The notes under the pieces were generated by a model. The model was not told the DNA's origin. It saw only the letters and a list, made by a program, of their open reading frames with translations, and made no database searches. From assembly GCF_000025545.1 (NCBI RefSeq), contig NC_013889.1, positions 1,791,501 to 1,855,500 of the forward strand: a stretch of 64,000 nucleotides of DNA, given 5' to 3'. Positions 1 through 64,000 of the stretch are shown here, one piece after another (positions within the stretch are counted from its first letter, which is position 1; every line of letters begins with the position of its first letter). A program made the translations under genes and the position numbers. Origin of the DNA: Thioalkalivibrio sp. K90mix (GTDB lineage: Bacteria; Pseudomonadota; Gammaproteobacteria; Ectothiorhodospirales; Ectothiorhodospiraceae).

Positions 1-554
1 CCGTCATGGGCGGGCACGAAGATCGCCAGTTCGGCCTCCTGGATCTCCAGATCGACTGCCTGGCGCAGGTTCAGGTCGTGGCCCACCACCACGATGTTGG
101 AATAAGGATCCGCCGGCGGCGTATGAAGGTGGCGCACAAGGCCATCGATCAAATGGGCTCGGCGGTCCTCATCCCGCACCCAGGGAAGGTTGAAGAGGTC
201 ATAGCGGATCTCGTACTCCTCAAAGGCCAGCGAGGCGGTCTCCCAGTTCCGGCAGAAGGGGCTGGTCAGCACTTGCTCGACCGGGATCTCGAGCGCGCGG
301 AAGCCGTCACCCACCCGCCGCGAGTGATTGCGCCCAAGGGTGCTCAGGTTGCGCTGCCCCGCGCAGTCATCCATGTCGCTGATGTCATAGTCATCGTGCG
401 AGCGATCCGTCTCCGCATGGCGCCAGAAGACAACCAGCCCGCCCCCCTGCAGTCGCTCGATCAATTGCTCCGCACTCATCTCCTCGGCCCCAGGTCCCAT
501 GGGGACGAGGCCGAAGAGCAGTGCTCCAAAGAACCCGGACACCCGCCTCGCCAT
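1..554 (-). CDS. secreted histidine phosphatase family protein (3' end outside window)
   Basis: Reads right to left and runs off the window start, so only about 184 N-terminal residues are visible. The ATG at 554 is followed by a short basic-hydrophobic stretch that could be a signal peptide (MARRVSGFFGALLFGLVPMG). The phosphatase motif appears as WRHAETDRS, and a second conserved histidine lies in VVVGHDLN, matching the two catalytic histidines of the branch-1 histidine phosphatase superfamily. It is a clear paralog of the next gene upstream (same WRHA, SxFCRN and VGHxxNL blocks). The substrate is unknown; an extracytoplasmic role is inferred from the leader. Confidence 0.75.
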   Translation of the reverse strand, partial: MARRVSGFFGALLFGLVPMGPGAEEMSAEQLIERLQGGGLVVFWRHAETDRSHDDYDISDMDDCAGQRNLSTLGRNHSRRVGDGFRALEIPVEQVLTSPFCRNWETASLAFEEYEIRYDLFNLPWVRDEDRRAHLIDGLVRHLHTPPADPYSNIVVVGHDLNLRQAVDLEIQEAELAIFVPAHD

Positions 555-633
555 CGCCTCCGCTCCCCATACTTCGTCTACTTGATACTCAATGCGTAGA
601 CGAAAAATCGAGGGTGCGCTCGGGCCGACCGGC

Positions 634-1242
634 TCAGAAGTCGCCCGGCGTCAGCACCCCCAACAGCCGCGGGCGTTCCTCCCCGGGCTCGAATACCGCG
701 ATCTCGCCCTCGTCGATCTGAACCCGGGCCGCCCGCTGCAGATTGATGTTGTGCCCGACGATCACGACATTCTGCCCAGCCTCCTCGGGGGGTGTGTTGA
801 GGTAGCGTTGCAACGCACGTACGAGCTCGTCCTGACGCTCGCGATCGCGTACCGGCGGCACGTTGAACAGGTCCTCGCGAATCTCGTAGGCGTCCTCGCC
901 AAAGGCGATACGGGCGCTGTCCACGTTGCGACAGAACGCGGAACTGAGGATCGACTCCACGGGAATCGCATGGCGCTCGAAGCCCTCGCCCACCTTGCGC
1001 GCCTCTTCCTTGCCCTGATCATTGAGATTGCGCTGAAGCTCGCAGCGGGACATGTCCGACAGGTCGCGGTCACGCTGGCTGCGGTCGGTCGCCGCGTGGC
1101 GCCAGTAAATCACCAGCCCGCCCTCCTGCATGCGCTCGATCAGCTCCTCGGGAGCCAACTCCGTACCGGCATGGCCCACCCCCGGCACGAGAAGACTCGC
1201 GATCAGAATCATAGCCATGCGCCACATGCGATATGCCCTCAT
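634..1242 (-). CDS. secreted histidine phosphatase family protein
   Basis: About 202 residues. The ATG at 1242 was chosen over an upstream GTG at 1251 because GGGTGAG lies just before it. A hydrophobic leader (MAMILIASLLVPGVGHAG) predicts export. Core motifs are YWRHAATDRS near the N terminus and VVIVGHNINL near the C terminus, the two histidines expected of the histidine phosphatase superfamily; FCRN is the arginine-bearing middle block. It stands in tandem with its paralog 80 bp downstream on the same strand, so the two probably arose by local duplication. The substrate cannot be deduced from sequence. Confidence 0.8.
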   Translation of the reverse strand: MRAYRMWRMAMILIASLLVPGVGHAGTELAPEELIERMQEGGLVIYWRHAATDRSQRDRDLSDMSRCELQRNLNDQGKEEARKVGEGFERHAIPVESILSSAFCRNVDSARIAFGEDAYEIREDLFNVPPVRDRERQDELVRALQRYLNTPPEEAGQNVVIVGHNINLQRAARVQIDEGEIAVFEPGEERPRLLGVLTPGDF

Positions 1243-1370
1243 GTTTCTCACCCGCCCTACAAATGATTCCGACCCGTCGGCCCGGCTGAGGTTCGCCCTG
1301 CGCGATCGTTGACGCCCCCCCGGCTCGGGCCTAGTATGCCGGTCTCCCCAGCCCGGAATCCCGCCCTCGC

Positions 1371-2216
1371 ATGACCTACTGTGTCGCCATTGATCTGGAC
1401 GACGGCCTCGTGTTCGCCTCCGACTCGCGCACCAACGCCGGGGTCGACCAGGTCAGCACCTACAGCAAGATGCACACCTTCGAGGTCGAAGGCCAGCGCC
1501 TGTTCGTCGTGCTGACCGCCGGGAACCTGGCCACCACGCAGGCGGTGGTAAACCGGCTCAAGCGCGACATGGAAGACAATGCCGAGGAAAGCCTGGCGAC
1601 GGTGGAACGCATGTCGGATGCCGCCGAGTATCTGGGGCGCCTGAACCGCGAGGAGACCGAAAAGCACTCCGAGGCGCTGTCGCGTTCCGGCATGCAGGCC
1701 GATGCGACCCTGATCATCGGCGGCCAGATCGCCGAGGATCCCCCTGGCGTCTACCTGATCTACCCCCAGGGCAACTACATCACGACCTCGCAGCAGACCC
1801 GGTTTCTGCAAATCGGCGAGAGCAAGTACGGCAAGCCGATCCTCGATCGCATCATCTCGCACGACACCGGGCTCGGCGACGCGGCCCGCTGTGCGCTGGT
1901 GTCGATCGACTCCACCATCCGCTCCAACCTGACCGTCGGCCCGCCGATCGAGGTCCTCGTCTACGAGCGCGGCACCCTCGACTTCGACCACTACCTGTGC
2001 CTGGAGGCCGACGACGAGTATCTGCGCTCCCTGACACAGGCCTGGGACGCAAACATCAAGCGCGCCTTTACCGACCTGCCCCGCTTCGACTGGGAAGGCA
2101 CGCACGGACGCAAGCAGCGCGGGACGCGGGTCAGCCGCGGGTCCGCCAAAACCGGCGGCGGCAAGACCAGCACCACCAAGGCCAGCACCAGCAAGCCCAA
2201 AAAGCCCCGCCGCTGA
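1371..2216 (+). CDS. Anbu, bacterial proteasome-homologue peptidase
   Basis: 281 residues. It begins MTYCVAID, so removal of Met exposes Thr2. Asp18 and Lys33 then fall at the spacing of the catalytic Thr1/Asp17/Lys33 set of Ntn-hydrolase beta subunits. The body (DDGLVFASDSRTNAG, TAGNLATTQ) is typical of Anbu (COG3484). Anbu genes are known to co-occur with a circularly permuted ATP-grasp and an alpha-E protein, and both lie just downstream, convergently. The last 35 or so residues form a basic Gly/Ser/Thr/Lys tail ending KPKKPRR, longer than I expect for the family (about 240-250 residues). The cellular substrate is not established. Confidence 0.88.
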   Translation: MTYCVAIDLDDGLVFASDSRTNAGVDQVSTYSKMHTFEVEGQRLFVVLTAGNLATTQAVVNRLKRDMEDNAEESLATVERMSDAAEYLGRLNREETEKHSEALSRSGMQADATLIIGGQIAEDPPGVYLIYPQGNYITTSQQTRFLQIGESKYGKPILDRIISHDTGLGDAARCALVSIDSTIRSNLTVGPPIEVLVYERGTLDFDHYLCLEADDEYLRSLTQAWDANIKRAFTDLPRFDWEGTHGRKQRGTRVSRGSAKTGGGKTSTTKASTSKPKKPRR

Positions 2217-2229
2217 ACACGACCTGTTT

Positions 2230-2307
2230 GTAGGAGCTTGCTTGCAAGCGAACGCCCCGGCCAGCGTTCGGCCCGGGCAGGGGCTTCGCCGGCAAGCCGG
2301 CTCCTAC
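2230..2307. repeat. REP-II pair (GTAGGAGC type) between convergent genes
   Basis: Two inverted copies of a GTAGGAGC...GCTTGC palindrome lie between the Anbu gene and the alpha-E gene: the left half reads GTAGGAGCTTGCTTGCAAGC and the right half ends GCCGGCTCCTAC. Related pairs occur at 13546-13622, 25131-25204 and 32051-32078. This is the repeat type used as target by both IS110 copies in the window. It may also act as a bidirectional transcription barrier between the convergent genes. Confidence 0.8.
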
Positions 2308-2316
2308 AGGGGCGGT

Positions 2317-3264
2317 TTACGCGGCGTGTGCGGGGGCGGCCAGGAACCAGGTCTCGGCGTTGGCGCCGTGGATGTCCGCGATATCCTGCTGCAGCCGGTC
2401 GACGAAATCGTGCAGACCGTCCTCGGCCAGCAGCTCGTCCACGCTGGCATTCATCGCGTGGCGCCGGGCCTGGATCACCAGCCGCAGCGGGACTTCGTTG
2501 TTCGGCAGGCTTTCCAGCGCATCCTGCACCTGCGTCAGGGCGTGCGTAACCGAACGCGGAAAGGCATTGTCCTGCAACAGGAAGCGCACCACATCCACGC
2601 CATTGATGCGCCTTTTTACGTGCTGGCGATACATCTGAAAGCCGCTCTCCGAACGCAGAATACTGGTCCACAGCAGGCCTTCGTACGGCTCCGGGTCCTC
2701 TCCGTCCTTCTTCAGCAGCTTAAGCGCCCCGACATCGATCTGTCGGGTCGACATGTCCGCGCGCTCCAGATTGCGCCCCAGGCGGATAAAGTCGTACGCG
2801 GCATCATGGCTCATCGTGCCCGCCAGCAGCCCGGTCAGGGTCTGACAGCGCTGGACGATGCTCGACAGAAACTCGAAGCGTCCACGCTTGCCAATGCCCT
2901 GGTCGATTTCGTCACGCGCGAACAGATAGAGCTCGTTCATCACCTCCCAGGCCTCGGATGGCACCAGGTCCCGGGTGGTGCGCACGTTCTCGCGCGCCGA
3001 ACGCAGGGAATTGAGCACCGAGCTGGGGTTGTCGGCGTCGGCCAGCAGGAACTTCACGCAATTGCGCTCGTCATCGCGCTGGTAGTGATTGTCGAACAGC
3101 TCGTCGTTCCCGGTTACCTCGACCAGACCCTTCCAGGAGAGCTGGACCGATTTCGGCATGTCCAGCGCCAGCAGATGGAAGGCGGTGACCATACGCGCGG
3201 TGTTCTCCGCCCGTTCCACATAGCGCGCCATCCAGTACACGCGTTCCGCGACTCTCGAGAGCAT
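2317..3264 (-). CDS. alpha-E domain protein (DUF403, COG2307)
   Basis: 315 residues, mostly predicted helix, beginning MLSRVAERVYWMARYVERAENTAR in outline (VYWMARYVERAE is the hallmark N-terminal block of the alpha-E family). The start codon follows the ATP-grasp stop by one base, so the two are translationally coupled. Family members accompany circularly permuted ATP-grasp enzymes, transglutaminase-like proteases and Anbu in a system thought to make and break a peptide tag; this is proposed from genome context only. Length is normal for the family. Confidence 0.88.
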   Translation of the reverse strand: MLSRVAERVYWMARYVERAENTARMVTAFHLLALDMPKSVQLSWKGLVEVTGNDELFDNHYQRDDERNCVKFLLADADNPSSVLNSLRSARENVRTTRDLVPSEAWEVMNELYLFARDEIDQGIGKRGRFEFLSSIVQRCQTLTGLLAGTMSHDAAYDFIRLGRNLERADMSTRQIDVGALKLLKKDGEDPEPYEGLLWTSILRSESGFQMYRQHVKRRINGVDVVRFLLQDNAFPRSVTHALTQVQDALESLPNNEVPLRLVIQARRHAMNASVDELLAEDGLHDFVDRLQQDIADIHGANAETWFLAAPAHAA

Positions 3265-3265
3265 C

Positions 3266-4714
3266 TTAGTTCTCCTCGTCCACGATCCAGGTGTCCTTGC
3301 TGCCCCCGCCCTGCGAGGAATTCACCACCAATGAGCCCTTGCGCATCGCCACGCGGGTCAGCCCGCCCGCGGTCACGTCCGTGCGCACGCCCTGCAGGAT
3401 GAAGGGCCGCAGATCCAGGTGGCGCGGCTCGATATCGTCGCCGCACAGCGTCGGCGCGACGGACAGGTCCAGGGTTGGCTGCGCGATGTAGTTGCGCGGG
3501 TCCTTCTGGATCAGCTGGGCGAACTCCGCGCGCTGCTTCTTGGTGGCGTGCGGGCCGACCAGCATCCCGTAGCCCCCGGACTCGTTGGCCGGCTTCACCA
3601 CCAGCTCGTCCAGGTGATCGAGCACGTACTCGCGGTCCTTGTCGTCCACGCACAGGTAGGTCGGCACATTGGGCAGGATCGGCTCCTCGTCGAGGTAGTA
3701 GCGGATCACCTCGGGTACAAAGGCGTACATCACCTTGTCGTCGGCGACCCCGGCCCCGGGGGCATTGGCGAGCCCGACATTGCCCTTGCGCCAGGCGCGC
3801 ATCAGGCCGGGCACGCCGAGCATCGAGTCCGGATTGAACACCTCCGGATCGATGAACTCGTCGTCGATCCGGCGGTAGATCACGTCCACCCGTTCCAGAC
3901 CGTCGATGGTGCGCATGTACACGCAGTCGTCATCACCGACCACCAGGTCCGCGCCCTCGACCAGTTCGGCCCCCATGCGCTGGGCCAGGAACGAGTGCTC
4001 GAAATAGGCCGAGTTGTAGATCCCCGGGGTCAGTACCGCGATCTCCGGGTAGTCCTGTGGGCGGGGCGAGATCGAGGCCAGCATGTCGAACAGCTGGGTC
4101 GGGTACTCGTCCACCGGGAGGATGCTCGAGTTCTCGAACAGCTCCGGGAACACGCGCTTGGTCACCTGCCGATTTTCCAGCATGTAGGAGACGCCAGAGG
4201 GCACACGCAGGTTGTCCTCCAGCACGTAGAAGTCGCCCTTGCCGTCGCGTACCAGGTCGGTGCCGCAGATGTGCGCCCAGACGCCGTGCGGTGGGGTGAT
4301 CCCCACGCACTGCTCGCGGAAGTTCTTCGACTGTTTCAGTACGTAGCGCGGGATGATCTTGTCTTTGAAGATCTGCTGCTTGTTGTAGATATCGTTGATG
4401 AACATGTTGAGCGCCGTCAGGCGCTGCTCCAGCCCCTCCGACACCCGCTCCCATTCGGCTTTGGTGATCACCCGCGGGATGATGTCGAACGGCCAGGCGC
4501 GGTCGATGTTCTCGCCTTCGGTGTAGACCGTGAAGCTGATACCCATTTCCAGGATCGCGCTGTCGGCCGCGGCCTTGCGGCTCTGGATCTCGGCGTCGTC
4601 CAGGCTGCTGAGGTAATCGGTCAGGGGTTTCGCCGGCTTGCGCGGCTTGCCAGGCTTGGCAATCAGTTCATCAAAGAAGGGCTTGGGGTCGTATTGCTTC
4701 CAGTCAATCGCCAT
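3266..4714 (-). CDS. circularly permuted ATP-grasp protein (COG2308)
   Basis: 482 residues, the usual length. Features seen: MAIDWKQYDPKPFFDEL start, a Lys/Pro-rich stretch at about 20-30, GEVNIDRAWPFDIIPR-like block (here ENIDRAWPFDIIPRVI), and the acidic metal/ATP region DLRPFILQG near the C terminus. Established family context: predicted peptide-bond or amide-forming ligase paired with alpha-E. It is first in a two-gene minus-strand operon and converges on the Anbu gene. No transglutaminase-like partner is visible in this window. Confidence 0.88.
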   Translation of the reverse strand: MAIDWKQYDPKPFFDELIAKPGKPRKPAKPLTDYLSSLDDAEIQSRKAAADSAILEMGISFTVYTEGENIDRAWPFDIIPRVITKAEWERVSEGLEQRLTALNMFINDIYNKQQIFKDKIIPRYVLKQSKNFREQCVGITPPHGVWAHICGTDLVRDGKGDFYVLEDNLRVPSGVSYMLENRQVTKRVFPELFENSSILPVDEYPTQLFDMLASISPRPQDYPEIAVLTPGIYNSAYFEHSFLAQRMGAELVEGADLVVGDDDCVYMRTIDGLERVDVIYRRIDDEFIDPEVFNPDSMLGVPGLMRAWRKGNVGLANAPGAGVADDKVMYAFVPEVIRYYLDEEPILPNVPTYLCVDDKDREYVLDHLDELVVKPANESGGYGMLVGPHATKKQRAEFAQLIQKDPRNYIAQPTLDLSVAPTLCGDDIEPRHLDLRPFILQGVRTDVTAGGLTRVAMRKGSLVVNSSQGGGSKDTWIVDEEN

Positions 4715-4836
4715 ACGTCGGGTCCTCTGACGCGGGGAACGGTTTGCACTACAGTAGCGCCTTTTCCGGCACCACGGGCAATAGCCGAAATGGGGTGGTG
4801 TACGTTTTTCGTCCCCCTGACCCGCCAGAGGTTCCC

Positions 4837-5121
4837 ATGAGCGACACCCTCGAACAGCGCCTGATCGCGCTCTACGAGCATCCGAAGATCCAGGGCTGCA
4901 ACTGGCAGCCGCGTCTTTTCTGGTATCCGGCCACCGATGGCGGACCCTATGGAGAGCTACGCGTGGACGGCCGCGAGCTGGAGGTGTTTCTTGCCACGAT
5001 TCTGGGCGAGGCGTCGACCGAACGCGCCGGTCTGGACACGGAACAGGGGGGCCGCGGGACCTTCATCGCGGCCAATGCGCGGCGCCATGAACTGCCTCTT
5101 TTCACCCGGAATCAGGGATGA
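4837..5121 (+). CDS. hypothetical protein
   Basis: 94 residues beginning MSDTLEQRLIALYEHPKIQG. The ATG at 4837 was chosen because the segment upstream in the same frame lacks a plausible ribosome site and overlaps the divergent promoter region. It contains GGPYGELRVDGRELEVFLATIL and ends FTRNQG. No family recognised. It is soluble and acidic to neutral, with no signal peptide or membrane segment. The stop codon overlaps the start of a REP pair. It sits alone, divergent from the ATP-grasp operon. Confidence 0.6.
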   Translation: MSDTLEQRLIALYEHPKIQGCNWQPRLFWYPATDGGPYGELRVDGRELEVFLATILGEASTERAGLDTEQGGRGTFIAANARRHELPLFTRNQG

Positions 5122-5198
5122 TGGGATTCGCGTTGCTCATCCCATCCTACGGCGCGCCACCAACCTCGTAGGATGGGATGAGCAACGCGAATCCCATC
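5120..5198. repeat. REP-I inverted pair
   Basis: Near-perfect inverted repeat: each arm reads GTAGGATGGGATGAGCAACG then CGAATCCCATC, about 31 bp, separated by a 17 bp loop. It belongs to the REP-I family (GTAGGATG..GAGCGCAGCGAA) found at six other places in the window. It lies between convergent genes and overlaps the preceding stop codon, so it may also terminate transcription. Confidence 0.85.
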
Positions 5199-5224
5199 AA
5201 AGGGCTTTATCAACCGAAAGCCGG

Positions 5225-5770
5225 CTACTGCACGAAGAACTGCTGGAACAGCGCCGCGAGAATCACCAGCGCAAACCCGGCGTAGAGCCCCGCGACCACG
5301 TCATCCATCATGATCCCGTGCCCGTCCTTCCACTTGGCGTCAAAGTAGTTGGCCGGCCACGGCTTGAGGATGTCGAACAGCCGGAACAGCAGGAAGCCGA
5401 TCACGATCCAGACGAGCCCCGCAGGTGCGAACGCCAGGGTAATCAGCATGCCCGCCCATTCGTCCCAGACGATCCCGGGATGGTCGTGCACGCCCAGACG
5501 GCGTGCGCTCTCCCCGCAGATGTGGAACCCGGCCATCACCACGAGCACGGTGACGGCCAGATAGGCCCACTCCGGGAAGTTCATGATCGCGAAGTAGAGC
5601 ACCAGCGCCCCGAGCGATCCGGTGGTCCCCGGTGCCCAGCGCGACAGGCCACTCCCGAACCCGAAGGCCAGCAGGTGGATCGGATCAGTGAACACCGTCT
5701 TCGCCGACGGCATCTTCGGCTTTGCGCTTTGGGCGGGCGCCGCACCGGCGCCGGTCTTCTTCCTGGCCAT
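5225..5770 (-). CDS. pgpA: phosphatidylglycerophosphatase A
   Basis: 181 residues from the ATG at 5770 (AAGGGA six bases upstream); a longer frame exists but its extra residues are not typical. PgpA dephosphorylates phosphatidylglycerol phosphate in the inner membrane. Visible motifs are FGSGLSRWAPGTTGSLGAL and WDEWAGM and DDVVAGLYAG, all characteristic of the PgpA family, plus about four membrane segments. The N terminus carries a Lys/Ala-rich extension. It is last in ribH-nusB-thiL-pgpA, a common gammaproteobacterial order. Confidence 0.93.
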   Translation of the reverse strand: MARKKTGAGAAPAQSAKPKMPSAKTVFTDPIHLLAFGFGSGLSRWAPGTTGSLGALVLYFAIMNFPEWAYLAVTVLVVMAGFHICGESARRLGVHDHPGIVWDEWAGMLITLAFAPAGLVWIVIGFLLFRLFDILKPWPANYFDAKWKDGHGIMMDDVVAGLYAGFALVILAALFQQFFVQ

Positions 5771-5810
5771 GACGTCCCTTGGCTTTGTTCTTTTGTTTTT
5801 GTGTTTCTGG

Positions 5811-6785
5811 CTAGCCCGCGAAATGATCGTGGCCCCGGCGCGCGACGTCCAGCCGCGCGCCATGGGCGTCCACCACCTCGATATCGCTGCCGCTGGTGAA
5901 CTCGCCGATCACGGTCAGCGAGGTGCGCACGCTCAGGCTCAGCAGCTCCAGCGGCTCGGTGGGCGGTAAGGCAAACAGCAGTTCGTAGTCCTCGCCACCG
6001 GCGAGCACACAATCGCGAACCATTTCCTCGGGCTGCCCTTCCAGCAACGGATCGACCGGCAGCTGCGACCAGTCGACCCGGGCACCGCAGCCGCATGCCG
6101 CGGCCAGATGGCCGAGGTCCGCCAACAGCCCGTCCGAGATATCGATGACGGCGCGCGCCCGATTGCGCAAACCACGTCCCAGTGCCAGGCGCGCACTCGG
6201 CCAGAACAGGCGGGCGCAGTCCGGGGACTCCTCGTCCGGTGGCCGGCCCTGCGCCCGGCGCTGCTTCTCAAAGGCGAGGCCCGCGGCCGCCCCGCCCAGT
6301 GCGCCGCTGACTACCAGGCGGTCACCGGGGCGGGCACCGGCGCGCCGCAGGGCCTGCCCGGCCGGGACCTGACCCAGCACAGTCACGCTGATTGCCCCGG
6401 GGCCACGCGTCGTATCGCCACCGACCAGCGGAACCGAGGCCTGTTCGGCCAATGCCAGAAAGCCGCGGCTGAAGGCCGCCAGCCAGTCATGGTCGACGGA
6501 AGGCAGGGTCAGGGACAGGACCGCCCCAAGCGGATCGGCCCCCATCGCAGCAAGATCGCTCAGGTTGGCGGCCAGGGCCTTGTGCCCCAGGCTGGCCGGC
6601 GGGTGGTCGGGGAAGTAGTGCGTCCCCTCGACCATCGTATCCACGCTGACGACCAGCTCGTGGCCGGCCTGCACCCCAAGCAGCGCGGCGTCATCGCCAA
6701 TGCCCAGGCGCACGTCCGGGCTGGTCCCGGCAGGTTCGGCAAAGTAGCGCCGGATCAGATCGAATTCGGAGTCGGGACCGGTCAT
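5811..6785 (-). CDS. thiL: thiamine-monophosphate kinase
   Basis: 324 residues. ThiL phosphorylates thiamine monophosphate to the diphosphate with ATP. Seen: EFDLIRRYF start, GIGDDAALL (Mg-binding DD), SVDTMVEGTHYF, LAANLSDLAAMGA and VGGDTTRG, the ordered motifs of the AIR-synthase-like ThiL fold. Normal length. It begins 22 bp after nusB on the same strand, and is followed by pgpA after 40 bp, so the three are likely co-transcribed. Confidence 0.95.
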   Translation of the reverse strand: MTGPDSEFDLIRRYFAEPAGTSPDVRLGIGDDAALLGVQAGHELVVSVDTMVEGTHYFPDHPPASLGHKALAANLSDLAAMGADPLGAVLSLTLPSVDHDWLAAFSRGFLALAEQASVPLVGGDTTRGPGAISVTVLGQVPAGQALRRAGARPGDRLVVSGALGGAAAGLAFEKQRRAQGRPPDEESPDCARLFWPSARLALGRGLRNRARAVIDISDGLLADLGHLAAACGCGARVDWSQLPVDPLLEGQPEEMVRDCVLAGGEDYELLFALPPTEPLELLSLSVRTSLTVIGEFTSGSDIEVVDAHGARLDVARRGHDHFAG

Positions 6786-6807
6786 GGCGAGAGGCGGCCC
6801 ATCGGAA

Positions 6808-7329
6808 TCAGCGTTGAACGGAACGCTCGGGGCCGCGCAGGTCGGCAGAGAGCCGATCCAGCACCCCGTTGATGTAGCGGTGCGACTGCTCGGCGCCGAA
6901 ACGCTTGGCCAGGTCCACCGCCTCGTTGATCACTACGCGATAGGGCACATCGATGCGCTCGGCGAGCTCCCACTGGCCGAGCCACAGCAGGGCCCGCTCG
7001 ACCGGGTCGAGCTGATCCAGCGGACGGCCCAGGTACGGCTCCATACGGGCATCCAGGGCCTCGCGGTTGCGTGTCACACCGATCAGGATCTCGCGGAAGT
7101 ATTCGGCGTCGGCCTTGGCGTGTTCCTCGTCGTCGCGAAACTCGGCCAGGATGTCCTTGGGCTCGGCCGCCGTCATCTGCCAGGAATACAGGGCCTGCAT
7201 GGCACGGCGGCGCGCAACCGAGCGTGCGTGGCGGGCACGCTGCTCGGGCGTACTGTGCGGGCGTTTGCCCCGCCCGCCCTGGCGCGGCTTCTTGCCCGCG
7301 GGCTGCGAAGGGTTATGGGATTCACTCAC
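6808..7329 (-). CDS. nusB: transcription antitermination factor NusB
   Basis: 173 residues from a GTG at 7329 (MSESHNPSQPAGKKPRQGG). The NusB domain begins about residue 30 (ARSVARRRAMQALYSWQM) and ends VDLAKRFGAEQSHRYINGVLDRL. The N-terminal 30 residues are a basic extension. A MITE-like element ends 25 bp upstream of the GTG; an in-frame ATG inside it at 7371 would add 14 residues, so the true start may have been altered by the insertion. NusB binds boxA RNA with NusE in rRNA antitermination. Confidence 0.92.
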   Translation of the reverse strand: MSESHNPSQPAGKKPRQGGRGKRPHSTPEQRARHARSVARRRAMQALYSWQMTAAEPKDILAEFRDDEEHAKADAEYFREILIGVTRNREALDARMEPYLGRPLDQLDPVERALLWLGQWELAERIDVPYRVVINEAVDLAKRFGAEQSHRYINGVLDRLSADLRGPERSVQR

Positions 7330-7354
7330 GGCGTGTACGGCACCCACCCGCTTA

Positions 7355-7637
7355 GGGAAACACTGATCCATGGACACGCTCGCGCTCGAGTCGCTTTTGC
7401 GTGCGAACAAGGCGCGGCGACTGCCGTGCAGTCATTCTGCACAAGGGAGCCGCAACGCTGTGCGCGCGCCCGTTTTTGATAACAACGGGCGGCCGAGCCC
7501 CTTCGGGGTTGGCACCCCAGGTTCCCCGATCCTGCGTTGCGGCACTTGCCGGTAGAGCCACTACCGGCTGCGCACCGCGCCTTGTCTCGGAAAACCTGGG
7601 GTGTCAACGCGAGTGTGTACATGGATCAGTGTTTCCC
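7355..7637. mobile_element. MITE-like element with terminal inverted repeats
   Basis: 283 bp with no coding capacity. The ends are inverted repeats beginning GGGAAACACTGATCCATG (18 bp perfect), extended imperfectly to about 32 bp and again at ACAAGGCGCGG further in. TTA stands directly outside both ends (7352-7354 and 7638-7640), consistent with a 3 bp target duplication. No transposase with these ends is in the window. The right-hand TTA is the complement of the ribH stop codon. The interior has further GC-rich hairpins (GAGCCCCTTCGGGG). Confidence 0.8.
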
Positions 7638-8123
7638 TTAGGAGTCGGCGCGCAGCTTGCACATCAGGCTGACCATCTCGATCGCGCCCATTGCGGCATC
7701 CGCGCCCTTGTTGCCGGCCTTGGTGCCGGCGCGTTCGATCGCCTGCTCGATCGAGTCGGTCGTCAGCACGCCGAAGCTGATCGGCAGGTCCTCGGTCATC
7801 TGCACCTGGGCCAGGCCCTTGGCGGCCTCGCCCGCGACATAGTCAAAGTGCGGGGTCGAGCCCCGGATCACGCAGCCCAGCGCGATCACCGCGTCATAAC
7901 GGCCGGAGCGCGCCATCGCCTGCGCCGCCAGCGGCAGCTCGTAGGCGCCGGGCACGCGTGCGATGGTCAGGTTCTTCTCGGCGACGCCGTGGCGCTTCAG
8001 GGTGTCGACCGCGCCTTCCAGCAGGCGCTCGACGATCAGGCTGTTGAAGCGCGCCAGCAACAGGCCGTAGCGATGGTTGGCGGCATCCGTGAACTCGCCT
8101 TCCAGGGTCTCGATCTCGTGCAT
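7638..8123 (-). CDS. ribH: 6,7-dimethyl-8-ribityllumazine synthase
   Basis: 161 residues from the ATG at 8123 ([20 protein letters not shown]). RibH condenses the ribityl-pyrimidine with dihydroxybutanone phosphate in riboflavin synthesis. Seen: [45 protein letters not shown] and [16 protein letters not shown], the standard lumazine synthase blocks. The TAA stop is part of the TTA flank of the MITE-like element. ribBA and ribE are not adjacent; msrQ lies upstream instead. Confidence 0.95.
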
Positions 8124-8220
8124 GATGTGGTTCCGGTCGGAATGGGGCGGACACGCGGCCCGCAAATCCTGCGTAGTGTAGCATCGCGGCGCGCCTAGGG
8201 AGACGCTTATGGACAGGGCC

Positions 8221-8868
8221 TCAGGAAGCGGTGGCGGCCCTGCGTGCCCGCACCCTTCGCGCCGAGATCCAGGAATGGACCGCCCGCCAGCCGAGCAGGA
8301 AGGCCAGGATCGCGGCGTACAGCGCGACCTCGCCATAGTCCGCCCGCGCCAGCCAGAGAAAATGCAGGATCGCCAGCACCCCGGCCACGTACACCCCGCG
8401 GTGCAGCCAGACCCATTTCTTGCGGAGCCAGCGCTGTGCCCCGTCGGTGGAGGTTACCGCCAGGGCGAGCAGGATCACCCAGGCGGCAAAGCCGACCATC
8501 ACAAACGGCCGCTCGGTCAGGTCGTAGAGCACCAGCTCCCAGTCGAAGAACAGGTCCAGCCCCAGCCAGGTCAGGGCATGCGCGGTGACATAGCCGAACG
8601 CCACCAGCCCCAGCATCCGGCGCAGCCGGGTAATCCAGGCCAGCCCCGTCATCTGCCGCAGCGGGGTCACGGCCAGCGCGATCAGCAGCGCGATCATCGC
8701 GTGGGTGCCGGAGAGCGCCAGCAGCTGCTCGATGGGGTTCGCTCCCAGCCCGCCGAACCATCCGAGCGCGCGCAGGCCAATCCAGACCGCGGGCACGAGC
8801 GAGAGCAGCAGCACGCCCGTCCAGACGCCTCGCGGGGGCTGCCCTCTGCGGCGTTGAGTCGTCGCCAC
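8221..8868 (-). CDS. msrQ: MsrQ, heme-binding membrane subunit of methionine sulfoxide reductase
   Basis: 215 residues, about six membrane helices. MsrQ passes electrons from the respiratory chain to periplasmic MsrP for repair of oxidised methionine. Candidate heme-ligand histidines lie in [28 protein letters not shown] and AILHFLWL, as in the ferric-reductase-like YedZ/MsrQ family. The stop of msrP lies 10 bp upstream of this start, so the genes form an msrPQ operon. Confidence 0.93.
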
Positions 8869-8878
8869 GCCGAACCCG

Positions 8879-9850
8879 TCAGAAATACTCGGTCAGGTCC
8901 ATCCCCTCGTACATCGAGGCGACTTCATCCCCATACCCGTTGAACATCTCCGTGCGCCGACGGCGAAACTCGCCAATGCGCCGCTCGGTGCGCTGCGACC
9001 AGCGCGGGTGATCCACGTCCGGGTTCACGTTGCTGTAGAAGCCGTATTCATCGGGCTGCGCCTGATTCCACAGGGTCGGCGGCTCGTCCTCGACGAAGCG
9101 GATGTGCTTGATGGACTTGATGCTCTTGAAACCATACTTCCAGGGCACGACCAGACGGATCGGCGCCCCGTTCTGGTTCGGCAGCACCTCGTCGTACAGC
9201 CCTACGGCGAGGATCGTCAGCGGGTGCATCGCCTCGTCCATGCGCAGGCCCTCGGTATAAGGCCACTGCAGCCCGCCACTGCCGCGGCGTCGGCGCTGGC
9301 CGCGCAGGTTGTCCGGGTCGTAAATACTCTCGAAGGCCACATAGCGGGCATCGCCCCGGGGCTCGGCCTTGTCGATGATGCGGTTCAGCTCGAAGCCGAT
9401 CCACGGGATCACCATCGACCAGCCCTCGACGCAGCGCATGCGGTAGATCCGCTCCTCCAGCGACCAGGGACTGATGAAGTCCTCCACCGCGTACTCACCC
9501 GGATTGTCGCACAGCCCGTCCACCTTGATGGTCCAGGGATCCGTCTTCAGCTGGTCGGCATAGGTCTTGGGATCGCCCTTGCCCGGCCCCATCTCGAAGA
9601 AGTTGTTGTAGCTGGTGATCTCCTCGTACGGCGTCTTCGACTCGTCGGTGGAGTAATCACTGGGCTCGAAGTCGAGCTCAAAGCCGCGCAAAGCAGCCGT
9701 CGCCGGGACCGCCATGCCCAGCCCGCTCAGGGCCAGACCGGCACCCAGCCCAACACCCGCGCGCAGGAATTCCCGCCGTCGCTGGTAGATTGCCTTCGGG
9801 GTAATTTCGCTGCGGGCGGGATCGGAACGCCGCCGCGTACGAATCAGCAT
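8879..9850 (-). CDS. msrP: MsrP, periplasmic molybdopterin methionine sulfoxide reductase
   Basis: 323 residues. Twin-arginine leader QRRREFLR at residues 23-30 followed by GVGLGAGLALSGLGMAVPATA, so a folded cofactor-bearing export through Tat is expected. Catalytic Cys140 lies in YRMRCVEGWSMVIPW, the molybdenum ligand motif of the YedY/MsrP family; GAPIRLVVPWKYGFKSIKSI follows. The ATG at 9850 was chosen because upstream residues lack family similarity. First gene of msrPQ. Confidence 0.95.
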   Translation of the reverse strand: MLIRTRRRSDPARSEITPKAIYQRRREFLRAGVGLGAGLALSGLGMAVPATAALRGFELDFEPSDYSTDESKTPYEEITSYNNFFEMGPGKGDPKTYADQLKTDPWTIKVDGLCDNPGEYAVEDFISPWSLEERIYRMRCVEGWSMVIPWIGFELNRIIDKAEPRGDARYVAFESIYDPDNLRGQRRRRGSGGLQWPYTEGLRMDEAMHPLTILAVGLYDEVLPNQNGAPIRLVVPWKYGFKSIKSIKHIRFVEDEPPTLWNQAQPDEYGFYSNVNPDVDHPRWSQRTERRIGEFRRRRTEMFNGYGDEVASMYEGMDLTEYF

Positions 9851-10139
9851 GAACAACCTCGCATCTCGACCATTCGGGACCAACCGGACCGCCAGTCCAT
9901 TCCCTGCAGGGCGGCACCGCAGGTGCCTGTCCAAGTGTCTCCTTCGGGATGGACCGGTAACCCGTCGCCAAGTTCGAAAACCCTGGCACTTTTGCCGCTG
10001 TCATGCTCCGACTGTGGACAATAAGGAAACGCGACAAGGCATAAGAATTTTCTGCTTGCGCGCGGCCGCCGCCGCTATATAAGGCTTTCCTGATGCCGCA
10101 GTACCGGGGTGGCCCGGCCGGCATACCTGGAGACCCCGC

Positions 10140-10340
10140 ATGGACCTCAATCTCGATACCGGTTTCGACAGCACCGAAGACCTCACCGGCCTGTTCGAGA
10201 ACCCGCTCGTCAACGACCGCGGCCCGAGCAAACACGCCGCCCGCCGTGCCCTCGAACGCATGATGGAAGAACGCGCCCTGCGCGCCCACCTGCAGGACGA
10301 CTTCGACCTCGACCACGCCAGCGACCCACTGGACTGGTAG
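10140..10340 (+). CDS. small acidic protein, possibly PA3496 family
   Basis: 66 residues with GGAG eight bases before the ATG. Sequence is acidic with a central basic helix (SKHAARRALERMMEERALRAHL) and an aspartate-rich tail ending DPLDW. The pattern recalls the PA3496-like small proteins of gammaproteobacteria, but I am not certain. The 289 bp upstream, shared with divergent msrP, holds a TATATAAGG stretch at 10076-10084 that could be a -10 region. A hairpin terminator follows directly. Confidence 0.6.
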   Translation: MDLNLDTGFDSTEDLTGLFENPLVNDRGPSKHAARRALERMMEERALRAHLQDDFDLDHASDPLDW

Positions 10341-10349
10341 CCAAAAGAA

Positions 10350-10375
10350 GGGTGGCCCATATGGGCCACCCTGCG
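10350..10375 (+). terminator. hairpin terminator of the small acidic protein gene
   Basis: Perfect 11 bp palindrome from 10350 to 10371 (GGGTGGCCCAT and its complement) followed by TGCGTTT. It starts 9 bp after the stop codon at 10340. The T-run is short, so efficiency is uncertain. Confidence 0.65.
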
Positions 10376-10384
10376 TTTATCAAC

Positions 10385-10468
10385 GATGCGTTTCGCGGGG
10401 CTCAACGCATCCTACGAGGGGCGGCAGGGGTAGCCTCGTAGGATGCGATGAGCAAAGCGAATCGCATC
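10385..10468. repeat. REP-I inverted pair downstream of RAYT
   Basis: Left arm GATGCGTTTCGCGGGGCTCA then ACGCATCCTAC; right arm GTAGGATGCGATGAGCAAAG then CGAATCGCATC, spaced by about 20 bp. It ends at the stop codon of the RAYT gene. Together with the pair at 11070-11149 it brackets that gene. Confidence 0.88.
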
Positions 10469-11021
10469 AATCCCTGAATCTCCAATCCCTCTCCCCCAAA
10501 GGCCAATCCTCCATCTCGGGCACCCCGCCCCAGTCCGCCGGATACACCCCGGCCCGCACGAACCGGTGGAAGCTGGAATATGGCCAATCCGCCACGGCCC
10601 GAACCCAGCCGTGCTTGACCGGGTTGTAATGGATGTAATCGACGTGCCGCGCCCAATCCCGCTCGTCACGTATGCAACGTTCCCAGAACCGGCGCTGCCA
10701 GATGCCGCGCTCGCCTCGCTGAGCCCGGCTGTATGTTCGGGTTTCGATCGGCGCAATCGAACGCGAAAAGCGTGCCTTGATCAGTCGCCATCTCCGACTG
10801 AAATCGGTATCGCCCTCCGGCAACCGCCAGATGCAGTGCAGGTGCTCGGGCAGCACCACCATTGCGTCTATGACGAACGGGTGCCGTCGCCGTACCTCGC
10901 GAAATGCGTCCCTCAGGGCATCAATATGATCGGTCAGCAGGGTGGTGTTGCGACGCCAGGCGGCGTTCACGGTAAAAAAATACGTGCCGCCGGGCACGTA
11001 TACGCGGCGATAGTCCGTCAT
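10467..11021 (-). CDS. REP-associated tyrosine transposase (RAYT)
   Basis: 184 residues. Y1-transposase (PF01797-type) features: N-terminal RRVYVPGGTYFFTVN, metal-binding HxH at His60/His62 in LPEHLHCIWRLP, catalytic Tyr132 in DYIHYNPVKHG, and the GIWQRRFWERCIRD block. RAYT proteins are domesticated IS200/IS605-like nucleases that bind and cut their cognate REP sequence. Inverted REP-I pairs flank it on both sides and recur elsewhere in the window, so this is the likely generator of the REP-I family. It appears intact. Confidence 0.93.
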   Translation of the reverse strand: MTDYRRVYVPGGTYFFTVNAAWRRNTTLLTDHIDALRDAFREVRRRHPFVIDAMVVLPEHLHCIWRLPEGDTDFSRRWRLIKARFSRSIAPIETRTYSRAQRGERGIWQRRFWERCIRDERDWARHVDYIHYNPVKHGWVRAVADWPYSSFHRFVRAGVYPADWGGVPEMEDWPLGERDWRFRD

Positions 11022-11069
11022 CCATAGCCCCCTTCCCTGGGTTCATGGTCTTCAACGTTGTTGCGGAAT

Positions 11070-11149
11070 GATGCGATTCGCTTCGCTCATCACATCCTAC
11101 AGCTATCCCCTCCCCTTCGTAGGATGCGTTGAGCCCCGCGAAACGCATC
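11070..11149. repeat. REP-I inverted pair upstream of RAYT
   Basis: Left arm GATGCGATTCGCTTCGCTCA then TCACATCCTAC; right arm GTAGGATGCGTTGAGCCCCG then CGAAACGCATC, with about 18 bp between. It lies about 50 bp upstream of the RAYT start and overlaps its probable promoter region. Confidence 0.88.
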
Positions 11150-11179
11150 AACGCAGGATGTGCCGCCCAAGCCCCCCGC

Positions 11180-12340
11180 CTACTCGTCGTCGTAGCCGGT
11201 CAGCTCCACGAAGCCGCGCCCAACGGGTTGCCCTTCGCTATCCAGGATGTCCACCGCGCCTTCCCAGTAGCGGATTACGGTATCCATCTCCTGGTCGTCG
11301 CGGATCGCACGCACGGTGAACTTGCGCGGGGCCGAGCCGTCCGGCGGCGCGATGCGCATCGCCCATTCCACTGGGTAGCGGTTGCCGGAGGGCTGCGTGG
11401 CCCAGCGCCGGGGCTCAAGTTCGACCTGGTCGGGTTCCAGCAATCGGTCGTCGGCATCCGCCGGCATCCAGCGGCCCTTGGACAGCGGGTGCGGCTCGCC
11501 GTCTTCCTTGCGCAGCTGGTAGTACATGACGTCCAGCCCGTCGTCGAACTGCAGCGCGAACCAGTCCCAGCCCACCTGATCCTCGGACAGCGCACTGGTG
11601 CTCCACTCGCGGTCCATCCAGGCCTGACCGGTGACCGCCAGGGGCCCGCGCCCGCCGCGCTCCACCTCCCCGCGCACCGCGATGCGGGGCATGGAGTAGT
11701 AATAGGAGGCATTGCCCGGCTCCGGGCCCTTCTGGCTGAGCCCCGCCTCGCCCTGAAGAACCGGGCCGCGCAGCGGCTCCAGCTCCAGCTGCAGGCGGTA
11801 GTCGTCCACGCTGAAGGCCAGCGTCCAGCGCTCCTGATCGAGGTCCGCGAGCTGCCAGTCCTCCGCCCACACGCGCCCGACCGGTTGCGTTGCCCCGGCC
11901 AGCCCGGCCCCGTCGCGCACGAAGCGCTCCTCGGAGGCGTGATACCCGGCCTCCTGGTCCACCACGGCCGTATGTGCCATCCAGATGTCCGGACTGGCCC
12001 AGGCCGAGTCGTGCCAGCGGGCGTCCCCCGCCAACTCCGGCGCCAGTCCGACGCGAAAGAAGGTGATGTGAAAGCCCAGCCGCTCGCCCTCCGGCCCGTC
12101 GAGATTGCCAGTCACATACCACCATTCGTTGCGAAACCCCGGGTGCGGCCCGTGATCGCGCGGAAACTCGAACACCCGCGGCGCATCCGCACGCCGGAAT
12201 CCGACCGTCTCCTCGCCACCCAGGGCCTCGCCCACGCGCAGCCCAGTGACCCCCGTATCGTCGGTCTCCGGAGGCTCCGCGCCCCCGCACGCCGCCAACA
12301 CCCCCACCAACATCAACACCATAACCACCCGCAAGCGCAC
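11180..12340 (-). CDS. AttH/CrtC-like lipocalin-fold lipoprotein (COG5621)
   Basis: About 386 residues from a GTG at 12340, giving the lipoprotein signal RLRVVMVLMLVGVLAAC with the lipobox Cys at residue 18. The body carries HPGFRNEWWYVTGNL, GFHITFFRVGL, WMAHTAVVD and GWDWFALQFDDGLDVMYYQLR, typical of AttH/carotenoid 1,2-hydratase-like secreted proteins. Such proteins often follow an ABC ATPase and FtsX-type permease, as here. An IS110 element now stands immediately upstream; its end is 10 bp from the chosen start, so native expression signals may be displaced. Confidence 0.85.
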   Translation of the reverse strand: MRLRVVMVLMLVGVLAACGGAEPPETDDTGVTGLRVGEALGGEETVGFRRADAPRVFEFPRDHGPHPGFRNEWWYVTGNLDGPEGERLGFHITFFRVGLAPELAGDARWHDSAWASPDIWMAHTAVVDQEAGYHASEERFVRDGAGLAGATQPVGRVWAEDWQLADLDQERWTLAFSVDDYRLQLELEPLRGPVLQGEAGLSQKGPEPGNASYYYSMPRIAVRGEVERGGRGPLAVTGQAWMDREWSTSALSEDQVGWDWFALQFDDGLDVMYYQLRKEDGEPHPLSKGRWMPADADDRLLEPDQVELEPRRWATQPSGNRYPVEWAMRIAPPDGSAPRKFTVRAIRDDQEMDTVIRYWEGAVDILDSEGQPVGRGFVELTGYDDE

Positions 12341-12362
12341 CCTCCGTAGATACCGTCTTGCC

Positions 12363-13355
12363 CTACGGGGTGCAAGGGGTTTCATGGCGGGCTTGATACG
12401 GGGTTTGGGATTTGAGCACACCGAAGGCGATGTGCAGGAGTTTGCGCATAGCCGCCCCGATCGCCGACATCTTGGCCTTGCCGCGTGTCAGCAGACGTTG
12501 ATGCTGGTGTCGCACGTCCGGGTTGTACCGGGTCGCCACCACCGCCGCCATGTAGAGCGCCTTGCGCAGTCGGCTGGAACCGATCTTCGCCAACCGCGAG
12601 GGCCGCCGGACCGTGGTCCCCGATTCTTCCAGGACCGGTGCCAGCCCATGGAACGCCGCCGCTTGTCGAGCGCTCGTGAACGCGCGGCTGCGCAGCGCTG
12701 CGGTCATCGAGGCCGACAGCACGCGGCCGATGCCGGGGATGCTCTCCAGCAAGGTCCGATCCCGCTTCAGGTGGTGATGGGCGTCGAAGTGATCGTCGAT
12801 CTGCTGCTGGAGCCGACGGTGTTCCTCACGCAGGGCCTGCAGGACGTTGTCGATCGACGCCTGAGCGAGGGTGTCCTCACTGAAACGCGCCTTCTCCAGG
12901 CGGTTCTCTTCGCGCCGCATATCCTGTTCCAGAGCCTCCAGGCGGCTGAGCAGGCGCTTGAGTTCCCGCACCTCCGGCGGTTCGGGCTGCCAGCGTCGTG
13001 GTGCGCGTTCGATGCCGTAGCGGGCCAGCATCATGCTGTCCTTGCGGTCGGTCTTGTTGCGCACCCCCATGCCCTTGGCATGCGAACGCACCTGGGCCGG
13101 GTTCAGCACGTGGACCTGCACCCCCTGATCATGAAGCCAGTACGCCAGCGGCTCGTGGTAGATGCCGGTGGCCTCCAGATACACATGGAGCCCCTCGGGG
13201 GTCTCGCCGGTGTTGCGCTCGAGCCAGTGCAGCAGCTCCCGGTACTGGTCTTGGCGGTTCGGGAACACCTTGGGCTTCACCTTGCCCGCCTCCAGATCCC
13301 GGACCCACATGCAGTCGAGCTTGTTCTTGCTAACATCAACGCCAATATGAGCCAT
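12363..13355 (-). CDS. IS110-family DEDD transposase (recombinase), copy 1
   Basis: 330 residues. N-terminal RuvC-like domain: Asp7 in IGVDVSKNKLDC, Glu in VYLEATGIY, and KTDRKDSMMLARYG carrying the later acidic pair. Coiled-coil linker about 150-220. C-terminal Tnp20 domain with IPGIGRVLSASM, ARQAAAFHGLAPV and SRLRKALYMAAVVATRYN. Full length and apparently functional. It is transcribed in the same direction as the ABC operon it interrupts. Copy 2 differs at ESGTTV versus ESGATV. Confidence 0.95.
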   Translation of the reverse strand: MAHIGVDVSKNKLDCMWVRDLEAGKVKPKVFPNRQDQYRELLHWLERNTGETPEGLHVYLEATGIYHEPLAYWLHDQGVQVHVLNPAQVRSHAKGMGVRNKTDRKDSMMLARYGIERAPRRWQPEPPEVRELKRLLSRLEALEQDMRREENRLEKARFSEDTLAQASIDNVLQALREEHRRLQQQIDDHFDAHHHLKRDRTLLESIPGIGRVLSASMTAALRSRAFTSARQAAAFHGLAPVLEESGTTVRRPSRLAKIGSSRLRKALYMAAVVATRYNPDVRHQHQRLLTRGKAKMSAIGAAMRKLLHIAFGVLKSQTPYQARHETPCTP

Positions 13356-13545
13356 CTCGTCCTCTCGCCTTGTCCGTACAGCCTCACCCGTCCGTCACGG
13401 AGGGGGGTCTTGGATACCGTTCAAACTTCGAGATGAGAAAGGACTCGGGGGCCAATCTACAGAACAGGTTCGTGACCTCAGGAGCCTGACGGGTTACCCG
13501 AGCCCAATACGGTTCATGGTAGCGATCCGTGAACCGCAAGACACA
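13356..13545 (-). ncRNA. putative IS110 bridge RNA region, copy 1
   Basis: 190 bp non-coding 5' end of the IS. As in copy 2, it carries a short match to the REP-II left target half (AGGAGCCTG on the plus strand at 13480-13488) and to the right half (CTACAGA at 13457-13463), inside a stem formed by CTCGGG and CCCGAG. In IS110-family elements such as IS621 a bridge RNA from this position directs target choice. See the copy 2 entry for donor-side matches. Confidence 0.6.
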
Positions 13546-13622
13546 AGGAGCCTGCTCGCAGGCGAAGCCCCCGACCGCGCCTGATCCTGACCCAAAACAT
13601 TCGCCTGCAAGCAGGCTCCTAC
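13546..13622. repeat. REP-II pair, target of IS110 copy 1
   Basis: Inverted pair AGGAGCCTGCTCGCAGGCGA ... TTCGCCTGCAAGCAGGCTCC followed by TAC. The outer half at 13546 is interrupted by IS110 copy 1 just after GGCTC-CT (minus-strand reading); the inner half at 13600-13622 is intact and still carries CAGGCTCCTACC. Confidence 0.85.
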
Positions 13623-13639
13623 CGGACTAAACCACCGCA

Positions 13640-16176
13640 TCAGGGCACCTCCCTTAACGCGGGCACCAGCCGCATGCGCGCCATGCGCCAGGCCGGGATC
13701 AGCGCCGCCAGCAGCGCCGCACCCACGCCCAGGGCAACGGTCTCGGCAATCTCGCGACCAGGCCAGCGCAGGTCCATGCCCCAGCCGAACGCCTCGCGGT
13801 TGATCACCTCGATCAGCAGCCAGCCCATGCCAAGACCCAGTGGTATCGCGGCCAGCGCGGCGAAAGCACCCAGCACCGCGCCCTGAAACACCACCAGTCC
13901 GCGCACCCCGCCGGGCAGAAGGCCCAGGCTGCGCAGCGTGGCGAATTCACGCGCGCGTTCCATCTGCAGGGCCATCAGCGCCCCGAGGATCGCGATGAAC
14001 GCGACCAGCAGCGTGATCACCCGCAGCAGATGCGTGATCGCAAAGGTACGGTCGAAGATCGCCATCGACTCCTGCTCGATATCGCCGGGGCGCGTGACCA
14101 TGGCCGCCATCTCGCGCTCGGCCAGCCAAGTCTCCAAGCGCTCGATCACCGCGTCGGCATCCGCGCCCTCGGGCAGGCGCAGTCCAAACGACCCCACCTC
14201 CTCGGCGCCGGGCGTGCCCGCGTAGAACCGGTCGCCCAGCATCAGCACCGTGCCCTGCGGACTGCCGTAATCGCGATACACGCCCGCCACCTCGAACACC
14301 CGCCGCCCCTCATCCACGCGGATCTCCAGCCGGTCGCCCACACCCACGTCGTGATGGGCCGCAAAGGGCTCGGTGACCAGTACCGCATCGGTCTCTCGCA
14401 GGCGCCGGTCGAGTGCTTCGCCCGTGGCCTCGGCCTCCAGCAGCGGCAGGTACTCCAGCCAGACCGGGTGCGGCTCGACCACGTAGAGATCGATCATCCC
14501 GACATCGCTCGGCGTGTCCTGGCTGGAGCCGGTGCTGACCGACTCCGCCTCCGCGATCCGGGCGAGCGTCTCCCCCCAGTCCGCGGGGAGGCGCGCCCCA
14601 CTGCGCGCCGCGGCCGGCGCCACCGGCACCACGTACACATCCGAGGTAAGCGCCTGCCCCAGCCACTGCTCCACGCTGTCGCGGAAGCTCCCGACCATCA
14701 CCGACACGCTGATCGCGGCCGCCAGGGCCAGCGTCAGCGCGGAGGTCGCCGGTGCGCTGCGCGACAGGCTCCGCTCGAGACTGCGCACCCCGATGCGCGG
14801 GAGCGTCTGCCCGCGACCGAGCCGCGCCAGACCGCGCAGGACTCCGGCCAGCACCAGCGGGAGCAGCAGCACAAAGCCAGTGATCAGCAGGAACAGCGCG
14901 ACAAAGCTGCCCACCAGCCCTCCGGCCCCGAGCAGCAGCATCACGCCACCCGCCGCGAGCAGAACGACCGCCGCCACGGCCAGCCCGCGCAGGCCCCGGC
15001 GCGCCCGGCGTTCCAGCCGCCCGCGTCCAAGGCTGCCGGGGCTGGCCGCCCGTGCCGCCTCCCAGGCCGGGGCCAGCGCCGCCAGCAGCGACAGCCCTAC
15101 CCCCAGCGCGATTACCACCAGCAGCGCCAGCGGGCGCGGCGTCACCTCGGTCACCGCCACCACGAAGAAATGATCCGTCACCGTCTGCGCGACCTGGCCG
15201 ACCAGCACCTGCGCCAGACCGATCCCGACCAGCACCCCCAGCAGCGTGCCGATCACACCGACCAGCAAGGCCTCCAGCATCACCACGCCGAACAGCGCCC
15301 GCCGACCGGCCCCCACCAGGCGCAGACTCGCCAGCACCTCGCGTCGGCGCAGCACCGCAAAGGTCTGGGTGTTGTAGATCAGGAAGGCTGCAATCAGCAG
15401 CGCCAGCAGGCTCATCGCCGTCAGGTTGATGCGGAAGGCCTGCGCCAGCTCGCGCGAGGCCTGGTCGCGCGCCGCCACTGGCACGAGTTCCAGACCATTC
15501 GGCAATCGCTCCGCGAAGGCGCCGATGTCGGCGTCATCGAGGCGTACGTCGACACGATCGAGCCGTCCCGGCCGGCCGAGCAACGTCTGTGCGGTGGCGA
15601 TATCCGTGACCCACAGCGAGCCACCCTCGTCGTCTGACTCGGCCGCCGGTTCGTCACGCTCCGCCTCGCGTTCGAGCAGCGTGACCTCGAAGCGCCCGGC
15701 GGCGGTCTCGAGCGCCAGGCGGTCCTCATGCGCCATCCCGGAGCCCAACCACCAGCCACTCGGCGGCAGGATCGTGCCCGGCTCGGTCACCAGCCGCTGC
15801 ACCGGGGCATCCCCGATATCCGAGGCCGCCCCGCGGAACGGGCCCTCGGCCAGCGGATCGACGCCCAGCACATAGATCGTGCGCCCGTCCGGCAGCCGCG
15901 CGGGTCCCTCCACGATCGGCGCGGTATCGCGCCAGCCGGCCAGCCGCAGATCACGGTAATGTGTCTCGTCGAAACCCCGGGCCGGCCCCAGAATCTGGTG
16001 CGTGGCCGTGCCCGCCACCTCGTCCATCGAACGGTCGAACGCGCGCTGCGCCGACTGGTTGGCCAGATCCACCGCCAGCACCACGGCCACGGCGATCACC
16101 ACGCCCACCAGCGTCAGCAGCCGCTGCAGCGGGCGCCTGCGCCAGTCGCGCAGCCAGGCCTTTACCAGCAGCGAGC

Positions 16177-16180
<4 letters not shown>
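13640..16180 (-). CDS. FtsX/MacB-type ABC transporter permease
   Basis: 846 residues. A membrane helix at about 20-40 ([20 protein letters not shown]) is followed by a periplasmic domain, a first FtsX cluster at about 250-400, a helix pair at about 400-450, a second periplasmic domain, and a final FtsX cluster with [17 protein letters not shown]. This two-FtsX architecture is typical of permeases that move lipoproteins or hydrophobic compounds. Its start overlaps the ATPase stop by 4 bp. The AttH-like lipoprotein downstream suggests an AttEFGH-like export system; the substrate is unknown. Confidence 0.88.
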
Positions 16181-16905
<725 letters not shown>

Positions 16906-17329
16906 CGGGTTTTCCTTGTCGATTACCACTGGTTGCCGGAAGAGCCACCGCACTTCCCACTCAAGGGGCGTTCACACCACCGTAACCACGGCCGTTCATG
17001 GTGTCTGCACAGACCCCTGACGGGAGAGGAATGTTTCAAAACAGCCCCCAAGCGGTTGATTGCGGCCCGACATCCGTTAGAATAAGTCGCATCTCCACAC
17101 ACGGGAACGCGCCTTGAAACGCCGATCACGCAGTCGATCTATCTGCGCCTCGCGGTAAGCGCCTCCTTCCCGAACCGGACGCTTCCCGCTGGGCCTCTAA
17201 GTACTAGAGTGCCGGGAGCGGCCGGGCCCCAGCCCGATCCCGACCGGACCAAGACACCTCATCCATGCGGCGCCTTGTGAGGCTGTGTATTCAGCCCCCT
17301 GGCCCGCGGATGACAGCCGGGAGTAGGGC
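16906..17329. other. divergent intergenic region between ABC operon and mgtE
   Basis: 424 bp without a convincing gene. It holds a probable promoter for mgtE at 17056-17083 and several GC-rich stretches between 17200 and 17320. GTGAGGCTGTGTAT at 17277-17290 superficially recalls the start of an Mg-sensing M-box, but too little RNA follows before the mgtE start to form one. Confidence 0.5.
17056..17083 (+). promoter_or_regulatory. sigma70-like promoter upstream of mgtE
   Basis: TTGATT (17056-17061) and TAGAAT (17078-17083) are separated by 16 bp. This would give an untranslated leader of about 240 nt for the first mgtE gene. Confidence 0.45.
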
Positions 17330-18688
17330 ATGGATTTGCATCTGGAACAATCCATCATCGAGCTGAAGGAGCTGCTGCGTCTGGACGACCGCGACGGCAT
17401 CCAGGAACTGCTCGACTACACGCGTGTGCAGGACATCGCGCATGCGCTGATGGAGCTGAACGACGACGACCTGTGCGCGGTGTTCAACCTGCTGGAGCCC
17501 GGGCGCAAGGCGGATGTCTTCTCCTACCTCGACACCCCGCACCAGATCCGGCTGCTCGAGGCCTCGCCGAAGGACGACGCCCGCTTCATCCTCTCCGAGA
17601 TGGAGGCCGACGACCTCACCGGCCTGCTCCAGACCCTGGATCCGGAGACTCTGCGTAGCTACCTGCGGTTGCTGCCGTTTCGCGCCATCCGCCGCGCCCT
17701 CAAGCAGCTCAACTACCCGGAGGACTCCGCCGGTCGCGTGATGTCCCCGGACGTCGTCGCGGTAGACCCCGACTGGACGCTCAAGCGCGCGCTGGCCTTC
17801 ATCCGCCGCAACGCGGACGAACACTCGAACAACGTGATCTTCGTGGTCGATCAGGACCGCGTACTGCTCGCCGCAGTGCCGATCCGGCACTTCCTGCGCG
17901 CCTCGGCAGACAGCCCGGTGCGCGAACTGCTGGGCGAATCCGATCCGATCACCATCGGGGTATCCGAGTCGGCCGTGGAGGCCGCCCGCAAGATCCAGCA
18001 CTACGACCTGGAAACCCTGCCTGTGGTCGGCGAGACCGGCGAGCTACTGGGGGTGATCACGGTCGACGACGTGATGGACGTGCTAGAAGCCGAATCCACC
18101 GAGGACTTCCACAAGATCGGGGCGGTCGGCACCCTCCCGCTCTCGCCACAGGATGCGAGCCCGTTCCTTTTGTACCGCAAGCGCGTGGGCTGGCTGATCG
18201 GTCTGGTCGCGTTCAACACCATCGGCGCGCTGATGATCTCGCAGTACGAGGAGGCCATCGAGGCGCTGGTGGTACTGGTCTTCTTCCTGCCGCTGATTAT
18301 CGACTCCGGCGGCAACGCGGGTGCCCAGAGCGCCACGCTGATGGTGCGCGCCCTGGCCACCGGCGAGGTCACGTCCAAGGACTGGCTGCGGTTGTGGGGC
18401 AAGGAGCTCGGCGTGGCCGTCGGGATCGGCGTGACCATGGGTCTGGCCGTATCCGTACTCGGGCTGTGGCGCGGAGGGGCCGACATCGCCCTGCTGGTCG
18501 CGATCGCGATGACGCTGATCGTCGCGTTCGCCAGCATGGTCGGCATGCTGCTGCCGTTCATCCTCAGCCGCCTGAAGCTGGACCCGGCCACCGCCAGCGT
18601 GCCACTGATCACCGCGATCGCCGACCTCGGCGGCATCATGATCTATTTCTCCCTGGCCGTGGCAATGCTCGGCCTGGCGACTCCGTAG
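17330..18688 (+). CDS. mgtE: magnesium transporter MgtE (first of tandem pair)
   Basis: 452 residues. N-terminal superhelical Mg-sensing domain (about 1-130), two CBS domains (about 130-265, ending GVITVDDVMDVLEAE), and five membrane helices carrying LPLIIDSGGNAGAQSATL and DPATASVPLITAIADLGG. The family forms dimeric, Mg-gated inner-membrane channels. The second mgtE starts 12 bp downstream. Confidence 0.95.
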   Translation: MDLHLEQSIIELKELLRLDDRDGIQELLDYTRVQDIAHALMELNDDDLCAVFNLLEPGRKADVFSYLDTPHQIRLLEASPKDDARFILSEMEADDLTGLLQTLDPETLRSYLRLLPFRAIRRALKQLNYPEDSAGRVMSPDVVAVDPDWTLKRALAFIRRNADEHSNNVIFVVDQDRVLLAAVPIRHFLRASADSPVRELLGESDPITIGVSESAVEAARKIQHYDLETLPVVGETGELLGVITVDDVMDVLEAESTEDFHKIGAVGTLPLSPQDASPFLLYRKRVGWLIGLVAFNTIGALMISQYEEAIEALVVLVFFLPLIIDSGGNAGAQSATLMVRALATGEVTSKDWLRLWGKELGVAVGIGVTMGLAVSVLGLWRGGADIALLVAIAMTLIVAFASMVGMLLPFILSRLKLDPATASVPLITAIADLGGIMIYFSLAVAMLGLATP

Positions 18689-18699
18689 GGGACTGACCG

Positions 18700-20058
18700 A
18701 TGAGCCCGACCGACGACGACATCCAGACCCTGCCGCAGACGCTCAAGACCGCGCTGGACCAGCCCACGGAAGACTCGCTCCAGGGGCTTTGCGACGCCCA
18801 TGCAGGCGCCGACCTGTCGGACGCGCTGGAGGCCCTGCCGGAAGACCGCATGCTGGACTTCTTCCGGCGTCTCGACGTGTCCTGCACCGCCGATGTCTAC
18901 GCGCACCTGGAGCCCGACCACCAGACGCGCGTGCTGCACGCGCTCGACGAAGACCATGCCAGCCGGCTGATGTCAGCGCTGTCCTACGACGATGCCGCCT
19001 CGGTCCTGGAAGGCCTGCACGACGACCACGCCGAATCCCTGCTCGAGACCATGCCGGACGACGACCAGGAGGCGCTGGAGACTCTGCTCGGCTTCCCGGA
19101 AGAAAGCGCCGGGCGCCTGATGACGCCCGAGTACGCCACCGTGCAGCCGGACTGGTCCGTGGGCGAGGCAATGGACCACCTGCGCGAACACCACGAACTG
19201 GCGGAGACCCTCAACACCATCTTCGTGACCACGCCGGAGGGCGAACTGCTGGGCTGGGTGCGCCTGAAGGAACTGCTGCTGTCGCGCCCCACCACCAGCG
19301 TGCGCGAGCGCATGCACACCGATGTCGTCAGCATCGCGGCCGAGGAAGACCGCGAAGAGGCGGCCCACCGCATCGGGCATTACGACCTCGACGTCCTCCC
19401 CGTGGTCGACGACAACGGCCACCTGCTCGGCATCATCACCGTCGACGACGTGATGGACGTGCTGCGCGCGGAAACCACCGAGGACTTCCACCGCATGGCG
19501 GCGGTCGGCGACATGGTGCTCTCCCTGCGCGACGCCAGCATGAGCCTGCTGTACCGCAAGCGCATCGGCTGGCTGCTGATCCTGGTCGCGGTCAATATCT
19601 TCGCCGGCATCGCCATCGGCTACTACGAGGCCGCGATCGAAGCCGTCGTCGCGCTGGTCTTCTTCCTGCCCATGGTCATCGCCTCCGGCGGCAACGCCGG
19701 GGCCCAGGCCGCCACACTGGTCGTGCGATCACTGGCGGTGAACGACATACAACTACGGGACTGGTGGCGCCTCGGCGGCAAGGAAGTGCTGGTCGCTACC
19801 GCGCTGGGCGTCACCCTCGCCGCTGCCATCTGGGTCTCCGGCAACTGGCTGGGCACCGTCGAGGTCGCCAACGCGATCGCCCTGGGCATGTTCTTCGTGA
19901 TCGTCTTCGGCTCGCTGTTCGGCATGCTCCTGCCGTTCGCCCTGACCCGCTTCGGCATCGACCCGGCCGTGGCCAGCGCCCCGCTGATCACCTCCGTAAT
20001 CGACATCGTCGGCATCCTCATCTACTTCGGCGTCGCCGTCGCCATGCTCGGCCTCTGA
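18700..20058 (+). CDS. mgtE: magnesium transporter MgtE (second of tandem pair)
   Basis: 452 residues, the same length and architecture as its neighbour: N domain (about 1-130), CBS pair ending GIITVDDVMDVLRAE, then five membrane helices with LPMVIASGGNAGAQAATL and DPAVASAPLITSVIDIVG. The sequence has diverged widely from the first copy, particularly in the N domain, so the duplication is old. Probably in one operon. The two could form homo- or heterodimers; sequence cannot decide. Confidence 0.95.
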   Translation: MSPTDDDIQTLPQTLKTALDQPTEDSLQGLCDAHAGADLSDALEALPEDRMLDFFRRLDVSCTADVYAHLEPDHQTRVLHALDEDHASRLMSALSYDDAASVLEGLHDDHAESLLETMPDDDQEALETLLGFPEESAGRLMTPEYATVQPDWSVGEAMDHLREHHELAETLNTIFVTTPEGELLGWVRLKELLLSRPTTSVRERMHTDVVSIAAEEDREEAAHRIGHYDLDVLPVVDDNGHLLGIITVDDVMDVLRAETTEDFHRMAAVGDMVLSLRDASMSLLYRKRIGWLLILVAVNIFAGIAIGYYEAAIEAVVALVFFLPMVIASGGNAGAQAATLVVRSLAVNDIQLRDWWRLGGKEVLVATALGVTLAAAIWVSGNWLGTVEVANAIALGMFFVIVFGSLFGMLLPFALTRFGIDPAVASAPLITSVIDIVGILIYFGVAVAMLGL

Positions 20059-20086
20059 CACCCAACGGATACGCTCATCGGCCCCC

Positions 20087-20172
20087 GTAGGATGCCGATG
20101 AGCGCAGCGAATCGAATCAGGATTACCCCCGCCGCGGGAATGGTGCGTTTCGCCCGGCTCAACGCACCCTAC
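20087..20172. repeat. REP-I inverted pair downstream of mgtE
   Basis: GTAGGATGCCGATGAGCGCA at the left and the complementary GGTGCGTTTCGCCCGGCTCA then ACGCACCCTAC at the right. It begins 28 bp after the second mgtE stop. Confidence 0.82.
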
Positions 20173-20760
20173 AAATCGGTTAGCAGCCGCGAGGGCAACA
20201 CCACGCCCCCACCCCGTCATGGCGAGGCCCCGCAGGGGCCGTGGCCATCTCCGAACGGAACCCCGGCCCCAGTCATCCCGTCCGCAGCGAAGCGAAGAGC
20301 CGGGATCTCCGCCCCCAGCCAAAGCCCAGGGGCGACCCAGCCAACACAACAGCGCGCAAACCCCCAACACTGACAATGTGCGTCAGTTCACATGACAACA
20401 ATGGTCACATGCGCCCTGTAACCATTTGTGGGACACCCACTTTCTTCCAACATTGGCGCACCGGGGACATTCGCACCTGCGGGACACCCACTTTGCAAGG
20501 AGAAACTGTGGCGGCCATCTGTGGGACACCCACTTTCTTCCCAGTTGTCATAAGCCCGATTCGCCGACACCAGCGACACAACTAACTGGCGGCAGACTCC
20601 ACACTCCCACTCCGCTCTTTCCCCCCAGGGCCACTAGCCTTCCGCCGGTGTGTTCGCCGTGGCGTGTTATGCCTTGCCAGACGACCGGGATAGCCCGAGG
20701 GTCCGCGGCTAATCCACCTCGCCAAATGCACTCGCAAGTTAATGTACATACAATAATTTG
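20173..20760. other. non-coding left edge of the accessory island
   Basis: 588 bp with no supported gene. From 20214 to 20330 it holds a GTCATCCCGTCCGCAGCGAA type GC-rich repeat element of unknown family. Three hairpin motifs follow at 20428-20533. From about 20545 onward it is related to 28420-28620 (shared GTTGTCATAAGCCCGATTCG-like and CATACAATAATT stretches), marking the left part of the brnTA duplication. Confidence 0.6.
20428..20533 (+). repeat. three GGACACCCACTTT hairpin motifs
   Basis: Copies at 20428-20440 (GTGGGACACCCAC), 20479-20491 (GCGGGACACCCAC) and 20521-20533 (GTGGGACACCCAC), each followed by TTT. The motif is itself a hairpin: GTGGG, loop ACA, CCCAC. These are the first of about 19 copies in the island. 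Confidence 0.85.
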
Positions 20761-21040
20761 ATAGGGATCGAGTTTGACGCAGACAAGGACGCTGCGAACC
20801 TGGCGAAACACGGGGGTCTCACTCGGCGATGCCCTCGGGCTCGAATGGGATACGCTCCTGGCCATGGAAGACCGACGGAAAAGCTACGGCGAACGGCGAA
20901 CGTTCGGGTACGCCTTGATGGGCGAACGCTTGTATTGCGTCGTATTCACCGATCGATCATCCGTGCGGCGGATCATCAGCCTGCGCAAAGCCAACAACCC
21001 GGAGATTGTGCGTTATGTCGAAATCACTAACGCTACGTAG
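20761..21040 (+). pseudogene. brnT-like toxin, frameshifted copy
   Basis: Related over its whole length to the intact gene at 28621-28899, but the start ATG is ATA and an extra G in the run at 20812-20816 shifts the frame after AANLAKHG. The remainder, SLGDALGLEWDTLLAMEDRR to YVEITNAT, is preserved in the other frame. The BrnT fold (ribonuclease toxin of BrnTA systems) is recognised from FDADKDAANLAKHGVS and RIISLRKAN. The toxin should be inactive. Confidence 0.85.
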
Positions 21041-21320
21041 CGGTCGCCGGGTCGTCTTGAACGACGCCGACGAAGAGTCGTCCATTCAGGCCGGAATCGA
21101 TGCGGACCCAGAGACCCGGGAACCTTCCGAAGACGAGACGAAAGCCCTGCGACGCGTGGGGCGCCCGCCTCTACCTGTAACTAAAGAGCGCATCACGATC
21201 CGTCTGTCGCCCGACGTCGTGGAGGCATTCCGCGCTACAGGAAAGGGCTGGCAAACGCGAATGGACTCGGCTTTGAAGGACTGGCTCAAGGACCATAGCC
21301 CGACGTCTAATAGTCGTTAG
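21015..21320 (+). CDS. brnA: BrnA-like antitoxin, orphan copy
   Basis: 101 residues from the ATG at 21015, overlapping the end of the broken toxin. It has the BrnA C-terminal ribbon-helix-helix region: RVGRPPLPVTKERITIRLSP followed by DVVEAFRATGKGWQTRMDSAL. Intact, while its toxin partner is frameshifted. It could still bind and repress brnTA operators, including that of the intact copy about 8 kb away. Confidence 0.85.
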   Translation: MSKSLTLRSGRRVVLNDADEESSIQAGIDADPETREPSEDETKALRRVGRPPLPVTKERITIRLSPDVVEAFRATGKGWQTRMDSALKDWLKDHSPTSNSR

Positions 21321-21379
21321 TGCCCGGCTGCGGCTCCGGCCGCGGTATCGTATGACCAACTGACATCGCGGTGGCATCT

Positions 21380-21392
21380 GCGGCACACCCAC
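21380..21392 (+). repeat. GGACACCCACTTT hairpin motif (variant)
   Basis: GCGGCACACCCAC followed by TTTCC. It has one mismatch in the left arm and lies 60 bp after the brnA stop codon. Confidence 0.75.
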
Positions 21393-21762
21393 TTTCCTCC
21401 CCACGCTACACGGCCCCTCGGTCAGGCCCCGGATAACCGCTGCGCGCTTTCCGGGATGGCTACTGGATGCAGCGCCTTCAGGAAATGATCAGAGACGATC
21501 GCACGCGGGGCACCGAGACTACGACGACACCGCTTTGCGGCGCTCCCAGGGGCTCCAGGCTTGTGACCTGATATTGCCGGGGCACAGAACGCAAAAGGGC
21601 CGCCCGTGGATTCCCTTCCCGGACGACCCTTTAGGGGCTTCCTTGCCCCAGGGCACAATCTAGCACGAGCCTCGTGGATTTCCAGCTGCACACCGAAGAG
21701 GCCGCCGAACGGTCGTTTTTGCGCCATAGGCGGTACTTTTGGATGGAATAAACTTCGGCATT
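21393..21762. other. non-coding module between hairpin motifs
   Basis: 370 bp with no recognised gene. A 130-codon minus-strand frame crosses it (21422-21814) but has no recognisable domain and runs through the hairpin motif, so it is not supported. No partner copy of this segment was seen in the window. Confidence 0.4.
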
Positions 21763-21775
21763 GTAGGACACCCAC
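21763..21775 (+). repeat. GGACACCCACTTT hairpin motif upstream of RAYT copy A
   Basis: GTAGGACACCCAC then TTTCTCAAGACA. It is followed by about 75 bp, ending GGAAGGAGTCCACG, that is conserved upstream of the intact RAYT at 26269. The motif is thus part of the conserved 5' end of the RAYT unit. Confidence 0.85.
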
Positions 21776-21854
21776 TTTCTCAAGACAGGCCCTTGCTATC
21801 GCGGCTGATCGCATCTAGGTTCTGAATCGTCCGATTCCATGGAAGGAGTCCACG

Positions 21855-22842
21855 ATGACCCAACCCCGCTCGTCCCTCGTGTCCGTCGAGGACACGCCCT
21901 GGTACCACGTCGTCTCACGCTGCGTTCGGCGCGCCTTTCTCTGCGGCGAGGATCGCGTGTCCGGACACAACTTCGAGCATCGCCGCGAATGGATCGAGAC
22001 GCGGATCCTGGAGCTGGCCGCGATCTTCGCCATCGATGTGGCTGCCTATGCCGTGATGAGCAATCACTACCATGTGGTGGTACGGCTGGACCCTGAACGC
22101 GCAGCCTCACTGGACACCGAGTCCGTCCTGCTTCGCTGGACGCGGCTGTTCTCGGGCCCCGAATTGGTTAGGCAGTATCTGTCTCCACGTCGGAAAGCGA
22201 TGTGCGACGCACAGTTACGCCGGGTCGAGGCGTACGCCCAAACGTATCGGAACCGGCTGGCAGATCTGTCGTGGTTCATGCGTGTGCTGAATGAATCCAT
22301 CGCACGACAGGCCAATGAGGAGGAAGGCGTCAAGGGACGATTCTGGGAGGGGCGCTTCAAGAGTCAGGCCCTGCTGGATGACGCAGCCGTGCTGGCGGCC
22401 ATGAGCTACGTGGACTTGAATCCGGTCCGTGCCGGGATGGCCGAAGCCTTGCACGAGTGTGATCACACTTCGCTGAAACGGCGTATCCGCCCGGAGGCCG
22501 AGGATGATTCGGCGTGCGCCACTGATGCCATTTGATGCAAGCGGCCAGTTCGAACCGGCGATCCCATTTGCGTTCGAGGATTACCTGGAGATGACGGACA
22601 CATTGGGGCGCTGCGTACATCCGACGAAACGAGGATCCATTCCCGCGCACCGCCCTCGCCTGCTCGACCAGCTGGGCATGGATGCCGAAGCCTTCATCCG
22701 GCAATCCAGCCATCTATTGCGCGCGTTCGGCTCGGCCATTGGCGCACCGGAGCAGTTGGTGAGCCTCGCCGAACGTCGGCAGTGCCGCTACCTCCGAGGA
22801 ATCTCCATGGCGCGGGCGCTGTTCGCCCGCCCTGCTGCTTGA
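21855..22842 (+). pseudogene. long RAYT-like transposase, frameshifted copy A
   Basis: The first 215 or so codons match the intact copy at 26269-27402 and keep HxH (SNHYHVVVRLD) and Tyr (MSYVDLNPVRAGM). After RRIRPEAEDD a segment of about 35 codons present in the other copy is missing and the frame shifts, stopping at 22535. The C-terminal part, APLMPFDASGQFEPAIPF to ARALFARPAA, continues in another frame to 22842. The catalytic domain may still be made as a 226-residue protein. Confidence 0.85.
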
Positions 22843-23384
22843 ACCCGAGCGCAGGACGTCGACTTGGCATGGATGAATTTCGGTTGTTTGGGCCGCTCGC
22901 GGCCGGTTCGATCCACGTTGTTCCGCGGCACTGTTGGCGAGTTAGGCCTTAGTGGGGCTCACCTGGGCCCCCAAAAGAAAGAGCCACCCGGGCTTCCGTT
23001 CCTGGGCGGCTCTAGCGAAGGCATCCCTGCCTTCGGGGTTGAAAGTAGCACATCGTTTGCCAATTTCTAGATGTATTTCCCGCTTTTCGTCGAACGGCCC
23101 TATGCGCCGACTGAGCGGTACTTCCTCTAACAGAGCAACGATTGTTTTATCTTTCGATTGCAGGCTGAACACCAGGCAATGCGCTTAGCCTAGCTCTGCT
23201 GAAGAATCAGGGGAGAGTGCGGCGACGGACATGGCAGCGACGTCCCTGGCGCATTGCCCCGGAAGCCGTTGCCCCCGAGATGTGGATAGACACTAAACCG
23301 GAGTCACCGTCACTGAAAGGGCGTCAGCAGTTGCACAGGGACTTTGCGGGGCACCCAACCCAAGGCCCAGGCCTCCGCGGTGGA
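22843..23384. other. intergenic region downstream of RAYT copy A
   Basis: 542 bp. Its middle (22973-23160) is a conserved element also present at 30763-30952. The remainder to 23384 holds only a decayed motif-like GCGGGGCACCCAACC near 23347; no other feature seen. Confidence 0.5.
22973..23160 (-). repeat. conserved element paired with 30763-30952; possible minus-strand small ORF
   Basis: About 190 bp, alignable almost end to end with 30763-30952. Read on the minus strand, both copies stay open and give related peptides (KTIVALLEEVPLSRR versus KTIVTLLEKVPFSGR, then RCATFN and EGRDAF). Many differences fall at third codon positions. The frame ends near a hairpin (AGAGCCRCCC pairing with GGGTGGCTCT) followed by T-rich sequence on the minus strand, resembling a terminator. 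No family recognised and starts differ, so it may be a remnant of a gene 3' end. Confidence 0.45.
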
Positions 23385-23984
23385 TCAACCCGGCTCGGCG
23401 GGCTTGCATGCGTGAATCTGCACGACAGCACCACGGCCCGTATGAAAAACACCTTCAACCACGTCACGCTCGACCTCGACCGCATGAATGAACTCAAGGC
23501 CGGTCAGTTCATCACGCAGCTCTGGCAGATTCATCATGAGCGCCTCGGTAGGCGGTCCCCCGGTTCCCAGGGCCAGTTGCGCCGGCGTATACCCCTCCAG
23601 AATGAAACGCCCGCCAGGCCTCAAGCCAGCGACCGCCTCCCGATGTAGCCGACGCCGAGTATCGGGCGGCAGATGGCAGAAAATCGAGACGACAAGGTCC
23701 CAACGGTTCGGCTGGATACTGTAGTCGGTCAGATCCGCGACTTCCGTCCGGATCGCGACATGACGTTGCGTCGCAAGACGCTCGGCCTTCTCCAGACCTA
23801 CTGACGAACTATCCACCGCCAGCACATCGAACCCACGTTCGGCCAGAAAGACCGCGTTTCGTCCCTCACCTTCGGCCAGGCAAAGAGCTTTCCCAGGCGG
23901 AACCCCCGAGATCTGCTCGGCCAGGAAATCGTTCGGCCGAGTACCGTAGACATACTCATCCGTGGCGTACCGTTCATCCCACAT
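23385..23984 (-). CDS. class I SAM-dependent methyltransferase (TehB-like)
   Basis: 199 residues from the ATG at 23984 (GGAG seven bases upstream). MWDERYATDEYVYGTRPNDF start, then motif I GKALCLAEGEGRNAVFLAER, acidic loop VLAVDSSSVGL, VADLTDY and motif IV-like WDLVVSIFCHLP; LRPGGRFILEGY completes the Rossmann fold. The substrate is unknown; TehB-like proteins methylate tellurite or small acceptors. It opposes the island gene direction and has no duplicate here. Confidence 0.88.
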   Translation of the reverse strand: MWDERYATDEYVYGTRPNDFLAEQISGVPPGKALCLAEGEGRNAVFLAERGFDVLAVDSSSVGLEKAERLATQRHVAIRTEVADLTDYSIQPNRWDLVVSIFCHLPPDTRRRLHREAVAGLRPGGRFILEGYTPAQLALGTGGPPTEALMMNLPELRDELTGLEFIHAVEVERDVVEGVFHTGRGAVVQIHACKPAEPG

Positions 23985-24022
23985 CAATCGACTCCACCCG
24001 TTGGTTCCTTGCCCTCAAGTAT

Positions 24023-24095
24023 GTGCAGGACACCCACTTTGTGGGCACCCACTTTGTGGGCGAGCACCTGCCCTGCGCAGTTAAGGGACACCCAC
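24023..24095 (+). repeat. three clustered GGACACCCACTTT hairpin motifs
   Basis: GCAGGACACCCACTTT near 24025-24039, immediately GTGGGCACCCACTTT at 24041-24055 (one loop base missing), and AAGGGACACCCACTTT ending at 24098. They separate the methyltransferase module from the NavBac module. Confidence 0.82.
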
Positions 24096-24242
24096 TTTGT
24101 GGGTGGGTTCGCGGCTGCCAGCCAATTGCCGGAAAGCGGAGTTTCGCCTACTCTTGCACGCCTTTCCGGACTGGTCCACGGCGAGCCCGCCGCGCCGCCG
24201 AAATGTCGAACCACCAGCGAACCACCAGAGCCCAGAACCGCC

Positions 24243-25085
24243 ATGAGCGCACCGACCTCGCTACGCCAGCGCCTCGAGCATTTTATCGAAGCCCGTCTCA
24301 CCCAGCGCGCAATCATCGCGCTGATCCTGCTGAACGCCGTGACGCTGGGGTTGGAGACGTCCGATACCGTAATGGGCTGGATGGGCCCGGTGATCCTCAC
24401 GGCAGACGCCGTCATCCTGTCGATCTTTACGGCCGAGGTACTGGCCAAGCTGTTTGTCTATCGCCTGAGTTTCTGGCGCAACCCCTGGAATGTCTTCGAC
24501 TTCTTCGTGGTGGGGATCGCACTCATCCCGGCCTCCGGACCGTTCTCGGTATTGCGCGTGCTGCGACTGCTGCGCCTGGTATCGATGGTGCCCAAACTGC
24601 GCTTTATCGTGGAGGCGCTCCTGCGGGCCATCCCCGGGATCGTGTCGATCATGGGCCTGCTGGTGCTGATCTTCTACGTGTTCGCGATCATCGCGACCGG
24701 GCTGTTCAGCGACTCGTTCCCGCAAAAATTCGGGACGCTCGGGGCCTCGATGTACAGCCTGTTCCAGGTAATGACACTGGAAGGCTGGTCCGAAGACATC
24801 GCACGCCCGGTGATGGAGATCTACCCCTGGGCCTGGGCGTTCTTTGTGCCATTCATCCTGATCGCCACGTTCACCGTGCTGAACCTGTTCATCGCGATCA
24901 TCGTGGACGCGATGCAGCGCATGCATGATCGCGCAATCGAGATCGAGCAGCAGATGATCCATGACAGCGTGCACGAGGAGAACAAGGCACTGCACGCTGA
25001 GATCCACGAGATCCAGCAGGAAACCGTCAAGCTGCAGGAACGCCTCATCCGCATGCAGAACATGCTGGAGAAGCGGGTGAAGTAA
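24243..25085 (+). CDS. NavBac-type voltage-gated sodium channel, copy 1
   Basis: 280 residues. S1-S4 voltage sensor (S4: RVLRLLRLVSMVPKLR with regularly spaced arginines), S5, pore loop with selectivity filter TLEGWSED, S6 ending FIAIIVDAMQRMH, then a C-terminal coiled coil (IEIEQQMIHDSVHEENKALH to LIRMQNMLEKRVK). This is the single-domain, tetrameric prokaryotic Nav design. NaChBac has TLESWS; here Ser is Gly and an acidic residue follows. It is about 90% identical to the copy at 31165. Such channels support sodium-linked pH and motility physiology in alkaliphiles. Confidence 0.93.
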   Translation: MSAPTSLRQRLEHFIEARLTQRAIIALILLNAVTLGLETSDTVMGWMGPVILTADAVILSIFTAEVLAKLFVYRLSFWRNPWNVFDFFVVGIALIPASGPFSVLRVLRLLRLVSMVPKLRFIVEALLRAIPGIVSIMGLLVLIFYVFAIIATGLFSDSFPQKFGTLGASMYSLFQVMTLEGWSEDIARPVMEIYPWAWAFFVPFILIATFTVLNLFIAIIVDAMQRMHDRAIEIEQQMIHDSVHEENKALHAEIHEIQQETVKLQERLIRMQNMLEKRVK

Positions 25086-25130
25086 CGGACCCGGGGACGG
25101 AGGCCAGGCTGTGGCTCTCCGACGCGGGCA

Positions 25131-25204
25131 GGGGCTTCGCCGCCAAGGCGGCTCCTACAAAGCCACACCCCACCTCCGGTAGCCTGCTTGCAGGCGAAGC
25201 CCCT
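25131..25204. repeat. REP-II pair, unoccupied
   Basis: GGGGCTTCGCCGCCAAGGCG then GCTCCTAC, and further right GTAGCCTGCTTGCAGGCGAA. It lies at the same position relative to NavBac copy 1 as the IS110-occupied REP-II half beside NavBac copy 2. It therefore serves as an empty-site comparison (GGCTC-CT-ACAAAG). Confidence 0.82.
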
Positions 25205-25291
25205 GCCAAAGCCAGCCCCACCTCAACGAACGGTGCTTGCGTGGCCTTCAATGCCCCCCTGCGTGCCCTCGGACACGCAGGGGCCGCTGGA

Positions 25292-25578
25292 TCAGGCGTT
25301 GGCAGCGGCCGGCTCGGCGGCGCGTTCGCCCAGGCGGCGACCGGTGGCGTTCAGCACGGCCTGCAGCGTGGCGGCGGTGGTGTCCTCGCCCAAAGCAACG
25401 CCGACGGAGCGTTCACCGTCGACCTGCACATCTACCGCGGCCATCGCGCGCGCCTCGGTGCCGGATTCCATGGCGTGCTCGTCGAAGTGGCTCACCTTGA
25501 CCTCGACACCCCGATCCGCCTGCATCGCGGCGGTCAGGGCCTCGACCGCGCCGTGGCCCTCGCCCTGCAGGCGTGACT
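25292..25578 (-). pseudogene. leuA 3'-terminal fragment
   Basis: About 95 codons matching the C terminus of the complete leuA at 33427: RESRLQGEGHGAVEALTAAM to LNATGRRLG, ending AAEPAAANA. Similarity stops abruptly at SRES, directly at the hairpin motif at 25586. It has the same position and orientation relative to NavBac as the complete leuA, showing that a NavBac-leuA block was duplicated and cut. Confidence 0.9.
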
Positions 25579-25585
25579 CGCGACT

Positions 25586-25598
25586 CTGGGACACCCAT
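25586..25598 (+). repeat. GGACACCCA hairpin motif at leuA fragment breakpoint
   Basis: CTGGGACACCCAT followed by TTTGATGTCACGAGC. The same motif plus GATGTCACGAGC stands before the second phd-vapC copy at 29651, so it is the left border of the duplicated phd-vapC module. Confidence 0.82.
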
Positions 25599-25681
25599 TT
25601 TGATGTCACGAGCCCACCCATTTAGGCGACGGCTAGCGCCGAGGTATGATATGACCATCTATATGGTCAGGAGAGTGCGAA

Positions 25682-25924
25682 ATGTCCGAGCCGACGATTA
25701 GTCTGGCGAACGCCAAAGCCCACCTGAGCGAACTGGCTGAACGTGCTGCTGCAGGTGAATCCATCCTCATCACCAAGCGAGGCAAGGCGGTCGTGCGCCT
25801 TTCCAGCGCCACCGCACCCAGGAAGCCGATCGATGCGAATGCGCTCCGTGCAGTCACGGATACCCAGAGCAACAGTGTCGATGAGAGCTTCATCCGTCGT
25901 ATCCGCGATGATGCTCGCTACTGA
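25682..25924 (+). CDS. Phd/YefM-family antitoxin, copy 1
   Basis: 80 residues: SEPTISLANAKAHLSELAER then AAAGESILITKRGKAVVRL, the Phd/YefM DNA-binding domain, followed by a toxin-neutralising tail ending RRIRDDARY. It is identical in protein to copy 2 at 29747. A partial palindrome (ATATGACCATCTATATGGTC) about 10-30 bp upstream looks like its operator. Stop and vapC start overlap by one base (TGATG). Confidence 0.9.
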   Translation: MSEPTISLANAKAHLSELAERAAAGESILITKRGKAVVRLSSATAPRKPIDANALRAVTDTQSNSVDESFIRRIRDDARY

Positions 25925-26196
25925 TGCGCTATCTGGATACCAGCATTCTGGTGGCGGCCCTCACTCGCGAGCCCCGAACCGAGGATATGCAGAAGTGGCT
26001 GGCGGCACAGAGCGCCGATTCGCTATGCATAAGTGACTGGGTGCTTACGGAGTTCTCCACGGCCTTGTCCATGAAGGTTCGAATGGAGATCCTGACACCC
26101 CGGGAACGGGCAACCGTGCTTGGCGCATTTGCGGCATTGCGGGAATCGTCACTCTCGACGCTGCCGGTCTTGATCTGCAGGACACCCACGTTGTGA
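25924..26196 (+). pseudogene. VapC-like PIN toxin, 3'-truncated copy
   Basis: The first 82 or so codons match vapC copy 2 (one Thr/Ala change seen), including Asp5 and Glu43. After SSLSTLPV the sequence switches to LICRTPTL, encoded by the hairpin motif at 26177. The segment bearing the later catalytic acidic residues (AGDALHLA in copy 2) is lost, so the nuclease is predicted inactive. Confidence 0.88.
26177..26189 (+). repeat. GGACACCCAC hairpin motif between truncated vapC and RAYT copy B
   Basis: GCAGGACACCCAC followed by GTTGTGAAG. It is both the break in vapC and the conserved 5' border of RAYT copy B. Confidence 0.82.
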
Positions 26197-26268
26197 AGAA
26201 AAGACCTTGCGATCGCGGCTAATCGCATCTAGCTTCTGAACCATCTGATTCCATGGAAGGAGTCCACG

Positions 26269-27402
26269 ATGACCCAACCCCGCTCGTCCCTCGTGTCTAT
26301 CAAGGACACGCCCTGGTACCACGTCGTCTCCCGCTGCGTTCGGCGCGCCTTTCTCTGCGGCGAGGATCGCGTATCCGGACACAACTTCGAGCATCGCCGC
26401 GAATGGATCGAGACGCGGATCCTGGAGCTGGCGGCGATCTTCACCATTGATGTCGCAGCCTATGCGGTGATGAGCAATCACTATCACGTTGTAGTTCGAC
26501 TGGACCCCGAGCGGGCGGCCGCGCTGGATACCGAGTCCGTCCTGCGTCGCTGGACGCGCCTGTTCTCTGGCCCCGAGTTGGTTAGACAGTACCTGTCGCC
26601 TCGGCGGAAGGCGATGTGCGCCGCACAGGTTCGGCGGGTCGAGGAATACGCCCAAACCTATCGGGCCCGACTGGCCGATCTGTCGTGGTTCATGCGCGTG
26701 TTGAACGAGTCCATTGCCCGACAGGCCAACGAGGAGGAAGGCATCAAGGGACGATTCTGGGAGGGCCGCTTCAAGAGTCAGGCGCTGCTGGATGATGCCG
26801 CCGTGCTGACGGCCATGAGCTACGCGGACCTGAACCCGATCCGGGCCGGGATGGCCGAGACGCTGGACGAGAGTGACCACACGTCACTGCAACGGCGTCT
26901 CCGCCAGGAGGGGACCGAGGCAGACGCACAGACCGGGGCAGTTGCGACTCCAAATGGGCCCCAGCCATGCGGTCCACCAGATGCCTTGCGCCCGGAGAAT
27001 GAGCTTCGATCGCTTCCCCAGGCGCCCCTGATGCCGTTTGATGCAACCGGGCAGTTCGAACCGGCTATTCCGTTCGCATTCGAGGATTACCTGGAGCTGA
27101 CCGATACGCTGGGGCGTTGCGTCCACCCCACGAAACGGGGATGGATTCCGGCGCACCGTCCTCGCCTGCTAGACCGCTTGAGCATGGATGCCGAGACTTT
27201 TATCCAGCAATCCAGCAGTCTATTGCGCGCGTTCGGATCGGCGATTGGCGCACCAGAGCAGTTGGTGGATTTGGCCGCGCGCAGACAGTGCCGCTACCTG
27301 CGCGGGATGTCCATGGCTCGGGCGCTGTTCGCCCGCCCCGCCGCTTTGGCGCCGCACCTCACACTCCAACGCAGGTTTCGGGCCAGGCATTCGGGTTTGT
27401 GA
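26269..27402 (+). CDS. long RAYT-like Y1 transposase, intact copy B
   Basis: 377 residues with a strong ribosome site (GGAAGGAG, seven bases before ATG). Metal-binding His71/His73 in SNHYHVVV, catalytic Tyr185 in MSYADLNPIRAGMA, and GRFWEGRFKSQALLDDAAVL. The C-terminal extension (from about 250) with PFDATGQFEPAIPFAFEDYL has no recognised domain. The gene lies in the same direction as every hairpin motif in the island. Y1 transposases of this type bind short hairpins, so the motif is its likely substrate. Confidence 0.9.
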   Translation: MTQPRSSLVSIKDTPWYHVVSRCVRRAFLCGEDRVSGHNFEHRREWIETRILELAAIFTIDVAAYAVMSNHYHVVVRLDPERAAALDTESVLRRWTRLFSGPELVRQYLSPRRKAMCAAQVRRVEEYAQTYRARLADLSWFMRVLNESIARQANEEEGIKGRFWEGRFKSQALLDDAAVLTAMSYADLNPIRAGMAETLDESDHTSLQRRLRQEGTEADAQTGAVATPNGPQPCGPPDALRPENELRSLPQAPLMPFDATGQFEPAIPFAFEDYLELTDTLGRCVHPTKRGWIPAHRPRLLDRLSMDAETFIQQSSSLLRAFGSAIGAPEQLVDLAARRQCRYLRGMSMARALFARPAALAPHLTLQRRFRARHSGL

Positions 27403-28329
27403 CTGACTTCGCTTGCCGGGGTCGGGGATACTGCATACCTTAAGCCGCGAGCACCTCCCCCCTGTGTGCTCCGCGCCCCGCATCTCCCCCAGAGGCGGGG
27501 CGTTTTTTTGTCACTGGGCATGGCACACACGTGCATTGGTGTTTGTTGCCGCGGGCCCGGTCTTGCGGCTCACCCAGGCCCGCCAGTCCGCAGGCCGTCA
27601 TGCGCACCTTCCCATATTGCGGGGTACCCACTTCCATCACCGCCGCGACTTGAGCCGCTGGAGGTCGATGGCGAAACCTTGATCCGTCCATCCGGCCGCT
27701 CACGCAGCTCGCATTCGGCTCAACGAATGGTACGAGCGCGGTCCGCCTGAGCGATTCGCCAGGCATAAGCCGAAGAACCTGCGGATCGGCGATTGGCGCA
27801 CCAGAGCAGTTGGTGGATTTGGCCGCGCGCAGACAGTGCCGCTACCTGCGCGGGATGTCCATGGCTCGGGCGCTGTTCGCCCGCCCCGCCGCTTTGGCGC
27901 CGCACCTCACACTCCAACGCAGGTTTCGGGCCAGGCATTCGGGTTTGTGACTGACTTCGCTTGCCGGGGTCGGGGATACTGCATACCTTAAGCCGCGAGC
28001 ACCTCCCCCCTGTGTGCTCCGCGCCCCGCATCTCCCCCAGAGGCGGGGCGTTTTTTTGTCACTGGGCATGGCACACACGTGCATTGGTGTTTGTTGCCGC
28101 GGGCCCGGTCTTGCGGCTCACCCAGGCCCGCCAGTCCGCAGGCCGTCATGCGCACCTTCCCATATTGCGGGGTACCCACTTCCATCACCGCCGCGACTTG
28201 AGCCGCTGGAGGTCGATGGCGAAACCTTGATCCGTCCATCCGGCCGCTCACGCAGCTCGCATTCGGCTCAACGAATGGTACGAGCGCGGTCCGCCTGAGC
28301 GATTCGCCAGGCATAAGCCGAAGAACCTG
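27234..28329 (+). repeat. perfect 548 bp tandem duplication
   Basis: Units 27234-27781 and 27782-28329 appear identical base for base where compared. Each begins CGGATCGGCGATTGGCGCAC (inside the RAYT 3' end) and ends AAGAACCTG. The unit covers the last 56 codons of the RAYT, its terminator and about 380 bp of non-coding sequence with a degraded motif (GCGGGGTACCCACTT). The second unit ends directly at a hairpin motif. 27403-28620 holds no other supported gene. Confidence 0.92.
27475..27510 (+). terminator. Rho-independent terminator after RAYT copy B
   Basis: Stem GCCCCGC (27475-27481) pairs with GCGGGGC (27495-27501), followed by GTTTTTTTG. An identical copy lies at 28023-28058 in the second tandem unit. 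Confidence 0.85.
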
Positions 28330-28341
28330 TGGGACACCCAC
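28329..28341 (+). repeat. GGACACCCACTTT hairpin motif at the end of the tandem duplication
   Basis: GTGGGACACCCAC followed by TTTTCTGTGGGATC. It abuts the last base of the second 548 bp unit. Confidence 0.85.
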
Positions 28342-28390
28342 TTTTCTGTGGGATCTGCAAACAGGGGACAGATTTATTTCCCCTCCTCGA

Positions 28391-28417
28391 ACCCCGGCCT
28401 CGTGCCGGGTTTTTTTG
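28391..28417 (+). terminator. Rho-independent terminator with GGGGACAGATT leader
   Basis: Stem CCCCGGC / GCCGGGT with loop CTCGT, then seven or more T. It is preceded by GGGGACAGATTTATTTCCCC at 28364-28383. A related unit occurs at 30447-30500. Confidence 0.8.
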
Positions 28418-28620
28418 TTGCCATAAGGCCGATTCGTCGACGCAGCCAGCCACAGGCTGTTCATCCACATCCCGCCCCCACTCCCCAAATCGGCCAGGAT
28501 CCACCAAGTACCCCACCCAACGCGTCACATGGGCCGCCAGACGACGGCCATTCTCGGGCCCTCCGAGGGGTTCCGACCCTGCCAATTGCGCACGCCAGTT
28601 CCTGTGCATACAATAATTCG

Positions 28621-28899
28621 ATGGAGATCGAGTTTGACGCAGACAAGGACGCTGCGAACCTGGCGAAACACGGGGTCTCACTCGGCGATGCCCTATGGCT
28701 GGAATGGGATACGCTCCTGGCCATGGAAGACCGACGGAAAAGCTACGGCGAATGCCGAATGCTCGGATACGCGCTGATGGGCGATCGCTTGTATTGCGTC
28801 GTCTATACCGATCGATCATCCGTTCGCCGCATTATCAGCCTGCGCAAAGCCAACAACCGGGAGATTGCGCGCTATGTCGAAATCACTAACGCTACGTAA
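28621..28899 (+). CDS. brnT: BrnT-like ribonuclease toxin, intact copy
   Basis: 92 residues starting MEIEFDADKDAANLAKHGVS. BrnT toxins are RelE-fold ribonucleases; the family signature F-D-x-D-K-x-x-x-N-x-x-KHG and the C-terminal RIISLRKANNREIARYVE are present. The stop overlaps the brnA start by 26 bp. CATACAATAATTCG just upstream may form part of the promoter. It is the intact partner of the frameshifted copy at 20761. Confidence 0.9.
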   Translation: MEIEFDADKDAANLAKHGVSLGDALWLEWDTLLAMEDRRKSYGECRMLGYALMGDRLYCVVYTDRSSVRRIISLRKANNREIARYVEITNAT

Positions 28900-29179
28900 C
28901 GGTCGGCGCGTCGTATTGAATGAGGCCGACGAGGAAGCAGCAATCCAGGCCGGGATCCATGCGGACCCTGAGACCCACGAGCCCTCCGAGAACGCAGCAA
29001 AAGCGCTGCGGCGCGTGGGTCGCCCTCCGCTGGCGGTAACCAAGGAACGGATTACGATTCGGCTATCGCCAGACGTCGTGGAGGCATTTCGGGCAACCGG
29101 GAAGGGCTGGCAGACACGAATGGACGCAGCCTTGAAGGACTGGCTCAAGGATCACACCCCGAACTCGAACAGTCGATAG
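28874..29179 (+). CDS. brnA: BrnA-like antitoxin, copy 2
   Basis: 101 residues from the ATG at 28874. SKSLTLRNGRRVVLNEADEE at the N terminus, then RRVGRPPLAVTKERITIRLS and DVVEAFRATGKGWQTRMDAAL (ribbon-helix-helix region of BrnA). It neutralises BrnT and represses the operon in known systems. It differs from the orphan copy at 21015 mainly in residues 15-45. Confidence 0.9.
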   Translation: MSKSLTLRNGRRVVLNEADEEAAIQAGIHADPETHEPSENAAKALRRVGRPPLAVTKERITIRLSPDVVEAFRATGKGWQTRMDAALKDWLKDHTPNSNSR

Positions 29180-29200
29180 ATTTGATCCTCCTGACATACC

Positions 29201-29261
29201 CTGGGACACCCACTTTCCAGCACCGTCTGTGGGGACGCCTCACCGTCTGTGGGACACCCAC
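29201..29261 (+). repeat. two GGACACCCAC hairpin motifs at the IS3 remnant border
   Basis: CTGGGACACCCAC-TTT at 29201-29216 and GTGGGACACCCAC at 29249-29261. In the second, TTT is replaced by TGAGCTGGTCTAATTT, which looks like the left end of an IS3-type element, so the IS probably entered or was joined exactly at the motif. Confidence 0.8.
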
Positions 29262-29490
29262 TGAGCTGGTCTAATTTCCGTGGACGCCTCGTTCGGTGGG
29301 ACGACACCCCCTGGACGAGGAGAACAACCATGGCACGCAAGCGCCGACGTTTTTCAAGCGAACACAAGGAGCGCGTAGCCCGGATGGTGGTCGATGACGG
29401 TCTGGAGGTCTCGGTCGTATGCCGGGATCAGGATCTAGGTGAGACGGCCGTTCGCCGCTGGGTCGATCAACTCAATGTATTAGACCTGTG
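29262..29490 (+). mobile_element. IS3-family remnant (left end and orfA start)
   Basis: It starts TGAGCTGGTCTAATTTCCGT, a typical IS3-type end. A truncated orfA follows from 29330: MARKRRRFSSEHKERVARMV with the helix-turn-helix ETAVRRWVDQL. After about 53 codons it is cut at TTAGACCTGTGGGACC, directly before a hairpin motif. orfB and the right end are absent. Confidence 0.8.
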
Positions 29491-29623
29491 GGACCTGTGG
29501 GACACCCACTTTCCTCTGACCTGCCGGGATCAGGATCTAGGTGAGACGGCCGTTCGCCGCTGGGTCGATCAACTCAATGTATTAGACCTGTGGGACCTGT
29601 GGGACACCCACTTTCCTCTGACC
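29420..29623 (+). repeat. 102 bp tandem duplication containing the hairpin motif
   Basis: Units 29420-29521 and 29522-29623 look identical; each starts TGCCGGGATCAGGATCTAGG and carries one GTGGGACACCCAC (29497-29509 and 29599-29611). The duplication includes the end of the IS3 orfA fragment, so it occurred after the IS3 remnant was joined to the motif. Confidence 0.9.
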
Positions 29624-29650
29624 TGTGGGAAACCTGTTGGACGTCTCGCT

Positions 29651-29663
29651 CAGGGACACCCAC
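29651..29663 (+). repeat. GGACACCCACTTT hairpin motif left of phd-vapC copy 2
   Basis: CAGGGACACCCAC then TTTGATGTCACGAGCC. It is the same border sequence as at 25586, from which the two phd-vapC modules run in parallel. Confidence 0.85.
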
Positions 29664-29746
29664 TTTGATGTCACGAGCCAACGCATTTCCGCGACGGCTA
29701 GCGCCGAGGTATGATATGACCATCTATATGGTCAGGAGAGTGCGAA

Positions 29747-29989
29747 ATGTCCGAGCCGACGATTAGTCTGGCGAACGCCAAAGCCCACCTGAGCGAACTG
29801 GCTGAACGTGCTGCTGCAGGTGAATCCATCCTCATCACCAAGCGAGGCAAGGCGGTCGTGCGCCTTTCCAGCGCCACCGCACCCAGGAAGCCGATCGATG
29901 CGAATGCGCTCCGTGCAGTCACGGATACCCAGAGCAACAGTGTCGATGAGAGCTTCATCCGTCGTATCCGCGATGATGCTCGCTACTGA
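29747..29989 (+). CDS. Phd/YefM-family antitoxin, copy 2
   Basis: 80 residues, same protein as the copy at 25682 including KTHL-type DNA-binding residues (NAKAHLSELAERAAAGES) and tail DESFIRRIRDDARY. The upstream palindrome ATATGACCATCTATATGGTC is conserved. It overlaps vapC by one base. The near-identity of the two modules implies a recent duplication. Confidence 0.92.
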   Translation: MSEPTISLANAKAHLSELAERAAAGESILITKRGKAVVRLSSATAPRKPIDANALRAVTDTQSNSVDESFIRRIRDDARY

Positions 29990-30411
29990 TGCGCTATCTG
30001 GATACCAGCATTCTGGTGGCGGCCCTCACTCGCGAGCCCCGAACCGAGGATATGCAGAAGTGGCTGGCGGCACAGAGCGCCGATTCGCTATGCATAAGTG
30101 ACTGGGTGCTTACGGAGTTCTCCGCGGCCTTGTCCATGAAGGTTCGAATGGAGATCCTGACACCCCGGGAACGGGCAACCGTGCTTGGCGCATTTGCGGC
30201 ATTGCGGGAATCGTCACTCTCGACGCTGCCGGTCTCATCCATCGATTACCACACCGCTGCCCACTTCGCCGACGATCATGCCTCCGGGTTACGCGCTGGC
30301 GACGCCCTTCACCTGGCCATTGCGTACAACCACGGCGTGGAACTTTGCTCTCTCGACAAGACGCTCATGGCCGCTGCAGAACCCATGGGCGTGAATGCGA
30401 CGCTGCTGTAA
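29989..30411 (+). CDS. VapC-like PIN-domain ribonuclease toxin, intact
   Basis: 140 residues. PIN acidic residues: Asp5 (MRYLDTSIL), Glu43 (VLTEFSAAL), then the AGDALHLAIAYNHG block and CSLDKTL near the C terminus. VapC toxins cleave tRNA or rRNA and are held by the cognate antitoxin, here a Phd-type protein encoded one base upstream. It is the complete counterpart of the truncated gene at 25924. Confidence 0.92.
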   Translation: MRYLDTSILVAALTREPRTEDMQKWLAAQSADSLCISDWVLTEFSAALSMKVRMEILTPRERATVLGAFAALRESSLSTLPVSSIDYHTAAHFADDHASGLRAGDALHLAIAYNHGVELCSLDKTLMAAAEPMGVNATLL

Positions 30412-30474
30412 CGGGAACCCGTGCAGCCTTCCATTCCGAAAGTTAAAGGGGACAGATTGATTGTCCTTCCCCGA

Positions 30475-30500
30475 ACCCCGGCCTCGTGCCGGGGTTATTT
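30475..30500 (+). terminator. hairpin terminator after vapC copy 2
   Basis: Stem ACCCCGGC / GCCGGGGT with loop CTCGT followed by TATTTG. It is preceded by GGGGACAGATTGATTGTCC at 30448-30466, related to the unit at 28364. Confidence 0.7.
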
Positions 30501-30514
30501 GTTGCGGGGAGGGG

Positions 30515-30527
30515 TACAGGACACCCA
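30515..30527 (+). repeat. last GGACACCCACTTT hairpin motif of the island
   Basis: TACAGGACACCCACTTT then GTGTGGACACACCC. It abuts the RAYT 3' remnant at 30545. Confidence 0.82.
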
Positions 30528-30544
30528 CTTTGTGTGGACACACC

Positions 30545-30638
30545 CGAGCAGTTGGTGGACCTGGCCGCGCAGACGCAGCGCCGCTATCCAAGGTGCATGT
30601 CCATGGCTCGGTCGCTGTTCGTGCGCCACGCCGCTTGA
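30545..30638 (+). pseudogene. RAYT 3'-terminal remnant (copy C)
   Basis: GAGCAGTTGGTGGACCTGGC onward corresponds to the last 30 codons of RAYT copies A and B (EQLVDLA..RRQCRYLRGMSMARALFARP). It carries several substitutions and ends in TGA at the equivalent place. Everything upstream of this point in the gene is missing; the break is just after a hairpin motif. Confidence 0.8.
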
Positions 30639-30762
30639 TGCGCGAACGCGCAGATCACGAAACCGCAGGACATTGGCCCATTTCGGTGCGATTCGCGTGG
30701 TTCTTCGCACCCTGCGGGGGTGCCGGCTGGTCAGGGGGGAGAGGCTTGAATACGGGGAGGTA

Positions 30763-30952
30763 CAAAAAGAAAGAGCCACCCCGGCTTCCGTTCCTGGGCG
30801 GCTCTAGTGAAGGCGTCCCTGCCTTCGCGGTTAAAAGTAGCACATCGATTACTGATTTCTAGACTCAGTTCGGGTTTTTCGCCAAACGGCGGCATACGGC
30901 CACTGAACGGTACTTTCTCCAAGAGAGTAACGATTGTTTTGTTTCGCGATTA
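30763..30952 (-). repeat. conserved element, second copy (see 22973-23160)
   Basis: Alignable with 22973-23160 through AAAGAGCCACCCCGGCTTCC to CGATTGTTTTG. Minus-strand reading gives RCATFNREGRDAFTRAAQER then KPGWLFL, as in the other copy. A terminator-like hairpin with T-rich tail lies at its minus-strand end. In both places it follows a RAYT 3' end and precedes NavBac, so it belongs to the ancestral duplicated block. Confidence 0.5.
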
Positions 30953-31164
30953 TGCGTATGCGGCCCGCGATCTATCTCATGCCTGTCTCGTCGCAACATC
31001 GAGCGTTTTTCGCTCGTTGTCTGGCTGCGGCGTCTCGGGGGAATTGCCGCTGATTCGGCTTTCGCCTACTCTCTTGCGGCTTCCCATAGACGGCGTTGCG
31101 GGCCGTGATCCGCGAATCGTTCCGGGATGTTCCATTCGCAATCGACACCAGGCACCCAAGCACC

Positions 31165-32007
31165 ATGAGCGAGCCCACCACGCTGCGCGGCCGTCTCGGC
31201 CAGTTCATCGAGGCGCGCCTGACCCAGCGCGCGATCATCGCGCTGATCCTGCTGAATGCCCTGACCCTGGGGCTGGAGACGTCCGACACGGTCATGGCCT
31301 GGATGGGCCCAGTGATCCTCGCGGCAGACACGATCATCCTGTCGATCTTTACGGCCGAGGTGCTGGCGAAGCTGTTTGTCTATCGCCTGAGTTTCTGGCG
31401 CAACCCCTGGAACGTGTTCGACTTCTTCGTGGTGGGGATCGCACTGATCCCGGCCTCCGGGCCGTTCTCGGTGCTGCGCGTGCTGCGTCTGTTGCGCCTG
31501 GTATCGATGGTGCCGAAGTTGCGCTTTATCGTGGAGGCCCTGTTGCGGGCCATCCCCGGGATTATCTCCATCCTGGGGTTGCTGGTGCTGATCTTCTATG
31601 TATTCGCGATCATCGCCACAGGCCTTTTCAGCGAGTCCTTCCCGCAGAAGTTCGGGACACTCGGCGCCACGATGTACAGCCTGTTCCAGGTCATGACGCT
31701 GGAGGGCTGGTCCGAAGATATCGCCCGCCCGGTGATGGAGGTCTACCCCTGGGCCTGGGCCTTCTTCGTGCCGTTCATCCTGATCGCCACGTTTACCGTG
31801 CTGAACCTGTTCATCGCGATCATCGTGGACGCGATGCAGCGCATGCATGATCGCGCGATCGAGATCGAGCAGCAGATGATCCACGACAGCGTGCACGAGG
31901 AGAACAAGGCGCTGCACTCGGAGATCCACGAGCTGCAGCAGGAAACGGTCAAGCTCCAGGAACGCCTCATCCGCATGCAGAGCATGCTGGAGAAACGGGT
32001 GAAGTAA
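31165..32007 (+). CDS. NavBac-type voltage-gated sodium channel, copy 2
   Basis: 280 residues, same architecture as copy 1: S4 RVLRLLRLVSMVPKLR, selectivity filter TLEGWSED, S6 and C-terminal coiled coil to MLEKRVK. Differences are conservative and scattered (for example GIVSIMGLL versus GIISILGLL), so both copies appear to be under purifying selection. An IS110-occupied REP-II half and then the complete leuA lie downstream, presumably the original locus order. Confidence 0.93.
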   Translation: MSEPTTLRGRLGQFIEARLTQRAIIALILLNALTLGLETSDTVMAWMGPVILAADTIILSIFTAEVLAKLFVYRLSFWRNPWNVFDFFVVGIALIPASGPFSVLRVLRLLRLVSMVPKLRFIVEALLRAIPGIISILGLLVLIFYVFAIIATGLFSESFPQKFGTLGATMYSLFQVMTLEGWSEDIARPVMEVYPWAWAFFVPFILIATFTVLNLFIAIIVDAMQRMHDRAIEIEQQMIHDSVHEENKALHSEIHELQQETVKLQERLIRMQSMLEKRVK

Positions 32008-32050
32008 CAGGCTCCGGGACGGAGGCCAGGCTGAGGCTCTCCGACGCGGG

Positions 32051-32078
32051 CCGGGGCTTCGCCTGCAAGCAGGCTCCT
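32051..32078 (+). repeat. REP-II half interrupted by IS110 copy 2
   Basis: GGGGCTTCGCCTGCAAGCAG then GCTCCT, ending at the CT core 32077-32078. The remainder of the REP (ACA...) resumes at 33276 after the IS. Confidence 0.88.
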
Positions 32079-32267
32079 TGTGTCTTGCGGTTCACGGATC
32101 GCTACCATGAACCGTATTGGGCTCGGGTAACCCGTCAGGCTCCTGAGGTCACGAACCTGTTCTGTAGATTGGCCCCGAGTCCTTTCTCATCTCGAAGTTT
32201 GAACGGTATCCAAGACCCCCCTCCGTGACGGACGGGTGAGGCTGTACGGACAAGGCGAGAGGACGAG
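32079..32267 (+). ncRNA. putative IS110 bridge RNA region, copy 2
   Basis: 189 bp before the transposase. A stem CTCGGG (32122-32127) / CCCGAG (32174-32179) encloses CAGGCTCCT (32136-32144), identical to the target left half through its CT core, and TCTGTAG (32161-32167), complementary to the target right half CTACAG. Further on, ACGGTATC (32203-32210) matches the IS right end and CAAGAC (32211-32216) is complementary to GTCTTG of the left end. This fits target- and donor-binding loops of IS110 bridge RNAs; the donor pair is less certain because its halves are adjacent. Confidence 0.65.
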
Positions 32268-33260
32268 ATGGCTCATATTGGCGTTGATGTTAGCAAGAAC
32301 AAGCTCGACTGCATGTGGGTCCGGGATCTGGAGGCGGGCAAGGTGAAGCCCAAGGTGTTCCCGAACCGCCAAGACCAGTACCGGGAGCTGCTGCACTGGC
32401 TCGAGCGCAACACCGGCGAGACCCCCGAGGGGCTCCATGTGTATCTGGAGGCCACTGGCATCTACCACGAGCCGCTGGCGTACTGGCTTCATGATCAGGG
32501 GGTGCAGGTCCACGTGCTGAACCCGGCCCAGGTGCGTTCGCATGCCAAGGGCATGGGGGTGCGCAACAAGACCGACCGCAAGGACAGCATGATGCTGGCC
32601 CGCTACGGCATCGAACGCGCACCACGGCGCTGGCAGCCCGAACCGCCGGAGGTGCGGGAACTCAAGCGCCTGCTCAGCCGCCTGGAGGCTCTGGAACAGG
32701 ATATGCGGCGCGAAGAGAACCGCCTGGAGAAGGCGCGTTTCAGTGAGGACACCCTCGCTCAGGCGTCGATCGACAACGTCCTGCAGGCCCTGCGTGAGGA
32801 ACACCGTCGGCTCCAGCAGCAGATCGACGATCACTTCGACGCCCATCACCACCTGAAGCGGGATCGGACCTTGCTGGAGAGCATCCCCGGCATCGGCCGC
32901 GTGCTGTCGGCCTCGATGACCGCAGCGCTGCGCAGCCGCGCGTTCACGAGCGCTCGACAAGCGGCGGCGTTCCATGGGCTGGCGCCGGTCCTGGAAGAAT
33001 CGGGGGCCACGGTCCGGCGGCCCTCGCGGTTGGCAAAGATCGGTTCCAGCCGACTGCGCAAGGCGCTCTACATGGCGGCGGTGGTGGCGACCCGGTACAA
33101 CCCGGACGTGCGACACCAACATCAACGTCTGCTGACACGCGGCAAGGCCAAGATGTCGGCGATCGGGGCGGCCATGCGCAAACTCCTGCACATCGCCTTC
33201 GGTGTGCTCAAATCCCAAACCCCGTATCAAGCCCGCCATGAAACCCCTTGCACCCCGTAG
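32268..33260 (+). CDS. IS110-family DEDD transposase (recombinase), copy 2
   Basis: 330 residues, identical to copy 1 except ESGATV. DEDD RuvC-like N domain (IGVDVSKNKLD, YLEATG, KTDRKDSMML), coiled-coil linker, Tnp20 domain with IPGIGRVLSASMTAAL. Known mechanism in the family: RNA-guided strand exchange between a circular donor and the target at a shared dinucleotide, using a serine of the C-terminal domain. Confidence 0.95.
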   Translation: MAHIGVDVSKNKLDCMWVRDLEAGKVKPKVFPNRQDQYRELLHWLERNTGETPEGLHVYLEATGIYHEPLAYWLHDQGVQVHVLNPAQVRSHAKGMGVRNKTDRKDSMMLARYGIERAPRRWQPEPPEVRELKRLLSRLEALEQDMRREENRLEKARFSEDTLAQASIDNVLQALREEHRRLQQQIDDHFDAHHHLKRDRTLLESIPGIGRVLSASMTAALRSRAFTSARQAAAFHGLAPVLEESGATVRRPSRLAKIGSSRLRKALYMAAVVATRYNPDVRHQHQRLLTRGKAKMSAIGAAMRKLLHIAFGVLKSQTPYQARHETPCTP

Positions 33261-33311
33261 GGCAAGACGGTATCTACACACCGATAGCCGCCCGGCATTA
33301 CCCGTAGGCCC

Positions 33312-33397
33312 GCAGGATGCAATGAGCGCAGCGAATTGCATCAATGCCGCGTCGCTGCCTGCGACCGGTGCGTTTCGCGCGGCTCAACGCACCCTAC
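33312..33397. repeat. REP-I inverted pair between IS110 copy 2 and leuA
   Basis: GCAGGATGCAATGAGCGCAG left arm and GGTGCGTTTCGCGCGGCTCA then ACGCACCCTAC right arm. It lies downstream of the leuA stop. Confidence 0.82.
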
Positions 33398-33426
33398 GCG
33401 CCTTCGAGCGCGCAGGGGCCGCTGAA

Positions 33427-35121
33427 TCAGGCGTTGGCGGCGACCTGCTCGGTGGCGGCGGGTTGGCCCAGGCGGCGGCCGGTGGCGTTGAGCACGGCCT
33501 GCAGCGTGGCGGCGGTCGTGTCCTCGCCCAGGGCGACGCCGACGGAACGCTCGCCGTCGACCTGTACGTCCACCGCGGCCATGGCGCGCGCCTCGGTGCC
33601 CGACTCCATCGCGTGCTCGTCAAAGTGGCTCACCTTGACCTCGACTCCCCGGTCGGCCTTCATCGCGGCGGTCAGGGCCTCGACCGCGCCGTGGCCCTCG
33701 CCCTTCAGGCGCGACTCGCGCCCGGGTGGGCCCATGGTCGCGTCCAGCCGCACCACCGGGCCTTCCTTCTCGATCTCGTAGCGCACCAGATCCCAGCCGG
33801 CGACCGGCGTCAGGTAATGCTGCTCGAACAGCTCGTGGATACGCTTCGAGGAGACCTCGATCTGCGAGGTCTCGGCATCCTTCTGCACGATGCGGGCGAA
33901 CTCGATCGCCAGCCAGCGCGGCAGTTCGATGCCGTAGTCGCGCTCCAGGACATGCGCCACGCCGCCCTTGCCGGACTGGCTGTTGATGCGCACGACCTCC
34001 TCGTAGCGCCGGCCCAGATCGCTCGGGTCGATCGGCAGGTAGGGCACGTTCCAGTGGCCGCCCTTCTCCTTGTAGTGCGCCAGGCCCTTGCGGATCGCAT
34101 CCTGATGGCTGCCGGAGAACGCGGTGTACACCAGCTCGCCCGCCCACGGGTGACGCGGGTGGATCGGCATATCAGTGCACTCCTTGTACACGTCCATCAG
34201 CCGTTCCATGTCGGACAGGTCGATGGTCGGGTCAATCCCCTGCGAATACAGGTTCATCCCGACGGTGACCAGGTCCATGTTGCCGGTGCGCTCGCCGTTG
34301 CCGAACAGCGTGCCCTCCAGGCGGTCGGCCCCGGCCAGCAGGCCCAGCTCGGCCGCGGCCACGCCGGTACCGCGGTCATTGTGCGTATGCAGCGACACGC
34401 AGAAGTGCTCGCGATACTGCACGTGGTCGCAGAACCACTCGACCTGGTCGGCAAAGACGTTGGGCGTGGCCGACTCGACCGTGGCCGGCAGGTTGATCAC
34501 GACCTTCTGGCCCTGGTCCGGGCGCCAGATCGCGTTCACCGCATCCACGACCTCGACCGCGTAGTCCAGCTCGGTGGTAGAGAAGCTCTCCGGCGAATAC
34601 TGGAAGATCCAGTCGGTCTGCGGGTACCTCGCCGCGTAGTCGCGCACCCAGCGCGCGCCGTTCTCGGCGATGCCACGGATGCCGGCACGGTCCATGCGGA
34701 AGACCTGCTCGCGCTGCGCCGGGTTGGTGGAGTTGTACACGTGCACCACCGCGCGCGGCGCGCCCTCCAGCGCGGCGAAGGTCTTCTGGATCAGATCCTC
34801 GCGCGCCTGCGTCAGCACCTGCACGTACACGCCCTCGGGGATCCGGTCCTCCTCGATCAGACGGCGGGTGAAGTCGTAGTCGATCTGCGAGGCGGAGGGG
34901 AAGCCGATCTCGATCTCGGTCAGACCGATATCCACCAGCACCTCGAAGAAGCGCATCTTCTGCTCGACGCTCATCGGGTGCACCAGCGCCTGGTTGCCGT
35001 CGCGCAGGTCCACCGCGCAGAAACGCGGCGCAACCGTGGTGCGCTGCGCCGGCCAGCGGCGGTCCGCCTTGTCGATCGGCGGGAACGGGGCGTACTTGGT
35101 GTGATCGAAGGCCATCTTCAT
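33427..35121 (-). CDS. leuA: 2-isopropylmalate synthase (type 2)
   Basis: 564 residues from the ATG at 35121 (AGGAG just upstream; a second ATG at 35115 is equally possible). It condenses acetyl-CoA with 2-oxoisovalerate, the first step of leucine synthesis. DRE-TIM barrel motifs: CAVDLRDGNQALVHPM, SLHTHNDRGTGVAAAELGLL and GTLFGNGERTGN; C-terminal LeuA allosteric domain from about 440. The C-terminal 95 codons exist again as a fragment at 25292. A divergent Lrp-type regulator lies upstream. Confidence 0.95.
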   Translation of the reverse strand: MKMAFDHTKYAPFPPIDKADRRWPAQRTTVAPRFCAVDLRDGNQALVHPMSVEQKMRFFEVLVDIGLTEIEIGFPSASQIDYDFTRRLIEEDRIPEGVYVQVLTQAREDLIQKTFAALEGAPRAVVHVYNSTNPAQREQVFRMDRAGIRGIAENGARWVRDYAARYPQTDWIFQYSPESFSTTELDYAVEVVDAVNAIWRPDQGQKVVINLPATVESATPNVFADQVEWFCDHVQYREHFCVSLHTHNDRGTGVAAAELGLLAGADRLEGTLFGNGERTGNMDLVTVGMNLYSQGIDPTIDLSDMERLMDVYKECTDMPIHPRHPWAGELVYTAFSGSHQDAIRKGLAHYKEKGGHWNVPYLPIDPSDLGRRYEEVVRINSQSGKGGVAHVLERDYGIELPRWLAIEFARIVQKDAETSQIEVSSKRIHELFEQHYLTPVAGWDLVRYEIEKEGPVVRLDATMGPPGRESRLKGEGHGAVEALTAAMKADRGVEVKVSHFDEHAMESGTEARAMAAVDVQVDGERSVGVALGEDTTAATLQAVLNATGRRLGQPAATEQVAANA

Positions 35122-35277
35122 TCTCTCCTGGGGCCGCGGCATTCCGTCGCGGCGATTGGTCCACTTGCACATTATCCTAACGAATTTGCGCGGACAGAAC
35201 CTTGCTTTTTTCGCATATAGCGGGAGGTAAGAGGCTTTTTATTGCTTTAAATGACCTATCTGGCGCAATATTCCACC

Positions 35278-35769
35278 ATGGAACCGCAACCGCACAAGCT
35301 CGACCGCTTTGACCGTCACATCCTGGAGATCCTGCAGGAGGACGCCAGCCTGTCGAACCAGGCCCTCGCCGAGCGCGTGGGGCTGAGCCCCTCGCCCTGC
35401 CTGCGGCGCGTTCGGGCACTCGAGCAGGCCGGGATCCTGATCCGGCGCGTGGCCCTGCTCGACCGGCGCGCCCTGGGGCTGGAACTGACCGCGCTGATCC
35501 ACATCGGCATGGACCGCCACACCCCGGAGCGCTTCGCACGCTTCGAGGAGGCGATCGCCAGCTACCCCGAGGTGCAGCACCTGTATCTGATCACCGGGCA
35601 ATCGGCGGACTACATGCTGCAGGTCGTCGTGCCGGACATGGATGCCTATCAGGACTTCCTGCTGCGGCGGGTGACCCGGCTGGAGGGGGTGGATTCGGTG
35701 CACTCGAGCTTCGTCCTGCGCCGGGTGGTGGACCGCACCTCGCTGCCGCTGGACTACATCCGCGACTGA
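35278..35769 (+). CDS. Lrp/AsnC-family transcriptional regulator
   Basis: 163 residues from the ATG at 35278 (an upstream ATG at 35251 would add nine). Helix-turn-helix DRHILEILQEDASLSNQALAERVGLS in outline, then SPCLRRVRALEQAGIL, followed by the RAM ligand domain (TGQSADYMLQVVVPDMDAY). These proteins sense amino acids. The 156 bp shared with divergent leuA is the expected control region, so leucine-related regulation is a reasonable inference. Confidence 0.92.
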   Translation: MEPQPHKLDRFDRHILEILQEDASLSNQALAERVGLSPSPCLRRVRALEQAGILIRRVALLDRRALGLELTALIHIGMDRHTPERFARFEEAIASYPEVQHLYLITGQSADYMLQVVVPDMDAYQDFLLRRVTRLEGVDSVHSSFVLRRVVDRTSLPLDYIRD

Positions 35770-35821
35770 CGGCGGGCCGCGAACCTCCCTCCGAAACGGC
35801 TCCGATGGCTCAGCGCTTCCC

Positions 35822-36643
35822 TCAGCGCCCGCCGAACTGGGGCAGCAGACGCGCGGGCAGCAGGTGAATGAGGATGAAGCCCAGCATCGCAGCGACGACG
35901 ATCGTCGGCCCGGTCGGGGTGTCGTACTGGAACGAACCCCAGACGCCGACGAGCACCGCCAGCATGCCGATCACACCGGCCAGGAACGCCATTTGCTCCG
36001 GCGTCGACGCGAAGCGCCGGGCACTCGCGGCCGGAATGATCATCAACGCCGTAATCAGCAAGACGCCGACCACCTGCATCGCGGCCGCGATCACCAGCGC
36101 GATCAGCAGCATCAGCCCCAGGCGCACGGCCAGCACCGGCACACCCTCGACCCGCGCCAGTTCCTCGTGCACCGTCAGCGCCAGCAGCGGTCGCCAGAGC
36201 AGCACCAGCAGCAACAGCGCAATGCCGCCGCCTATGGCAATCGCCAGCAGGTCATTCGTCCCCACCGCGAGGATGTCGCCGAACAGATAGGCCATCAGAT
36301 CCACCCGCAGGCCCTCGATAAAGGTGACCGCCACAATCCCCAGCGACAGCGCGCTGTGCGCCAGGATCCCCAACAAGGTATCGGAAGCCAGCTCCTGACG
36401 GCGCTGCAGGATCACCAGCAGCACGGCGATCGCGACACAGACGATGGTCACCATCAGGTTGAGATTCGTCCCCAGCAGGAACCCGAGCGCCACCCCCAGC
36501 AGGGCGGAATGCGAGATCGTGTCGCCGAAATAGGCCATACGCCGCCAGACTACGAAGGCACCCAGCGGACCGGCCACGGCCGCCACCATCAGCCCTGCCA
36601 GCACCGCGCGGAACAGGAAGTCATCCAGCCAGGCTTCGATCAT
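35822..36643 (-). CDS. znuB: zinc ABC transporter permease ZnuB
   Basis: 273 residues, ABC-3 family, about eight membrane helices. VVWRRMAYFGDTISHSALLG near the N terminus and LMIIPAASARRFASTPEQMA near the C terminus are typical of ZnuB. Its start overlaps the znuC stop by 4 bp, so it is translationally coupled. Confidence 0.94.
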   Translation of the reverse strand: MIEAWLDDFLFRAVLAGLMVAAVAGPLGAFVVWRRMAYFGDTISHSALLGVALGFLLGTNLNLMVTIVCVAIAVLLVILQRRQELASDTLLGILAHSALSLGIVAVTFIEGLRVDLMAYLFGDILAVGTNDLLAIAIGGGIALLLLVLLWRPLLALTVHEELARVEGVPVLAVRLGLMLLIALVIAAAMQVVGVLLITALMIIPAASARRFASTPEQMAFLAGVIGMLAVLVGVWGSFQYDTPTGPTIVVAAMLGFILIHLLPARLLPQFGGR

Positions 36644-37470
36644 CGTTTCGGCGTTCCCTGTCCGTGATGGTGGGCGTGGCCACAGCCGTGCGACCCGCCC
36701 GTTCCGTTGTCGTCCAGATCATGCACCTCGCCGTGCAGGTCGTGGACATGGTTGTGGTCATGTTTGTAGATACCGATGCCCTGCACATCGGCGGTGGGGA
36801 ACAGGCGCTGGTACTCCGGGTGGCGCGAGACCTCCTCCGGCCGGCCGGTGCAGCAGACATGCTGGTTCAGGCAGATCACGGCATCCGCCCCCGCCATGAC
36901 CAGATGCAGGTCATGCGAGACCATCAGCACCCCGCAGCCCGTCTCGCGCCGAATGTCATCGATCAGGCGAAAGACCTCGCCCTGCCCGACGATATCCACG
37001 CCCTGCGCCGGCTCGTCCAGCACCAGCAGATTGGGCCGGTTGAGCAGCGCCCGCGCCAGCAGCACTCGCTGCATCTCGCCCCCGGACAGGGATTGCACCG
37101 GCTTGTCCAGCAGGTGCGGGACACCCACCCTTTCCAGGTGCGCCAGCAGCTCGGCCCTCGGCGCGCGCTGGCGCAGCGTCAGAAACCGCCGCACCGACAA
37201 CGGCAGCACCGGTTCGATCTGCAGGCGCTGCGGCATGTAGCCGATGCGCAGCCCGCGCCGGCGCTTCACCTGCCCCCGCGTCGGCTGCCACAAGCCCAGC
37301 AACACCCGCAACAATGAAGTCTTGCCCGCGCCGTTGGGGCCGATCACCACCGCGACCTCGGCCGGCGGGATCTGCACCGAGACCCGGTCGAGAATCAGCT
37401 TGCCCCCCCGCTCCAGGGAGATATCACGGGCGTCCAGCAGCGGGCTGTGGTCCGATTCCGGTGCGGACAT
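36640..37470 (-). CDS. znuC: zinc ABC transporter ATPase ZnuC
   Basis: About 276 residues. Walker A GPNGAGKTS, signature LSGGEMQRVLLARAL, Walker B LLVLDEPAQGVD, and a His-rich C terminus (HDHNHVHDLHGEVHD, HAHHHG) that may bind zinc. The ATG at 37470 is preferred over one at 37494, because the latter directly abuts the Zur-like box and would have no ribosome site. A GCGGGACACCCACC string in the gene resembles the island hairpin motif but encodes ordinary ZnuC residues (RVGVPHLL). Confidence 0.94.
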   Translation of the reverse strand: MSAPESDHSPLLDARDISLERGGKLILDRVSVQIPPAEVAVVIGPNGAGKTSLLRVLLGLWQPTRGQVKRRRGLRIGYMPQRLQIEPVLPLSVRRFLTLRQRAPRAELLAHLERVGVPHLLDKPVQSLSGGEMQRVLLARALLNRPNLLVLDEPAQGVDIVGQGEVFRLIDDIRRETGCGVLMVSHDLHLVMAGADAVICLNQHVCCTGRPEEVSRHPEYQRLFPTADVQGIGIYKHDHNHVHDLHGEVHDLDDNGTGGSHGCGHAHHHGQGTPKR

Positions 37471-37497
37471 GGTGGCAGGGCTTCCCTTGTTCATGTT

Positions 37498-37510
37498 GAT
37501 ATACTATAAC
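37498..37510. promoter_or_regulatory. Zur-like operator between znuCB and znuA
   Basis: Minus-strand reading GTTATAGTATATC matches the gammaproteobacterial Zur consensus GTTATAnTATAAC at all but one defined position. It lies between the divergent znuC and znuA genes and overlaps an AT-rich likely -10 region, so zinc-dependent repression of both directions is expected. Confidence 0.7.
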
Positions 37511-37548
37511 GTTCTCTAATTCCGATCCGACACCCTGGAGACCCTGCC

Positions 37549-38658
37549 ATGCACTCGCGCCCGCGCCACCCCTTCGGGATTTCGCTGACGGTCAGCCTGC
37601 TGGCCATCCTGGGCCTCCTGCTCCCGGGCATGGCCGCCGCGGACAAGCCGCGCATCGTCGCGACCATTCTACCGATTCACAGCATCGTCGCCGCCCTGGG
37701 CGAGGACGCCTTCGACGTGGAACTGCTGGTCCCCGCCACGGCTTCGCCGCACGGATATTCCATGCGGCCATCCGAGGCGCGCCGTCTGCAGAACGCGGAC
37801 ATGGTGGTCTGGGTCGGCCCGGACCTCGAGACCTTTCTGGAGCGCCCGCTCCGCCGTGCCGGCGACCGCGAGATTATCAGCCTGATGGACGACCTCGACC
37901 TGGACTTGAAGCCCACGCGCGAAGGGGGCGTCTGGGAGCATCACCACGACCACGGGGACGATGATCACGGCCACGGCGACCATGACCACGATCACAACGG
38001 CCATGGCCACAGCCACGACGACGGGCACTCCGACGACAATCACAGCCACAACGGCCATGGCCACAACGGCCATGACCACAACCATGATCACGGCCACCAC
38101 GACGAGGCCCATGGACACGACCATGATCACCATCACGGCGACTACGATGCCCACATCTGGCTCTCGCCAGCGGTGGTGCGCGCGATCACCGAGCAGCTCG
38201 CCGACAAGCTGATGCAATGGGATCCGGAACGCGCCGAAATCGTGGAGGCCAACCGTGACGCCCTGCTCGAACGGATCAACGATCTGGACGGACGCCTGGC
38301 GGAACAGCTCGAGCCGGTACGGGACCAGGCCTTTATCGTGTTCCACGACGCCTACCAGTACTTCGAGCAGCACTACGGTCTGAACTCCGCCGGCTCGATC
38401 AGCATCGATCCCTCGCGCAGCCCGGGGCCGCGGCGCATCAGCGAACTGCGCGAGCGTGTCGCCGACGGCGACGTGGTCTGCCTGTTCACCGAGCCGCAAT
38501 TCCGTCCGGCCCTGGCCGAGACCGTGGCCGAGGGAACCGATACACGGCTCGGCGTGCTGGATCCTGTCGGTGCCGAACTGGAGCCCGGGCCGGATGCCTG
38601 GTTCGAGTTGATGCAGAACATGGCGGACGGCTTTGCCGGCTGCCTGGGTAAGGAATAG
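37549..38658 (+). CDS. znuA: zinc ABC transporter substrate-binding protein ZnuA
   Basis: 369 residues. Signal peptide to about AADKPR (residue 33). Zinc-ligand histidines are expected in LPIHSIVAAL, DYDAHIWLSP and VFHDAYQYFEQHYG. Between about residues 125 and 200 lies an unusually long His/Asp/Gly/Asn-rich loop (repeats of HGHN, DHDH, GHDH) typical of the ZnuA charged loop but extended. Periplasmic, divergent from znuCB with a shared Zur-like box. Confidence 0.94.
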   Translation: MHSRPRHPFGISLTVSLLAILGLLLPGMAAADKPRIVATILPIHSIVAALGEDAFDVELLVPATASPHGYSMRPSEARRLQNADMVVWVGPDLETFLERPLRRAGDREIISLMDDLDLDLKPTREGGVWEHHHDHGDDDHGHGDHDHDHNGHGHSHDDGHSDDNHSHNGHGHNGHDHNHDHGHHDEAHGHDHDHHHGDYDAHIWLSPAVVRAITEQLADKLMQWDPERAEIVEANRDALLERINDLDGRLAEQLEPVRDQAFIVFHDAYQYFEQHYGLNSAGSISIDPSRSPGPRRISELRERVADGDVVCLFTEPQFRPALAETVAEGTDTRLGVLDPVGAELEPGPDAWFELMQNMADGFAGCLGKE

Positions 38659-38678
38659 CCCGCGGGACAAGCCAAGGC

Positions 38679-38709
38679 GGTGCGTTTCGCTGCGCTCAAC
38701 GCACCCTAC
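38679..38709 (-). repeat. single REP-I half
   Basis: GGTGCGTTTCGCTGCGCTCA then ACGCACCCTAC, in the convergent gap between znuA and the diguanylate cyclase. No inverted partner was seen next to it. Confidence 0.75.
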
Positions 38710-38731
38710 GCGGTTGTTTAAACGCCGGGGC

Positions 38732-41700
38732 TCATCCAATCGCTTCGGCCGAGGCGGCCACGGCTACACGGTTGCGGCCCTCGCCCTTGGCGCGATAAAG
38801 CGCCTCGTCGACCCGACGCAACAACCCTGTACGTGGCTCGCCCGCGCAGAAGGCCGCCACACCGAGGCTGATCGTTACCCGGCCGGCCTCCGGGAAATCA
38901 TGCCCCTCCACCCGCGCCCGCATGGTCTCCGCGACCCGCGCGGCATCCGCCTCTTGGGTACCCGGCAGCAGGACCATGAACTCCTCGCCGCCCCAGCGCC
39001 CGAGAACGTCGGCATCGCGCAGACGTTCCGCGATCACGCGGGTCACCTCCTGCAGCACGACATCCCCCGCCGCATGGCCAAAGGTGTCGTTGACCCGCTT
39101 GAAGTGATCGAGATCGAACATCACCAGGGCAAAAGGCGCCCCGTAGCGGTCGGCACGCGCCAACTCGCGATTGAGCAGCGTTTCGAAGTAGTGGCGGTTG
39201 GCCACACCGGTCAGGCGATCGTAATAGGCCTGACGCTTCAGCTCCGCATTGGCGCGCTGTAGCTCCAGCTCCACCTGCTTGAGGTCGGTGATATCCACCG
39301 CGGTTCCCGCCACTCGGCTCACTCGCCCGTCCTCGTCCGGCACCTGGTAACGATGCACGTGTAGCCAGCGTTCAGCACCATCCGGTCGGCGCAAGCGGAA
39401 GGTATCCTCGACATGAGCCCCCTTCATGGGGTCGTTCAGGAACTGACGCTCCACGCGCTCGCGGTCTTCCGGGTGCACGGCCTCCAGCATCGAACGCGGA
39501 TCGCGATAGAGGCGGTCACGGCTTTGCCCCCAGATCCGCTCGAAGGCCGGATTCACGTACAGGATCCCTGTCTTCGTCCTGTAGCCAGAACACCTCGTTC
39601 ACGCTGCCCGCCAGCTGGCGGAAGCGCGCCTCGCTCTCGCGCAGGGCCTCTTCTACTGCCTTGCGCTGCGAGAGGTCGCGCAGGATGGTCGACACCTGCC
39701 GGATCTCGCCCTGGTCGTCGCGGCGAACAATAATCACCTGTGAAGCCGGGATCTCCCTGCCCTGTCCGTCCAGTATCGCCGTCTCGCCTTCCCAGACCCC
39801 GTCGCGCATCGCAATCGGAGCGGCCTCGTTCACGATGCGCTCGGCCGCCCAAGGTGGATGGAACCGCTGGACGGCACTCTCGACCGAGCGGGTTTCGGGC
39901 GGCAGCCCCCAGGTATTCCAGCCGTTCTCGGGGGTCCACGGTTCGCCCGTCATGGGCGGCAGACCAAACAGGCGGCGACCGGCGGCGTTCAGGAACTGCA
40001 TGTCGCCAGCGGGCCCATGCATGGCGACCACGTCGGGCGTATGTTCCAGGATCCCGACCAGACGGCGCTGGTTTTCCTCCAGGGCGCGCCGCTCGGTCAC
40101 GTCCTGCACAGTTCCCATCAGACGACGTGGCTTGCCGTTGTCATCGCCCTCGACCGTACCGCGCGCATGGACCACTCGTTCCTGCCCATCGGGGCGCAGG
40201 ATCCGAAAATGAATATCGTAATCGCCGCTCTCCAGTGCTGCCCCTACTGTCTTTGCCACATCGCGCCGGTCCTCGGGATGCACGGCATGCAGAAACCCCG
40301 CGTAGTTGGCTTCCTGCTCACCCCGCCTGAGGCCGAAGATGCGATAGACCTCGTCCGACCAGCGGGTGCGGTCCTCGTGGATCTCCCAGACCCAGCTGCC
40401 CACGTGCGCGATGCGCTGCGCAGCGGCCAGTTCCCGGCCCCGCTCGCGCAGGGCATCTTCCATCGCCACCTGCTCGGTAATGTCGATCATCACACCGTGC
40501 CAGACGATGCCTCCATCGGCACGTGCCTCGGGCGTCGCACGACCCTCGACCCAGATCGTTCCGCGCAGCGGGTGGCGAACGCGGAAGCGAACCCGCCAGG
40601 GTTCCATGGACCGCGCCGATTCCTCGATGCTGGCCTGGATGCGAGGCCGGTCATCCGCGTGTACCGTTGCAAAGGCCGCGTCCGCGCTGTCCTGAACCAG
40701 CCCCGGGCTGAGCCCGAACACGCGCCGTATCCCATCACTGACGAACGGAAACGCGTGCCGCCCATCCGGATACAGGTGGTACTGGTAGATCGCCCCGGGC
40801 AGATGGGCGGTGGCCTTGGTCAGTTGAACCTCCCTTTCCGTCCGTGCGGTCTGGTCCTGGAACGACACCACCACACCATCGACCCGACCGGCCGCATCAA
40901 ACGTCGGCGCCGCAAAGACGCTCACCGGAAAATGGGAGCCATCGGTCCGCACAAAATAGTCGTCCCAGGGTTCATCCGACTGGCCAGCCTCCAGGACCCG
41001 CAGGATCGGGCAGGCTTCTTTGGGATAGGGCTCCCCGCCCACCAACGAGTGATGGTTGGTTGAATGGGCGTCGCGCCCGAGTGCCTCGGCTTCGCTTTTG
41101 AAACCCAACAGACGGCAGGCCGCCGGGTTGAGAAAGGTGTAGCGGCCGTAACGGTCCAGTCCGAAGACACCTTCCGCCAGACTCGCCAGAAGGTGGTTCT
41201 GAAAAGCCTCGGCCGCGCGCACCTCGGTGACGTCCTCGATCACGCCATCGAACACGGGCTCGCCGTCCTCGTCATGGCTGCGATACGCGGTCACGCGCGC
41301 CCGAAAGGCCCGACCACGCAGTGTCTGCAGGTCCAGTTCGCGCCCGACCACGCGACCGTGCATCTCCAGATCGCGGCTGAATGCCTCGCGCGCGCCCGGA
41401 TCGCGATACAGGTCTTGCACCGGGGTTGCGCGCAGCTGTGCCTCGGACTCGGCCTCAAACAGCGCCACCATCGCCGGATTGAGCCAGACAAGGCGGCCTT
41501 CCGGCCCGGGCGTGTTGCGGTAGACGCCCACCGGAAGACGCCGGAACACGCCCCCGTAGAACTCCAGCTCGCGCTCGTAGCGCCGGGCCTCGGAGACATC
41601 GTGAACAATCGAATACAGGTAGGTGGTTCCGTCCAGCACCACCGGGCCGGAGTACACCTCGACCTCGCGGATCTCGCCCCCCTGGATGCGATGGCGGAAC

Positions 41701-42278
41701 CGGAAATACCGGCGTTCCTCGCTCCTGGCACGCTGCATCTCGACCCGCACGTCTTCCGCCGACAGCGTGTTGATGTCGTGGATATACATGCCCTTGAGGG
41801 TGTCGGCCGAATAGCCGTAGAAGCTCACCGCGGCGGGGTTGGCATCGACAATCCGGCCATCCGCCGGGTTGATCAGCAGCTTCGGTGCGGTATTGGCGGT
41901 AAACGTCTGCTCGTAGACCTGGGCTGCAGAATCGCCTCCGGGCCTGCGCTGAACGGTCACGACGCGCCCATCGTCATCCGGCACCAGCGTCAACGTACAG
42001 GAGAGCGAGGCCCCTTCCGGTGCAGCCGGCGCGAGCATGTCCACGCTCAGGGTCACCTCGGATGTGGCCGAACGCTGCAACGCGTCCGCCAGCGATGGCC
42101 GCTGTTCGGGCGCGATGCAGTCCACCAGTGCACTGCCCTGCAGATCAGCCGGCGAGCACTCGAGCCACTCAGCCAGGCGGGCATTGACCGTGCAGATGGC
42201 ACCGGCCGCGTCGAGGCGGGCCAGGCCTACTGCAATGTGCTCGCATTGAATGGGGTCGGCGCCTTCCGTGCTCGCCAT
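38732..42278 (-). pseudogene. multi-PAS diguanylate cyclase with single-base frameshift
   Basis: About 1180 codons in two frames: 42278 to 39516 holds roughly seven and a half PAS domains; 39556 to 38732 holds the rest of the last PAS and a GGDEF domain (GRWGGEEFMVLLPG, with I-site RDAD five residues before). The break is at a CCC run (39566-39568): with one base fewer the reading becomes EDRILYVNPAFERIW, the normal PAS core. Either a recent null mutation or a sequencing error. No membrane segment is seen, so it would be a cytoplasmic sensor making cyclic di-GMP. Confidence 0.85.
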
Positions 42279-42318
42279 TCAGCTCACTCTGCCCGGAGCC
42301 CGGGGTCCAATGAAGTAG

Positions 42319-44694
42319 TCAATCATCCAGCCGCACGACCCGATTGCGCCCGCCCTTCTTGGCCACGTACATGGCCTCGTCCGCTCGCTTCACCCAGTCC
42401 CTGATCGACTCACCGGGGCGGCACTCCGCAACCCCCAGACTAATCGTCACAAGGCCCACACAGGGGAATGCCGTAGCAGTGACCTGCTCGCGCAGCTGTT
42501 CGGCCACATGCTGGCCACGCTCCGCGTCCGTTCCGGGCAGCAGGACCACAAACTCCTCGCCACCCCAGCGTCCCAGTACATCCGCCTCGCGCAGACGACC
42601 CTTCAGGGCATGCACCAGGAAGCGCAGGACCTCGTCGCCCACCTCGTGGCCGAACGTATCGTTGATACGCTTGAAGTGGTCGATATCCAGCAGCAGTAGC
42701 GAGCAGGGATGCGCGTAACGCTGCGCACGGCGCGCCTCCTGATCCAGGAGCGTCTCGAAGTAGCCACGGTTGGCGGCATCGGTCAGCGGGTCGTAGAAAG
42801 CCTGGTGCTCCAGGGCGGCCTCGAGTTCTTTCTGCCGCGTGATGTCGTGGAACATCGCGATGTAGTACTCGATCTCGCCCTGATCGTCGTGGATCGCGGT
42901 AACGACCTCGTGCAGGGGGAAGATCTCGCCATTCTTGCGGCGATTCCAGATCTCGCCCTGCCAGTGGCCCGTCTCGCGCACCGTGCGGAACATCTCCTGG
43001 TAGAAGTCGCGATCCTGGCGCCCGGAATTCAGGATGCGCGGATTTGCCCCCACGGCCTCCTCTTCGGTATATCCCGTGAGCTGCGTGAACGTTGCGTTCA
43101 CACGCTGGATGGTGCCCTCAACGTCCGTGATGAAGATGGCCTGGCTGGACTCGAAGGTCGCGGCCAGCAGACGCTGCTCCTGTTCGAGGTGATACTGCTC
43201 GGTAATATCCTGCACCGTGCCGACCATGCGCGCGGGCGTGCCGCAGGGGCTGAGCTCCACGGAGGCTAGCTCGCGCACCACGCGCTCTGTACCGTCCGGC
43301 CGCAGGATGCGGTGGGTCACATCGAACTGCTCCAGACCAGCCAGGGCTCGGTCTACCGCCGCCTGTACGCGTTCACGGTCCCCCGGGTGGACCGCCTGCA
43401 TGAACGCCCCATGCGTGCCCTCCCAGCGGGATCGTTCCATCCCGAAGATGCGATAGACCTCGTCCGACCAGCGAATCTCGTGCTTCTGGAAATCACTGAT
43501 CCAGTTGCCGACATGCGCGATGCTTTGTGCCAGGGCCAGTTCCTGCTCACTTCGGTGCAGAGCATGCTCGGCGCGCACCCGCTGCGTGATGTCCAGGATC
43601 ACGCCGTGCCAGAGCACACTCCCGTCGTCCAGAGCCTCCGGACTCGCGTGGCCCTCCAGCCAGGTCTCGCCGCGTTCGGGACTCATCACGCGATAGCGCT
43701 GCAACCAGGGTTCCAGCGATCGCATCGACGCTTCGATGCTCGCGCGGATGCGTTCCACGTCCTCCGGGTGGATCACGCGGAACACCGCCTCGGCATCGCG
43801 CATCGCCTCCTCGGGTGCAATCCCGAATATATCGGTCATCCCCTCGCTAGCGTATGGGTAGCAGCCACGCCCGTCGGGGTGCTGGCGGTACTGGTAAATC
43901 ACGCCGGGCAGGTTGCGGGCGATCTTTTCCAGGTGTCGCTCGGTCTCGACGCGCGCGCCGATATCCTGAAAAGCACCCACCAGTTCGGTCACCGCACCGG
44001 TTGCATCACGAATGGCGGTGATCTGGTCCTCCAGCCACTGCCAGTGGCCGTTGGGCATCCGCTGGCGGTAGTTCAGGCGGCAGAACCCTTGGGCCCCGTC
44101 GGACAGCCAGCGCCGCACCTGACAGACGCAGCGGCCATAGTCCTCCGGGGCGATGTGGGTTGTCAGCCAGTCCGGATTCGAGCTGATCTGCTCCGGGGCC
44201 CAACCGGTCACCGAGACCGAGTTGCGGCTGAGCCAGGTCATGGTGCCGAGGTTGTCCGGATGCATGGTGTAGATCACCGCGGGGCTGGCATGCAACAGGC
44301 TGTCCATGCGCTGCTCGGCCTGCTTGCGCGTACCGATATCGGCAACAGCCGCCAGTAGCGCCTCCGGGCTATCAATCGTCGCGGGGATACGGCTGATACT
44401 GATCTCGACCCAGCGGGCAAGGCCTGTGGCGTCCACCAGGCGAACCTCGACCTGGCAGTTGGGGCAGCCACCGTCAAGCAGACCGCGGCGTCGCGCCTCG
44501 CAGGGCTCGACATCCTCGGGGAGCAGGCGCTCGCGCAACCATCCCCCGACCAGATCCCCAGGGTCGCAGGCCAGCATCTCCCCCAGACGCGGGTTCGCGC
44601 GCAGGATGCGCCCCTCCGTGTCCATCTCGGCCAGCCCAACCGGGGCATGCTCGAACAGCGCGGCGTAGCCGTGGGCCGCACAAATCTCCGTCAT
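42319..44694 (-). CDS. multi-PAS diguanylate cyclase
   Basis: 791 residues. About five PAS/PAC units (starts near 8, 130, 258, 385 and 505; several with WSDEVYRIFGMER or GYTEEEAVG type cores), then a GGDEF domain from about 625 with ALVV-type metal residues in LLLLDIDHFKRINDTFGHEVGD and active site GRWGGEEFVVLLPG; I-site READ precedes it, so product inhibition is likely. No EAL domain and no membrane segment. It is a paralog of the frameshifted gene 40 bp downstream. Confidence 0.93.
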   Translation of the reverse strand: MTEICAAHGYAALFEHAPVGLAEMDTEGRILRANPRLGEMLACDPGDLVGGWLRERLLPEDVEPCEARRRGLLDGGCPNCQVEVRLVDATGLARWVEISISRIPATIDSPEALLAAVADIGTRKQAEQRMDSLLHASPAVIYTMHPDNLGTMTWLSRNSVSVTGWAPEQISSNPDWLTTHIAPEDYGRCVCQVRRWLSDGAQGFCRLNYRQRMPNGHWQWLEDQITAIRDATGAVTELVGAFQDIGARVETERHLEKIARNLPGVIYQYRQHPDGRGCYPYASEGMTDIFGIAPEEAMRDAEAVFRVIHPEDVERIRASIEASMRSLEPWLQRYRVMSPERGETWLEGHASPEALDDGSVLWHGVILDITQRVRAEHALHRSEQELALAQSIAHVGNWISDFQKHEIRWSDEVYRIFGMERSRWEGTHGAFMQAVHPGDRERVQAAVDRALAGLEQFDVTHRILRPDGTERVVRELASVELSPCGTPARMVGTVQDITEQYHLEQEQRLLAATFESSQAIFITDVEGTIQRVNATFTQLTGYTEEEAVGANPRILNSGRQDRDFYQEMFRTVRETGHWQGEIWNRRKNGEIFPLHEVVTAIHDDQGEIEYYIAMFHDITRQKELEAALEHQAFYDPLTDAANRGYFETLLDQEARRAQRYAHPCSLLLLDIDHFKRINDTFGHEVGDEVLRFLVHALKGRLREADVLGRWGGEEFVVLLPGTDAERGQHVAEQLREQVTATAFPCVGLVTISLGVAECRPGESIRDWVKRADEAMYVAKKGGRNRVVRLDD

Positions 44695-44854
44695 TCCTAG
44701 TCCTTGCCCGTCTCGAAAAGGCCTGCCTGGCCTTTCCTCCCCCTGGCGGGAGTATCCACGGACCCGTTAATGGATCCTTATAGTCGGTCTAAACCCTACC
44801 ACAGGGGTCGGACTTTTTCGTATACCCCCGCAAGAATCGAGAAGTACAGGACGC

Positions 44855-44882
44855 AAAAAAAAGCCCCCGGGAAACCGGGGGC
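44855..44882 (-). terminator. Rho-independent terminator of the gcv operon
   Basis: Minus-strand stem GCCCCCGG / CCGGGGGC with loop TTTC, then eight T. It lies about 30 bp after the gcvPB stop codon. Confidence 0.9.
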
Positions 44883-44910
44883 CCTGACAGCACAACCGAA
44901 CGTGACCGGA

Positions 44911-46422
44911 TTAGCCGCTGGTGCCCGTACGCGGGGCCGGCTCGCCTTCATCCGTACTCGGCTCCTGGTACACCACGTCCAGCGCCTTGGCCGCGGCCAC
45001 CTCGTTGAAGCGGCGGTTGGGCAGGTTGTGCGGCGACGCCTTGATGGTGTCGATGTCGCGGCCGGCCTCTTCCAGAATCGCAACCATCGCCTCGACGAAG
45101 CCGTCCAGCGTCTCCTTCGACTCGGTCTCGGTCGGCTCGACCAGCAGGCACTCCGGCACCAGCAGCGGGAAGTAGGTGGTCGGCGCATGGTAGCCGTGGT
45201 CCAGCAGGCGCTTGGCGACATCCCCCGCAGTCAAGCCCAGTTCCTTCGCCTGCTTCTTCAGCGTAACGATGAACTCGTGGGTCGCACGGCGCTCGGGATA
45301 AGCCAGGTCGAACCCGGCGCTCTCCAGTTCGCGCGCCAGGTAGTTGGCGTTCAGTGTGGCGAACTCGGACACGCGCTGCATGCCCTCGCGCCCCAGCATG
45401 CGCATGTAGACATAGGCGCGCAGCAGCACCCCGGCGTTGCCGGCAAACGCGGACAGGCGGCCGATGGTCTCGGGATAGTCCGTCTCGGTGGCAAAACGGT
45501 AGCCACCCTCGCCGTTCTCGATCACGTGCGGCACCGGCAGGTACGGCAGCAGGCGCTCGCCGACACCGACCGCACCGGAACCCGGACCGCCCCCGCCATG
45601 CGGCGTGGAGAAGGTCTTGTGCAGGTTCATGTGGATCACGTCGAACCCCATGTCGCCCGGGCGCACCTTGCCGAGGATCGCGTTCAGGTTGGCGCCGTCG
45701 TAGTACAGCAGGCCGCCGGCGTCGTGCACGATCTTCGCGATCTCGGAGATACGACGCTCGAACACGCCCACGGTGGACGGGTTGGTCAGCATGATCCCGG
45801 CGGTCTGCGGCCCAACGGCCTCCTTCAGCGCCTCGAGGTTCACGTCGCCGCTTGCGTCGGTGGGGATCTCGCGTACCTCGTAGCCGCACATGATTGCGGT
45901 GGCCGGATTGGTGCCGTGCGCGGCGTCCGGGACGATGATCTCGCGGCGTTCGCTGTCGCCGCGCGCATCGTGATAGGCGCGGATCATCGCCACCCCGGTG
46001 TACTCGCCCTGCGCACCGGCCATCGGCGCCAGCGACACGGCCTTCATGCCGGTCACGTCCTTCAGCATCTCCTGCAGCTCGAACATGGTGTGCAGGAAGC
46101 CCTGGCTGTGGCTGGCCGGGGCATGCGGGTGCCGGTTCAGGAAGCCGGGCAGCATGGCCAGGCTGTTACAGGCGCGCGGGTTGTACTTCATCGTGCACGA
46201 GCCCAGCGGGTAGAACTCGGTATCGATGGAGAAGTTCTTTTGCGACAACCGCGTGTAGTGACGCACCACATCCAGCTCCGAGGCCGCAGGCAGGCCAGGG
46301 GCCGATTTGCGCTGCAGGTTCGCGGGGATGGCGGTCGTGGCATGCGCGCGCGGCGCCTGGGCCACGGCCGAGCGACCGGCACGCGAACGTTCGAAGATCA
46401 GATGGTTTTCCGTGGTGTTCAT
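44911..46422 (-). CDS. gcvPB: glycine dehydrogenase (decarboxylating) subunit 2
   Basis: 503 residues. The pyridoxal-phosphate half of the split P-protein: [20 protein letters not shown] carries the Schiff-base lysine. [14 protein letters not shown] near the N terminus is characteristic. Together with GcvPA it decarboxylates glycine and loads GcvH. Last gene of gcvT-gcvH-gcvPA-tpx-gcvPB. The last 15 residues ([17 protein letters not shown] region) are a non-conserved tail. Confidence 0.95.
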
Positions 46423-46498
46423 AGCGGTTTCTCGCTTCAGGAATTCGTGGAAGGCGCCGGGGCCTGGTCACCCGGGCCCGGCGCCTGCAGCCCGTCGT

Positions 46499-47026
46499 TT
46501 ATTGCGTCGGGCTCAGATCGGCCCGGTCGTCCAGGGCCTTGAAGATGGCGTCGTAGTCCGGCTCCTCGCCGATCTCGGAGACCAGCTCCGCGTGCATCAC
46601 CAGATTGTCGGTATCCAGCAGCACGACACCGCGGGCGGTGATGCCCTCCAGCGGACCGTCCTGGATCAGCACGCCGTAGTCCTTGGCGAAGTTGCGATCG
46701 CGCATCATCGACAGCACGGTCACACGCTCAAGGTTCTCGGCGGCGCAGAAGCGGCCCATCGCGAACGGCAGGTCGGCGGAGACCACCAGGATCTCCAGAT
46801 CCGGGCGCTGCTTGACCATGTCCTCGAACTTCTTGGTGGACTCGGCACAGACCGGGGTGTCCAGACTGGGCACGATCGAGATCAGCTTGCGCTTGTCGCC
46901 AAAGTGGGCGAGCGAGACGTCCTCGAGGTCCTTGGTCGTCAGCTTGAAATCCGGGGCCGGCGAGCCGACGTGCGGCAGGTCGCCGTTGGTATGGATCGGA
47001 TTACCCTTCAGTTTGACTTCGGCCAT
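46499..47026 (-). CDS. tpx: thiol peroxidase Tpx
   Basis: 175 residues. Peroxidatic Cys60 in VPSLDTPVCAEST and resolving Cys94 in MGRFCAAENL, the spacing of atypical 2-Cys Tpx. It reduces peroxides with thioredoxin. It is placed between gcvPA and gcvPB on the same strand with gaps of about 50 and 76 bp, and so is probably transcribed within the glycine cleavage operon. I see no separate promoter. Confidence 0.95.
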   Translation of the reverse strand: MAEVKLKGNPIHTNGDLPHVGSPAPDFKLTTKDLEDVSLAHFGDKRKLISIVPSLDTPVCAESTKKFEDMVKQRPDLEILVVSADLPFAMGRFCAAENLERVTVLSMMRDRNFAKDYGVLIQDGPLEGITARGVVLLDTDNLVMHAELVSEIGEEPDYDAIFKALDDRADLSPTQ

Positions 47027-47076
47027 GGCGTGCCTCCTCAGGCTTGTGGTGTATGGCGCGTCGGGTGCGGCCCGCG

Positions 47077-48435
47077 TCAGGCGGCCTTCGCCTGCTCGCA
47101 GGTCGTCACATACTGCTCCAGATCGGCATCCGTCTTGGTCTCGGTCGCGCAGGCCAGCACGCAGCCGTCGAGCTGGGCATAGTCGCGGCCCAGCTGGTAT
47201 CCGGCCAGCACGCCGGCATCGGCCATCGCCTGCACGCGGCCCGCGGCGTCCCCGCCGAAGTCCAGCGCGACCTCGTGGAAGTACTCGCCGGTAAAGCGCG
47301 GCTTGATGCCCTTGGCCGCCAGCTTCTCCACCAGCGCGTGGGTGTTGGCGTAGCAGGCCTCGGCCACGCGGGTCAGACCCTCGTCACCCAGCATGGACAT
47401 GTGGATCGTCGCGGCGGTGACCACCAGGCCCTGGTTGGTGCAGATGTTCGAGGTCGCCTTGGAGCGGCGGATGTGCTGCTCGCGGGCCTGCAGTGTCAGC
47501 ACGTAGCCCGGCTTGCCGTCGGCATCCTCGGCGCGGCCGACGATACGCCCCGGCATCTGCCGGATGTGCTTCTTGCGCGTGGTCATGAAGCCGAAGTACG
47601 GCCCGCCGGAGGACAGCGGGGCACCCAGCGGCTGGCCCTCGCCCACCACGATATCGACGCCGTTCTCGCCCCACTCACCCGGCGGCTTCAGCAGCGCCAG
47701 CGAGACCGGGTTGACCACGGCGATCACCGGGACCTCGCGCTGCTCGGCCCAGCCGGTGAGCGCGTCGACATCTTCCAGGATGCCGAAGAAGTTCGGCTGG
47801 CTGATGATCATCGCGGTCACGTCGTCGTCCGCGAACGGCGCCAGCGCATCGACCGGCGTCTGGCCAGAGGTCTCGTCGAACGGGATCTCGACCAGCTCGA
47901 TGCCCTGGTTACCGATCAGGGTGTGGATCACGCGGCGATAATCCGGATGCAGCGCGCCTGGCACGAGGATCTTCTTGCTCTTCGAGCGGCGGTTCACGCG
48001 CACGGCCATCAGCACGGCCTCGGCCAGCGCGGAGGCGCCGTCGTACAGCGAGGCGTTGGAGGCCTCCATACCGGTCAGACGGCTGATCATGGTCTGGTAT
48101 TCGTAGATCAGCTGCAGCGTGCCCTGGCTGGCCTCCGCCTGGTACGGCGTGTAGGCACTGTAGAACTCGCCACGCGTGGCGATCTGCCACACGGCCGCCG
48201 GGATATGGTGCTCGTAGGCCCCGGCGCCGATGAAATTGGACGCCATGCCGTCCCGCGCCGCACGCTCCTGCATCAGACGCGAGATCGCCATCTCGTTCAG
48301 TCCCTCGGGGACCTTTTCGAGCGCCGGCGCGCGCAGTTCTTTCGGGATCTCGTCGAACAGATCCTCGATGGAATCGGCGCCGATGCGGTCGAGCATCGAG
48401 CGGATGTCTTCTTCGGTATGCGGGATAAAGGGCAT
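47077..48435 (-). CDS. gcvPA: glycine dehydrogenase (decarboxylating) subunit 1
   Basis: 452 residues. [20 protein letters not shown] start, then [20 protein letters not shown] and [20 protein letters not shown], hallmark blocks of the N-terminal half of P-protein; this half lacks the cofactor lysine. It forms an alpha2beta2 enzyme with GcvPB. Normal length. It follows gcvH by about 120 bp. Confidence 0.95.
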
Positions 48436-48553
48436 GTCGTACTCGCTTTCGCTACTGCGAAGTTCGGATCGGGCCCCGGGCCGGATGCCCGGGGCGCCTT
48501 CTCGTTCCTGCCGGGCCGGCTCCGTCAGGAACCGCCCCGTGGGGAACGTCGGA

Positions 48554-48946
48554 TCAGGACTCGGCCTCGACGTGCGCCGCGTAGGCGTCGGCGTCCATCA
48601 GGGCGTCGAGCTGGCTCGCGTCGGAGGGCTTCATCTTGAACAGCCAGCCCTCGTCGAACGGCGACTCGTTGACCTTTTCGGGGCTGTCGGCCAGCTCTTC
48701 GTTGGCCTCGGTCACCTCGCCGGACAGCGGGGCATACACATCCGAGGCGGCCTTGACCGACTCGACCGTCGCGCAGGCGGAGCCGGCCTCGACCGAGCTG
48801 CCCGCCTCCGGGGCCTCCACGAACACCAGATCGCCCAGCAGTTCCTGCGCGTGATCGGTAATGCCGATGGTCACGCTGCCGTCAGCCTCCTGGCGCACCC
48901 ACTCGTGGCTCTTGGTGTACTTCAGATCCTTCGGTGCTTCGCTCAT
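48554..48946 (-). CDS. gcvH: glycine cleavage system H protein
   Basis: 130 residues from the ATG at 48946 (AAGGAAG upstream). Lipoyl lysine expected in [40 protein letters not shown] start and [11 protein letters not shown] end are typical. It shuttles the aminomethyl group between P, T and L proteins. The L protein (lpd) is not in the window. Confidence 0.95.
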
Positions 48947-49020
48947 GACGTCTTCCTTTTTCGTTTGGATCCCGCCTGCGCAGTGTAGTCTGTGGCAAGC
49001 GGCATGAGGCAATAAAATCG

Positions 49021-50118
49021 CTAGCGATTCAGTTCGATCTGTGGCTCGCCGTTACGCACGAATACGGGCTTGACCACCCGCACCGGCAGCATGCGCCCGC
49101 GGATGTCGGCCTGCAGTTCCTCGGCATCCACCGCGGCCGGGATGCGCGCAAACGCAACCGACACGCCGAGGCTCGGCGAGAAGCTGCCGGAGGTCACCAC
49201 GCCGTCGCCGGCCGCGGTCTCGATACGGGTGCCGCCGCGCAGCACGCCGCGACCCTCGAGCACCAGCCCGACCATGCGCTCCGGCACACCCTCGGCCTTC
49301 CACTGTTCGATGGCCTTGCGGCCGATGAAGTCGCGCTCGGCGTCCTTCAGGGCGATGGTCCAGCCGAGATTCGCGGTCAGCGGATTGGTCTGGTCGTCCA
49401 TATCCGTGCCGTAGAGGTTCATGCCGGCCTCCAGGCGCAGCGTGTCGCGCGCACCCAGGCCGATCGGGTTCACACCGGCGTCCTTCAGCTGTTCCCAGAA
49501 GCCGTCGGCCTCAGCTTCCGGCAGCATCACCTCGAAGCCGTCCTCGCCGGTGTAGCCGGTGCGGGCAACGAACCAGGAGTCGTTCCAGACGGCGGAGAAC
49601 GGCTTGAGATCGCCGGCCGAGCGCAGGTCTTCCGGCAGCAGCGGCAGCGTCTTCTCCACCGCCTGCGGGCCCTGGATCGCGATCAGCGCGAACTCCGGGC
49701 GCGGCTCGACGTTCGCGTCGAAGCCCTTTACCACCTGCTGCATGTGGGCGATATCGCCCTCGGCGGTCGCGGCATTGACTACGGCGCGGTAGCTGTCGCC
49801 CCCGGTCCAGTAGATGATCAGGTCGTCGATCACGCCACCGGCCTCGTTCAGCATGCAGCTGTACAGGGCGCGACCCTCGGTCTTCAGCTTGGCGACGTCA
49901 TTGGCCAGCAGGTAGCGCAGAAAGGCCTGCGCCTGCGGGCCGTGGATATCGACGACCTGCATGTGCGAGACATCGAACATACCGGCCCCGGCGCGCACCA
50001 TCTTGTGCTCCTCCATCTGGGAGCCGTAGTGCAGCGGCATCTCCCAGCCGGCGAAGTCGACCAGCTTGGCCCCGGCGCGCTGGTGCGCGGCGTGAAGCGG
50101 CGTTTTCTTCAAAGTCAT
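49021..50118 (-). CDS. gcvT: glycine cleavage system T protein (aminomethyltransferase)
   Basis: 365 residues from the ATG at 50118. [20 protein letters not shown] start, [34 protein letters not shown] and [12 protein letters not shown], all typical. It transfers the methylene unit to tetrahydrofolate and releases ammonia. First gene of the operon; a tandem glycine riboswitch with terminator lies about 90-340 bp upstream. Confidence 0.95.
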
Positions 50119-50208
50119 CTTGTGTCGCCTTGCATCCGTGTTCGTGAGACGGGCCGCCTCCCGGCCCGACGCGGCCCCTGCCATACACGCGGCGCGTACG
50201 CGGGGCAT

Positions 50209-50248
50209 AAAAAAAGGGCGGCCAGCAGGGTCTACCTGCCAGCCGCCC
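50209..50248 (-). terminator. expression-platform terminator of the glycine riboswitch
   Basis: Minus-strand stem GGGGCGGCTGGCAGG / CCTGCTGGCCGCCC (50216-50248) followed by seven T (50209-50215). It directly follows aptamer 2 and precedes gcvT, so glycine binding probably prevents its formation. Confidence 0.85.
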
Positions 50249-50457
50249 CTCTGTCCTGAAACCTGAGAGTTTGCGCCGTGCCAGCGATTACTCGCTGCAG
50301 GGCCGCCCCCTTCGGTGGGCCGTCGCCGGCCGCTCTCCAGAGTGTGTCTTCTGCACCGTTCCGGTCCGGTAGCCTGAGCGATTCCGGGCGGATGTTGCGC
50401 CTTCGGCGTCTGCCAATCGACTTGCGATCGCAGATCTCTTCCAGAACGGTGTGCGGG
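50249..50457 (-). promoter_or_regulatory. tandem glycine riboswitch
   Basis: Two related aptamers on the minus strand. Aptamer 1 (about 50457-50346) has TCTGGAAGAG, GCCGAAGGCGCAAC and CTCAGGCTACCGGACCGGA. Aptamer 2 (about 50345-50249) has TCTGGAGAGCGG, CACCGAAGGGG and AAACTCTCAGGTTTCAGGAC then AGAG. These are the signature blocks of the glycine riboswitch class. It controls the gcv operon as an ON switch through the following terminator. Confidence 0.93.
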
Positions 50458-50637
50458 CAATGTCGGGCACCCGCAGACGAAACTAATTGTACACCCAAAT
50501 ACCTCCTTCGCGAAAGCCCGGACGGGTGGCGGCGACTTTTCGGCGGCGGGCTTGCAGCCCCACTTCACCCCAAGCCGAACCTCAGGGGCGCTGCCACTAC
50601 ACGCCGCGCAAGAACAGTACCGGAGCCCGCGCCAGCG

Positions 50638-51567
50638 CTACAGCGCCAGGTCGATCGCCAGAAGCGCGACGAAGCCGACCAGCACGCCGACGGTCGCCTG
50701 GGCCTCGTGCCCCTTGCGGTGCGATTCGGGGATGATTTCGTGGCTGATCACGAACAGCATCGCCCCCGCGGCGAAGGCCAGGCCCCAGGGCAGCAAGAAT
50801 TCCATCAGCGTGATCGCGCCGGCCCCGATCAACCCGCCGATCGGCTGCACCAGGCCGGTCAGCAGGGTTACGCCGAACGCGGCCCACTTGCTGTAGCCCA
50901 GCGAGAGGAGCGCAATCGCCACCACCAGCCCTTCCGGGATGTTCTGCAGACCGATCGCGATCGCCAGGGTGATGCCATCGCTGACATCGTCGCCGCCGAA
51001 GCCGACCCCGACGGCCAGACCCTCCGGCAGGTTGTGCAGGGCGATCGCAAAGATGAACAGCCACACCCGCCGGATCTTCGCGGGATCGGCCCCGCTTTGG
51101 GGGCCGATGTGAAAGTGCTCGTGCGGGACCAGCTTGTGCAGCGCCAGCAGGGCCCCGCCGCCGAGGGCCATGCCTACCGACAACACCAGGATCGCCATGC
51201 CGACCCCGCCGTACTGAACCTCGGCGTGCTCCACCGATGGCAGCACCAGTTCGAAGGCTGTGGCCGAGAGCATGACCCCGGCCCCGAAGCCCATCATCGC
51301 GTCCTCGACCGACTGGCTGATACGCCGCAGGAAAAAGATCGGAATCGCGCCCACGGCGGTCATCAGACCGGCAACAAAGCTCGCCAGCAGACCGATCTGC
51401 AGGGTGCTCATGTCCGCGATACGACCTTCCAGCGTCGGCCAGATCACGCTGACCAGCCAGATGAACGCCGCCAATACGATCAGTGACCCGACCAGAAAAA
51501 CCCGCGGGACGGGCTTGGCCGAACCCTCGGTGTCCTGGTCAATCTGCTCCTGTCGATCCTGCGTCAT
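50638..51567 (-). CDS. ZIP-family metal transporter
   Basis: 309 residues from the ATG at 51567, which has AGGGA at six bases; an ATG at 51573 touches the AGGGA. Eight membrane helices. The ZIP signature in helices IV-V is present: FAIALHNLPEGLAVGVGFGG and IGLQNIPEGLVVAIALLS, plus ISHEIIPESHRKGHE late. A His-bearing loop VPHEHFHIGP lies between helices III and IV. Probable zinc or iron import across the inner membrane; the metal cannot be assigned. Confidence 0.9.
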   Translation of the reverse strand: MTQDRQEQIDQDTEGSAKPVPRVFLVGSLIVLAAFIWLVSVIWPTLEGRIADMSTLQIGLLASFVAGLMTAVGAIPIFFLRRISQSVEDAMMGFGAGVMLSATAFELVLPSVEHAEVQYGGVGMAILVLSVGMALGGGALLALHKLVPHEHFHIGPQSGADPAKIRRVWLFIFAIALHNLPEGLAVGVGFGGDDVSDGITLAIAIGLQNIPEGLVVAIALLSLGYSKWAAFGVTLLTGLVQPIGGLIGAGAITLMEFLLPWGLAFAAGAMLFVISHEIIPESHRKGHEAQATVGVLVGFVALLAIDLAL

Positions 51568-51734
51568 AGTCATTCCCTGAGACCCATTCCCTTTGCTGTT
51601 GAGAAGGCGGGATTTCAACCCGGTTCCCGCCTGTTTTCTATTGCGGTGTTCGAGATTGCCTATCGTCAACGCGGAAAAGGCGCGGTACATTCGCCCGGAG
51701 CGCCCCCTGCATGCCCGGCAAAAGGACCTTCGCA

Positions 51735-53126
51735 ATGCTCGAGACCCTCGACCAGTTCCTCGGTGATACCGCCAGCCTCCTGTGGGGCAACCCGATCACG
51801 CTGATCCTGCTGCTGGGTACGGGACTCTACCTGACCATCCGCCTGGGACTGGTGCAGGTCGTCGCCTTCCGCCAGGGCTGGCGCGCGCTGCGCGGCACCG
51901 ACGGGCGTGCCGGTGGCGCTGGCCAGATCTCGCCATTCCAGGCCCTGTCCACGGCCCTGTCCGGCACCATCGGAACCGGGAATATCGCCGGCGTCGCCAC
52001 GGCCATTGCCCTCGGCGGCCCCGGGGCCCTCTTCTGGATGTGGGTAACCGCCTTCTTCGGCATGGCCACCAAGTTTGCCGAGACAACCCTCGCCGTGCGC
52101 TACCGCGAAGTGGGACCGGACGGCACCATCGCCGGTGGCCCGATGTTCACCCTGCTGCACGGCCTGAACATGAAGAAGATGGCGATCCTGTTCGCCGCCT
52201 TCACCCTGATCGCCTCGTTCGGCATCGGCAACATGGTGCAGGCGAACTCTGTAGTCGATGGCCTGACCTTCATGGTCCCGAACCTGCGCGCCGATGACGA
52301 CATCATGGGCTGGATGGCGCTGATCATCGGCCTGACCATGGCCGTGCTCGTCGCCCTGGTAATCATTGGCGGGGTCAAGCGCATTGCGATGATCGCCTCC
52401 GCCATCGTGCCGTTCATGGCCGTGGTGTACATGATCGGCGCGTTCATCGTGATCGTCGCCAATATCGAGGCCGTGCCGGCCGCGGTGGCCACCATCCTGA
52501 ACCTGGCGCTGAACCCCTGGGCGGCCGGCGGCGGCGCGATCGGTCTGGCCATCCAGTACGGCGTCGCACGCGGCATGTTCTCGAACGAAGCGGGCCTGGG
52601 CTCCTCGGCCATGGCTCACGCCGCGGCCAAGAACGGCGATCCGCCGCGCGAAGGCTCGGTGGCCATGCTCGAGCCGTTCATCGATACCATCGTCGTCTGT
52701 ACCCTGACCGGCTTGGCGATCGTGGTCACCGGCGCCTACATCGACCGCGCCGACGACGTGGTCGGCGCCTCGCTGACCGCCACCGCGTTCAGCTCCACGC
52801 TGGGGCCGTTCGGCGCGATGGTGGTCGGCTTCAGCCTGATGCTGTTCGCCTTCTCCACGATGATCGCCTGGTCCTACTATGGCGACCGCTCGGCCTACTT
52901 CCTGTTCGGCGATCGTGCGGTGATGCCCTATCGCATCGCGTTCGTGATCCTGATCGTCATCGGGGCCACCATCCCGCTGGGCATGGTCTGGAACTTCTCC
53001 GACATCGCCAACATCCTGATGGCCGCACCCAACCTGATCGCGCTGATCCTGCTGGCCGGGCTGGTGAAGAAGCTTCGCGACGATTATGTTTCCGGACGCC
53101 CGATGCCCGATCGCCATGACGGCTGA
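51735..53126 (+). CDS. sodium:alanine/glycine symporter (AGCS family)
   Basis: 463 residues from the ATG at 51735 (AAAGGA eight bases upstream), giving the family-like start MLETLDQFLGDTASLLWG. Motifs: LLGTGLYLTIRLG, ALSGTIGTGNIAGVATAI, KFAETTLAVRYRE and FSNEAGLGSSAMAHAAA, all AGCS hallmarks. About ten membrane helices. It takes up alanine or glycine with sodium, consistent with a nearby glycine-induced gcv operon; specificity is not certain. It overlaps nadC by 11 bp. Confidence 0.93.
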   Translation: MLETLDQFLGDTASLLWGNPITLILLLGTGLYLTIRLGLVQVVAFRQGWRALRGTDGRAGGAGQISPFQALSTALSGTIGTGNIAGVATAIALGGPGALFWMWVTAFFGMATKFAETTLAVRYREVGPDGTIAGGPMFTLLHGLNMKKMAILFAAFTLIASFGIGNMVQANSVVDGLTFMVPNLRADDDIMGWMALIIGLTMAVLVALVIIGGVKRIAMIASAIVPFMAVVYMIGAFIVIVANIEAVPAAVATILNLALNPWAAGGGAIGLAIQYGVARGMFSNEAGLGSSAMAHAAAKNGDPPREGSVAMLEPFIDTIVVCTLTGLAIVVTGAYIDRADDVVGASLTATAFSSTLGPFGAMVVGFSLMLFAFSTMIAWSYYGDRSAYFLFGDRAVMPYRIAFVILIVIGATIPLGMVWNFSDIANILMAAPNLIALILLAGLVKKLRDDYVSGRPMPDRHDG

Positions 53127-54018
53127 GCAGCAGCGCGCCCCGCATGACCCGTTCGCCCAGGGCCCGGCACGGCCAGACGGGGCCATGCTGGTGCGCGAGG
53201 TCGAGATGGCGCTGGCCGAGGACCTGGGGCCCAATGCCCTGGCCGGCGACATCACCGCGGCACTGGTACCGGAGGATCGCGCCGCGCGCGCCACCCTGCT
53301 GCTGAAAGAGCCCGGCGTGCTGTGTGGCCAGGCGTGGTTCGACCGCGTTTTTGCGAGCCTCGCACCCGAGATCCGTATCGACTGGCAGGTAGCCGAGGGC
53401 GCCGTGCTGGAACCCGAGGGCGCACAGCCCGTCGCCACGCTCGAGGGCCCGGCCCGCGCCGTACTGGCCGCCGAGCGCGCCGCGCTCAACCTGCTTCAGA
53501 CGCTGTCCGGAACCGCCACCGAGACCGCCCGCTGGGTCGCCCGCCTGGGCGACGCCCACAGCCGCATCCTCGACACCCGCAAGACACTTCCGGGCCTGCG
53601 TCATGGTCAGAAGTACGCCGTGCGCATCGGCGGCGGCTACAACCACCGCCTCGGGCTCTGGGACGCCGTACTGATCAAGGAAAACCACATCGCCGCTTGC
53701 GGCTCTATCGCGGCCGCCGTGGAGCGCGCCCGCGCGCTCGGGGCCGGGCGCTGGGTGGAGGTGGAAACCGAGAACCTCGACGAGGTCGATCAGGCGCTGA
53801 CGGCGGGCGCCGACGTGATCATGCTGGATGAACTCTCGCGGGACGACCTCGCCACCGCCGTGCAGCGCATCCGGGGGCGGGCCATCTCCGAGGCCTCGGG
53901 CGGGGTCACGCCGGACAGCCTCTCCGAGATCGCGGCCACCGGTGTCGACTACATCTCGGTCGGTGCCCTGACCAAGCACGTCCGCGCTATCGACTTCTCC
54001 CTGCGCCTCGACTCGTAA
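53116..54018 (+). CDS. nadC: quinolinate phosphoribosyltransferase (decarboxylating)
   Basis: 300 residues from the ATG at 53116, inside the end of the symporter gene. It converts quinolinate and PRPP to nicotinate mononucleotide in NAD synthesis. Motifs: ALNLLQTLSGTATETARWV, ILDTRKTLPGLRHGQKYAVR, GGGYNHRLGLWDAVLIKENH, and EASGGVTPDSLSEIAATGVD then YISVGALTKH. Normal length. Confidence 0.95.
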   Translation: MTAEQQRAPHDPFAQGPARPDGAMLVREVEMALAEDLGPNALAGDITAALVPEDRAARATLLLKEPGVLCGQAWFDRVFASLAPEIRIDWQVAEGAVLEPEGAQPVATLEGPARAVLAAERAALNLLQTLSGTATETARWVARLGDAHSRILDTRKTLPGLRHGQKYAVRIGGGYNHRLGLWDAVLIKENHIAACGSIAAAVERARALGAGRWVEVETENLDEVDQALTAGADVIMLDELSRDDLATAVQRIRGRAISEASGGVTPDSLSEIAATGVDYISVGALTKHVRAIDFSLRLDS

Positions 54019-54071
54019 TCGCTTCGCGTTAAGCCTCGCTGCGAGCCGATATCCAGCCGCATACGCCGTTG

Positions 54072-54920
54072 TGGCTGGGCCGGGTTCGTCTTCGGGTGTT
54101 TACGGGGGTTTTGTCCGGCCGCCTGCCTTGTTGAGGCTGGCCCTGGTTCGTCGTCGGTGTTTACGTGCCTTCGGTCCGCATACTGCCGTGCGCTCACTCG
54201 CGAGCGCGCCGCGAGGTACTTTCTTGCTTGCCCAAGAAAGTACCCAAAGAAGGGCACCCGGATTCCGCCCGGGGACCTTGCTCCAGGGCCCTCGGGCCGG
54301 CGGCGCTGAAACTCGCTACGCTACGCTCCGCTCAGACAGTCAGCGCCTCTTTTCCGTCCCGAGGACCCTTCCGCAAGGGGCTTCATACGGGGGATGAAGG
54401 TCAAGACAACAGCCGCTCTGACGTTCGCGCCAATGGATTGAGGCTGGGCATTCGGACATCTTGGCACGTGCGGCCTTCGGCCCTGGCGTGCCGCGCCCGC
54501 CAGCGGGCGCCAAGACCCATCGTAGGATGTGATGAGCGCAGCGAATCGCATCAGGGTTGCCCCAACGTCGGAACGGTGCGTTTCGCTGCGCTCAACCGCA
54601 CCCTACGGCGTACGGAATAGGCAGAAGCGCTGGGATACCGTCGGTTTTGACTTTCCCTCCCGATATGAGCCCCTTGTGGAGGGCGTGACAGGCCGGAGAA
54701 AAGGCGCTGACTGTCTGAGCGAAGCCAAAGGCGTAGCGAGTTTCAGCGCCGCCGGCCTGGCGCGCCCGGAGCAAGGTTCCTGGGCGAATCCCGGGCGTGT
54801 TTCTTGGTTACTTCTTTGCACGAGCAAAGAAGTAACTCGCGGCGCGCTGGCGAAACAGCGCATGGCAGGCGGCAAGACGAAGCCACCGTAAACACCGGAT
54901 GCCGAACCAGGCCCAGCCTC
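54072..54920. repeat. long imperfect inverted repeat
   Basis: Left arm about 54072-54411, right arm about 54643-54920 in opposite orientation. Shared blocks in order: GGCTGGGCCGGGTTCG-like, GGTGTTTACGG, GCGCGCCGCGAG, a nested small hairpin (ACTTTCTTGC..GCCCAAGAAAGT in the left arm; TTACTTCTTTGC and GCAAAGAAGTAA in the right), ACCTTGCTCC, GGCCGGCGGCGCTGAAACTC, GCTCAGACAGTCAGCGCC and AAGGGGCT. The arms are diverged but clearly related. Function unknown. Confidence 0.85.
54522..54606. repeat. REP-I inverted pair inside the long inverted repeat
   Basis: GTAGGATGTGATGAGCGCAG left arm; GGTGCGTTTCGCTGCGCTCA then ACCGCACCCTAC right arm. It lies in the spacer between the two long arms. Confidence 0.85.
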
Positions 54921-54981
54921 AACGACCGCAGCTAGTCGAGCACGGCACATCAAGACCAGGGTCCGACAGAACGAGCGTGGG

Positions 54982-55668
54982 CTAGCGGGTGTCGTCGTCG
55001 GATTCGGGGGCGGGCTCGAGGCGGAGCTGGCCATTGGCGTCGTCCTCGGGCGGTGCCAGGGTGAAGCCCGCGTCGGAGGCGACGTCCGCCAGGTCGCGGA
55101 TCGCGTCCAGCGGCGGCAGCTCCTCCAGCCGCTTCAGGCCCAGGTCGTCGAGGAACGTCCGCGTCGTCGCATACAGCGCAGGCCGACCGGGCACCTCCTT
55201 GTGCCCTACCACGCGTACCCATTCGCGCTCCTGCAGGGTACGCATGATGCCGGAGCTGACTGCCACGCCGCGTACCGCCTCGATCTCGGCGCGCGTCACC
55301 GGCTGGCGATAGGCAATGATCGCGAGCGTCTCCAGCAGCGCGCGGGACAGCCGCGCGGGGCGTTCGGGCTGCGCCGCCTGGACCGTGGCCGAGAAGCGGG
55401 CCCGCACCCGGAAGCGGTAGCCGCCAGCGGTGCGCACCAGTTCGATGGCGCGATCCGCATAGCGCTCCTGCAGCCGGCCAATCGCCTGGTCCAGTGTCGG
55501 CTGATCGATCTCGCCAAGGTCCTCGCAGGCGGCCTTCAGGTCGCGCGGCGCGACCGGCTCGGCGGCGGCAAAGAGGACCGCCTCGATCGCGAGTTCGATG
55601 GCCCCGAGCGTGTCGGTGTCGATCTCGGTGGCGGCTTGCGGGGCCTCAGGGCTGGTGACGTCGTTCAT
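54982..55668 (-). CDS. scpB: segregation and condensation protein B
   Basis: 228 residues from the ATG at 55668 (MNDVTSPEAPQAATEID). Two winged-helix units: IELAIEAVLFAAAEPVAPRD near the start, LLETLAIIAYRQPVTRAEIE and VRGVAVSSGIMRTLQEREWV in the middle. It joins SMC and ScpA in the condensin complex. Acidic tail ESDDDTR. Overlaps scpA by 4 bp. Confidence 0.94.
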   Translation of the reverse strand: MNDVTSPEAPQAATEIDTDTLGAIELAIEAVLFAAAEPVAPRDLKAACEDLGEIDQPTLDQAIGRLQERYADRAIELVRTAGGYRFRVRARFSATVQAAQPERPARLSRALLETLAIIAYRQPVTRAEIEAVRGVAVSSGIMRTLQEREWVRVVGHKEVPGRPALYATTRTFLDDLGLKRLEELPPLDAIRDLADVASDAGFTLAPPEDDANGQLRLEPAPESDDDTR

Positions 55669-56522
55669 GCATCCTCCGTGTCCGGCCGGCCACCCCGACG
55701 GCGCAGGCGAATCGGGCTGTAGGGTTCGCTCTGGCCCCACTCCACCAGGCCGGACTTGGTCAGCTCCAGCACGGCGAGAAACGAAACCACCACGCCCTGG
55801 CGCCCTTCAGAGGCGAGCAGGAGCGTGACGAAGTCGGTAAAGCGCTCCGGGTGCAGGACCTCGAGGATACTGCTCATGCGCTCGCGCACCGACAACTGCT
55901 CGGTGGAGATGTGATGGTGTGCGGAGAGGCTGGCCCGATGCATCACGGCGGCCAGGGCCTCCATCAACTCGTCCATCGTGGGGGCCGGGGGTGGCGGCCC
56001 CTCCAGTGCCTCGACGCTGGCAGCGGCGGCGTACACGTCGCGGTCCATGCGCGGGATCTCGTCCAGCCGTTCGGCCGCGGTCTTGAACTGTTCGTATTCC
56101 TGCAGCTGCCGGATCAGCGCCATGCGCGGATCCGTGTCCTCGTCCGCGTCAGCCTGCACCGGGCGCGGGAGCAGCATGCGCGACTTGATCTCGGCAAGCA
56201 GCGCCGCCATCACCAGATACTCGCCGGCCAGCTCCAGGCGCAGCGCGCGCATGACCTCGATATACGCCATGTACTGACGGGTGATCTCGGCGATCGGGAT
56301 GGCAAGGATGTCGAGGTTCTGCCGGCGGATCAGGTACAGCAACAGGTCCAACGGTCCCTCGAACGATTCGAGGAAGACCTCCAGCGCATCCGGGGGGATA
56401 TACAGATCGGCCGGCAGCTCGGCCACCGGCTCGCCATGCACGCGATAGACAAACTCGCCTTCCGCTCCGGTCTCGACCGTCGCGGAGTTCTCCAGGTCCG
56501 TCAGCTCATCGCGCGGGTCCAT
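55665..56522 (-). CDS. scpA: segregation and condensation protein A
   Basis: 285 residues. FEGPLDLLLYLIRRQNLDIL and IPIAEITRQYMAYIEVMRAL near residues 50-90 are the kleisin N-terminal block of ScpA; the C-terminal winged helix contains FLAVLELTKSGLVEWGQSE. It bridges SMC heads. It starts about 30 bp after trpS. Confidence 0.94.
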   Translation of the reverse strand: MDPRDELTDLENSATVETGAEGEFVYRVHGEPVAELPADLYIPPDALEVFLESFEGPLDLLLYLIRRQNLDILAIPIAEITRQYMAYIEVMRALRLELAGEYLVMAALLAEIKSRMLLPRPVQADADEDTDPRMALIRQLQEYEQFKTAAERLDEIPRMDRDVYAAAASVEALEGPPPPAPTMDELMEALAAVMHRASLSAHHHISTEQLSVRERMSSILEVLHPERFTDFVTLLLASEGRQGVVVSFLAVLELTKSGLVEWGQSEPYSPIRLRRRGGRPDTEDA

Positions 56523-56554
56523 GGCTCATCTCGGTGGGAGCTTCCCGAATGGGG

Positions 56555-57775
56555 TCATCGCAGGTAATCCAGGCCCATCACGCGGCGTACCTCTTCCAGG
56601 GTCTCGCGCGCCTCTTCGCGCGCGGCCTCGGAGCCCTCGACGATGATCGAGCGCACCAGGGCCGGGTCCTCGGCATACTCCTTGGCGCGCTGCTGGATCG
56701 GCTCCAGTTCCGCCTGCACCTCTTCGATCAGCGGGCGCTTGCAGTCGATGCAGCCGATCCCGGCCGAGGTGCAGCCCTCGTGCAGCTCGGCACGGCTGGC
56801 CTCGTCGGTATAGACCAGGTGCAGGTCCCAGACCGGACACTTCTCCGGCGTGCCGGGATCAGTACGGCGCACGCGCGCCGGGTCGGTCGGCATGGTGCGG
56901 ATCAGTCTTTCCACCTCGGCCGGCTCGGTGCGCAGGCTGATGGTGTTGCCATAGCTCTTGGACATCTTGCGCCCGTCCAGCCCCGGCATCTTCGCAGTGG
57001 GCGTGAGCTTGGCCTGGGGCTCCGGCAGGATGATCTTGCCACCACCTTCAAGGTAGCCGAACAGGCGTTCACGATCCCCCAGCGAGATGTTCTGCTGCGA
57101 CTCGAGCATGGCCCGGGCCACTTCCAGCGCCTCGTCCTCGCCGTGCTCCTGGAAACGCTTGCGCAGGTCGCGGTAACGCTTGGCGGCCTTTTTGCCCATC
57201 TTGTCGACCGCGGCCTCGGCCTTCTCCGCAAACCCCGGCTCGCGGCCATAGAGATGGTTGAAGCGGCGCGCGATCTCGCGCGTGACTTCCAGATGCGATA
57301 CCTGATCCTCGCCAACCGGGACCATGCCGGCGCGGTAGGCGAGCACATCCGCGCTCTGCAGCACGGGGTACCCCAGAAAGCCGTAGGTCGCCAGATCCTT
57401 CTCGCGCAGCTGTTCCTGCTGGTCCTTGTACGTGGGCACGCGCTCCAGCCAGCCGAGCGGGGTAATCATCGACAGCAGCAGGTGCAGCTCCGCATGCTCC
57501 GGCACGCGCGACTGCACGAACAGCGTGGCGGAGCCGGGACTCACCCCGGCCGCCAGCCAGTCGATCACCATCTCGGTGACATGCTGTTGCAGATCACCCG
57601 GGTCTTCGTAGTGCGTGGTCAGCGCGTGCCAGTCGGCGACGAAGAAGAAGCACTCGTAGTTGTGCTGCAGCTCGATCCAGTTTTTCAGGACGCCGTGATA
57701 ATGGCCCAGATGCAGGTGCCCGGTCGGGCGCATGCCCGAGATCACGCGCTGGTTCGTTCCCTGGTTGCTGGTCAC
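56555..57775 (-). CDS. trpS: tryptophanyl-tRNA synthetase
   Basis: 406 residues from a GTG at 57775 with AGAAGGA seven bases upstream; longer frames upstream lack family similarity. Class I motifs: SGMRPTGHLHLGHYHGVLKN (HIGH-like) and DGRKMSKSYGNT (KMSKS). The insertion between about 185 and 270 (KRYRDLRKRFQEHGEDEALE and following) is the long form found in many proteobacteria. C-terminal CIDCKRPLIEEV. Confidence 0.95.
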   Translation of the reverse strand: MTSNQGTNQRVISGMRPTGHLHLGHYHGVLKNWIELQHNYECFFFVADWHALTTHYEDPGDLQQHVTEMVIDWLAAGVSPGSATLFVQSRVPEHAELHLLLSMITPLGWLERVPTYKDQQEQLREKDLATYGFLGYPVLQSADVLAYRAGMVPVGEDQVSHLEVTREIARRFNHLYGREPGFAEKAEAAVDKMGKKAAKRYRDLRKRFQEHGEDEALEVARAMLESQQNISLGDRERLFGYLEGGGKIILPEPQAKLTPTAKMPGLDGRKMSKSYGNTISLRTEPAEVERLIRTMPTDPARVRRTDPGTPEKCPVWDLHLVYTDEASRAELHEGCTSAGIGCIDCKRPLIEEVQAELEPIQQRAKEYAEDPALVRSIIVEGSEAAREEARETLEEVRRVMGLDYLR

Positions 57776-57819
57776 GAGTGGTTCCTTCTCCGTTATTCGT
57801 GGGGTTCGTTGGGCACGAT

Positions 57820-59181
57820 TCAGAACATACCGCCCGACAAGGCAAACAGCATGCCCAACAGGGCCGCGGTGCGATCGCGTTCGTTCACGTACACGCGACC
57901 GTCTTCCATATTCAGGTGCCCGCGCCAGAGCTCGGCGTCGGCGTCCCGCTGCAGCCAGCCCTGCGCCGCCAGGGCATGGAGACGCTCGTCCAGCTCCGCC
58001 TCGGGATAGGCCGCCTCGAACTCGCGCACCCATTCCAGCCCGAGCCGCAGTTCGCTGTCCAGTACCACCGTCTCCAGCGGCCGGGTGCGGAAGCCGCGCG
58101 CATCACCGCGCAGGCCCAGCTCGGTCGTCAGCGCCACCTGACGTGCGGGGGATTCGTTGAACGAGGCCTTCAGCTCGACCGCCGGGCGGTGCTCGATCAT
58201 GCGTTCGATCGCATCGGTGATCACCGACCCGCCGAGCGCCAGACGCTGCCCGCGTTCGAGGTCACGCTCCTGCAACACCTCCAGGTCCTGGATCATCTGC
58301 AGCAGTGCCGGGCGATCCCAGCGCAGCATCGCAAACTGGAGATCGACAGTCTCGAGTTCCAGCACGTCGGCGTCCGCCTCGCGCAGGCGGACCTCGTCGA
58401 TCTCCAGGCGCAGGCGGCTGTCCAGGCGATCGTTATTGGTCTTCTGGAAGGCATTCACCCGCGGCCGGGTCAGCTCCATCTCGCCCTGCTCGTCGCGAAA
58501 GCGCAGCTGCGCGGCCGCCAGGCCGCCCTCGTAATCGGGCAGGCGGCCGTAGATGCCATCCTCGTCTGGTTCAAACACGGTCGCAAAACGGCCCTGCTCC
58601 ACTCGCAGGTCCGCCTCGTCGTCATGCAGACGCAGTGCGGGCAGGTCCAGGCTCAGCAGCAGCTGCTCCGCCGACCAGGCAAAGCGCCCCTGGCCCGCAT
58701 CCAGCTCGAGCCACAACGGCCCTTCGCCATCAACACGGTCGGCCACATCCGGGACCTCCATCAGGTCCAGCGTCAGGGGCTCGAACTGCACACGCGTAGT
58801 CAGACGACCACCCATGCCGGCGTGCGTCTGCACGACCAGATCGAGCTCGTGCAGCAGATGGGCCGCGAGCGAGCCCTCCGGGGCCTCGAGGGCACCCAGG
58901 TCCACGTTCGATTCGCCGCGGGCGCCGAGCACGCCGTGGCGTACCCGATGTTCCAGCGGAATGACCAGTTCGGTCTCGCCGTCATTGAGCGTCAGCTCGC
59001 TGCGAGCGGTCGCGGTGCGATAGCTGCGCCGGTATTCGACCATCTCGTGGCGCAGATCCACCTCGCCGATGCGTGCCTGCTGGGCCTCGGTCACGTTGCG
59101 CTCGACCTGCCCACCGACAAACACCGGCCAGGCGGCGACCACGATCAGCAACACCAGTACCAGCACGATCCATTTACGCAT
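57820..59181 (-). CDS. DUF945 (YdgA-like) family protein
   Basis: 453 residues from the ATG at 59181 (GGAG eight bases upstream). One N-terminal membrane anchor (WIVLVLVLLIVVAAWPVFVG), then a long periplasmic part rich in beta strands. The YdgA/DUF945 pattern is seen in the start GGQVERNVTEAQQ, in the middle DAIERMIEHRPAVELKAS and the C-terminal LHALAAQGWLQRD with LNMEDGRVYVN. Function of the family is not defined. Confidence 0.85.
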   Translation of the reverse strand: MRKWIVLVLVLLIVVAAWPVFVGGQVERNVTEAQQARIGEVDLRHEMVEYRRSYRTATARSELTLNDGETELVIPLEHRVRHGVLGARGESNVDLGALEAPEGSLAAHLLHELDLVVQTHAGMGGRLTTRVQFEPLTLDLMEVPDVADRVDGEGPLWLELDAGQGRFAWSAEQLLLSLDLPALRLHDDEADLRVEQGRFATVFEPDEDGIYGRLPDYEGGLAAAQLRFRDEQGEMELTRPRVNAFQKTNNDRLDSRLRLEIDEVRLREADADVLELETVDLQFAMLRWDRPALLQMIQDLEVLQERDLERGQRLALGGSVITDAIERMIEHRPAVELKASFNESPARQVALTTELGLRGDARGFRTRPLETVVLDSELRLGLEWVREFEAAYPEAELDERLHALAAQGWLQRDADAELWRGHLNMEDGRVYVNERDRTAALLGMLFALSGGMF

Positions 59182-59211
59182 CACGCATCTCCCCGGGCCT
59201 CCATGCCCCTG

Positions 59212-59826
59212 CTATTCCTCAAGAAACGCCACGTCGCCGACACCGTGACGGATGATCTCCGGTACGTCACCGGTCAGGTCGATCACGCTCGTCGGCTCCA
59301 GGGTGCCGGCCCCGCCATCGACGACTTCGTCCACGACCTTTGACAGCCGCTCGTCGATCACCCAGGGCTCGCTCAGCGGCAGATCCTCGCCCGGCAGTTG
59401 CAGCGTCGCGGTCATCAGCGGCGATCCCAGTTCCTCCAGCAGCGCCGAGACGATGCGGCTGTCCGGAACGCGCAGGCCAATGGTGCGCCGCTTGGGGTGC
59501 TGCAGGCGGCGCGGCACCTCGCGCGTGGCCGGCAGGATGAAGGTATAGGGCCCGGGCGTCAGGCCTTTCATCAGGCGAAAGGCCGTGTTGTCGACCTTGG
59601 CATAGACGCCAAGCTCCGAGAGATCCCGGCACAGCAGCGTGAGGTGATGGGTCTCGTCGACCTGGCGAATGCGGCGGATACGGTCGGCGCCGGCCTTGTC
59701 GCCCGGCAAACAGGCCAGGGCATAGCAGGCATCGGTCGGGATCGCGATCACGGTGCCCTCGTGCAGCCGATCCAGGACCTGCCGGACCAACCGGGGCTGC
59801 GGGTTTTCGGGGTGTATCGCGATCAT
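59212..59826 (-). CDS. YciO/Sua5/YrdC-family protein
   Basis: 204 residues. GTVIAIPTDACYALACLPGD is the nucleotide-binding start of the Sua5/YrdC fold; KGLTPGPYTFILPATREVPR and RTIGLRVPDS follow. Closest type is YciO, a paralog of the threonylcarbamoyl-AMP synthase TsaC; whether it acts on tRNA t6A is not certain. It precedes the DUF945 gene by about 30 bp. Confidence 0.9.
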   Translation of the reverse strand: MIAIHPENPQPRLVRQVLDRLHEGTVIAIPTDACYALACLPGDKAGADRIRRIRQVDETHHLTLLCRDLSELGVYAKVDNTAFRLMKGLTPGPYTFILPATREVPRRLQHPKRRTIGLRVPDSRIVSALLEELGSPLMTATLQLPGEDLPLSEPWVIDERLSKVVDEVVDGGAGTLEPTSVIDLTGDVPEIIRHGVGDVAFLEE

Positions 59827-59937
59827 GAAGTCGGGCCACTGATGACAAGGCGCGCAGTGTAGCGCATGGTGGGCGCCGCTTATAAGGCGGTCTGGCTGCG
59901 TTAGAATTTACGTCCCAACCCACGGAGACGCCGATCA

Positions 59938-60234
59938 ATGCTCTACATGATCCAGGGCCAGGACGCGCCCGACTCGCTGGATGCCCGCCTCGCCGCGCGG
60001 CCGGAACACGTCGCCCGCCTGCAGGCGCTGCACGACGCCGGTCGCCTGGTCCTGGCCGGTCCGCTGCCGGCGATTGACAGCAACGACCCGGGCCCCGCCG
60101 GGTTCACCGGCAGCCTGATCGTGGCCGAGTTTCCGTCGCTGGAGGCCGCCCACGACTGGGCCGACGCCGACCCCTATGTCGCCGCGGGGGTCTATACCTC
60201 GGTGGACGTTCGTCCTTTCAAGCAGGTGTTTTGA
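59938..60234 (+). CDS. YciI-family protein
   Basis: 98 residues. Dimeric ferredoxin-like YciI fold: [20 protein letters not shown] start, [20 protein letters not shown] with the conserved His, and [20 protein letters not shown] with the conserved Asp/Pro. The catalytic role of the family is uncertain. Its stop lies 2 bp before the next start, so they are co-transcribed. Confidence 0.92.
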
Positions 60235-60236
60235 TC

Positions 60237-61106
60237 ATGCGTACCCGTCCCGCCGCGCTCGTTGCCACTCTCGCCCTCGCGGGCCTTCTGGCCGCCTGCG
60301 GGAATGGCGACGAGGGTCTGCCGCTGCCCGACGAAGAGGCTAGCGAGCTCGACACGGTCATCACCGATACCGATGACGAGGACACGGTCGCCATCGTTAA
60401 CGATCGCGCGATCACCCGCGCCGACCTGTTCACCTATGCCGGCATGGACGAGGATCCGGGGTTGGCCACGCAGGGCGAAGGCGTGCTGGACGAGGTCATC
60501 AGCCTGGAGCTGCTACGCCAGGAGGCGTTGAAGCGCGGGCTGGGCGACGACCCCGAGATCCAGCGCATCCTGAAGATGGTCGAGACCAATCTGCTGGCTT
60601 CGATGCTGATGGAGCGCATCGCCGAGGAGCTCGAGATCAGCGAAGAGGACGTGGAAGCGGAATACGAGCGCCAGGTCGAATACCTGCGCGGCACGGAGTA
60701 CCGCGCGCGTCACATCCTGGTCGAGGACGAAGACAGCGCGCGCGAGCTGCTGGCACAACTGGACGACGGGGCCGATTTTGCGGAGCTGGCCGAGGAGCAC
60801 TCCATCGACCCGGGATCCGCCGCCCGGGGCGGGGACCTGGGCTGGTTCACGCCCGATGGCATGGTGCCGGAATTCGCCGCCGCCACCGAGGCCCTGGAAC
60901 CCGGCGAGACCACCGACGCGCCCGTGCAGTCCCAGTTTGGCTGGCACCTGATCCGTCTGGACGACACCCGCGAGGTGGAAGTCCCGCCGCTGGACGAGGT
61001 GCGCGCCGAGATCATCGAGATCCTGGAAAGCCGCGCCATTCAGGAAAAGCTGGAGGCCCTGCGCGCCGAGGCGACGATCGAGATCCCGAACCGGCCGGAG
61101 AACTGA
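60237..61106 (+). CDS. PpiC-type peptidyl-prolyl isomerase lipoprotein
   Basis: 289 residues from the ATG at 60237. Lipoprotein signal RTRPAALVATLALAGLLAAC. A SurA-like N-terminal helical part (60-150: VNDRAITRADLFTYAGM) is followed by one parvulin domain at about 155-250 (EYRARHILVEDEDSARELLA, DPGSAARGGDLGWFTPDGM, QSQFGWHLIRLDD). Expected periplasmic folding helper anchored in a membrane. Single parvulin domain, unlike SurA with two. Confidence 0.92.
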   Translation: MRTRPAALVATLALAGLLAACGNGDEGLPLPDEEASELDTVITDTDDEDTVAIVNDRAITRADLFTYAGMDEDPGLATQGEGVLDEVISLELLRQEALKRGLGDDPEIQRILKMVETNLLASMLMERIAEELEISEEDVEAEYERQVEYLRGTEYRARHILVEDEDSARELLAQLDDGADFAELAEEHSIDPGSAARGGDLGWFTPDGMVPEFAAATEALEPGETTDAPVQSQFGWHLIRLDDTREVEVPPLDEVRAEIIEILESRAIQEKLEALRAEATIEIPNRPEN

Positions 61107-61129
61107 TTCGGCCCGTTCGGGCGGGCGCG

Positions 61130-61678
61130 TCAGTGCCCGTGACCGCCGTGCCCGTGACCCGCGTCATCGTGTTCCATGTGATCGTGCCCGGCACCCTCCT
61201 CGGCCTCGCCGCGGCGGACCTGCATGTGCAGATCCATGGTCTCGCCGTCCTCGAAGGTCACACGTACGGCGACCCAGTCACCGGCCGTCAGCGGCTCGTG
61301 CAGACCGATGAACATCAGGTGCAGGCCGCCCGGCTCCAGCACCAGGGCCTCGCCCGCGGGCAGATCCAGGTGTTCGACCTCGCGCATGCGCATCACGCCA
61401 TCCTCGTGGGTGTGCTCGTGCAATTCGGTAGTCTCGGCGATCGGCGACTCGGCGGCCACGATGCGGCGATCGGACCCGCCGGTATTGCGCAGCTCCAGGT
61501 AGCCGGCGGTGGTATCCCCCGGTACCAGGCGCACCCATGGCGTGCCTTCCATCTCCAGCCCTTCCAGGCATTCGCACGCCTCCGGGGCCTCCTCGGCCAT
61601 CGTGGTACCACCGCCCACACCGAGGCCAAGGACCAGGGCGACGGCCCCGAGATTTCGTAATACGCCGAGTTTCATCAT
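61130..61678 (-). CDS. PCu(A)C copper chaperone family protein
   Basis: 182 residues from the ATG at 61678. Signal peptide VALVLGLGVGGGTTMAEE. Copper motif: ELHEHTHEDGVMRMREVEHL and LEPGGLHLMFIGL supply the H(M)-M-HxM ligands of PCu(A)C. A CECLEG cluster near the start and a His-rich tail (HDHMEHDDAGHGHGGHGH) add metal-binding capacity. Periplasmic copper delivery to cytochrome oxidase is the known family role. Confidence 0.9.
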   Translation of the reverse strand: MMKLGVLRNLGAVALVLGLGVGGGTTMAEEAPEACECLEGLEMEGTPWVRLVPGDTTAGYLELRNTGGSDRRIVAAESPIAETTELHEHTHEDGVMRMREVEHLDLPAGEALVLEPGGLHLMFIGLHEPLTAGDWVAVRVTFEDGETMDLHMQVRRGEAEEGAGHDHMEHDDAGHGHGGHGH

Positions 61679-61845
61679 CGCGCTCTCCAGATGTGTGGCT
61701 GGCCGCATACTAACCCAGCGAGGATCATCGAGGAGGCGCGGTCGCGCACACAGACAATTCGCTTAGAATAACGCGCCGGGAAGGAACCCTCCGACCCTTT
61801 AGTGCCTCCAACCGACCGGCCCTGCCCCATCCGACCGAGAACACC

Positions 61846-63165
61846 ATGCCGCGCCTTCTTCGACGTGCCCTGCCCCCCTTGCTGATCCTCGCCGCTGCGA
61901 TCGTGGGCTTCCTCGTATTGCGTGCGACGGGCCCCGAGGCGCCTGCGCCGGAGGCCACCGAGCGGACCTGGCCGGTGCAGGGGCTGGTGGCCGAGTTGGG
62001 CGAACACCACCCAGGCATCCTGCTGAACGGGCGCAGCGCGTCGGCCCAGACGGCCACCCTGCGCGCAGCCGTGGAGGGCGAGATCGAAGCCGTCCCAGCC
62101 CGGATCGGGGCGCGCATGGAGGCTGGCGAAACCCTGTTGCGCATCGACCCGCGCGAGGCGGAACTGCTGCTCGTCCAGCGCACGGCCGAACGCCGTGAGC
62201 TCGAGGGCGCAAAAGAGAGCGAGGAGATCCGCGCCCGCTTCGATCGCGAGGCCCTGGTGCGCGAACGCGAACTCCTGGAGATCGCCGAGCGTGGGCTGCG
62301 CCGGGCGCAGAACCTGCGCGAACGCGATCTCGGCTCCGAGACCGACGTGGACACAGCCCGGGAGGCCCTGGAACAGGCCAGCCTGACGTTGGACAACCGC
62401 GAGCAGGCGATGGCCGATGCCCCGATGCGCATGGCCCAGGCAGAGGCCCGCCTGGAGCGCGCGCGGGCTGCCGAGGATCAGGCGCACATCGATCTCGAGC
62501 GCACCACGATCACCGCACCCTTCGATGCCCGGATAGTCGAAGTCGAGGTGGCCGTCGGCGAGCGTGCACGCCCGGGCGACCCGCTGGTGCGCCTGTTCGC
62601 GCTCGACGACCTGGAGATTCGCGCCAGCATCCCGGCCTACATCCTCCCGCGCATCGAGGAACTGCTGGACGCGGGCGAGGAGCTGACTGCCCATGCCCGG
62701 GTGGGCGGGCGCACGGTGCGCACGGAACTGGCACGCCTGGAAGGCGAGACGCGCGCGGGCGAAGCCGGGACGCGCGGCGTCTTCGAGGTACGCGAGGGTC
62801 ATTCGGCGCTGAACCTCAACCGCTTCGTCGAGTTGACGCTCCGCCTGCCGGCCGAGGCCGACAGTGTCGCCGTGCCCTACGAGGCCCTCTACGGCCGCGA
62901 CCAGATCTTCCGCGTCGTGGATGACCGCATGCAGTCGCTGCGGGTCGAGCGTCTCGGCGAGTTCGTGACCGACGCCGGGGACGTCCGGGCGCTGATCCGC
63001 CACCCGGATCTGGAGACGGGCGATATCCTGGTCGCCACCCGCCTGCCGAATGCCGTGGACGGGCTGAAGGTCGAGGTCGAGGAGCCCGGCGAACGCCCGG
63101 ACCGCGATGCCGCGATCCCGCGCGCCTCCGACAGCAACGGGGAACAGGACCCGAACGATGACTGA
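61846..63165 (+). CDS. RND efflux periplasmic adaptor (HlyD/MFP family)
   Basis: 439 residues. N-terminal membrane anchor (LLILAAAIVGFLVL), lipoyl half LRAAVEGEIEAVPARIGARM then EAGETLLRIDPRE, coiled-coil hairpin about 105-205 (AERRELEGAKES to AAEDQAHIDL), second lipoyl half TTITAPFDARIVEVEVAVGE, then beta-barrel. It links the RND pump to an outer-membrane channel. The last 8 bp overlap the pump gene (ATGACTGA). Confidence 0.92.
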   Translation: MPRLLRRALPPLLILAAAIVGFLVLRATGPEAPAPEATERTWPVQGLVAELGEHHPGILLNGRSASAQTATLRAAVEGEIEAVPARIGARMEAGETLLRIDPREAELLLVQRTAERRELEGAKESEEIRARFDREALVRERELLEIAERGLRRAQNLRERDLGSETDVDTAREALEQASLTLDNREQAMADAPMRMAQAEARLERARAAEDQAHIDLERTTITAPFDARIVEVEVAVGERARPGDPLVRLFALDDLEIRASIPAYILPRIEELLDAGEELTAHARVGGRTVRTELARLEGETRAGEAGTRGVFEVREGHSALNLNRFVELTLRLPAEADSVAVPYEALYGRDQIFRVVDDRMQSLRVERLGEFVTDAGDVRALIRHPDLETGDILVATRLPNAVDGLKVEVEEPGERPDRDAAIPRASDSNGEQDPNDD

Positions 63166-64000
63166 CGCCGATCCCGGCCAGCGCGCCGGCGACGGCCCGA
63201 ACGAGCGCCCGATGCCCGGCGGGGGATCGCGCGACAACGGCCAGCCACCGCGTGGTCCCATTCAGCTGTTCCTGGAACACCGCCTGGCCGCGAATCTGCT
63301 GATTGCGCTGATGCTGCTGGCCGGGGCGTTCGCGCTGACCAAGCTGAACACCCAGTTCTTCCCGAACTTCGAACTGGACTTCATGATCGTGGAAGTGGTC
63401 TGGAGCGGCGCCAGTGCGGAGGACGTGGAACAGGCGATCATCGATCCCCTGGAGCAGGACCTGCGCACCGTGGACGGCCTGCGCAACATGACCTCGACCT
63501 CTGCGCTGGGCGTCGGCGTGGTCACGCTGGAGTTCGAGGCGGGCACCGACATGACGCGGGCCGCCGAGCAGGTCAACGACCGCGTCGACCAGCAGCGCAA
63601 TCTGCCGGAAGACGCGGAAACCCCGGTGGTCAAACGGATCATCCGCTACGAGCCCGTGGCGCGGCTGCTGATCACCGGCCCGGAAGACCCGCAGCAGCTG
63701 CGCCGGCTGGCCCGGCAGTTCGAACGTGAACTGCTGGATGCCGGGATCGCCCAGATCGAGTTCACCGGGCTGACTGAAGACGAGATGGCCATCCAGGTGC
63801 CGGCGCGCGAGCTCTATCGACTGGACATGACGCTGGACCAGATCGGTGCGCAGATCCGCGAGATGGCGCAGGACTTCCCCGCCGGCTCGGTCGGGCGCGA
63901 CGATACCGCGCGCCAGATTCGCAGCCTGGAGCAGGCCCGCGATGTTGTCGGCTTCGAGCGGCTGATCCTGCGCGGCGACACCGATCTGGGGCGGATCAGG
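63158..64000 (+). CDS. RND efflux transporter permease (3' end outside window)
   Basis: About 281 N-terminal residues are visible. A 30-residue Gly/Pro-rich cytoplasmic leader (MTDADPGQRAGDGPNERPMP) precedes the first helix FLEHRLAANLLIALMLLAGA. Then the periplasmic porter domain: LNTQFFPNFELDFMIVEVVW, GASAEDVEQAIIDPLEQDLR and AEQVNDRVDQQRNLPEDAET. This matches the AcrB/HAE family of proton-driven pumps; substrate unknown. Confidence 0.92.
   Translation, partial: MTDADPGQRAGDGPNERPMPGGGSRDNGQPPRGPIQLFLEHRLAANLLIALMLLAGAFALTKLNTQFFPNFELDFMIVEVVWSGASAEDVEQAIIDPLEQDLRTVDGLRNMTSTSALGVGVVTLEFEAGTDMTRAAEQVNDRVDQQRNLPEDAETPVVKRIIRYEPVARLLITGPEDPQQLRRLARQFERELLDAGIAQIEFTGLTEDEMAIQVPARELYRLDMTLDQIGAQIREMAQDFPAGSVGRDDTARQIRSLEQARDVVGFERLILRGDTDLGRIR

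Follow-up and report, generated by a model that had tools for sequence, protein, structure and literature searches.

An oriented sequence motif at the ends of subclass 2.3 RAYT units in Thioalkalivibrio and its relatives

Many RAYT genes of the TnpAY1 subclass 2.3 type are preceded by a short motif on their own strand, and near-identical copies of these genes begin at it. In several lineages an inverted copy of the motif closes the unit on the right, while the clade of Thioalkalivibrio sp. K90mix lacks this partner. We consider it probable that subclass 2.3 RAYTs are single-strand HUH/Y1 transposases of small units whose ends are set by the oriented motif, read as sequence and not as a hairpin. 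The starting point was a stretch of 64,000 nucleotides of the K90mix genome (NC_013889.1, positions 1,791,501 to 1,855,500), called the window below; coordinates refer to it.

RAYT-B is an intact transposase of the subclass 2.3 type

On the basis of its open frame, homology and structural model, RAYT-B (26269..27402, forward strand, 377 residues) is an intact transposase of the TnpAY1 subclass 2.3 type. A preliminary description of this DNA had taken it as complete with HxH motif and catalytic tyrosine, and this is borne out: the 377-residue frame is open, His71, His73 and Tyr185 are kept, and the aligned relatives keep them too, since they are invariant in 70 of 70 rows of our RAYT alignment (the window and 69 relatives, which were picked for open frames). 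The assignment to subclass 2.3 is based on the NHYH, WE and Y..LNP motifs and a probable TS tail. N70-H71-Y72-H73 corresponds to the HUH motif NHYH of the subclass, with N70, H71 and H73 invariant over the 70 rows, as are W164 and E165 of the W motif WE, Y185 and D187-P190; the Y motif YVDLNP is matched with Ala in place of Val at position 186 in the window. In the tail, T205 is invariant and S206 nearly so, and a conserved C-terminal domain is present. The core insertion between beta3 and alphaC is represented in the model by helices 80-135, between strand 71-78 and helix 138-157. The part of Quentin et al. (2018; PMC6006769) covered here describes the subclass in similar terms, with the NH(Y)H, WE, Y..LNP and TS tail motifs, a long insertion (55 aa in the core) from the third strand to the next long helix, a long C-terminal domain and a range in Chromatiales and Alteromonadales.

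Profile matches to Pfam Y1_Tnp (E 0.0017) and to the NCBIfam REP-associated tyrosine transposase (E 2.9e-9) lie below the curated cut-offs. An AlphaFold2 model from 70 sequences (pLDDT 86.6, pTM 0.87) is closest, among solved structures, to E. coli TnpA_REP 4er8 (Foldseek E 2.9e-4; VIA Z 10.9, 158 residues, rmsd 3.2), and comparison with IS608 and ISDra2 (VIA Z 5-6) likewise places it in the Y1 transposase fold. The helical C-terminal domain occupies residues 246-358 (27004..27342, forward strand). This part had been described beforehand as having no recognisable domain, and indeed the roughly 113 C-terminal residues are without a Pfam match. Structure prediction, proposed at the same time, gave helices (pLDDT 83.9, pTM 0.59). 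Searched alone with Foldseek and VIA, the domain had no PDB match (best E 2.5, Z 2.9); a profile search of PDB sequences returned 0 hits, and no name came from Pfam and NCBIfam with the whole protein or from PHROGs with the whole protein and the domain. As modelled, the domain appears to be without a solved match, and a new fold does not follow from failed searches. RAYT-B has 19 extra C-terminal residues because the stop of its nearest relatives was lost (27343-27402); in the three nearest relatives the frame closes after residue 358 or 359. Endings in Ala-Ala-stop are common in the window's RAYT clade.

Values of dN/dS between RAYT-B and its counterparts in three related strains (loci L066-L068) are 0.13-0.17 overall, 0.07-0.10 in the core and 0.17-0.20 in the C-terminal part. 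A comparison of RAYT-B with the neighbouring, broken RAYT-A, which had been suggested as a check, gave 0.09 over the 5' part of RAYT-A. Between this 5' part and its ortholog dN is 0.002 and dS 0.08, and the 3' part differs from L067 by four nonsynonymous and three synonymous changes, a number too small for a verdict. The ratios support selection on the RAYT protein. An earlier suggestion of ongoing activity or selection can therefore be kept as selection on the protein, from dN/dS, and as mobility of the family, from same-genome copies of 90-98% identity with sharp ends.

An oriented motif precedes many subclass 2.3 RAYT genes

A copy of the motif GGACACCCA at 26180..26188 marks the left end of RAYT-B, and another at 21766..21774 marks that of RAYT-A; both are on the forward strand and each lies 89 nt before the start codon. 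Further copies on the same strand are found at 20431, 20482 and 20524 (20431..20532), at 24028 and 24086 (24028..24094) beside a methyltransferase-like gene, at 28332..28340, and at 29204, 29252, 29500 and 29602 (29204..29610), one of these four being on an exact 102-bp tandem duplication. There is no reverse GGACACCCA in a 22-kb stretch around RAYT-B. The 14-mer GGGACACCCACTTT occurs nine times in the genome, always within 20.4-29.7 kb of the window and on the forward strand, and its reversed control 0 times. For GGACACCCAC there are 31 copies (reversed control 11), 14 of them in this ~10 kb and all forward, and 17 elsewhere with eight on the forward and nine on the reverse strand.

In 47 genomes of the family, GGGACACCCACTTT is present in 42 copies in 18 genomes, and its reversed control in 2. 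By our own reading of the matches listed, 32 of the 42 lie within ~5 kb of a same-strand RAYT match, which in three of those genomes is only a short RAYT piece (28-48 residues); the other 10 are without a nearby RAYT match among those listed, several of them on short contigs. The GGACACCCA core was counted 139 times forward and 11 times reverse in 31 RAYT-oriented loci, namely the window region and stretches from 30 relatives. The variant GGGACAGGCAC is found 57 times in Exilibacterium, often clustered (reversed control 0), 22 times in genome G010 (control 6), where 17 copies share a strand within a single RAYT island, and 18, 11, 5 and 10 times in G001, G004, G047 and G049 (controls 7, 6, 2 and 0), so some genomes hold larger dispersed families and others local ones. 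Loci L097 and L089 have arrays of 15 and nine GGACACCCA copies, 23-60 nt apart, upstream of the RAYT; L089 also has six inverted copies downstream.

More distant relatives were taken as the best 80 named loci, of which 79 were examined and 78 had at least 100 nt upstream; L101, L104, L106, L108 and L123 are also present in the genome-derived set. GGACA[CGT][CG]CA occurs in forward orientation in the interval -200..0 in 53 of these 78 best-ranked loci (0.5 expected from dinucleotide shuffles) and in reverse in one, while 25 are without a strict upstream match, several of them with visible variants. The upstream motif of subclass 2.3 RAYTs, GGACA(N)(C/G)CA, thus extends over many Gamma- and some Betaproteobacteria, to which we take Comamonas and Extensimonas to belong. 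At the same loci there are 73 forward copies and one reverse copy in -200..0, and two forward and 77 reverse copies in +1000..+2000; these counts are not independent because the rows are related, and the pattern was widened after viewing the named loci, the downstream inverted copies having played no part in choosing it. Measured from the upstream motif nearest the gene, the distance to the start codon is 75-92 nt in 41 of 72 rows and 47-55 nt in nine.

The inverted copy behind the gene is matched to the copy in front. With the wider pattern, 33 of 97 rows have the repeat on both sides, and in 26 of these 33 the two variable letters agree between left and right (11.8 expected; 0 of 20,000 permutations reached this). 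On a tree of the 97 rows, made by a quick method with six rows skipped for short flanks, the variable letters change 18 times, against 29-31 times in the three shuffles printed. The window's RAYT falls into a clade of 25 rows (SH-aLRT 99), in which the strict upstream motif is present in 20 rows and the downstream inverted motif in none, compared with 38 of the 72 other rows; the remaining 34 are without a strict downstream copy. A second group of the Thioalkalivibrio type is also mostly without the right partner, so its absence is not unique to the window's clade. The state of the right partner changes 15 times on the tree, and we read its distribution as loss, not as gain elsewhere, although such counts cannot tell the two apart. 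No other right-end motif emerged in the window's clade, where no 8-mer downstream of 23 genes was common to more than four. At L082, L090, L091 and L095, which belong to another clade, the motif is near the gene on the right side only, with none within 250 nt upstream, and in three of them it reads AGTGCCTGTCC on the RAYT strand.

Near-identical RAYT copies begin, and in some lineages end, at the motif

Twelve copy pairs were used to map unit ends; the same-genome pairs L141/L179, L112/L113 and L105/L132 were outside this set. Four same-genome pairs share at least 90% identity: Colwellia (1,276 nt, 95.3%), a Sedimenticola MAG (1,286 nt, 98.0%), Exilibacterium (1,302 nt, 90.1%) and Salinisphaera (1,277 nt, 93.4%). 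In all four, the left boundary lies 1-18 nt upstream of the left motif and the right boundary between 7 nt inside the right inverted motif and 12 nt beyond it, with the qualification that one Salinisphaera copy is without the motif at its right block end and that the right motif of one Sedimenticola copy has a mismatch. Because they begin and end at motifs, these pairs have the appearance of mobile units whose ends are short inverted repeats, with no hairpin detectable on the left. The remaining eight pairs (72-90% identity, four of them between different species or genomes) gave the left end only, or neither.

In the window's clade, two of seven genome groups have near-identical full copies, the others being too diverged. 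One is L081/L181 (98.3% over 1,190 nt), two loci of the same genome separated by ~69 kb; their common block begins 9 nt upstream of the motif and breaks off ~20 nt short of the stop codon. The other is a 91.5% pair within L076, with its left boundary 2 nt upstream of the motif and its right boundary ~22 nt beyond the stop. At L088, two head-to-tail 1.3-kb units (94.1%) meet 9 nt before a motif, and several loci have 5'-anchored pieces of about 80-280 nt. We then compared the ends of 460 blocks (at least 90% identical, at least 60 nt) in the window region and related loci with shifted motifs as control. Left ends lay 0-14 nt 5' of a motif in 112 of 445 cases (shifted mean 4.3, maximum 28 in 300 shifts) and right ends in 34 of 449 (mean 4.7, maximum 26), the block ends not being independent events because many blocks are related RAYT copies. 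With laxer blocks, left ends were again concentrated at motifs (177 against 14.9 in the control), and right ends showed no excess (21 against 17.6). Of 527 motif pairs within loci, 22 extend downstream and three upstream with a score of 25 or more.

The hairpin REP with a GT[AG]G foot that is typical of REPtrons was not seen at the left end: 63 left contexts fold no better than shuffles (mean z 0.05, three below -2), and the left flanks are without covariation (flank permutation p 0.23). Hairpin recognition at this end was rejected on these two results. The copies next to RAYT-A and RAYT-B break a possible GTGGG/CCCAC stem. It had been proposed that A and B keep the same upstream block with a hairpin motif; a common block does begin at the motif, from 21762 and 26176, and its hairpin is unsupported. 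At the right end the flank permutation was borderline (p 0.03). For the window's clade, sequence around the final codons was folded in 28 rows (three of them misanchored); the mean z was -0.75 and five of 28, the window included, were below -2, and a hairpin at this place may serve as the right-end signal.

Several junctions in the window's island lie next to motif copies

In the island from ~20.4 to 32 kb most modules are present twice. The duplicates are the BrnT/BrnA toxin-antitoxin pair (about 20721-21320 and 28621..29179, forward; 84.5%), the RAYT (88 and 83%), a 187-nt piece (82%), a cation channel gene region (24223..25156, forward, and 31146-32078; 88.9%) and a PhdYefM/PIN toxin-antitoxin module preceded by the motif, of which the copy at 25589..26170 has its PIN gene cut at the RAYT-B unit and the copy at 29654..30411 has it whole (both forward; 98.8%, or 98.8-99.0% over 583-587 nt). 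Compared with the nearest strain (G023, locus L067), the window is colinear over 20422-25582 at 94-96% and over 33346-38000 at 98.0%. The extra, divergent segment of ~7.8 kb between these (25583..33345; 74-90% to relatives where aligned) has its left edge at the motif at 25589 and carries PhdYefM/PIN, RAYT-B, BrnTA, PhdYefM/PIN, a RAYT remnant and an ion channel. RAYT-A (21855..22842, forward) is the ortholog of an intact RAYT in G023. From the colinearity and the divergent segment, it follows that RAYT-A is the native copy, recently broken, and that RAYT-B belongs to the extra segment, which could have been acquired from another strain through ordinary homologous recombination.

This changes the earlier picture of one intact copy amid wreckage. 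RAYT-B is intact and sits on a divergent segment of its own, A was broken recently, and the supposed third copy, C, belongs to a segmental duplication. With identities of 87.8% in a block of 745 nt and 83.1% in one of 325 nt, A and B do not form a simple local pair: the stretch that holds the 5' part of A is 96.2% identical to the nearest strain and RAYT-B 84.3%. Copy A was said to have lost about 35 codons plus frame; the frame is lost, through a deletion of 89 nt between the two blocks, or ~30 codons. Copy C, regarded as only the last 30 codons, lies in an exact 548-bp tandem duplication (27234..28329, forward; 27234-27781 = 27782-28329, 100%) and comprises about the last 56. A true 3' remnant of that size is found instead at 30519..30638 (forward), where a motif copy is joined to roughly the final 33 codons of a RAYT; the part that fits, 30541-30638, begins 22 nt behind the start of the motif copy.

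Four junctions lie 3-12 nt 5' of a GGACACCCA copy. They are the left edge of the extra segment at 25582, the cut in the PIN gene at 26170, the right end of the 548-bp repeat at 28329, whose second copy stops 3 nt short of the motif at 28332, and the edge of a loss at 20419-20422; relative to L066, L067 and L068 the window lacks ~0.7 kb, and the right edge of this loss is at the copies in 20431-20532. At the first of these junctions a fragment read in frame as a leuA-like 3' end (25227..25582) is cut 6 nt before the motif at 25589, and the leuA-like 3' end is also found from 33362 onward. The methyltransferase-like gene (23385-23987, opposite strand) adjoins two motif copies and has a counterpart in L067 and, at 68%, in L066; it is absent from L068 and from the second island copy. 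The start of a frame in 29331-29625, which we take to resemble an IS3-type orfA, runs into a motif copy and is part of the exact 102-bp tandem duplication.

A proposed model for movement from linear ends and its alternatives

Outside the window's clade, the unit would in roughly half of the lineages run from the upstream motif through the gene to the inverted motif, mostly 135-290 nt past the stop codon. In the window's clade, homology sets in 1-12 nt ahead of the upstream motif, and the near-identical pairs mapped stop within ~25 nt of the RAYT stop codon. We propose that the RAYT binds the motif and nicks the coding strand a few nucleotides 5' of it, that Tyr185 holds the resulting 5' end, and that this end is joined to a second cut end, which in many cases lies 5' of a further motif copy. 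Repeated rounds would give head-to-tail clusters of same-strand motifs and 5'-anchored truncated copies, and would carry or break neighbouring DNA, here toxin-antitoxin genes; the RAYT would then be the cause of the rearrangements in the window. Such a scheme suggests that subclass 2.3 RAYTs are mobile and more than only domesticated, and that HUH/Y1 transposases can work from linear sequence ends. A defined end motif in a clade-typical place gives exact unit boundaries and opens binding and cleavage to direct tests. In one clade, two-ended movement may have given way to a one-ended form that shuffles toxin-antitoxin genes locally.

A bolder and rather doubtful extension is that the RAYT of the Thioalkalivibrio-type clade is a one-ended, motif-to-motif mobiliser for which the DNA between same-strand GGACACCCA copies is a cassette, nicked out as a single strand and re-joined 5' of another GGACACCCA copy. 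If so, motif clusters would grow in the manner of an integron and serve as a platform for small genes, toxin-antitoxin genes among them, with neither integrase nor recombination hairpin. One-ended transposition by IS91/ISCR elements and Helitrons has one defined end, a variable other end and capture of neighbouring genes; the likeness is in proposed behaviour only, as the enzymes differ.

The island could also be a recombination hotspot in which RAYT and toxin-antitoxin repeats recombine homologously or slip and the motifs ride along. The island is colinear with its relative except for one extra segment and the ~0.7-kb loss, the 89-nt loss in copy A and the exact 548- and 102-bp tandem repeats look like slippage, and right ends show no surplus at motifs when laxer blocks are taken. 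We nevertheless hold this to be unlikely, since near-identical block ends pile up at the 5' edge of the motif beyond every shifted control, including junctions whose matched partner has no motif there (the leuA-like fragment at 25582 and the PIN gene at 26170). Less likely still is that the motif is an autoregulatory operator at the RAYT promoter, its other copies being remnants of ordinary duplications of the promoter region. The distance from motif to start codon is indeed clade-typical, and 30 of 72 rows (1.3 expected) have a TTGAC (-35-like) box no more than 25 nt behind the left motif, at 4-9 nt in 28 of these 30; the upstream copy may therefore act as an operator, either in addition or exclusively. 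Arguments against an operator are the inverted copies past the stop that match the left subtype, the four pairs of at least 90% identity ending at both motifs (with the Salinisphaera and Sedimenticola exceptions), the arrays of up to 15 copies, and the 57 copies of one variant in one genome against 0 reversed.

That the gene is a conventional REPtron whose hairpin REPs decayed here seems very improbable to us. In fold, its core agrees with E. coli TnpA_REP, some of the copies in the window read GTGGGACACCCAC with a possible 5-bp stem, and the right-end flank permutation is borderline, as given above; against this stand the 63 left contexts with neither hairpin signal nor covariation, the stemless copies beside RAYT-A and RAYT-B, and the finding, in the part of Quentin et al. 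(2018; PMC6006769) covered, of no REP-like sequences for subclass 2.3 by automatic or manual search.

Relation to known systems

Compared with that published account of the subclass, as far as covered (PMC6006769), an oriented motif is present here, accompanied in roughly half of the other lineages by an inverted partner. Among published concepts, the TIRtron (Di Nocera et al., 2013; PMC3733652, in part) comes nearest. Like it, our units have a RAYT-like gene between terminal inverted repeats that are also clustered, and its core GGGGWSAS resembles GGACAC. The strict TIRtron 8-mer with four G differs from the 2.3 motif, and nGGACACCC of the window fits the GGWSAS core only. Unlike a TIRtron, the window's own RAYT copies and their clade are without a right inverted copy. 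The covered text of Quentin et al. (2018; PMC6006769) places 26 TIRYTs in subclasses 2.1, 2.2 and 2.5 and none in 2.3. REPs are described, in the portions covered, as palindromes with GTAG/GTGG heads, usually dispersed (Nunvar, 2010, PMC2817692; Bertels, 2011, PMC3116915). We see the same HUH/Y1 core and flanking repeats as in REPtrons, whereas the motif is linear and, in the window's genome, local. The fold of the catalytic domain is that of IS200/IS605 members (IS608, ISDra2). According to the covered parts of the respective papers, known members of that family are without terminal inverted repeats (PMC2817692) and their enzymes read subterminal hairpins (PMC6006769); the ends of the RAYT family differ, the right end of the window's clade aside. 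Among the matches listed from the RAYT literature, supplements being outside the scope, no title deals with such a motif for subclass 2.3, and among the titles listed for the motif strings in paper text none concerns these repeats. In the literature covered, a mobile unit with such sequence-specific ends, which our evidence supports, is described neither as a REP nor, for subclass 2.3, as a TIR.

Cargo genes and a second RAYT array

The motif islands of 12 loci contain 82 mechanical ORFs, and the 25 of 41 families listed for them include Pfam BrnT (4), BrnA (2), PIN (2), PhdYefM (2) and RelE (1). As flanks, 82 ORFs were drawn and one was left out; none of these five families is among the 25 listed of the 71 in the 81 flanking ORFs, where AAA_21 (putative AbiEii toxin) is found twice. 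An enrichment of toxin-antitoxin cargo in motif islands is suggestive only, because L066 and L067 are orthologous.

The K90mix genome has a further RAYT locus, L087 (G000:C1:1652384-1656916), with four matches of another subclass, 31-32% identical to RAYT-B. They form a tandem array in steps of 1.37-1.46 kb, with GGGGACAGATT copies around them in both orientations, and 12 of the 17 GGGGACAGATT-type 11-mers of the genome lie in this array. Two GGGGACAGATT copies are inside the window's island, at 28364 and 30448, and behind each of them is a terminator-like sequence, the two being similar (88% over 59 nt).
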